Assembly (NCBI GenBank): GCA_016930435.1
Contig: JAFGGQ010000089.1
Span: 1 to 33,466 of the forward strand
From: a bacterium
Lineage (GTDB): Bacteria; UBP14; UBA6098; JAFGQG01
DNA length: 33,466 nucleotides
Reading direction: 5' to 3'
Below are positions 1 to 33,466 of this stretch, one piece after another (the stretch's first letter is position 1; each line of letters starts with the position of its first letter). Position numbers and translations under genes: made by a program. The notes under the pieces were generated by a model. The model was not told the DNA's origin and did not search any database. It was given only the letters and a program-made list of their open reading frames with translations.

Positions 1-362
<362 letters not shown>

Positions 363-438
363 AGAATCCTTATATCACATCCTCAGATGCAAAACCTCTT
401 ATGATCGGAATATTTGCCCTCAAGGGCAGTTAAAATTT

Positions 439-553
439 CCCGGTGACCATAGCAGAGGGGCCACACCCGTTACCATTCCGAACACGGAAGTTAAGCCCTC
501 TTACGCCGATGGTACTGTCTGTTTAGCGGATGGGAGAGTAGGTAGTCGCCGGG
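439..553 (+). rRNA. rrf: 5S ribosomal RNA
   Basis: The 5' end CCCGGTGACCATAGC and the 3' end GTCGCCGGG form the terminal helix. The internal segments CACACCCGTTACCATTCCG and GAACACGGAAGTTAAG are standard 5S loop A/B/C sequence. The length of 115 nt is normal. A run of seven T (554-560) follows the terminal helix directly, so transcription of the rRNA operon may end here; I saw no separate terminator hairpin further downstream. Confidence 0.96.
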
Positions 554-605
554 TTTTTTTATGCTTAAATGTTTAGTAACCAACCAAAACCTTCCTAAAT
601 AAATA

Positions 606-633
606 TTGTCTTATTTTGAATATCACTTATATT
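606..633 (+). promoter_or_regulatory. Putative promoter for the glutaredoxin/FTR genes
   Basis: A -35-like TTGTCT (606-611) is separated by 16 nt from a -10-like TATATT (628-633). This spacing and -10 are the same as in the candidate promoters at 2127-2154, 19432-19459 and 27782-27809. It lies about 100 nt upstream of the start at 738. A second TATAAT hexamer at 646-651 has no good -35 partner. Confidence 0.4.
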
Positions 634-737
634 GTACACTAAAGTTATAATTGAAAGTCTATGACTTTTAGCTCCTCAAGAGAGAAAAATGGCTTTAAGT
701 TAATAGCACTTAATACTTTTGAAAAGGATTATACGGG

Positions 738-1022
738 ATGGAATTAAAAAGGGTAGAAGGAAAAAACAAAGGTTCTATTATACTGTTTGCGTTAAGCACT
801 TGTGGATGGTGCAAAAAGACAAAAAACCTCCTTGCTGAACTTGAAGTGGCCTATAGCTATATAGATGTTGATTTACTAACCGGACAGAGCAGAGAGCAGG
901 CTATAGAAGAACTGGAAAAATGGAATCCCCGCCGTTCTTTCCCAACCCTTGTGATTAACAACCAGAAAAGTATCGTGGGTTTCAGGGAAGATGAAATAAA
1001 GGAGGTGCTTGGCTATGAATAA
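738..1022 (+). CDS. Glutaredoxin-like thioredoxin-fold protein
   Basis: This 94-residue cytoplasmic protein has a thioredoxin fold. The redox motif CGWC is at residues 22-25, after the first beta strand, and the cis-proline motif SFPTL is at 67-71. The hydrophobic VGF turn and acidic C-terminal helix also fit small glutaredoxin-like proteins. Family members reduce disulfides or act as dithiol carriers. The ATG at 738 has AGGA at 725-728. The end overlaps the start of the ferredoxin:thioredoxin reductase-like gene by 8 nt, so the two are very probably translated together and this protein is the likely redox partner. Glutathione dependence cannot be read from the sequence; in such an operon the reductant is more likely the FTR-type enzyme. 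Confidence 0.9.
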   Translation: MELKRVEGKNKGSIILFALSTCGWCKKTKNLLAELEVAYSYIDVDLLTGQSREQAIEELEKWNPRRSFPTLVINNQKSIVGFREDEIKEVLGYE

Positions 1023-1527
1023 TATTGAGGAAATTACCGATGGTGAGGTTCTGGAGCGGTATCATAAATTAAAAGACGAAGCTTATGCCGGAGGATATTT
1101 CCTGAATCCCGACCGGGAATTCACACTTCAACTTATTAGGGGAATATTAATAAACGAAAAAAGATATGGCTATGGCGCTTGTCCATGCAGATTGGCCTCA
1201 GGAAAACGAACTGAAGACCTCGATATAATATGCCCTTGTGATTACCGGGATTCCGATATCGAGGAATACGGTGCATGCTATTGCTCTTTGTATGTCAGTA
1301 AGGAAGTAGCAGATGGGTTTAAAAAGCCTGAATCCATTCCGGATCGAAGGCCCGTACACCCGGAGGTTGAAAAGCAAGGCAATAAAAGCGGCCCAACTAA
1401 ATCCTCTAAATTAACTTATCCGGTTTGGCGTTGCCGGGTGTGTGGTTACCTGGCAGCCCGGGAAAATCCACCCGGAATATGCCCGGTATGTAAAGCAAGC
1501 AAGGATAGATTTGAGAAGTTCATGTAA
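1015..1527 (+). CDS. Ferredoxin:thioredoxin reductase catalytic domain fused to rubredoxin
   Basis: The protein has 170 residues. Residues about 8-105 match the FTR catalytic (beta) chain: CPC (56-58), CPC (73-75) and CYC (88-90) supply the six cysteines of the 4Fe-4S cluster and redox disulfide, with spacings (14 and 12) that differ from the plant CPC-x16-CPC-x8-CHC pattern. A Pro/Lys-rich linker (about 105-135) leads to a rubredoxin-like domain with CRVCGY (140-145) and CPVC (156-159), which would bind one Fe. FTR enzymes reduce thioredoxin-fold disulfides with one-electron donors; the fused rubredoxin is inferred to be the electron entry or relay domain. ATG 1015 is preferred over the in-frame TTG at 1009 because AAAGGAGGTG (998-1007) is 7-9 nt upstream. 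It overlaps the glutaredoxin-like gene. No separate FTR alpha chain is seen nearby. Confidence 0.93.
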   Translation: MNNIEEITDGEVLERYHKLKDEAYAGGYFLNPDREFTLQLIRGILINEKRYGYGACPCRLASGKRTEDLDIICPCDYRDSDIEEYGACYCSLYVSKEVADGFKKPESIPDRRPVHPEVEKQGNKSGPTKSSKLTYPVWRCRVCGYLAARENPPGICPVCKASKDRFEKFM

Positions 1528-1540
1528 TCGACCAACACTA

Positions 1541-1559
1541 CATAATGATTATCATTAGT
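1541..1559 (+). promoter_or_regulatory. Fur-box-like palindrome
   Basis: The core is a perfect 7-1-7 inverted repeat, TAATGAT-T-ATCATTA (1543-1557). The 19-base window matches the classic Fur box GATAATGATAATCATTATC at 15 positions. It lies 14 nt after the FTR-rubredoxin stop and about 40 nt before the TPR lipoprotein start. A weak promoter (TTAGTG 1555-1560, 16 nt, TATAAA 1577-1582) would have its -35 overlapping the right half-site, which suits repression. It is not a good terminator: the stem is AT-only and almost without a loop. Confidence 0.45.
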
Positions 1560-1598
1560 GAAGTAAAAAAATGAACTATAAAGATACAAGGATGTGAA

Positions 1599-2078
1599 AT
1601 GAAAAAATGGTGTTTTATATTTTTACTTGTCTCCTTGCTGGTTCTGAGTTGTGGCAAGAATGAAGGCGATAAGGCCGGTTCCGAACAGGCATCACCGGAT
1701 CAACTTTCTTCAATTAAATTTGCTGAATTAGTAAAGGATGCTCAACTAAAATATCAACAGGGCGATTATCAGGGGGCTCTGGATATCTACCGAAAAGCCG
1801 GTAAGATAAATCCGGATAACGCTGAGGTTCATTATGGAATGGGCATGGCTGCCTTTGCCCTTGGTGATTTTGAGGGGGCAGTAGTCTATTATGACAAGGC
1901 GATACAACTTTCCCCTGGATTTGTGGAAGCTTATGTGGATCGTGGGGCGGCATACTTGCAGCAGGGCAAATATTTTGAAGCAAAAGTAGATGCAAGTAAG
2001 GCCCTGCAGTTAAACCCAGGGTTCCCCCCGGCTGAACAGCTATTAGAGCTTATCGAGGAGGAGCAATCGAGAATATAA
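1599..2078 (+). CDS. TPR-repeat lipoprotein
   Basis: This 159-residue protein has a lipoprotein signal: KK at 2-3, a hydrophobic stretch at 4-16 and lipobox V-L-S-C with the lipidated Cys at 18. A flexible polar linker follows (about 19-40), then three tetratricopeptide repeats at about 41-74, 75-108 and 109-142, each with the G-x-[YF]-x-x-A and N/S-P-x-[NF] pattern. The tail is acidic. It should be a small membrane-anchored scaffold for protein-protein contacts; the partner is unknown. AAGGA (1588-1592) precedes the ATG by 6 nt. The Fur-box-like site upstream hints at iron-dependent expression. It could be co-transcribed with the redox genes upstream (gap 71 nt). Confidence 0.88.
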   Translation: MKKWCFIFLLVSLLVLSCGKNEGDKAGSEQASPDQLSSIKFAELVKDAQLKYQQGDYQGALDIYRKAGKINPDNAEVHYGMGMAAFALGDFEGAVVYYDKAIQLSPGFVEAYVDRGAAYLQQGKYFEAKVDASKALQLNPGFPPAEQLLELIEEEQSRI

Positions 2079-2086
2079 TCAGGGGA

Positions 2087-2108
2087 TCGGTTATTAAGAC
2101 CGAACTGC
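2087..2108 (+). terminator. Possible weak terminator after the TPR lipoprotein
   Basis: TCGGT (2087-2091) and ACCGA (2099-2103) form a 5-bp stem with a 7-nt loop, followed shortly by CTTTT (2108-2112). The stem is short and the T-run brief, so termination is doubtful. It sits 9 nt after the stop codon. Confidence 0.22.
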
Positions 2109-2126
2109 TTTTGGTTCAGGTTGTAC

Positions 2127-2154
2127 TTGACAAGCTTTTAAAGGCCCATATATT
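2127..2154 (+). promoter_or_regulatory. Promoter for tRNA-Pro and downstream genes
   Basis: A perfect -35 TTGACA (2127-2132), a 16-nt spacer and -10 TATATT (2149-2154) stand 30 nt before the tRNA 5' end, the distance expected of a promoter for a stable RNA gene. The 18-nt gap from the tRNA to the next start suggests the two genes after it share this promoter. Confidence 0.6.
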
Positions 2155-2184
2155 TTAAGACTGCAACAATGATAAGGAGCATTT

Positions 2185-2257
2185 CGGGGTGTGGCGCAGC
2201 TGGTAGCGCGCAGCGTTCGGGACGCTGAAGTCGCGGGTTCAAGTCCCGCCACCCCGA
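2185..2257 (+). tRNA. tRNA-Pro (anticodon CGG)
   Basis: It folds as a full cloverleaf. The acceptor stem is CGGGGTG 2185-2191 with CACCCCG 2250-2256. The D stem is GCGC 2194-2197 with 2206-2209. The anticodon stem is CAGCG 2211-2215 with CGCTG 2223-2227, and the loop TTCGGGA gives anticodon CGG (2218-2220). The T stem is GCGGG 2233-2237 with CCCGC 2245-2249, around TTCAAGT. The discriminator is A2257. The 3' CCA is not encoded (ATTACT follows), so it must be added by a CCA-adding enzyme. It reads the Pro codon CCG. Confidence 0.96.
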
Positions 2258-2274
2258 TTACTAATTCTAAATTT

Positions 2275-2736
2275 ATGAAATTCAGACTGAAACCAAGGAT
2301 CGGGATCATTGGGGGGAGTATTGCCGATGAGAACATTATTAAAGTTGCGGAAAAAGTGGGGGAATTGGTCGCCCGGAGCGGGGGAATATTAGTTTGCGGG
2401 GGACTTGGGGGGGTCATGGAAGCTGCCGCCAGGGGCGCAAAAAGAAAAGGGGGATTCACTATCGGGATATTGCCTTCACCCAATCCAAATGATGGCAATT
2501 TCTTTATCGACCTGCCTATCCCCAGCGGTATGGGTGAAGCCCGTAATACAATCATTGTAAATACCGCAGATGCTTTTATTGCTATCGATGGAAGTTATGG
2601 TACCCTCTCTGAAATCGCCTTCGCACTTAACGCCAGAAAACTGGTCGTAGGTATAGACACATGGCAGGTCGAGGGTATCGTGCCAATCAGTAAACCCGAA
2701 GAAGCCGTTGAGTATATCTTTAAGCACTTGAAATAA
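2275..2736 (+). CDS. TIGR00725-like SLOG (Rossmann-like) protein
   Basis: The protein has 153 residues. The first beta strand and glycine turn are RIGIIGG (8-14); the phosphate-binding-type motif CGGLGGVMEAAARGA is at 41-55; GMGEARN is at 85-91; DGSYGTLSE at 105-113 stands where LOG/MoCo-carrier relatives have PGGxGTxxE. This matches the TIGR00725 family of nucleotide-binding SLOG proteins, whose substrate is not established; a cytokinin-activating LOG role should not be assumed. The reading frame stays open backwards through the tRNA to 2191, but that part is tRNA sequence, so ATG 2275 is the start. No Shine-Dalgarno sequence is visible in the 17 nt between tRNA and ATG. The stop is 1 nt before the acylphosphatase ATG, suggesting coupling. 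Confidence 0.87.
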   Translation: MKFRLKPRIGIIGGSIADENIIKVAEKVGELVARSGGILVCGGLGGVMEAAARGAKRKGGFTIGILPSPNPNDGNFFIDLPIPSGMGEARNTIIVNTADAFIAIDGSYGTLSEIAFALNARKLVVGIDTWQVEGIVPISKPEEAVEYIFKHLK

Positions 2737-2737
2737 T

Positions 2738-3019
2738 ATGACTGAAATAGTAAGAGCAATTATAAGAATTTCCGGTATCGTACAGATGGTGGGATTCCGG
2801 TATTTCACCCGGCAGAAAGCCATTAGTTATGGCCTGACTGGCTATGTTCGCAACAATATCGATGGCTCTGTGGAAGTTGAAGCTGAGGGGGAAAAGGGAC
2901 TCATACAGGACTTTATAAAGGAATTAAAGGTGGGGCCGCCTGCTGCTCACGTTACCACTTTAAAAGTAGATTGGCTTGAATACCGCGGAGATTTCAGGAA
3001 TTTCACTATCAAATACTAA
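2738..3019 (+). CDS. acyP: Acylphosphatase
   Basis: This 93-residue cytoplasmic enzyme hydrolyses acyl phosphates such as carbamoyl or acetyl phosphate. The family signature is at residues 13-21, GIVQMVGFR, with the phosphate-binding Arg at 21; the second signature GYVRNNIDGSVE (35-46) holds the catalytic Asn at 39. The usual V-Q-G-V loop glycine is Met17 here, a visible departure, but Arg and Asn are intact. The length is that of the common single-domain form. It starts 1 nt after the SLOG gene's stop. Its 3' end converges on the giant gene at 3051 with 31 nt between and no obvious terminator hairpin. Confidence 0.93.
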   Translation: MTEIVRAIIRISGIVQMVGFRYFTRQKAISYGLTGYVRNNIDGSVEVEAEGEKGLIQDFIKELKVGPPAAHVTTLKVDWLEYRGDFRNFTIKY

Positions 3020-3050
3020 CCGAATTCCCTTCCCTAAAAAGCTACCGGGT

Positions 3051-6000
3051 TTAACGCAACAGAAATACCTTTCTTATCTCTTTTCGCACGCCCTGCTCTA
3101 ATATACAGAAATATAATCCTGAAGGAGCAGCATGACCATTATCCTGTTCCCCTTCCCAAACCGCTGTCAGATAACCGGAGCCGGTGTTATTGGTAACAAG
3201 TGTTCGGGTTAAATTCCCTAAAATATCACAAATGTATAGAGAGTAACCGGTGTTGCTTTCGGGAATGGCATACTCTATTCGGGTGAGGCTGTTAAAGGGA
3301 TTGGGAAAAACGCTAAGAATCTCAGATTTCTGAGGGACAAGTTGCGCTTGACCGTTTGAATAGTAGCGGTGATTTTCAAGGATAATCCGGAAATCATGGC
3401 AATCGTCATCACCGAAGACAAAACCTCTGGCTCCCAGAAGGTTTTTTATATTAGCTGGTACTATCAGGTTTGGATTAGGATTGTAGCTGTAATTATCCCG
3501 GGCGGTCATATCAATAATTTGACCGGTAATCAGGTCCTCCAGAAATATATTCTGTCCCGGCGAAGGGTTCCCTTCCAGATGCCAGGTCAGGGTGATTTCT
3601 TCCGATGAGTTGGTCTGCACCCTGAAAATAATGTCTTTTTGGCTTCCATACAGCTCGAAGTCATTGGAAAATGTAGTGAAGTTGAGCGTTTGGTCCAGAC
3701 CGGGATCATATTGAGGGAAGTACAAACAGGTATAAGATTCGCCCATTGGTGGTCTTTCGTAGAAATCATACTTATCCAATGATGGTTTAGCGCCCTTAGC
3801 GTTAATCAAATAGTTATAGGGATCATAACTGACATCGCTTTCGGGTGATATCTTAAGAAACCACTTAACATCTGCAAGCGCTCCGTTTTCATCGGGGGGT
3901 AATGCTCTTGGAAAAGCCATGGGATAAGCGATATAAAGAGCCGCCCCTTCATTTTTAGCCCGGACTTCAATACCTCGCCAGGGGGGTATCAGATTAGAAA
4001 CTCCGCCCGGGAACCAGGGCGCGTAAAAGGCCCAGCTCTGCCACTGCGCATCCCAGGCATAATAAGTGCTATCCACAGATTGTGTTTGAGGATGGGCAAG
4101 AATCGAGTTCCAGTCAACTGGCCGATTGGTATAGGGGTTGCCTAATAATTGCCAGCCAGGAATTGCCAAGTCATCAGTGTAGGAAAGATCCCAGTGAAAA
4201 TCCATGCTGGTAGCCCGGCCTGTAATATCCACCCCTACTAAGTGCCAAAGATACAGCCAGTACCCATGTCCAACCTCCATTTCAGATGGTACGAAGTAAC
4301 GGTGGGTGGGTTCATCAAAGTCATACAGGTTACTGTTAATAGGGGTCAGAAGGAAGGGATAAATATCATCTTGAAAGATCTGCACCGGGCTGCTGGGAGT
4401 CGCTATAACGGAGATTGATACAAGATTCCAGAACCGGTGAAGGCCTTCAAAAAGGCATACCTGGGGACCGGAAATGAATACTGTAACGGTATCTCCAACG
4501 GGGGTTTGAATACCGGCGCCGTTCCTGTAATATACCACGTATGTATAAATTCTGCCTTCTATCAGACCATCCAGTAGCCAGATCACGGTACCATCCCGAA
4601 AAACTGTATCCCGTCCACCGAATCCCTCTCCATCGATGCAATCCCAGAAATACGCTGAATTGCCCATAGAGTGATTGGGGAAGGGATCGACCTTGAGTAC
4701 TGCGTAATCAGCGCCGCTATCCAGAACTGCTGCACCAGTTGGATTATCACAAAGAGTATAGGCGCTGTCGCTGAAGGAGTAGCGATTACCGGAATTTGTG
4801 GTACCGATCACGAACCACCGATGGAAGGAATTTTCCCCAAGTCCGCAAATGGTGTCTGTTAAATTGTTTGCGGGTAGGGTATCGGAGCCCTCGACCAGGG
4901 TGGTGTCTTCATGATTATTTATTATATAAGCAGTTTCATCGAAGAAATCATCCCAATCAGCAGCTATACAGTAAGGGGAAAGGACGGTCATAGTAAAATT
5001 AATGTTACAGGTAGTGGGCATATAATGCAGTGTATCGATACGGGGTGCGGTAATAGTCCAGGAAGTAACCTCGGCAGTCCAATAGGGCGGTACGCCTGTT
5101 GTGGTATCTGTGAATGTTAATCCTGAAAGGTAATCCAGCCAATCAGCCCATCGTCCGGAAAGTCCTCCCTCAAGAGCTGGTATTCCATAAAAGATGCGGT
5201 CCGTAATCTCCACTGTATGGCCTGTATCGGTACCATAGAGGGTAATATCACAAAATTGCTGATGGTAATATCTCAAAAAGTAAGTTGCAGAAAACAATAC
5301 GGTATAAGATGACACTGTGCCGTCCTCAACGATCCATCTTTGAGCGGCATCAGAGGCTGTGGATAAAGTGTCGATGCGGAGAGGGGAAAGCCTGTCCAGC
5401 CATACCGGTTCTACATGGCCATCCCAGATAGAAGCCTGTTCACCTGTAATCCCGAAGGCAGTGCCCAACAAAGGTATATAATTGGCTGCAGACATCGGCA
5501 ATCCGGGTGCTAACGTGGTGACAAAAGCAGTCACCAGGAACTGGTGATAATAAGTAAGTATGATTGGAGGTCCACAGGAATCAACCATCCAGAACCAATA
5601 GCTGGTTGGGTTGATGATCCATCTTTGGGTTGAAGTGGAGCCTGTTCCTAACTGGGAAGCTATTAAAGGGGTTCCGGCATCGAACCAGGCAGTCAGGCTG
5701 TCATAACCGATCTTCATGTTCTGGGTATAGTCGAACAGCCAGCTTGTGTAATCAACGTCGATAAAATTTGAAATACTGAATCCGCCAGGGGCCACGCGCG
5801 GTTTAACGGTATTTTTGAATTGCCGCAATCCGGTGTAATAGATATCATAATTCTCACCTGCTTGATCTCCCTGCCATACCAAATTTATCCAGCGCTGACA
5901 ATCCTGAGCCCAGATAGCAATAGCTGGCAATTTCTGGTCGTGTAAAGTGTCATGATTTACTAAAAATGCCGGTTCGTAGGTGAGTCCGGCATTCCTGGAA

Positions 6001-7049
6001 TAGGACAGATAGATATCATAATAACCTTCAGCATGCTCAGCGGATTGAAGGACAATAAAGGGATTACCCTTGCCGTCCAGGTCTATCCTGGGATGTCGGT
6101 CATTTCCCCGGAAGGTAATTATGGTATCCGGAGTTTGGGAAAAGAGACCGGGATAATCAATATAATCCACGAGGACGATTCCATTTAGATCATCAAAATA
6201 AGTGATAAAAACGCGGCCTGTAAGGCTGACTGCCATTCCTCCCCGGTTCAATAATACCCGTGATGTAGCTGTCGGTGTTACCTGTTGGGAAGTTTGCAGA
6301 GAAGGACCAGCGCTACCCGCATTTTCAACCGCGCGGTACCAAATTTCCCAATAGGAAATGGTCTCATTATCGGTTAAATCCCAGGCGATGTGCGCGGTAG
6401 ATGTCTCTCCTGCTCCCTGAACTGCAAGTGCAACATCATAAATTTGAATGTCAACGTTGTCCTGGATTGTTAACCGAGGCGCAAAAGAGGTTCCTCCATC
6501 AGAGGACACTCTTAGAAATAGCTTACTTAGAGCGTAAGTATAAGATATATAAACATAGTTGAGGGGATCCACATCCATATCCAAATTGTAATAGCCTAAA
6601 TAAACGTCGCTTGAATCTATAATTGTACCCGAATCGAAGGTTGTTCCGCCGTCGAGTGATCTCTGAAAGACGACATATTGTGGGGTTGTGATTAGCCCGT
6701 TATTGACCCAGTAACTGATATAAACGGAAGCAGCACTTCCTGAACCAAAAACCTGAATTCGGGGGGAGAAAATAAACGCGCAATCGATAAAAAGGCTCTC
6801 GGTGACCAATACTGCGGGTGAAAATGTGTACCCTCCATCCGTGGATTTCTTCAAGTATAAGCCGTCTTCTTCAAACGAACTGGAGTTAGTCCAAATTACG
6901 TAAATGGTCTGATCAGGCCCTATAGCAATATCCGAGTTGATTTGATATTCGGGATTCAGCGATACCCCTGTTTCAGCAGGCATCATCTCGGCAAAAAGCG
7001 TGGGGACGATCAGCAGGATTATACATAGAACTAATAGTATTTTTTTCAT
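3051..7049 (-). CDS. Secreted Asp-box protein with type IX sorting domain (copy 2)
   Basis: The protein has 1332 residues. A signal peptide (MKKILL to TLFA) comes first. Asp-box/BNR repeats follow in about residues 25-420 (STDGGYTF, SLDGGTTF, SSDGGTSF, SRNAGLTY), predicting a beta-propeller. Two beta modules with QRWI...YYHQ come at about 430-640, an FN3-like stretch at about 670-775, a W-N-L...GYWLYL...GWQLLGNPY module at about 875-1025, and a type IX C-terminal sorting domain (FPNPFNSLTRIEY to KVFLLR) from about 1243. The usual route is export by Sec, then across the outer membrane by T9SS, with surface attachment or release. No sialidase-type catalytic residues could be recognised. The start at 7049 is preferred to the in-frame ATG at 7070 because GGGAGA stands just before it and because the 7070 leader aligns with untranslated leader of the upstream paralogue. 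Confidence 0.9.
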   Translation of the reverse strand: MKKILLVLCIILLIVPTLFAEMMPAETGVSLNPEYQINSDIAIGPDQTIYVIWTNSSSFEEDGLYLKKSTDGGYTFSPAVLVTESLFIDCAFIFSPRIQVFGSGSAASVYISYWVNNGLITTPQYVVFQRSLDGGTTFDSGTIIDSSDVYLGYYNLDMDVDPLNYVYISYTYALSKLFLRVSSDGGTSFAPRLTIQDNVDIQIYDVALAVQGAGETSTAHIAWDLTDNETISYWEIWYRAVENAGSAGPSLQTSQQVTPTATSRVLLNRGGMAVSLTGRVFITYFDDLNGIVLVDYIDYPGLFSQTPDTIITFRGNDRHPRIDLDGKGNPFIVLQSAEHAEGYYDIYLSYSRNAGLTYEPAFLVNHDTLHDQKLPAIAIWAQDCQRWINLVWQGDQAGENYDIYYTGLRQFKNTVKPRVAPGGFSISNFIDVDYTSWLFDYTQNMKIGYDSLTAWFDAGTPLIASQLGTGSTSTQRWIINPTSYWFWMVDSCGPPIILTYYHQFLVTAFVTTLAPGLPMSAANYIPLLGTAFGITGEQASIWDGHVEPVWLDRLSPLRIDTLSTASDAAQRWIVEDGTVSSYTVLFSATYFLRYYHQQFCDITLYGTDTGHTVEITDRIFYGIPALEGGLSGRWADWLDYLSGLTFTDTTTGVPPYWTAEVTSWTITAPRIDTLHYMPTTCNINFTMTVLSPYCIAADWDDFFDETAYIINNHEDTTLVEGSDTLPANNLTDTICGLGENSFHRWFVIGTTNSGNRYSFSDSAYTLCDNPTGAAVLDSGADYAVLKVDPFPNHSMGNSAYFWDCIDGEGFGGRDTVFRDGTVIWLLDGLIEGRIYTYVVYYRNGAGIQTPVGDTVTVFISGPQVCLFEGLHRFWNLVSISVIATPSSPVQIFQDDIYPFLLTPINSNLYDFDEPTHRYFVPSEMEVGHGYWLYLWHLVGVDITGRATSMDFHWDLSYTDDLAIPGWQLLGNPYTNRPVDWNSILAHPQTQSVDSTYYAWDAQWQSWAFYAPWFPGGVSNLIPPWRGIEVRAKNEGAALYIAYPMAFPRALPPDENGALADVKWFLKISPESDVSYDPYNYLINAKGAKPSLDKYDFYERPPMGESYTCLYFPQYDPGLDQTLNFTTFSNDFELYGSQKDIIFRVQTNSSEEITLTWHLEGNPSPGQNIFLEDLITGQIIDMTARDNYSYNPNPNLIVPANIKNLLGARGFVFGDDDCHDFRIILENHRYYSNGQAQLVPQKSEILSVFPNPFNSLTRIEYAIPESNTGYSLYICDILGNLTRTLVTNNTGSGYLTAVWEGEQDNGHAAPSGLYFCILEQGVRKEIRKVFLLR

Positions 7050-7094
7050 AAGTTCTCCCTTCGTTACCATCCGGTAAAAAGATATTCAGTGCAA

Positions 7095-7153
7095 TAGGGG
7101 CATATTCCACCCCTACCAAAATAAACAAAAACTTCTATAAGCCCAAAAGGGCT
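7095..7153 (-). other. Two small inverted repeats between the T9SS-type paralogues
   Basis: One stem is AGCCC/GGGCT (7140-7144 with 7149-7153, 4-nt loop). The other is TAGGGG/CCCCTA (7095-7100 with 7110-7115, 9-nt loop). Both lie downstream of the candidate promoter at 7171-7199, so they would be in the 5' leader of the gene ending at 3051. The first could instead act as a weak terminator for the gene ending at 7203; no clean T-run follows it directly. Confidence 0.3.
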
Positions 7154-7170
7154 ACTATTTAATAAACTCG

Positions 7171-7199
7171 ATTATATAATGCGTTCTTATCAAAAACAA
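7171..7199 (-). promoter_or_regulatory. Putative promoter of the secreted protein gene 3051-7049
   Basis: On the - strand, TTGTTT (7194-7199), a 17-nt spacer and a perfect TATAAT (7171-7176) begin four bases after the upstream paralogue's stop codon. The predicted leader is about 115 nt. Its position directly between two paralogues suggests each copy is transcribed on its own. Confidence 0.45.
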
Positions 7200-7202
7200 T
7201 AG

Positions 7203-10200
7203 TTACCTCAACAAGAACAATTTCATAACCTGCTTTTTTACATTATTCTGCAGCACACAGAAATAGATGCCGGAAGGAAGTTCACGGCCCTGGTTGTCAG
7301 AACCATTCCAGAAAGCAGTATGGAATCCTGTTTCAGAGTTCTTCTCCATCAGCACTTTAATTTCTTTGCCCAAAATATCGTAAATGACCAGACTATAATC
7401 CCCCTGGTCGGAGGGAACCGAATATTCAATCCGTGTTATGCTATTAAAAGGATTGGGATAGGCATTCAGGATCTCGAATGAAGTGGGCAGCTCGGTATTT
7501 TTACCGGCAAGATAGCGGACATGGTTTTCGACTATGATCCTAAATTCCCGATTATCATCTTCACCATAGGCGAATTCCTGGGCGCCCAGCAATCTCTTGA
7601 CACTTGGGGGTATGATACTATTCGAGTTGGTGCGGTAGGTGTACCGGGATTGCGTGCTCATATCGATAAGGTCTCCTGTAATCCTGTCCTCAAGGTAAAC
7701 CTGTTGTCCGGGATTCAACTGGCCATCGATATTCCATTTTAGGGTTATTTCCTCCATGGAATTAGTCTGGACAATAAAGCTGATATCCTTCTGACCGCTT
7801 ACTTTACTAAAGTCATTGGAATAGGTAGTAAAATTCACGGTTTCCCCCCACCGGTGATCATATTGGGGAAAATAGAGGCAGCTATATGTTTCTCCCATAG
7901 GTGGGCGTTCAAAGAAATCGTATTTATCCACGGTGGACTTGGCGCCTGTGGCGCTTATTAAGTAATTATATCGGTCAGCGCTCCAATCAGATTCGGTGGA
8001 AAGCTGTATGAACCAATGTACTTCGGCTAATTCTTGAGACTCCACAGGGGGCGTAGCCCGGGGGATGGGGAAGGTAGTAGGATAGGTCATGCGCAATGTT
8101 GCTTCCCCGTTTTTGGCCCGGATCTCGATACCCCTCCATGGAGGGATGAGGTTTGATACTCCGCCGGGGAACCACGGTGCATAAAAAGCCCAGGTCTGCC
8201 ACTGAGCATCCCAGGCATAATAGGTACTGTCCACTTCTTGGGTCTGCGGGTCAGCAAGTATCTCCAGCCAGTCAATGGCATTATTGGTATAGGGATTCCC
8301 CAGTAGTTGCCAGCCTGGTATTGGGATGTCTTCGGTATAGGAAAGGTCCCACAGAAATTCCTCGCTGGTTGGCCGGCCCCACACATCCACCCTGACCAGA
8401 TGCCATAAGTACAGCCAGTATCCCCGCCCGGTTACCATCGTTGCAGGTACGAAATAACGGAAAGTAGGTTCGTCATAATCATAAAGGTTGCTGTTAATAG
8501 GGGTAAGCAGAAATGGGTAAATATCATCCTGAAAGATCTGAACGGGAGATGGCGGGATAGCGTGTACGGACATAGAAAACAGGTTCCAGTACCGGTATAA
8601 TCCTCCGAAAACGCATACCCTGGCACCCACGATCCAGACGCTTATAGTATCGCCTACAGCAGTCATTATTCCGTCGCCGTTCATGTAATAGACCACATAA
8701 GTATAGCGTTGTCCTTCCACCAGCCCGTCGAGCACCCAGGCAATCCTGCCATCAAAGAAAGAGGTATCCTTGCCCCCAAATGCTTCCCCTTCAATGCAAT
8801 CCCAGAAATAACCTGAATTTGCCACGGTATCATTAGGGAATGGACTCACGATAAATACAGCATAATCTGCACCTGAATCCACGACCGCGGCGCCAGTTGG
8901 ATTTGAGCAAAGCGTATAGGCGCTATCGTGTAGGGTATATCGGTTACCCCTGCGGGTGATACCGACTGCAAACCAGTGATAAAGGGTATTTTCTTCCAAT
9001 CCGTAAACGGAGTCTATAATAGTATTGGAGGGAATTGAATCGGAACCTTCAACAATAGTAGTATCGAAATATTCAGCTATATAGTAGATGCGTTCATCGG
9101 GGAAATCATCCCAGGTGCATTGCATTCCATCCGGACTAATCCCGGTCATAATAAAATCGGCGTCCGCTGGTGCCGTGCCGGCATATTCAATAGTATCTAC
9201 GATGGGGTCTGTGAATATCCAGGATGTGATCCGGGCGGTCCAGCGTGATGTATCCCCGGTAGTTGAATCGGTAAGGGCGAAGCGGCTGTTATAGTCGATC
9301 CATCCAGTCCAGCTGTCCCAAATCCCCTCTGTCGTATCCTGTACGCCGAATATGGCGCGGTCCAATACGCTGACAGTATGTTCAGTGTCCGTACCCAGAA
9401 GTGTAAAATCACAGAAGATCTGGTGCCAGTAAGGAACCGTATAGGGAATAGAAATGAAAACGAGAAAGCTGTCATCTGCGCCTTCTTCAATGATCCATCT
9501 CTCCTGGTCGTTTGAAGCTGATGAAGTTGAATCAAAGTATATATAGGAGATTCTATCCACCCAGAAATCTTCAGTGTGTCCATCCCAGATGGTAGCAACA
9601 GGCATATATTCCCCGGTGGAAGTCCCATAGACCGTTACATAGTTAGTTGAATCCAGGGGTAACCCCGGGGGTGCTATGTTAACCGAGCCCCACAGGTGAA
9701 GCTGCATATAATAATAAAGGATTATGGGTACCCCGCAGGTTCTAACCGTATCGTACTGGTCCCCCCAGGTATTAATGATCCAGCGATTGTTAGCCGTCGA
9801 ACCGGTAGCGAACTGTGAGGATATGATTTCAGAACCCCCATCAAACCATTCCGCAAGCGTGTCCTCCTCGATCACCAGAGAATCTATATATTCGACCTCC
9901 CAGGTGCTGTAGGAGATCTGCATTTTATTGGACGCGCTGAAACCACCAAAGGCAATAAGGGGTTTAATGGTTGTAAGGTATTGATGAAGGCTGGCATGGT
10001 AGATATCGAAATCACCGGTTTGATCACCCTGCCAGACAAAATTAAGCCAGCGCTCGCAATCGTAAGCCCAAACATCAAAAGCCATCAAGGTTTGGTTTGT
10101 ACTAACAGGATTACCGTTAACTAGATAACCTGTTAAGTAATTGAATCCCCGGTTTTTGGAATGCCGGACATAAACGTTAAAGTCCCCAGACGAGTTATCT

Positions 10201-11183
10201 ACCCAGGCGATATAGGGATTTGAATACCAGTCCGTGTCCACACGTGGAGTCAGACATAATGCGTCTGAGGGATGGATAACATAGGGACCGCTGAAGTATC
10301 CGTAATCGAGTAAATAGCGTGTTTCGACACTGGTAGTTGTGAAACTGGTGCTACTGGTCCTGATATAGGCAAGGTAAACCCGGCCACGCCGGTCAACCGC
10401 AATTCCCCCGTTATCAATGGCTTCATAAGCAGGATTGGGTGTAACGATCTGAAAATTCCCGACCGTAGGAGCGGCGCTTCCCAGATTGGAGATCTCGCAA
10501 TACCAGATATCGAAATCAAAAGGGTTAGAGGTAGATGAATCGTTATATGCAACATGACCTGTTGCTGATACACCCACTCCTTCGATTGCTATAACCGGCA
10601 TTATTTCCTGCCTGGATGTATTTACCACGGTATGAGGGCCATTGAAAGAATTGCCGCCATTTGTTGATACCAGATAAAAAACATCAAAGGAGGATCCCGG
10701 TTTCCGGGAATAGAATAAATATACATAATTTGCCATATCTACTTCCAGGCAAATATGTGGATAGAGATTGGTTTCCGCCAAGGTATAAGTCAAAGCAAAT
10801 GAAAGTCCCGCATTTAAGGACCGATAATACAGGATTTCCACACCGCCGAGGTAAACTCTTACAAAGGCTATGTGAACGTAAGCGGTGCTACCTGAACCAT
10901 ATACCTTGATTAGAGGTTCCATTATCACTTCCGAAACGCAGTTGTGCACCAATAGGGGCGCTGTAAATGTAGAACCTTGATCAGCAGAGCTGGAAAACCA
11001 GATCCGTGAGGTATCTCCCACCACTTCCAACCAGGTAACGTAGATTATTTGGTCGTCACCTATGGTGATATAGGGAGTAATCTGATCATTGGGTGCAGTA
11101 TGTACTGGAATATCATCGATATATCCAAATACATTCCCCAAGGTAAATATAACGAGTGCGAAAACCAATAACCTTTTTTCCAT
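7203..11183 (-). CDS. Secreted Asp-box protein with type IX sorting domain (copy 1)
   Basis: The protein has 1326 residues and the same layout as its downstream neighbour: signal peptide (MEKRLLVFALVIF to VFG), Asp-box repeats in about residues 25-410 (SADQGSTF, SLNAGLSF, STNGGNSF), two RWI...YYxQ/YWHQ beta modules, an FN3-like part near 660-780, a W-N-L...GWQLLGNPY module at about 864-1015, and a T9SS sorting domain from about 1238 (AYPNPFNSITRIEY to KLFLLR). AAAGGAGA sits 5 nt before the ATG. The two copies are closest between the WNL module and the sorting domain, where stretches of over 30 residues are nearly identical while many third codon positions differ. That points to protein-level selection rather than recent duplication. 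The ligand or target is unknown. Confidence 0.9.
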   Translation of the reverse strand: MEKRLLVFALVIFTLGNVFGYIDDIPVHTAPNDQITPYITIGDDQIIYVTWLEVVGDTSRIWFSSSADQGSTFTAPLLVHNCVSEVIMEPLIKVYGSGSTAYVHIAFVRVYLGGVEILYYRSLNAGLSFALTYTLAETNLYPHICLEVDMANYVYLFYSRKPGSSFDVFYLVSTNGGNSFNGPHTVVNTSRQEIMPVIAIEGVGVSATGHVAYNDSSTSNPFDFDIWYCEISNLGSAAPTVGNFQIVTPNPAYEAIDNGGIAVDRRGRVYLAYIRTSSTSFTTTSVETRYLLDYGYFSGPYVIHPSDALCLTPRVDTDWYSNPYIAWVDNSSGDFNVYVRHSKNRGFNYLTGYLVNGNPVSTNQTLMAFDVWAYDCERWLNFVWQGDQTGDFDIYHASLHQYLTTIKPLIAFGGFSASNKMQISYSTWEVEYIDSLVIEEDTLAEWFDGGSEIISSQFATGSTANNRWIINTWGDQYDTVRTCGVPIILYYYMQLHLWGSVNIAPPGLPLDSTNYVTVYGTSTGEYMPVATIWDGHTEDFWVDRISYIYFDSTSSASNDQERWIIEEGADDSFLVFISIPYTVPYWHQIFCDFTLLGTDTEHTVSVLDRAIFGVQDTTEGIWDSWTGWIDYNSRFALTDSTTGDTSRWTARITSWIFTDPIVDTIEYAGTAPADADFIMTGISPDGMQCTWDDFPDERIYYIAEYFDTTIVEGSDSIPSNTIIDSVYGLEENTLYHWFAVGITRRGNRYTLHDSAYTLCSNPTGAAVVDSGADYAVFIVSPFPNDTVANSGYFWDCIEGEAFGGKDTSFFDGRIAWVLDGLVEGQRYTYVVYYMNGDGIMTAVGDTISVWIVGARVCVFGGLYRYWNLFSMSVHAIPPSPVQIFQDDIYPFLLTPINSNLYDYDEPTFRYFVPATMVTGRGYWLYLWHLVRVDVWGRPTSEEFLWDLSYTEDIPIPGWQLLGNPYTNNAIDWLEILADPQTQEVDSTYYAWDAQWQTWAFYAPWFPGGVSNLIPPWRGIEIRAKNGEATLRMTYPTTFPIPRATPPVESQELAEVHWFIQLSTESDWSADRYNYLISATGAKSTVDKYDFFERPPMGETYSCLYFPQYDHRWGETVNFTTYSNDFSKVSGQKDISFIVQTNSMEEITLKWNIDGQLNPGQQVYLEDRITGDLIDMSTQSRYTYRTNSNSIIPPSVKRLLGAQEFAYGEDDNREFRIIVENHVRYLAGKNTELPTSFEILNAYPNPFNSITRIEYSVPSDQGDYSLVIYDILGKEIKVLMEKNSETGFHTAFWNGSDNQGRELPSGIYFCVLQNNVKKQVMKLFLLR

Positions 11184-11203
11184 TAGGTCTCCTTTATTAC
11201 CAT
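11183..11203 (-). other. Possible 6-codon upstream ORF (MVIKET) coupled to the next gene
   Basis: An ATG at 11203 opens a 6-codon frame whose TAA overlaps the start of the secreted protein gene as TAATG. AAGGAG (11215-11220) lies 11 nt upstream of this ATG. The matching leader of the downstream paralogue (ATGGTAACGAAGGGAG at 7055-7070) differs by one base in length and is in frame there. It may be chance leader sequence that contains an ATG. Confidence 0.25.
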
Positions 11204-11268
11204 GTTAATAATTTCTCCTTAAACAGCTCGCTTACCGGCGACCTGCGCATATTAACAACAGCTAAACA

Positions 11269-11296
11269 AATATATTCAATTCACCTTAACTGTAAT
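11269..11296 (-). promoter_or_regulatory. Possible promoter of the secreted protein gene 7203-11183
   Basis: On the - strand, ATTACA (11291-11296), a 16-nt spacer and TATATT (11269-11274) repeat the spacing and -10 of the stronger promoters in this window, but the -35 is poor. The -35 lies inside an imperfect palindrome (about 11284-11309) that overlaps the upstream gene's stop codon. Confidence 0.3.
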
Positions 11297-11303
11297 ATTA
11301 CGG

Positions 11304-14300
11304 TTAGGGCAAATGTGGTTTCCCGATAAGGTCAACAGTAATAATCACCAATTCGGCATATCTGCTGGAGGAAGTTGGAGCATGGAATTGCATCCACAGG
11401 TTTTCCGTTGATTGAGGGTCAGGGTGACGCCCAACAGGATAATCAGGATAAATAAATACTCCGCCCTCCCCGAAAATGGGGAACAAGCCCCCTGTAGTTG
11501 CCCAGGTAGTAGTAGATTTAACATAGTCCAGGCTGGGATTGAACATGGTTGGTGGAGTGCTGCTATCATTGAACCGTGCACGAAGAGTGAATTTATTGTA
11601 ATCCGAACTGTATCCGGGTATCCATAAACTTTCAATACCGCCACAGACAACTGAAGAAACCCTTAAACCAAAATCGATGGGACAATTGCCATCATTAGTA
11701 ATTTTGATCATATCCCTTTCCTCCATAGTAGCAGTTTCTTCGGGGTCCATGGTTTCCAGATCCCAGTAATCGATATTCAACCAGAATGAAAGATTGAAGA
11801 GCTCACCAAGATACCGGGCCACCTCTTCTGCATGAGAATCATAGCTGACCGTTCGACGGATTGGGGCTCCCGGGTCGGATTCCCACTCACTGAAGATATA
11901 AATAGAATCATAAGTAGGTACCGGGCCCATATCATACTCGCTTACCTCGATGGTATAGGTAGTGTCGAGATATATCCAGAATGATGCGCTATGGGTATCC
12001 CGAACGGTATCCCGCTCGAATAGCAGCCAGCCATAAGGCTGAGGCGGGTCTTTACGAATCAGTAACCTGTATTTTGTATCGTACATGGCTACAAACGCGG
12101 TTGGCCCTGTTATAGTATCGGTATAATGGACTATATCACCGCCGTCGCTCCAATTCTCAAAATAATAAGACATAGTATCAGAGAAATCAGGACTGGTTAC
12201 CCCTATTTCGTGTACTGAACCGGGGTACCACCAGGCGATTACGGAACTTACCGAATCATATTCTTCCCGGTCAATAAAGATAGAGCCGGAAGTATGCAAT
12301 GGGTTTTTGAAAATCGGGCACATGAATAAGGTGGTGTAATAGGCAATATATCTGTAGGTAGTATCCAGAACCCCACCGGGTACCGGGTCGGTGCGGTGTA
12401 AACGTTCGCCACGGTCGGACCATTCGAAGAATGAGAAACGGGCGGACGCGGAAGTGTCAAATTCGGATACCCCAATGTCATGGACACTGCCAATGCCCCA
12501 CCATTGGGAGATAATGGAAATGCTGTCGAAAACATCGTCGTCAACCATTATCCAGCCATAAATATCGCTTTCGGGATCCTTTTTTATGATATGGTGTATT
12601 GCTTGATTATAATGTGCGGTAAGAATATAGGAAGCATCGACCACGATATAGGTACGGGCAGACATCGTATCCTCGATAAGGGCACCGGAGGGTAAAGAGC
12701 TCCACCATACAAATCCCCAGTAGATTCCACTGCCTCCGCCCACCGGGGTTTCAGAGTATATTTCAACGGTATCCCCTTCCGAATACCAGCCTTCTCCCTC
12801 CTGGAAAGGAGCCTCGCCGGAACCTTCATAATCCAAAGCGATGAAGTACTGACCTTCCCAGAGCCAGGTTATAGTAGTGTTATCAAAGATATCGAAGTCG
12901 GTCCAGTAGGTGTATCCAAGGCTATCTGCCGAACCAGTTCCCAGCCATCCGGTACAGAAATAACCGCTGGAGGAATCCTCGAATTCAGAGACGGAATCCA
13001 CCTGGGCAAAAACATATTCACCGATCAGCCAGTAGGTTGTGCCGTAAGGCATGGGGTTATCATGTTCGGAGATCACGATCAGTTGTCGAACTGAGCTTTC
13101 ACCCGCCCAGAGCCAGGTCAAGGTGGATGGCTCCATCAGATAGAAGCTAAAATCGGTTTGATGGCTGCGTGGCGGAGCTGAGCCGGTGCCTTCATAACCG
13201 ATGCAGTACATAGTATCCCGCGGCCCGGCAGGATTATCGGTAATATAACCCTCAACCAGGGTGCTTTCGGGATACCAGTAGGTACTTGCCGGAGGCACAG
13301 GGGTGTCATAACCACCCTCGTTTTGTATAACAAAGCTGTATTGTATTTCCCATTGCCAGCGGATAGACGAATTCCGCCAGATCTCGAAGGTCATCGAGTT
13401 ATTATCGCCGTCCGGCCTGACATCCCCGGTTCCCAACCAGCCAGTACAATAAGCGCGAACGCCGGGGGTTAAATTCACGAATTCCTCAACCTGGGCGTTC
13501 ACCGTTGAACCGATCAACCAGTAGGTCCGGCCATAGGGAGTAGGCGAGCCATAATCGGTATAAACATCCAGGGCTGCAACGCTTTCACTGGGCGCCCACC
13601 GCCAGGTAAGACTGCTGTTTATAGTGATCATGAAGGAGAAATCGGTTTGTGGACTGACCGGTGGTAAATTGCCGCTTCCATAAAAACCGAGACAATAGAA
13701 TGAATCAGACAGAATGGGATCCCAGTCCGGATTGCGCCCCATCTCCCCGCTGACATAGGAGCCGGTGGGGTAGGAGTAAGAACCTGCGGGTGGGTCGGGT
13801 AATCCATAACCACGAGGGTTATTGACGGTGAAGATCAGATTCTCAGACCAATCCCAGATCAGGTAGGTCTCCTCCCAGATCTCAAAACTGACATTATTAT
13901 CGGTGCCGGCGCTATCGATAGAACCGGTCCCATGATAGCCCATACAAACGATCATTCTGCCACCGGAATAAACGATGGAATCAACACTGGCATCAACGGT
14001 GTTCCCAAGCAGCCACCAGGTTACTCCATAAGGGTGGGGATGATCATAGGCTGAGATCACGGTCAAACGGGCGCACATGGACATAGGGTACCATAGCCAG
14101 GTAACTGAGGAAGGTTCAGTAAGGTCGAGTTCAAACTCGGATTGAGGGCTGGAGGGCAAAGCTGCTCCCGTACCCACAAAACCGACGCAGACCATTGTGT
14201 CCACGAAGGGATCCGGGTTCGTAACCGATCCCCTGATATATGTTCCCTCGTCGTACCAGTGATCACCGGGGGCAGGAACGGGATTACCATATATATTTGT

Positions 14301-17300
14301 ATCACCGGGGAAATAAGACCAGCATTCTATTACTAATCTATGCTGAGTCTGCCAATGCCAGGTGATTGTGGTGGTATCATGAATAATGAAATTAACGTAA
14401 TTAACTGCTCCGCTTGGTGGTGCGGAGCCAGTTCCGGTAAAACCGGTGCTCAGGTAGCGGGTACCGTCGATTACCGGATCGTAAGCTGGAGAATTCACCA
14501 GTGCGGTGATCTCGGTACCTGGTATATAATAGGTAGTTCCCGCGGGAGATGGTTCACCATGTTCGGAAAAGATGATAAGGGGAACGAGATATGATTCCCA
14601 TAGCCAGGTGATCTCCACGGGGTCCATCAGTTCAAAGCTGAAGTCGAGCCGGGTGGTGTCAGTTCCATCCAGTGACCTTCCGGTTCCCGTAAAACCAATG
14701 CAATACATTATGGAGTCCGGAGCGATGGTATCGATATCCTCTGTATGGCAGTTGATTATAGTGCCTTCGTCATACCAGTGTTCACCGGCGTCCGGGAAGG
14801 GGTCATCACAGCCATAGGGATTGTTAATGACCAACCGGAATTGAGTTTTCCATTCCCAGGTAAGGGTTCCGGATGAGTCCATTACGATATCTACTGTATT
14901 GGTAGAACCTGACCGGGGTACTGGGCCGGTACCGGTCCAGCCTGTGCAAATAAAGCGTTCTCCATCTATGCCCGGGGATAAAAGGGTAGTCCATGCAGTG
15001 ATGGGGGTTCCGGTCAAAAACCAATTCACGATGCCATCCGGAGAGCCTGGAGGAACACAGGTTCCATGATCCGAATAGACTATCAGGCTTTCAACTTCCG
15101 AGCGGTGAGCCCATAGCCAGGTAACCTGTGAAGGGGCTTCGATGGTGAAGGTAAAACCGGAACCGGGCCCGTCCGGAAGTGAGCCGCTACCGTCATAACC
15201 AATGCAGCGGTAATCACCATCGGCGGGACGAATGCTTCCAACGATCTCGGTCTCGGTTTCAAACCAGTGGATTCCGAAATCGGGATCCGGGGAGTCGTAA
15301 TGGGGATTTGGTATTCCGCCTACTATAGAGTCGCGAACTATAAACCGATGTTGAAATTCCCATAGCCATTCCAGCGTTGAAGTTTCGGTCATGGTGAATG
15401 CGACGATATTGGTATCGCCATCACCCAGGGATCCGGTGCCATGGTAGCCGGTACAGTAGTACCGGTTACCGCCGAGGGTAACGGTGAGGTCCACAAAGGC
15501 AATATCGGATGTCCCGGGGATATAATAATTTGTACCTGCGGGTGGATCGGCGTGAGCGAAGGCAAGTAGCCAGCCAGTAGTGTCGATTACTTCCAGTACA
15601 AATTGATCGCCCCATAGCCAGGTGACCGAAGAGGGGGCGTCTATGATAAAATCGAACCGGGATCCAGTGCCATCTTCAAGCGAACCGGTGCCTTCATATC
15701 CTAAACAATATAGGCTTCCGGCGGGTGAGGTAACGGATCCGGTTACAGAATCACCCGTAGTGTACCAATACTCCCCTGCAGGGGGTACCGGAGTGTCCAC
15801 ATCATCGGGATTAAAGATCCAGAAGCGGTATTGGGCCAGGTATATGGCCCGGGCTTCGTAGGGGCGGTTCATATAGATATCCGTATGGGCGTTGAACCTT
15901 CTGCCAAAACTGGCTCCCGTCGGGAAGGATTCCCAACGGTCGAAGATATACCTGATGGAGTCGCCAGGTCCACCAACAAGAAGTGAATCCGTAGTAATGG
16001 AGTCGTGAGTTGCATCATTATACCAGCCCTCCCCGGTTTGCCTGGGAGTAAATGTATCGCATCCGGCGTAGGTGACTTCGAGGTAATACTGGGTGCTCCA
16101 ATCTGCTGTTTCGGTGATTGGATTATTCATTATCACCGTAGCGCCGGTATCGGGACCGGTATATGCTCCCCGGCCATCACCTTCCCATCCGTTGAATACA
16201 TGGCGGATGCCTGCCACTGCAGAGTCAAAAGTGGTAGTATAAAATGTAGCTGCAGCGCCCTCATCATACCAGCCATCACCATAAGGCTCCCCGTATTCGG
16301 AGATGATTTCGAGTTGATACTGCAGGTTAAAATAGGCGGTGAATGAGCTGTCATGCACAGATATTACGGAATGTGATGTATCGCCGCCATCGCTCCAATG
16401 CGAGAATACATAACGGGTGTGCCCAAAAGTCTGGGGGGAAATAGCGGTGATTACATGTTCGCTTCCCGGTACCCAACCGGTGAGATAAGGAACCGAGACG
16501 GTCAGGGAGTCCACTCCTACGAAGCCATAGCCGAAATCGTTCTCAATAGTAATTGTAACTACATTCCCGTAGCGAATGGATGCCAGGAACATAGAAGTAA
16601 TGTGCTCCCAGCTTCGGGGATCCCGGGCAACCCAGCCTAAGGTTGTAAACTCGGAAAAGGTCAACTGGCTACCGCAATCAGTCCATTCGGTATAGGTGCC
16701 GCATAGGCTGATATCGGGATCGAATACTCCGCCCCGATAATGGTGTTCGGTCCAGACCGTATTGCCGGGGCAATATGGCCCTATAAGGTTGATCAATGGG
16801 GTCCACTGATGGTAGCAGTCGGGTTGTATAGGAGATAATCCAAGCAGAATGCCGGAGCCTCCGGCAGTAATGTCCCAACGCTGGTAATCGGAGATCACCA
16901 GAGGGTCATGGTATTCGTAAAAGCTGCCGCAATCGGTCCATTCTTCGTAGATTGGAGTTATGCCACCCACATCGATCCCGGCGTAATAGCGTTGTTCCAG
17001 AGGGAAGCTGGGTACCAGATGGGTGCAGGTTTCGTGATTTCGTTTAAGTGGATTGAGGAAGGGGGTTTGCCACTGAAAGTAAAAGAGAGGGGCTACTCTT
17101 CGGGTGAGGATGCGGCCTACCGGTTCGGGGCAAAACCATCTTTCCTCGCGGGGGTCTTCGGGTACCTCGCTGGGGTAATGATAGAATGAAGCGACATCCG
17201 CCCATGTGGTGCAGATGGTGCTATTGGCGTATAGGACGCTGAAGTACTCGTATTGAAAATCAATGTCAACCGGAGGGGGCTCCAGGCATGCCCCACTGTT

Positions 17301-19343
17301 CGCTTTGGTAACATCGAATATAGCAAAGTACTGGTTATAATACATAATAGTAAATACATTGCCGCATTCGGCAGGGGTTTCACTCCAGTCCCCGGATTCG
17401 GACCAGATCCATCGCTCAATAGAGGAGGAACCACTGGACATCTGGTCCAGTGTTATGCTGGTCAAAGAGTCATGATAAACGATATGATAACCTGTTGATA
17501 TTTCCCTTTCAAAAACCTGTCCAAACGAGGTATAGGTCAAGGTCAGGGTCCCTTCCATGGAGTTAGCCAGTGTATCGTTCAGGATAATATTCAAATCGGT
17601 TCGCCACCACCGCGCGTTGGCGTAGTATATATCTCCCTCGTCGCTGCGGCGGTCCCACCAGTCAACATCCATCCTTCGTTCACAGGTGGAGAGATAAAGC
17701 GAGAGTCCGGGCACATACTGGTCGGACCACGAGTAGGTGTTCACCTGGTATTGGTCCGGGCGGAGGGTAAGTCCGCCATCTTCGGACCATACGCTGTATA
17801 TATCATAGGTGCCATTTCTCCGGTCTGACCAGGCCATGAAGGTATTATTAGCCAGGTCAATAGCCAGTTTTGGTTCGAACTGGTCTGCGGATGAGGCCGC
17901 TACCGGAACACCGGGCATGTTAAAACTGATACCACCATTGGTGGAACGGGTGTACCAGACATCAAAATTAGAGGAGGATACAATATCGGTATAGCCTATT
18001 TTGGGATTCCCTTCGAAATCTACCTGGAGTCCTCCCGGTGCGACATAACCCACCCAGCCCCCGATCGAACTTGTTCGTGAGGGGCTGTAAAGTGGATTAC
18101 GAATTCGGCGGTAATAAACATTCCCATTACTCAATGGTGGGAGCAACGGGATCGCAACGCCCACATCTGTATAGGCAATGTGCACGACGGCATTACCTCC
18201 TGAGCCGTAAACATCGTGGGCATTATAGGAGTAGTTCCAGAACCATTCCTCTTCCACCTCGATGGCGCTGTTGAAGTCGGCACCGCCATTGGATGAACAT
18301 CGCATCTCCACGCAGTACCAGTTATAATCGAACCAGAAGGGTGGCAATCCAAACCCTCCGGTGATCAGATAGTAAATAATCAGGTAAATTATCCAGAGTG
18401 CAACATTAAGAATGTGTCCTTCATCTGATTGGTTATAATAGCTGATGTAAACGTTATTTGCCTCATCGACGGAGATATCTGCGCCTCCCTCGTCATAATG
18501 GAAGGAGGTAGGGATTCCGGAAATAGATGGCAGGCCGTAGTCGCTGAGGTCGATATCATTATTAGCGATGGCTTGAAAGTGCCCGAAGGAGTTGCCCCCG
18601 TTGTTGGAGCGGCTGTAATATACATCGCCTTCCCAAACGGTATCCCGGCCCATATAACCGCCTTCGATATCGATAACATCGTGCACATGGAAATCCAGGT
18701 AGTTGTAAGCGACATGAACCCGGGCGGAATATCCGCTTCCCCAGACAGCGATTTGCGGAAAGTAATTGGTGCCGACATTATCCACGATCACCGGTTCTGT
18801 CCAGGTAGAACCAGCGTCTTCGGATTTAGCATGCATTATGGCATTGCTGGACCCCATATATTCAGCCCATACCGCATGGATAACCCCGTCGGAGCGGGTG
18901 GCGATATCGGGTTGCCGTTCCGGCCCATAATCGACCCGGACCGGTTTATCCCCGCTGAAGTCCATTAACTCGCTGGAACCGCCGGGTTCCGGCCGGTCCC
19001 GGAAAAGGTTACGAAGTATATGCTCTCGCTGCTCCTCGGTTAAACCGTCATCCTGACGCATTTCATAGACCCGAAGTACTTCGGGTGGAACATCCTCGAT
19101 GCTTGCCACCGCAGCACTCCGGGAAAAATTGGTTTTGTGAAGCCATTCAGAGATGGTGGGAGGTGGAAGCTGATTCCTGTCATTCACAATAATAGTCTTT
19201 ATCTGCGTGGCTTCCTTTCGGGAGCGGTTATAAGCCTTTATCTCCGCCGGATCGTCGCTCCATTCCATAGAATATAAACTGCTGAACCCAACTAAAACCA
19301 AAATAAAGAATAGAAAATACCTAATAAACCTGCTTGCAATCAT
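11304..19343 (-). CDS. Giant secreted Asp-box / InlB-B-like repeat protein (copy 2)
   Basis: The protein has 2679 residues. It has a signal peptide (MIASRFIRY to LYS), a charged N-terminal region (to about 115) and Asp-box repeats to about 530 (SEDAGSTW, SNNGGNSF, STNGGISF), interrupted by a very hydrophobic segment at about 309-327. A Cys-containing beta region follows with repeated EEWTDCGS, QRWDI and CYHQW motifs (about 540-955), then divergent InlB-B-like units (HWSDGG, GWYDEG, FNGWEGDG). Residues about 1169-2164 hold twelve GTGS/TWLW units. More InlB-like units follow, and an unrecognised C-terminal domain (about 2510-2679) ends in KPHLP. No T9SS domain is present. It is probably a long surface or extracellular stalk with a propeller head. 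The start at 19343 has AGGAGG 9 nt upstream; the frame opens earlier at 19388 without such a site. It is collinear with the upstream paralogue. Confidence 0.88.
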   Translation of the reverse strand: MIASRFIRYFLFFILVLVGFSSLYSMEWSDDPAEIKAYNRSRKEATQIKTIIVNDRNQLPPPTISEWLHKTNFSRSAAVASIEDVPPEVLRVYEMRQDDGLTEEQREHILRNLFRDRPEPGGSSELMDFSGDKPVRVDYGPERQPDIATRSDGVIHAVWAEYMGSSNAIMHAKSEDAGSTWTEPVIVDNVGTNYFPQIAVWGSGYSARVHVAYNYLDFHVHDVIDIEGGYMGRDTVWEGDVYYSRSNNGGNSFGHFQAIANNDIDLSDYGLPSISGIPTSFHYDEGGADISVDEANNVYISYYNQSDEGHILNVALWIIYLIIYYLITGGFGLPPFWFDYNWYCVEMRCSSNGGADFNSAIEVEEEWFWNYSYNAHDVYGSGGNAVVHIAYTDVGVAIPLLPPLSNGNVYYRRIRNPLYSPSRTSSIGGWVGYVAPGGLQVDFEGNPKIGYTDIVSSSNFDVWYTRSTNGGISFNMPGVPVAASSADQFEPKLAIDLANNTFMAWSDRRNGTYDIYSVWSEDGGLTLRPDQYQVNTYSWSDQYVPGLSLYLSTCERRMDVDWWDRRSDEGDIYYANARWWRTDLNIILNDTLANSMEGTLTLTYTSFGQVFEREISTGYHIVYHDSLTSITLDQMSSGSSSIERWIWSESGDWSETPAECGNVFTIMYYNQYFAIFDVTKANSGACLEPPPVDIDFQYEYFSVLYANSTICTTWADVASFYHYPSEVPEDPREERWFCPEPVGRILTRRVAPLFYFQWQTPFLNPLKRNHETCTHLVPSFPLEQRYYAGIDVGGITPIYEEWTDCGSFYEYHDPLVISDYQRWDITAGGSGILLGLSPIQPDCYHQWTPLINLIGPYCPGNTVWTEHHYRGGVFDPDISLCGTYTEWTDCGSQLTFSEFTTLGWVARDPRSWEHITSMFLASIRYGNVVTITIENDFGYGFVGVDSLTVSVPYLTGWVPGSEHVITAISPQTFGHTRYVFSHWSDGGDTSHSVISVHDSSFTAYFNLQYQLEIISEYGEPYGDGWYDEGAAATFYTTTFDSAVAGIRHVFNGWEGDGRGAYTGPDTGATVIMNNPITETADWSTQYYLEVTYAGCDTFTPRQTGEGWYNDATHDSITTDSLLVGGPGDSIRYIFDRWESFPTGASFGRRFNAHTDIYMNRPYEARAIYLAQYRFWIFNPDDVDTPVPPAGEYWYTTGDSVTGSVTSPAGSLYCLGYEGTGSLEDGTGSRFDFIIDAPSSVTWLWGDQFVLEVIDTTGWLLAFAHADPPAGTNYYIPGTSDIAFVDLTVTLGGNRYYCTGYHGTGSLGDGDTNIVAFTMTETSTLEWLWEFQHRFIVRDSIVGGIPNPHYDSPDPDFGIHWFETETEIVGSIRPADGDYRCIGYDGSGSLPDGPGSGFTFTIEAPSQVTWLWAHRSEVESLIVYSDHGTCVPPGSPDGIVNWFLTGTPITAWTTLLSPGIDGERFICTGWTGTGPVPRSGSTNTVDIVMDSSGTLTWEWKTQFRLVINNPYGCDDPFPDAGEHWYDEGTIINCHTEDIDTIAPDSIMYCIGFTGTGRSLDGTDTTRLDFSFELMDPVEITWLWESYLVPLIIFSEHGEPSPAGTTYYIPGTEITALVNSPAYDPVIDGTRYLSTGFTGTGSAPPSGAVNYVNFIIHDTTTITWHWQTQHRLVIECWSYFPGDTNIYGNPVPAPGDHWYDEGTYIRGSVTNPDPFVDTMVCVGFVGTGAALPSSPQSEFELDLTEPSSVTWLWYPMSMCARLTVISAYDHPHPYGVTWWLLGNTVDASVDSIVYSGGRMIVCMGYHGTGSIDSAGTDNNVSFEIWEETYLIWDWSENLIFTVNNPRGYGLPDPPAGSYSYPTGSYVSGEMGRNPDWDPILSDSFYCLGFYGSGNLPPVSPQTDFSFMITINSSLTWRWAPSESVAALDVYTDYGSPTPYGRTYWLIGSTVNAQVEEFVNLTPGVRAYCTGWLGTGDVRPDGDNNSMTFEIWRNSSIRWQWEIQYSFVIQNEGGYDTPVPPASTYWYPESTLVEGYITDNPAGPRDTMYCIGYEGTGSAPPRSHQTDFSFYLMEPSTLTWLWAGESSVRQLIVISEHDNPMPYGTTYWLIGEYVFAQVDSVSEFEDSSSGYFCTGWLGTGSADSLGYTYWTDFDIFDNTTITWLWEGQYFIALDYEGSGEAPFQEGEGWYSEGDTVEIYSETPVGGGSGIYWGFVWWSSLPSGALIEDTMSARTYIVVDASYILTAHYNQAIHHIIKKDPESDIYGWIMVDDDVFDSISIISQWWGIGSVHDIGVSEFDTSASARFSFFEWSDRGERLHRTDPVPGGVLDTTYRYIAYYTTLFMCPIFKNPLHTSGSIFIDREEYDSVSSVIAWWYPGSVHEIGVTSPDFSDTMSYYFENWSDGGDIVHYTDTITGPTAFVAMYDTKYRLLIRKDPPQPYGWLLFERDTVRDTHSASFWIYLDTTYTIEVSEYDMGPVPTYDSIYIFSEWESDPGAPIRRTVSYDSHAEEVARYLGELFNLSFWLNIDYWDLETMDPEETATMEERDMIKITNDGNCPIDFGLRVSSVVCGGIESLWIPGYSSDYNKFTLRARFNDSSTPPTMFNPSLDYVKSTTTWATTGGLFPIFGEGGVFIYPDYPVGRHPDPQSTENLWMQFHAPTSSSRYAELVIITVDLIGKPHLP
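12850..15835 (-). repeat. Tandem array of twelve GTGS/TWLW beta units, copy 2
   Basis: About 2.99 kb encodes twelve units of roughly 80-85 residues, each with a C-x-G-[WYF]-x-G-[TS]-G core and ending in a T-W-x-W strand. Two unit types alternate. One opens like NPxGxDxPxPPAGxHWY and ends TWLW plus a short linker. The other opens like VYSDxGxPxPYGxTYWLxG and ends TWxWExQ. The array is therefore six dimers of about 165 residues. The units resemble divergent InlB B-repeats (Flg_new_2-like). Boundaries are approximate. Confidence 0.85.
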
Positions 19344-19431
19344 TATATGATGCCTCCTAAGTAAAAAACCCCGTTGTAGAGTATTCAAAATTGCTGTATA
19401 ACATAATTAGCCCTATTATATTACTATATTG

Positions 19432-19459
19432 AATATAAATATATAGAAGTTAATGTCAA
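19432..19459 (-). promoter_or_regulatory. Promoter of the giant gene 11304-19343
   Basis: On the - strand, perfect TTGACA (19454-19459), a 16-nt spacer and TATATT (19432-19437) give a leader of about 80 nt. The extended -35 TTGACATTAACTT is almost the same as that in front of the upstream paralogue (TTGACATTCACTT), so the promoter seems to have been duplicated and kept with the gene. Confidence 0.6.
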
Positions 19460-19533
19460 CTTAAAATTATACTATTAAAAAATCATACGGCTACTGTAAA
19501 TTTTTTCAACCCAAAAAAAGAACCTGATAAATG

Positions 19534-19565
19534 ACAATATCCCCTGGAATGCCAGGGGATATTGT
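19534..19565 (-). terminator. Strong stem-loop after the giant gene 19633-27684
   Basis: A perfect 14-bp stem, ACAATATCCCCTGG (19534-19547) with its complement (19552-19565), closes an AATG loop. It lies 67 nt after the stop of the upstream giant gene and just before the promoter of the next. On the - strand CATTTAT follows directly and a run of seven T comes about 14 nt further on, so the U-tract is imperfect. It may be an intrinsic terminator or a 3'-end stabilising hairpin. Confidence 0.6.
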
Positions 19566-19632
19566 TTACAATAACAAAAACAAATACTTTCAGCCCTTGT
19601 TTGTCAAGCCCAATAGGCTTAAGCAATATTGG

Positions 19633-22600
19633 TCAGGGCAGATGAGGTTTTGCGATCAGGTTTACTGTGATGGTAACCAAACTTCCATAGTAATTTGAGA
19701 GTGTTGGCGAAAGGAACTGCATCCAGATGTTTTCGGTGGATTCCGGAGCCGGATGCCTCCCCAGCGGATAATTGGGATAAATAAATACCCCGCCCTCTCC
19801 GAATATTGGGAAGAGTTCATGGTTAGTAGCCCAGGTTATGGTGGACTTAACGAAATCCAAACTGGGACTGAATTCAGCAGGAGGCGTAGGGTTATCATCA
19901 AAACGCACTCGCAGGGTAAATGTGTTCATTCCCGGGTAATATCCAGGTGCCCAGATACCGGTAAAACCGAGCATTTCCACTGATAGAACCATGAGTCCAA
20001 AGTCGATAGGGCAATTTCCGTCATTGGTGATCTGGATCATCTCATCAACTTCCATTGTCCTTACGTTATCCAGGTTCATGGTATCCAGATCCCAATAGTT
20101 GCGGTCCAGCCGGAAAGAGAGGTTAAAGGTTTCGGCCAGGTAAAGAGCAACTTCTTCGGCATGCGCATCGTAGGGCCCCACCACCCTTCTTATGGGTGCA
20201 GCAGCATCGCTTTCCCACTCGTTGAAAATATAGATCGAATCGTAGGTTGGAGAAGGTCCCATATCATATTCGCTTACCTCGATGGTATAAGTGGTATCCA
20301 GGTATATCCAGTAGGAAGCTTCGGATGTATCCCTGACCGTATCACGTTGGAATAGCAACCAGCCGTAGGGTTGGGGAGGTTCCTTCCGGATCAGCAGGCG
20401 GTATTTGGTATCGTAGTAGGCTATGAAGGCAGTTGGACCGGTAATGGTATCAGTTATATGAATGATATCGCCACTATCGCTCCATTCTTCAAAGAAATAA
20501 CCAATAGTATCTTCCAGATCGGGTGATGTCACTCCGATCTCGTGTACCGTTCCGGGCAGCCACCAGGCGATTACAGAGCTGACCGAATCGTATTCGGTGC
20601 CATCCAAAAAGATGGATCCGGAGCGGTGCAAGGGGGCTTTGAATATGGGACACATAAAGAAGGTAGTATAATAAGCGATATAACGATATGTGGTATCCAG
20701 ATGGGTTCCGGGTACGGGTTCGGTAGTATGAATGATCTCGCCGCGGTCAGACCATTCGAAGAATTGGTAACGTGCGGAAGAGGAAGAGTCAAAATCTGAA
20801 ACACCGATGCGGTGAACACTGCCAATGCCCCACCATTGAGAGACGGTGGATACGCTATCAAAGGTCAGATCGTCAATCAGTATCCAGCCATAAACGTCGC
20901 TTGTGGGGTTTTTTCTGACGATGTGGTGAATAGCGGGATTATAATGCGCGGTGAGGGTGTAGGCGCCATCGACCACGATAAATGTACGGGCTGCCATTGT
21001 ATCCTCTATGGGAGCGCCGGTAGGCATTGAACTCCACCAGACGAAACCCCAGTATGCGCCTTCGGTCTCACTATAAACAGGGGTTTCTGAGTAGATTTCC
21101 ACGGTATCCCCAAGGAAGTACCATCCCTCGCCTTCCTGGTATGGTTCTTCATCGCAACCATCATAGGTGAGGTCGATAAGATAAGCGCCTAACCAGTGCC
21201 AGGTTATAGAGGAGTGTTCAAAGATGTTAAAATCGGTCCAGTAGGTGGATCCGGCGCTATCAACGGATCCGCTCCCGGTCCAGCCGGTACAGAAATAACC
21301 CATTGATGAATCCACCAATTCGGTTATGGAATCCACCTGAGCCAGGACGTATTCCCCTATCAACCAATATGTGGTACCGTATGGCTGGGGATTGTCATGA
21401 TCGGAGTAAACGTCCAATCTTCTGACCGAGCTGGACCCTGCCCATACCCAGGTAAGAGTGGATGACTCCAAGAGCATAAAACTGAAGTCGGTCTGATGGC
21501 TTCGTTCCGGGGCTGATCCGGTTCCGTAGTAACCGATGCAGAACATTGTGTCCAGGGGCCCTGCAGGGTTATCAGTGATGTAACCCTCCACCAGGGTGCT
21601 TTCAGCGTACCAATATGTCCCGGCGGGAGGTACCGGTGTATCGTACCCGCCCTCGTTTACTATTGTGAAGCTGTACTGTATATCCCATTGCCAGGTTATA
21701 GATGAATTATAATATATCTCGAAGCTCATATTGTTTTCATCACCGTTGGGCCTGACATCCCCTGTTCCGATCCAGCCTGAACAGTAAGCTCTGATGCCGG
21801 GGGTGATCATAACAAACTCGTCAACATTGGCGTTTACTGTGGAACCGATCAGCCAGTAAGTTCGGCCATAAGGATGGGGTGATCCATACTCTGAGAATAC
21901 ATCAAGTACCGCCACGCTTTCGCTGGGCGCCCATCTCCAGGTGATACTTGAAGGTGTAGTGATGGTGAATAAAAAGTCGGTTTGAGGGCTTACAGGTGGG
22001 AGATTCCCGGTGCCATAATAACCTAAGCAGTAGAAGGAATCAGCCCGAAGGGGATCCCAGTCCGGATTGCCGTCCATCCAGCCTTCGATGAAACTCCCGA
22101 TTGGATAAGAATATGTTCCTACCGGAGGCACCGGATCGCCGTAACCCCGTGGATTGAGAACCGTAAAGGCCAGGTTGGATGACCAATCCCAGACCAGGTA
22201 AGTTTCCTCCCATATCTCGAAGGATGTATTATTGTCGGTTCCGAATGAGTCCACGGAACCATATCCGTGCCATCCGATACATTCAACCCAGATATCGCCC
22301 ATCACAACTATTGAATCGACCTCGGCGTTGACGGTTTCTCCCAAGAGCCAATAGGTAACTCCCCATGGGCGAGGGCTGTCATGGGCGGAGACCACGGTAA
22401 GACGCGCGGTCATGCTTTCGGGGTACCAGCGCCAGGTGATAGATGATGGTTCCGTAAGGTCGATATTGAATTCCGATTGCGGACTGGATGCCGGCGCTGC
22501 GCCGGTTCCATAAAAGCCCACGCAGACCATGGTATCTACAACGGGGTCCGGATTGGCTACCGAACCGCGGATATTTTCTCCTACGGAGAACCAATGCTCA

Positions 22601-25600
22601 CCTAAGGTTGGGATGGGATTTCCATAAATATTTGGATCACCCTCAAAATAAGAGTACTGTTCGATGATCAGGCGGTACTGGGTTTGCCACAACCAGGTAA
22701 TGGTAGTAGTATCATTGATAACGAAATAGACATAAGTTGCGGTTCCATGAGCAGGGGCTGACCCGGTACCGTTAAAACCGGTACAGAGATGCCGGATCCC
22801 GTCGGTAGCGTCGTAATGTGGTGAATTAACCAGGGCGGTAACCCCGCTTCCGGGGATCCAGTAAGTGGTATCGGAAGGGGAAGGATCGCCATAATCTGAA
22901 ATTATATAAAGTGGTATCATATACGATTCCCAGATCCAGGTTACTTCCACCTGATCAACGATAAAAAAGCTGAAATTGGTAGAGGAACGGTCAATCCAGT
23001 CCAGTGAATGTCCTGAACCATCGAAGCCCACGCAGTACATAATGGAATCGGGTGTGATGGTGTCCGGGGTAGTAACGAAACAAGTAACCATGGTGCCTTC
23101 ATCGAACCAGTGTTCACCCACGCTGGGGAATGGGGCATCGCAGCCGGATGGATTAGCGATGATCAGGCGGTACTGGTTTCTCCAGTTCCAGGTAAGGGAA
23201 CCCGAAGAATTCATGACGAAGTTCACGGAATTGCTATCACCGGAGGCTGGCACTGGCCCGGTGCCGGTCCATCCAGTACAGACATGTCTTTCTCCGGGTG
23301 CGCCTGGCGCTACCAGGGTGGTCCAGGCGTTAACCGGGGTATCCCTTAAAAAGTAGTTCCATATACCGGTTGATGAACCCGGCGGCACACAGGTTCCGTA
23401 ATCGGAATATACTACCAGGCTTTCTACTTGACTGCTGTGTGCCCAGAGCCAGGTTACCATTGAGCCATTTCCAATGGTGAAGGTAAATCCGGAGCCCACT
23501 CCGTCGCTCAATGAGCCATCGCCGTCATAACCTACACAGCGGTAATCGCCATACAGGGGGGTGATACTCCCGACAATGACCGTACCGGATTCGTACCAAT
23601 GGGTTCCGAAACCGGGAACGGGTGAGTCATAAAAGACTTCTGCCGCTCCGCCCACGATAGAGTCGCGGACGATAAAACGGTGTTCAAAAAGCCAGAGCCA
23701 CTCCAGGGTGGATGATTCTGTCATGGTGAATTCAACCCAGTTAGTATCCCCGCTATCGATTGCGCCGCGGCCTGTGTAGCCGATACAGCGATAACGGTTG
23801 CCGGTAACTCCCAGAACGTAGGTTTCATCCACGGTAGCAGTATCTGAGGTCCCTGGCACATAATAGTGCAGTCCGGCGGGTGGGTCGGCGTGAGCCAAAG
23901 TAAGCAGCCAGCCGGTAGTATCAACTACTTCCAGGGTGAACTGATCACCCCAAAGCCAGGTTACAGATGAAGGTGCATTGATGATAAAACTGAATTCCGG
24001 TGCGGTGTCATCGCGAAGTGAACCCGTTCCGGTGAAGCCCAGGCAGAAACTCCCCTCCGAAGGAGATGTAACCGAGCCGGTAACTTCGGAACCATTGAAA
24101 TACCAGTAACAGCCCACCGGAGGAACGGGGGTGTCTATGGCGTCGGGGTTAAAGACACAGAAGCGGTATTGGATCACATAAACCGCGGTCACTCTATAGG
24201 GTCTGTTCATATAGACGGTAGTATGGGCGTTCCGTTCGCTGCCGAATGTTGCTCCGGCTGGATAGGATTGCCAGTGATCAAAAATATATCTTATAGAATC
24301 GTCCGGGGAGCTGCCTCCCAGTATAGAATCCGCTGAGATATTGGCGTGAGTTGCGTTGTAATACCAGCCTTCGCCTGTGAGGGTGGGAGTATGAGGACCT
24401 GCGCCAGTATAATCTAATTCCAGGTAGTACTGCGTATTCCAATTAGCGGTTTCGGTAATAGGATTGTTCATTGTTACGGTATGTCCGGTGTCCGGCCCTG
24501 TATAGGATCCGGTTCCGGAGCCTACCCAGCCCTCAAATTCGTGCCGGATACCTCCGATGGCGGAATCATAGCGGGTAACATGGAAGGAGGCATTGGTCCC
24601 TTCATCGTACCATCCACCGCCCACCGGATCGCCGTAATCTGAGATAATCTCAAGCAGGTACTGGAGGTCGAAATAAGCTACGAAAGTAGTATCATAAACG
24701 GTGGATACGGTATGGGAAATCGCCCCTTCATCGCTCCAGTGAGTGAATATATAGCGTGTATGACCGAATACCTGTGGGGAAAGGGCGGTGATCACGTGGT
24801 CGCTTCCCGGCGCCCAACCGGTTACATAAGGGGAGGAGACTTCCAGTGAATCGACCCCGATTCGGCCACCTCCAAAATCATTACGGATTGTAATCGCTAC
24901 TACGTTGCCGTAGCGGATAGATGCTACGAACATTGTTATGACATGCTCCCAGGAATAGGGATCCCGGGCTACCCAGCCCAGTGTAGTGAATTCCGAGAAG
25001 GTTAGCTCGGTACCGCAATCTGTCCATTCGGTATATGTTCCGCACAAACCGACATCGGGGTCGAACAATCCGCCCCGGGTATGAGCTTCAACCCAGACGG
25101 TATTATCGGGGCAGGTTGGCCCGATAAGGTTTATAAGGGGGGTCCACTGGTGATAGCATTCCGGCTGGATTGGATCCAACCCCAGAAGGGTTCCGCTGGA
25201 CCCGGAAGTGATATCCCAGCGTTGAAATTCAGAAATATTCTTGGGGTCCTCATATTCATAAGGACTGCCGCAGTCTGTCCATTCCTCATAAAGAGGGGTA
25301 GTGCCCCCTTCGTTAACACCGGCATTATAGCGCTGAACCATAATGAAGCCGGGAACCGAATGGGTACAGAATTCGTTATTCAATTTGCGGGGGGTGAGGA
25401 ATGGCGTTTTCCACTGCAGGTAGAACGGCGGGGCAATGAGGTAAGACATCAGGCGTCCGGTAGGGGAGGGACAGAACCATCGCTCATCCCTGGGTTCTTC
25501 GGGATAAACCTCGTCATAGGTGTAAAAAGAAGCGATATCAGCCCATGTTGTGGTATTGGTGGTATCCGATTGCAGGGCATCGAAATAATAGTACTGGAAA

Positions 25601-27684
25601 TTTACGCCGGTGGGGGGATCCGCCGGGCAACCGGGTGGATTAGCCTTGGTTACCGTAAAATGTGTGTAGTATTGGTTAAAATAGGTTACGGTATATGTAT
25701 TGCCGCACTCAGAAGGAGTAGCGCTCCAGCCGCCTTCCTCGGAGAATATCCAGCGTTCGACTGCATTGGAACCGCTGGAAATCTGACCGAGTGTGATCTC
25801 GCTCAAAGAATCATGATAGATGATGTAGGAGCCCGTGGTAACCTGTACGGTACAGGGTTGATCGAAGGATGTGTAGATGAGGTCAACGGTTCCGCCCATA
25901 GGATGGGCGAGGGTGTCATTGAGAACGATCTCGATATTAGTGCGCCACCAGGTAGCATTGGCATAATAGATATCCCCACCATCATCGCGCATGTCCCACC
26001 AATCTATGTCCAGTCTTCGGATGCAGTCATCGGTATAGATCCCTATACCGGGAACCACCTGGTCGGAATGGAAGTAGGAGTTGACCCTGTGTTGATCGGG
26101 GCGGAGGGTTCGTCCACCATCCTCGGTCCATACGGTATATATATCGAGTGTTCCGTGTCGGCCATCTGTCCATGCCAGGAAGGTATTGTTGGAGTTGTCG
26201 ATGGCGAGCCGGGGCTCGAACTCGTCCGCAGAAGAGATGGCTAATGGCTGGCCGGGAGAATCGAAAGTGGCTCCACCGTCAGTAGAATGGGTGTACCAGA
26301 CATCGAAATCGGAGGCGGAAATAATATCGGTGTAACCGATTTTGGGATGTCCTAAATCGTCAACTTCCAGTCCGCCGGCGGAGACATAACCCACCCAGCC
26401 CCCTATCTCGGAGGTCAGTGAAGGGCTGTAAAGCGGGTCCAATACCTTTCGGTAGTAAATATTTCCGTTGGAAATGGGGGGTAGCAGGGGGATGGCAACG
26501 CCTACATCGGTATAAGCGATATGAACCACCGCGTTAGGCCCTGACCCATAGACATCCAGGGAGTTGTAGGAATAATTCCAGAACCATTCCTCCTTAATCT
26601 CAAGGGCATCATTAAAATCGGATCCTCCGTTGGAGGAGCAGCGCATCTCCACATTATACCAGTTATAGTCGAACCACCAGTCTGGCAGCCCGAACTCCCC
26701 GGTTATCAGATAATAGGCGATGATATAGATGATCCAAAGGGTTATGTTCAGGAGATGTCCTTCGTCGGATTGGGCGTAGTAGCTGATATAAACATTGTTA
26801 CCTACATCGACGGTGATATCCGCGCCACCTTCATCGTAATGCCAGGCGGTGGGAATGCCAGGGATAGAGGGCAATCCGTAATCACCAAGGTCGATATCAT
26901 TATTGGCAATAGCCTGATAGTGACCGAAAGAGCTTCCTCCGTTATTTGAGCGGCAATAGTAAACATCGCCTTCGAAGGTAGTATCCTCCCCGAGATACCC
27001 TCCGGAGGTGTCAATGACGGTGGTAATGTGAATATCAACGTAGTTATATACAATATGCACTCTGGCGGAAAAACCTGTACCCCACACTGCGATCTGAGGA
27101 AAATAGTTTGTTCCAACATTATCCACGATAATGGCTTCGGACCAGGTGGCTCCTGCATCGGTCGAGCGGGAAAACATGATAGCATTATTGGAGCCCATTT
27201 CCTCGGCCCATACGGCATAGATTCTTCCATCGGTGCCCGTAGCAAGACTGGGCTGCCTTTCCGGGCCAGAATCGACCCGTACGGGGATATCTGCACTGAA
27301 GGAAAGGGCCGAAGCCCTTCCGCCAGGCTCCGGCATATCCCGGTATAGATTCCGGATCCATCGCTGCTCATCTTCACTGTACTCATGCAATGGAAATTGA
27401 TGACGGTATGTTTCACGAAGGGATTCCGGCAGCTGATCCTCATTTGCAACCGCTGCTTTTTTCTTGAAATCGTTCTTATAAAGCCACTCGGTTATGGTCG
27501 GAGGGGGCAGTTGATCCGAGTCTTTAACCACAATTGTCCGAATATGATTCTCGCTTTTCAACTGCCTGTTGTATGCTTTGATTTCGGTTGGATCATCACT
27601 CCAATCCAGAGCAAAGGTTTGAACGGTCCAAGCGCATATAAATATAATGACCATTAAATAAGCAACAAACTTTGAATTAACCAT
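19633..27684 (-). CDS. Giant secreted Asp-box / InlB-B-like repeat protein (copy 1)
   Basis: The protein has 2683 residues and matches its downstream paralogue domain for domain. It has a signal peptide (MVNSKFVAYL to TFA), a charged WSDDPTEIKAYNRQL region, and Asp-box repeats to about 530 (STDAGATW, SNNGGSSF, STDGGATF, TEDGGRTL) with an embedded hydrophobic segment at about 311-328. A Cys-containing EEWTDCGS/QRWDI/CYHQW beta region follows. Then come InlB-B-like units, twelve alternating GTGS/TWLW units (about 1171-2166), further InlB-like units, and the same C-terminal domain (about 2490-2683) ending KPHLP. By eye roughly three quarters of residues agree in the propeller. The role is inferred as a surface or released fibre with a binding head; no enzyme motif was recognised. 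GGAGG stands about 10 nt before ATG 27684, so it is preferred over ATG 27708. Confidence 0.88.
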   Translation of the reverse strand: MVNSKFVAYLMVIIFICAWTVQTFALDWSDDPTEIKAYNRQLKSENHIRTIVVKDSDQLPPPTITEWLYKNDFKKKAAVANEDQLPESLRETYRHQFPLHEYSEDEQRWIRNLYRDMPEPGGRASALSFSADIPVRVDSGPERQPSLATGTDGRIYAVWAEEMGSNNAIMFSRSTDAGATWSEAIIVDNVGTNYFPQIAVWGTGFSARVHIVYNYVDIHITTVIDTSGGYLGEDTTFEGDVYYCRSNNGGSSFGHYQAIANNDIDLGDYGLPSIPGIPTAWHYDEGGADITVDVGNNVYISYYAQSDEGHLLNITLWIIYIIAYYLITGEFGLPDWWFDYNWYNVEMRCSSNGGSDFNDALEIKEEWFWNYSYNSLDVYGSGPNAVVHIAYTDVGVAIPLLPPISNGNIYYRKVLDPLYSPSLTSEIGGWVGYVSAGGLEVDDLGHPKIGYTDIISASDFDVWYTHSTDGGATFDSPGQPLAISSADEFEPRLAIDNSNNTFLAWTDGRHGTLDIYTVWTEDGGRTLRPDQHRVNSYFHSDQVVPGIGIYTDDCIRRLDIDWWDMRDDGGDIYYANATWWRTNIEIVLNDTLAHPMGGTVDLIYTSFDQPCTVQVTTGSYIIYHDSLSEITLGQISSGSNAVERWIFSEEGGWSATPSECGNTYTVTYFNQYYTHFTVTKANPPGCPADPPTGVNFQYYYFDALQSDTTNTTTWADIASFYTYDEVYPEEPRDERWFCPSPTGRLMSYLIAPPFYLQWKTPFLTPRKLNNEFCTHSVPGFIMVQRYNAGVNEGGTTPLYEEWTDCGSPYEYEDPKNISEFQRWDITSGSSGTLLGLDPIQPECYHQWTPLINLIGPTCPDNTVWVEAHTRGGLFDPDVGLCGTYTEWTDCGTELTFSEFTTLGWVARDPYSWEHVITMFVASIRYGNVVAITIRNDFGGGRIGVDSLEVSSPYVTGWAPGSDHVITALSPQVFGHTRYIFTHWSDEGAISHTVSTVYDTTFVAYFDLQYLLEIISDYGDPVGGGWYDEGTNASFHVTRYDSAIGGIRHEFEGWVGSGTGSYTGPDTGHTVTMNNPITETANWNTQYYLELDYTGAGPHTPTLTGEGWYYNATHANISADSILGGSSPDDSIRYIFDHWQSYPAGATFGSERNAHTTVYMNRPYRVTAVYVIQYRFCVFNPDAIDTPVPPVGCYWYFNGSEVTGSVTSPSEGSFCLGFTGTGSLRDDTAPEFSFIINAPSSVTWLWGDQFTLEVVDTTGWLLTLAHADPPAGLHYYVPGTSDTATVDETYVLGVTGNRYRCIGYTGRGAIDSGDTNWVEFTMTESSTLEWLWLFEHRFIVRDSIVGGAAEVFYDSPVPGFGTHWYESGTVIVGSITPLYGDYRCVGYDGDGSLSDGVGSGFTFTIGNGSMVTWLWAHSSQVESLVVYSDYGTCVPPGSSTGIWNYFLRDTPVNAWTTLVAPGAPGERHVCTGWTGTGPVPASGDSNSVNFVMNSSGSLTWNWRNQYRLIIANPSGCDAPFPSVGEHWFDEGTMVTCFVTTPDTITPDSIMYCVGFDGSGHSLDWIDRSSTNFSFFIVDQVEVTWIWESYMIPLYIISDYGDPSPSDTTYWIPGSGVTALVNSPHYDATDGIRHLCTGFNGTGSAPAHGTATYVYFVINDTTTITWLWQTQYRLIIEQYSYFEGDPNIYGNPIPTLGEHWFSVGENIRGSVANPDPVVDTMVCVGFYGTGAAPASSPQSEFNIDLTEPSSITWRWYPESMTARLTVVSAHDSPRPWGVTYWLLGETVNAEVDSIVVMGDIWVECIGWHGYGSVDSFGTDNNTSFEIWEETYLVWDWSSNLAFTVLNPRGYGDPVPPVGTYSYPIGSFIEGWMDGNPDWDPLRADSFYCLGYYGTGNLPPVSPQTDFLFTITTPSSITWRWAPSESVAVLDVFSEYGSPHPYGRTYWLIGSTVNANVDEFVMITPGIRAYCSGWIGTGDVRPNGDENNMSFEIYYNSSITWQWDIQYSFTIVNEGGYDTPVPPAGTYWYAESTLVEGYITDNPAGPLDTMFCIGYYGTGSAPERSHQTDFSFMLLESSTLTWVWAGSSSVRRLDVYSDHDNPQPYGTTYWLIGEYVLAQVDSITELVDSSMGYFCTGWTGSGSVDSAGSTYWTDFNIFEHSSITWHWLGAYLIDLTYDGCDEEPYQEGEGWYFLGDTVEIYSETPVYSETEGAYWGFVWWSSMPTGAPIEDTMAARTFIVVDGAYTLTAHYNPAIHHIVRKNPTSDVYGWILIDDLTFDSVSTVSQWWGIGSVHRIGVSDFDSSSSARYQFFEWSDRGEIIHTTEPVPGTHLDTTYRYIAYYTTFFMCPIFKAPLHRSGSIFLDGTEYDSVSSVIAWWLPGTVHEIGVTSPDLEDTIGYFFEEWSDSGDIIHITDTITGPTAFIAYYDTKYRLLIRKEPPQPYGWLLFQRDTVRDTSEASYWIYLDTTYTIEVSEYDMGPSPTYDSIYIFNEWESDAAAPIRRVVGPYDAHAEEVALYLAETFNLSFRLDRNYWDLDTMNLDNVRTMEVDEMIQITNDGNCPIDFGLMVLSVEMLGFTGIWAPGYYPGMNTFTLRVRFDDNPTPPAEFSPSLDFVKSTITWATNHELFPIFGEGGVFIYPNYPLGRHPAPESTENIWMQFLSPTLSNYYGSLVTITVNLIAKPHLP
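21185..24172 (-). repeat. Tandem array of twelve GTGS/TWLW beta units, copy 1
   Basis: The array has the same twelve units, in the same order and with the same two-type alternation, as 12850-15835, and almost the same length (about 2.99 kb). Examples of unit ends are SVTWLWGDQ, TLEWLW, ITWLWQTQ and ITWQWDIQ. The nucleotide sequences of neighbouring units are well diverged, so this is an old protein repeat rather than a recent DNA repeat. Boundaries are approximate. Confidence 0.85.
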
Positions 27685-27781
27685 TATTAATCTACCTCCC
27701 TGACGCATTTTATTAGTCTGATATAATTAACAAATCCTAAGTTTTAAAGAGCGTAAAAAATCCGCTTTTTTAGCGTATAAA

Positions 27782-27809
27782 AATATATTTATTAATAAGT
27801 GAATGTCAA
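27782..27809 (-). promoter_or_regulatory. Promoter of the giant gene 19633-27684
   Basis: On the - strand, perfect TTGACA (27804-27809), a 16-nt spacer and TATATT (27782-27787) give a leader of about 100 nt. It lies in the AT-rich gap of 235 nt after mnmA, where I saw no clear terminator hairpin for the mnmA operon. Read-through into the giant gene is therefore possible as well. Confidence 0.6.
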
Positions 27810-27919
27810 ACTAAAACATTATTTTTATTATATATAGGCTATATTTTAAATAACAAGTATTTTTTCATAAATTTACGCAACGATTAGTATATAATTTGCA
27901 GAAATATCTGTCCCTTCCA

Positions 27920-29014
27920 TTAATAATCTGAATACGGTACGATAAAACCTCCCCCCAGTAGTATCTGGTCTTTATAACAGACGGCTGATTGCCCGGGGGT
28001 AATGGCCTTCTGGGGCGATTCGAAAATGATTTTGCAGGTACTATTACCCTGGGGCTCTAAACGGGCAGGTGCGGCATCATGTTTGTAGCGTATCTTAACC
28101 TGGCAATCGAATTGAGAGAGTGGGGGTTCCCCGGATATCCAGCTGCATTTATCTATAATGAATTCTTTCCTATATAGTTCACTTTCGGGTCCAATAATGA
28201 CCGTGTTTTCTTTTTGATTCAAGCTGATAACATAGAAGGGCTGACCCATCGAGACGCCCAGTCCTTTCCTCTGCCCGATAGTATAATTAAGCAAGCCCTC
28301 ATGTTGACCGAGAATTTTTCCATTTGTATCGAGAATATAACCATTTTTAAAAAGTGATGGCGGCAATTCCTGCTTTAAAAATGCCTTGAGCGAGGTATCA
28401 GGTAGAAAACAAAGGTCCTGGCTTTCTTTTGCAGCGGATTGTGGTATATTTAATTTGAGAGCCAGCTGAATTATGTCCCTTTTTTTATATCGACCAACTG
28501 GAAATATAGTATGCTGAAGTTGTTTTTGGTTCAAACGGTAGAGAAAATATGATTGGTCTTTTTGGGGATCTCTCCCCCTCCACAATTGGAAAAGTTGGCT
28601 TTGGCTATCATATATTACTCGGGAATAGTGGCCGGTTGCCACCCAGAAAGCATTATGCTTTTTTGCAGCGCTTAATAAGGCTTTCCATTTGAAATAAGGG
28701 TTGCAAAGAAGGCAGGGATTAGGGGTAGTTGCTCTCCGGTAAGCTCTTATAAAAGGCTGGATAACTTCCCGGCGGAAGGGTTCTGAGCAATCATAAGTGT
28801 AGTATGGAAAATTCAATTTTTCTGCTACGGACCTTGCCAGCTGAAGGCTTTCGGGTGATGAATACTGGTTATTGTCTTTTATCCCGGTGAGATTTGCCGA
28901 GCCCATTATTAAAGAGATTCCAATTATCTCATAACCTTCCTTTTGGAGCAGTGCCGCTGCAACTGCGCTGTCAACACCACCGCTTAAGCCTACAATAACC
29001 CGCTTAGAAGGCAA
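27920..29014 (-). CDS. mnmA: tRNA-specific 2-thiouridylase MnmA
   Basis: The protein has 364 residues, the usual length. MnmA makes the 2-thio group of wobble uridine 34 in tRNAs for Lys, Glu and Gln, using ATP and a protein-borne persulfide. The PP-loop SGGVDS is at 11-16. The first catalytic Cys is C104 in TPNPCLLCNP (98-106), and the persulfide Cys is C202 in SQDLCFLPD (198-206). ATGHYSR (126-132) and TIGQRKGLGV are also standard. The start codon is TTG (29014), with AGGA a few nt upstream; no ATG lies near the family N-terminus. It begins 16 nt after the NifU-type gene, and the NifS-type desulfurase of the same operon is the obvious sulfur donor. Confidence 0.96.
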   Translation of the reverse strand: MPSKRVIVGLSGGVDSAVAAALLQKEGYEIIGISLIMGSANLTGIKDNNQYSSPESLQLARSVAEKLNFPYYTYDCSEPFRREVIQPFIRAYRRATTPNPCLLCNPYFKWKALLSAAKKHNAFWVATGHYSRVIYDSQSQLFQLWRGRDPQKDQSYFLYRLNQKQLQHTIFPVGRYKKRDIIQLALKLNIPQSAAKESQDLCFLPDTSLKAFLKQELPPSLFKNGYILDTNGKILGQHEGLLNYTIGQRKGLGVSMGQPFYVISLNQKENTVIIGPESELYRKEFIIDKCSWISGEPPLSQFDCQVKIRYKHDAAPARLEPQGNSTCKIIFESPQKAITPGQSAVCYKDQILLGGGFIVPYSDY

Positions 29015-29030
29015 GGATTCCTGTAACTCC

Positions 29031-29411
29031 CTATTTACTATGCTGTTTTTCCTTCCAGTTTTGAAGGGCTTCTTTTAGAGCATCTACCGCTAAAAGGGAG
29101 CAGTGTACCTTGGGCTCGGGAAGACCTCCCAATTTTTCCAGTATCAACTTCTTGGTTACCTTTTCTGCTTCCTCAACAGTTTTTCCCTTTATAATTTCAG
29201 TAACTACGGAACTGCTGGCAATAGCAGCTGCACAACCAAAAGTTTTGAATTTAGCATCTATAATGATGTTATTTTCAATTTTAAGAAACAGCTGCATAAT
29301 ATCCCCGCATATCAAGCTTCCGATGCGGCTTTCTCCGTCAGCATCGGGTATCTCTCCCATATTGCGTGGATTCATAAAATACTCGATCACTTTTTCGGTG
29401 TATTTTTCCAT
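29031..29411 (-). CDS. nifU: NifU/IscU-type Fe-S cluster scaffold
   Basis: This 126-residue protein is the NifU N-terminal (IscU-like) scaffold on which 2Fe-2S clusters are built from NifS sulfur. The three ligand cysteines are C35 in LICGD (33-37), C60 in TFGCAAAIASS (57-67) and C104 in VHCSLL (102-107); Asp37 is the conserved cluster-release residue. There is no C-terminal Nfu or 2Fe-2S domain, so it is the short form. It starts 14 nt after the cysteine desulfurase stop; no strong Shine-Dalgarno is visible, so coupled translation is likely. The HSP20-type co-chaperones of the isc operon are absent, which makes the set look more like the minimal nifS-nifU pairs of anaerobes. Confidence 0.95.
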   Translation of the reverse strand: MEKYTEKVIEYFMNPRNMGEIPDADGESRIGSLICGDIMQLFLKIENNIIIDAKFKTFGCAAAIASSSVVTEIIKGKTVEEAEKVTKKLILEKLGGLPEPKVHCSLLAVDALKEALQNWKEKQHSK

Positions 29412-29425
29412 ATTCTTATTAATAT

Positions 29426-30577
29426 CTAAAGGTTAACAGATTGCTTATTGTTTTCGAGAATATGTTGGATAGTATCTACGACATAATTTACTTCTGTTTC
29501 AGTGCTGTAATGGCCCAGGCTGAACCTCACGTGAGCGATATTGTCGGAGTCCTTTACCCTCATTGCTTTTAAAACATGAGATGGCTTAATGGAACCGGAA
29601 CTGCATGCCGAGCCGGATGAAGCCGCAATGCCATGAAGGTCTAATTGGATGAATAGGTCCTCCTTGCTTATTCCTTCAAAGCTGATATTAACGGTTCCGG
29701 GTAATCGGTTAAGGGGATGCCCATTAAGTTTTGTCCTCGGTATTTCCCCTAACAATCTGTGGATAAAATGTTGGGTCAGCTCATTTATGCGCTGGGATTC
29801 GGAATCCAATTCATTTAAGGACAATGTTACTGCTTCTCCAAGTCCCACAATGCCTTGTACATTTTCGGTTCCCGCGCGGTGTGCCCTTTCATGTCCTCCC
29901 CCATGAAGCAATGACGCCAGCTTAGAGCCTTTTCTGATGAACATGGCTCCGACGCCCTTAGGTCCGTAAATCTTATGACCCGAAAGCGTGAAAATATCCA
30001 CTGGCAGCTTCTCGAGATCAAGCTTGATCTTGCCGATAGCTTGAACCCCATCAGTAAAGAAGGTAATATTGTGTTCCCGTGCGATCTGAGCGATCTTTTC
30101 TACCGGTTGTATTGTCCCGACTTCATTGTTGGCATACATCAGGGCAATAAGGAATGTCTCCCTGCGGATGGCTTTTCTAAGAGCTTCCGGGTCTATAGCG
30201 CCATATTGATCAACCTCAAGGTAAGTAACGTCAAAGCCAAAACGCTGCAGATATCTACAGGGTTGCAGCACGGAATTATGTTCAACAAGGGAGGTTATTA
30301 TATGGCCTTTGGATTCATAATTGGAGAATGCCAGACCTTTGAGAGCATAATTATTTCCTTCGGTAGCGCAGCTGTTGAAGCAGATCTCACTATTTTCGAC
30401 ATTTAGGGCCCTGGCAACTTTCCACCGGGCTTCTTCAATGGCAGCACGGCTTTCCTGTCCAAAAATGTGGATCGAGGATGGATTGCCATATATTTCCGAA
30501 TAATAAGGCTGCATGATCTTGACTACTTCCTGGCGCACAGGAGTAGTGGCATTGTAATCAATATATACTCTTTTCAT
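29426..30577 (-). CDS. nifS: NifS/IscS-type cysteine desulfurase
   Basis: This 383-residue enzyme is PLP-dependent; it converts cysteine to alanine and carries the sulfur as a persulfide. The PLP-binding lysine is K202 in LSGHKIYGPKG (198-208). The catalytic loop SSGSACSSGS (320-329) holds C325 and is the class I (NifS/IscS) type. The N-terminal YIDYNATTP and the HRAGTENV segment (233-240) are typical. It sits directly before the NifU-type scaffold and one gene before mnmA, so it probably feeds both Fe-S assembly and tRNA thiolation. It starts 15 nt after the antiporter stop, with a purine-rich but weak ribosome site. Confidence 0.96.
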   Translation of the reverse strand: MKRVYIDYNATTPVRQEVVKIMQPYYSEIYGNPSSIHIFGQESRAAIEEARWKVARALNVENSEICFNSCATEGNNYALKGLAFSNYESKGHIITSLVEHNSVLQPCRYLQRFGFDVTYLEVDQYGAIDPEALRKAIRRETFLIALMYANNEVGTIQPVEKIAQIAREHNITFFTDGVQAIGKIKLDLEKLPVDIFTLSGHKIYGPKGVGAMFIRKGSKLASLLHGGGHERAHRAGTENVQGIVGLGEAVTLSLNELDSESQRINELTQHFIHRLLGEIPRTKLNGHPLNRLPGTVNISFEGISKEDLFIQLDLHGIAASSGSACSSGSIKPSHVLKAMRVKDSDNIAHVRFSLGHYSTETEVNYVVDTIQHILENNKQSVNL

Positions 30578-30592
30578 TCTGCTCTTCTCTTT

Positions 30593-31669
30593 TTAAAATA
30601 GTGTAATTGATGCTCTGAAAAAGATTAAATTTCCGATGACAAAAATAATGATCATGGTAATGGCGTCCACTCCCAGATAAAGGTAACTCTTCTGTGACCT
30701 GTAACTAAGGCCCATTAGTGCTATCGAGGTCATAAGAATAGCGATTGTTGCAGGGATTATATGTATGGATTCGATTAGGGAGAAAAAAGTGTGTGGTCCG
30801 GTGGTAAATTCCAGCAGAGGAATTATTAAGATATTGAATGTATTGCTGCCCAGCAAATTGGAAATGGCCATATTGGTGGCCCCGATCCGGAATGAGGTGA
30901 TCGAGACGACCAGTTCAGGGAGTGATGTTATAGTGGCTAAAAAGATAGTTCCCACAAAGGTCTGACCAAGGACGAACTCTTTATTAAATATATGGAAGTG
31001 ATGGGTTCCAATTTTTTGAACTACGAAAACTACCCAGATTCCGGACGCGATAATCACCAGTGCACAGATCGCAAAGTTGAGGTACACCTTATATTCCCCG
31101 CTTTTTTTGGGGGGGGTAATTCGGTTGATGCGCTGCATCCGTGACTTTTCAAACTTATAAATAAGGTTCATTCCTATTAGCCAGCATACCAGTATTGCAG
31201 CGCTGACAAGCCAGCCCAGGGTATCTGCAATATGACTTTGGGCTTCACTGAAGTTCATGGGTATTGCGATTCCCACTATGGAGAGGGTCATCAGGAAAAT
31301 GCCCATTGATGCGGGAAAGGCCTGGAATAATTTTACCCGCCGGAGAATGGGACCGGGCCCCTCTACAAGATCAAGAATGGCAATTATCAACAGGTTGAAA
31401 ACATTGCTTCCAAAGATATTTCCCGTAGCAAGATTGGGTTCATTTGCGAACAGGACGGAAGAGAGGGAAGTGGTGAATTCGGGTATAGAGGTAATTGAAG
31501 CCAACAATATCAATCCAATCCAGGTGCCTCCTAACCCGGTTTTTTCACCGATATGGTCTCCCAGTTTTGCCAGCTTATCCCCAAAATAGAAGATAATTAT
31601 CCCGCCAATCAATAATTCAAGGAATAATAACCAGATCGAATCTGTATTAAAAAGGGAATTAAGAAACAT
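30593..31669 (-). CDS. CaCA-family Na+/Ca2+ (cation) antiporter
   Basis: This 358-residue inner-membrane protein has about ten hydrophobic segments in two homologous halves. The alpha-1 repeat is at about 51-100 (GLILLASITSIPEF, GNIFGSNVFN) and the alpha-2 repeat at about 236-285 (GTIFLATITSLPEL, NLLGSNTFN). The paired acidic residues are E64 and E252. A polar, Lys/Arg-rich loop near 172-195 separates the halves. Family members exchange Ca2+ for Na+ or H+; the coupling ion cannot be told here. AGGGA lies 4 nt before the ATG and 10 nt separate it from the OmpA gene stop. Its place among sulfur genes is probably operon accretion, though Ca2+ export beside a Ca2+-binding TSP3 protein is suggestive. 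Confidence 0.93.
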   Translation of the reverse strand: MFLNSLFNTDSIWLLFLELLIGGIIIFYFGDKLAKLGDHIGEKTGLGGTWIGLILLASITSIPEFTTSLSSVLFANEPNLATGNIFGSNVFNLLIIAILDLVEGPGPILRRVKLFQAFPASMGIFLMTLSIVGIAIPMNFSEAQSHIADTLGWLVSAAILVCWLIGMNLIYKFEKSRMQRINRITPPKKSGEYKVYLNFAICALVIIASGIWVVFVVQKIGTHHFHIFNKEFVLGQTFVGTIFLATITSLPELVVSITSFRIGATNMAISNLLGSNTFNILIIPLLEFTTGPHTFFSLIESIHIIPATIAILMTSIALMGLSYRSQKSYLYLGVDAITMIIIFVIGNLIFFRASITLF

Positions 31670-31679
31670 TTATCCCTGC

Positions 31680-33466
31680 TTAATCTATTCTTCTAAATTC
31701 TATTCGGCGATTATTAGCTCGTCCATCAGCGGTCTGATTCGTGTCTATAGGCCTGGTCTCCCCGTAGCCAATGGTCTCCAGGCGATCCTTGTCGATGCCC
31801 TGTTTGATAAGCCAATTCTTTATTGAAAGGGCTCTCCGTATAGATAATTCGGTATTATTGCCCACTATTATTTCGCATTGTCCGGTGGGTTTTCTATCAT
31901 CGGTATGACCTTCGATCAGAATTTTCATGTTAGGGTAGGCGGTCAGGATTTCCAGTACTTCCTGTAGGTCGTTCTCAGCTTCCGGAGTGATATCCCATTT
32001 ACAGGATTCGAAGTAGAGTTTAAATCGGATCGATTCCCCTTTTTCAAGTTTTTTAACTTTTGGGCATCCCACTTCATCGACTTCCACGCCTGGCGGGGTA
32101 TTGGGGCATTCATCGATACCATCGAAGACCCTGTCGCCATCGCTGTCCATTGGGCAGCCGAAGCTATCGACAAGGGCTTTGGCTGGTGTTTTTGGGCATT
32201 TATCGAGTCCGTCGTAAACATGGTCATTATCGGAGTCCAGTGGGCAACCCAGTGAGTCAACAAGGGCGCCCCGAGGGGTGTGGGGACAGCGGTCTGTAAT
32301 GTCGTAGATGCCATCGCCATCTTCATCGGGGAGTTCTTTGGGGCAGCCATCTTTGGTTACCTCTATGCCTGAAGGGGTGTTCGGACAGATATCGATTCCA
32401 TCATAGACGCCGTCATCGTCGGTATCGAAGGGGCAACCGGCGGAATCAACAATAGCGCCTAACGGTGTATTGGGGCAGAGGTCTTTATAATCGACAACCC
32501 CATCTTCATCGGAGTCCAACGGGCAGCCAGTGGAATCCACCTTCACCCCGCTGGGTGTTTTGGGACATAGATCGATACCGTCGTTAACGGCATCGCCGTC
32601 AGTATCCAGGGGGCAACCCGTAGCATCAACTATTGCCCGGTTGGGCGTTTTCGGGCATTGGTCGATTCCATCAAAAACACCATCGTCATCCGAATCCAGA
32701 GGGCAACCAAATTCATCAACGATTGCCCCAAATGGCGTATCCGGGCACTCATCCTGCTTATCAGGGACGCCGTCCCGGTCCGTATCCCTGATCCCTCCGT
32801 AGTAGAAGGTCAGGCGTGTATAGCCTTCACCATAAATAGCAATAGTGTCCAGATAGGCTGTGGCTATCTCATCCCTGAAGAACAGGCGTCCCCGCAGTCC
32901 AAAATCGATGCCTACATTCTCTATGGGGAAGAATTCCACACCCAAACCAGCTAAAATGTGATACATTGTGCCCTTGAAATCATTCCATTCCCGGCTGTAA
33001 TTCGGGAAGGTGTCAGGTGCCCCATACTCATATTGCTTAATGACATCCCTTACCTGCAGGAGGTTGCCGTCTTCTTTATCGACCATTTTATATTTGGTTA
33101 TACCGAATCCGCCGGTGGCATAGGGATTGACTATTGATTTAGAAAGTGAGCGAAAATGGAAGAACAGTTCAACCGGGTAATAGACCAGTTTTTGAGGGAG
33201 GTTGTTATTGACATCGAAGGTGATTTTAACTCCGCTTCGCCCGTCAATGTAGGGCTGCCCTTTGGGCCAATCAGAGAAAGGGAATTCTTCACGGGTTATG
33301 GAATTTCTTGTTTCATAGGGATATGCGCTAATATTATCAGCAGGGAAGCTATAACCGTAGCCTATTCCCAATCCTATTTCCAGGTCTCCCACCAAGCCAT
33401 ACTTTAGTTGGCCAAAAAAAGAGTTCCCAATTGCCCGGTAATTATATTTTCCTCCCTGGCCAAACA
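31680..33466 (-). CDS. OmpA-family outer-membrane protein with TSP3 repeats (5' end cut by window)
   Basis: The frame stays open to the right edge of the window, so the N-terminus is missing. The apparent TTG start at 33395 is not the real start: codons before it read FGQGGKYNYRAIGNSFF, typical barrel sequence. The visible part holds amphipathic beta-barrel strands, then eight Ca2+-binding thrombospondin type 3 repeats (DSDDDGVFDGIDQCP pattern), then an OmpA peptidoglycan-binding domain (LIEGHTDDR, SIRRALSIKNWL, IGYGETRP, NNRRIEF). It should tie the outer membrane to peptidoglycan. It appears to be the first visible gene of the run down to mnmA. Confidence 0.94.
   Translation of the reverse strand, partial: FGQGGKYNYRAIGNSFFGQLKYGLVGDLEIGLGIGYGYSFPADNISAYPYETRNSITREEFPFSDWPKGQPYIDGRSGVKITFDVNNNLPQKLVYYPVELFFHFRSLSKSIVNPYATGGFGITKYKMVDKEDGNLLQVRDVIKQYEYGAPDTFPNYSREWNDFKGTMYHILAGLGVEFFPIENVGIDFGLRGRLFFRDEIATAYLDTIAIYGEGYTRLTFYYGGIRDTDRDGVPDKQDECPDTPFGAIVDEFGCPLDSDDDGVFDGIDQCPKTPNRAIVDATGCPLDTDGDAVNDGIDLCPKTPSGVKVDSTGCPLDSDEDGVVDYKDLCPNTPLGAIVDSAGCPFDTDDDGVYDGIDICPNTPSGIEVTKDGCPKELPDEDGDGIYDITDRCPHTPRGALVDSLGCPLDSDNDHVYDGLDKCPKTPAKALVDSFGCPMDSDGDRVFDGIDECPNTPPGVEVDEVGCPKVKKLEKGESIRFKLYFESCKWDITPEAENDLQEVLEILTAYPNMKILIEGHTDDRKPTGQCEIIVGNNTELSIRRALSIKNWLIKQGIDKDRLETIGYGETRPIDTNQTADGRANNRRIEFRRID
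32060..32786 (-). repeat. Eight thrombospondin type 3 repeats in the OmpA gene
   Basis: Eight units of about 30 residues follow D-x-D-x-D-x-[VI]-x-D-x-x-D-x-C-P-x-T-P ... V-D-x-x-G-C-P. Unit six is preceded by a short insert (KELP) and has the most canonical Ca2+ loop (DEDGDGIYD). The Asp ladder binds Ca2+ and the cysteine pairs are conserved in all eight. Boundaries are approximate. Confidence 0.9.

Follow-up and report, generated by a model that had tools for sequence, protein, structure and literature searches.

Rods in which two domain types alternate are already known from the G5-E region of the staphylococcal proteins SasG and Aap. This region is monomeric and elongated, the G5-E and E-G5 interfaces differ, the domains are connected through beta-strands, and the E domain of SasG is unstable in isolation (PMC4458895). 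Rods of small tandem domains are also formed by the SHIRT arrays of the Periscope Proteins, whose repeats have identities of 82-100% and a variable copy number (PMC8201768). The InlB B-repeat (PDB 2Y5P and 7PV9; PF18998) is comparable in length and, judging from models, in overall fold to the units studied here. We report that, in a giant secreted surface protein of the phylum UBP14, a heterotypic pair of units called O (odd) and E (even), which would derive from an E-like single repeat, probably forms an extended rod. Searches of open-licence papers turned up no earlier description of such an alternating array of InlB-B-like units.

The window, i.e. the whole stretch of 33,466 nucleotides that was analyzed, belongs to a genome of 2.85 Mb in 180 contigs. 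UBP14, also named Candidatus Idrufiota, has hydrothermal sediments and wastewater as habitats (PMC11382960). Gene A (11304..19388, minus strand) encodes a secreted repeat protein of 2694 residues. Its annotated start is a TTG, and an ATG at 19343 sits immediately before the signal peptide that can be read from the sequence. Full-length relatives with 44-65% identity occur in the sister genus and in other families of the phylum. Gene B (19633..27708, minus strand) encodes 2691 residues and is the tandem sister of gene A, with a full-length identity of 69%. Among the genomes seen, this one alone carries the tandem duplication, and the two proteins are closer to each other than either is to the copy of the sister genus (64-65%).

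Behind the signal peptide, the protein encoded by gene A has an N-terminal region containing Asp-box-like motifs and then classic repeats; the twelve-unit array comes next, before further repeats and a C-terminal domain. All parts lie on the minus strand, and the limits of the flanking ones are approximate. The N-terminal region (about 17469..18971) gives a sub-threshold BNR_2 match, with an E-value of 0.017 for the sister protein in the Pfam scan, and might conceivably be a beta-propeller. Three classic InlB-B-like repeats (about 15834..16511) are read from the sequence on the N-terminal side of the array, one of which scores 18.9 bits with the E profile built from the window and 6.4 with the O profile. 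Around four divergent repeats, also read from the sequence, follow the array on its C-terminal side (about 11829..12851). The conserved C-terminal domain (about 11304..11828) is of beta type and ends in KPHLP, a similar end, AQMRLP, being found in the related protein L059; it may serve for anchoring or sorting. Genes A and B are adjoined by two genes for large secreted proteins (window 3051-7070 and 7203-11183) with C-terminal Por_Secre_tail / FlgD_ig-like secretion tails, a kind of tail that A and B do not have. Finally, a tRNA-Pro (cgg) lies at 2184-2258 of the window and is overlapped by a listed open reading frame (2191-2736), the first codons of which are thus non-coding.

The array of gene A occupies 12852..15833 on the minus strand, at most three bases away from the limits of the original prediction (12850-15835), and consists of six O-E dimers, that is twelve units. 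Read from the N-terminal side, all on the minus strand, these are dimer 1 at 15354..15833 (O1 15606-15833, E2 15354-15605), dimer 2 at 14844..15353 (O3 15105-15353, E4 14844-15104), dimer 3 at 14346..14843 (O5 14592-14843, E6 14346-14591), dimer 4 at 13842..14345 (O7 14085-14345, E8 13842-14084), dimer 5 at 13344..13841 (O9 13590-13841, E10 13344-13589) and dimer 6 at 12852..13343 (O11 13101-13343, E12 12852-13100). The array of gene B (21187..24171, minus strand) also has twelve units and is collinear with that of gene A. In gene A, the units are 76-87 residues long, typically about 82, and share a layout that opens with the first strand (QYxF or LxV), continues with a P-x-P hairpin and the CxG[WYF]xGxG core motif, and closes with the WxW strand. 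The motifs that had been proposed to separate odd from even units hold as family-level features but are not strict: the 'NPxG' opening is absent from units 3 and 7, and the 'TWxWExQ' ending is a tendency. The linker running from the W to the first strand has a median of nine residues from O to E versus six from E to O. Each unit, in both genes, possesses a single conserved cysteine in the core motif (e.g. C47 in O11 and C49 in E12), at a position taken by a hydrophobic residue in the classic repeats. Since most units have no second cysteine, a disulfide inside the unit is unlikely. Charge was rejected as a difference between the two types, both being strongly acidic.

Inside the window, the alternation is visible with three methods of comparison. 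The mean identity is 25% between neighbours (lag 1) and 38% between units two positions apart (lag 2), a saw-tooth that goes on up to lag 9, with high values for even lags and low values for odd ones. The odd/even partition is the best of 462 balanced bipartitions in gene A and again in gene B, and in independent pairwise alignments every one of the 24 units finds its best partner among units of its own parity. In a tree of the 24 units, odd and even form two clades separated by a split with support of 100/98, and neighbours do not cluster. One change of label is sufficient on this tree, compared with a mean of about 8.6 after shuffling, and a split between first and second half of the array was rejected (p-AU 0.008). 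The proposal that the stalk is made of dimers of two alternating unit types, put forward from the sequence of the window, thus passed the tree test, and it then held in other genes and genomes.

The unit family is found on seven further contigs of the same genome. With profiles made from the window units only, the order O-E-O-E is unbroken in these seven other arrays, whose detected lengths are 10, 10, 10, 8, 4, 2 and a weak 2. The family is present in all 17 UBP14 genomes examined. In a set of about 50 arrays, some 40 of which belong to relatives, the window-only profiles show alternation in 346 of 367 adjacent pairs, and profiles re-estimated phylum-wide from confident units show it in 365 of 386, although orthologues are not independent and these counts overstate the number of independent events. 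The independent evidence for alternation, drawn from sequence comparison, is that several paralogous array families of one genome each alternate. In a phylum-wide tree of 92 sampled units, 39 of 40 O units fall in one group (support 98/95) and 39 of 40 E units, plus one other unit, in another (96/98), which implies that the split is older than the divergence of the UBP14 families. The main protein keeps about twelve unit positions across the families of the phylum, some of them degenerate, and other orthologue groups have 10 or 8. We regard the alternation, its age and conservation and the stability of the array as demonstrated by these comparisons.

The exceptions are few and mostly concentrated. 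Among 206 O units, two lie at contig edges, and E comes directly next in 199 of the 204 others. Of the five remaining ones, four open the array in the main protein family, in which the unit after them is too diverged to pass the cut-off applied; the fifth closes a 7-unit array. Most non-alternating pairs sit in three proteins (L055, L048 and L049). L055 (G002:C6) carries a homogeneous array, truncated by the contig end, whose E-like units are nearly identical and have linkers of six residues as from E to O. The existence of this array indicates that alternation is not obligatory for the stalk of this family. In the giant proteins L048 and L049 (G001:C189), classic InlB-B-like repeats take turns with E-like WxW units, the period being about 157 residues; this second kind of alternation covers a part of the protein upstream of a normal O-E array. 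Arrays with an odd count also occur in two gene groups, with 7 units (L031, L059, L102) or 5 units (L057, L064), so that an array tends to have an even count but need not. The 7-unit arrays read O-E-O-E-O-E-O and have O as their last unit, L031 being cut at its end.

The tetrad O9-E10-O11-E12 of gene A (dimer 5 as its first half and dimer 6 as its second) was modelled by AlphaFold2 from an input of 58 in-phase tetrads. The model has a pLDDT of 96.3 and a pTM of 0.82, the latter suggesting that the four domains are arranged in a defined way, and all units are predicted to be beta with an identical strand order. At the E to O junction, a single predicted strand (residues 158-173) runs across the boundary, while at both O to E junctions a three-residue helical turn breaks the strand. 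Both the fold and the two kinds of junction are features of the model; they alternate along the tetrad and fit the two-domain pitch suggested in the original prediction. Modelled alone, the E unit is also predicted to fold, with a pLDDT of 94.

As for the family to which the units belong, Foldseek ranks several InlB B-repeat entries among the ten best for the E unit (TMt at most 0.55, probability at most 0.72, E about 0.8, rmsd about 7), 2Y5P being among the best solved matches (TM 0.49-0.55, probability 0.72, E 0.83). The same unit matches models of viral proteins named internalin-B-like or bacterial repeat, with probabilities up to 0.99 and TMq of 0.57-0.61. These matches of a modelled fold are not significant by E-value alone, and their weight is that one family recurs. 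The whole tetrad gives mixed multi-domain matches with large rmsd, the second of which is the SHIRT 3-4 pair (probability 0.92). At E<=1, PF09479 and PF18998 match none of the 24 window units, and the whole proteins gave no match to them either. Pfam and NCBIfam scans of single units and whole proteins returned no useful match, and searches of PDB sequences with the O and E profiles retrieved nothing relevant. The nearest approach to the family profile is made by a classic repeat of L055, which reaches PF18998 with an E-value of 0.0012 and 19.2 bits, below the cutoff of 23.6. The label of InlB B-repeat given in the original prediction is therefore favoured by fold and by intermediates, but no family profile matches the units. 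The units look InlB-B-type as modelled, outside formal profile membership. Moreover, that family had been taken as a repeat of a single unit, and here two clades alternate.

A comparison with the known systems can now be drawn. Like SasG and Aap, the UBP14 rod alternates two domain types, and two distinct junctions are predicted. However, its units come from an unrelated family: no sequence link was found, and Pfam scans of proteins and units gave no match to G5 domains. Unlike in SasG, both units have about 80 residues and the same predicted strand order, and the protein is secreted by members of an uncultured phylum, whereas SasG is wall-anchored and Gram-positive. From the InlB B-repeat, the units differ by their WxW strand end, their CxG[WYF]xGxG core and their two alternating types. 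They resemble the SHIRT arrays in forming a rod of small tandem domains but, unlike these, are strongly diverged (identity within the window arrays at most 48%), of two types and stable in number. The low identity of neighbouring homologous domains is a trait shared with the arrays of titin and fibronectin. The latter are built from eukaryotic Ig and Fn3 folds and are not known to alternate two domain types as strictly as here.

Concerning the origin of the two types, an O-E-O-E profile matched three genomes outside UBP14 in a sample of 386. In the best outside match, as in the phylum of that genome (12 of 35 genomes), the units that were read are E-like and stand alone. No O unit was found outside UBP14, either in the 386-genome sample or in the phylum of the best match, and a scan for relatives on viral contigs found none. 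Within UBP14, the homogeneous units of L055 and the E-like units of L049 are both placed on the side of E in the phylum-wide tree. The simplest history that these sequences suggest is that an E-like single unit was duplicated in tandem and that each first member then became O. L055 may be a living intermediate and is also a candidate for a recent repeat expansion. The direct signature of the dimer as the physical unit of duplication is weak: within the same dimers, O-O similarity is only loosely correlated with E-E similarity (mean r 0.18). Eleven pairs of units from one array exceed 60% identity, and all of them are at even spacing.

We propose that the rod consists of six copies of an O-then-E module, in which each domain, of about 82 residues, would be all-beta and InlB-B-repeat-like. 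E would be the older, generic domain and O its derived partner, found only in UBP14 and nearly always followed by E. The two unlike junctions, E to O with its uninterrupted strand and O to E with its short turn and longer linker, would confer a two-domain period on the rod. The most likely role of the array is that of a spacer rod, which may be stiff and hold the N-terminal part off the cell or between cells. Alternation would persist for two reasons: unlike neighbours would be less prone to misfolding, and each junction would be fitted to its two faces. A stronger version, which we put forward tentatively and hold to be rather doubtful, is that O is an obligate adaptor, unfolded or marginally stable without E, and that the array is one cooperative rod of heterotypic pairs.

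Several other readings were weighed against the O-E rod. One could suspect that the odd/even pattern is an artefact of alignment or labelling, the units being short, the columns few and the identity low; yet it returns with three methods and in held-out genes and genomes, which refutes this reading and leaves it with a negligible chance. Another would be that the array is a Periscope-type stalk, whose copy number is tuned between strains by recombination, as tandem repeats in a surface-type protein that is predicted to be rod-like may recall. The units of one array are however only 25-48% identical, not above 80%, and their number is stable across orthologues (about 12, or 10 or 8 in other groups); on these two grounds we reject such length variation as highly improbable.

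The alternative that deserves the most attention, though we still judge it unlikely, is that alternation only avoids the misfolding of identical neighbours, so that any two diverged domains would suffice and no structural partnership is needed. Neighbours are indeed always of the less similar kind, misfolded states of titin disappear faster at low neighbour identity (PMC4660218), and large multidomain proteins mostly hold the identity of neighbours below 50%. But E lies directly C-terminal of O in 199 of 204 cases, the junctions are consistently unlike in length and predicted structure, and a clade pair extending over the phylum is more than mere divergence calls for; and the array of near-identical repeats in L055 exists nonetheless. 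Less probable again is that the units are modules binding a ligand, e.g. a glycan, for avidity, with O as the binding face and E as the spacer. O is richer than E in aromatic residues (12.6 versus 10.6) and in proline, and the fragments bound in a glycan screen of a gut metagenome resembled proteins containing, among others, divergent InlB B-repeat domains, a link that is indirect. Against it, many of the conserved aromatics are motif residues (WxW) common to O and E, and no catalytic or binding signature was seen, Pfam and NCBIfam giving no match and the PDB sequences none of relevance.

The O-E rod gives the uncultured phylum UBP14 a surface-protein architecture conserved in 17/17 genomes examined. 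The members of an evolutionary series, i.e. the single E-like unit, the homogeneous array and the alternating heterotypic array, are all still present. This allows a direct test of why tandem domains alternate, misfolding avoidance versus interface matching, a question debated so far mostly from titin and SasG. If O were truly an adaptor of E, the principle of SasG would have been invented independently from an InlB-B-like fold, and it would count among the traits that define an entire bacterial phylum.
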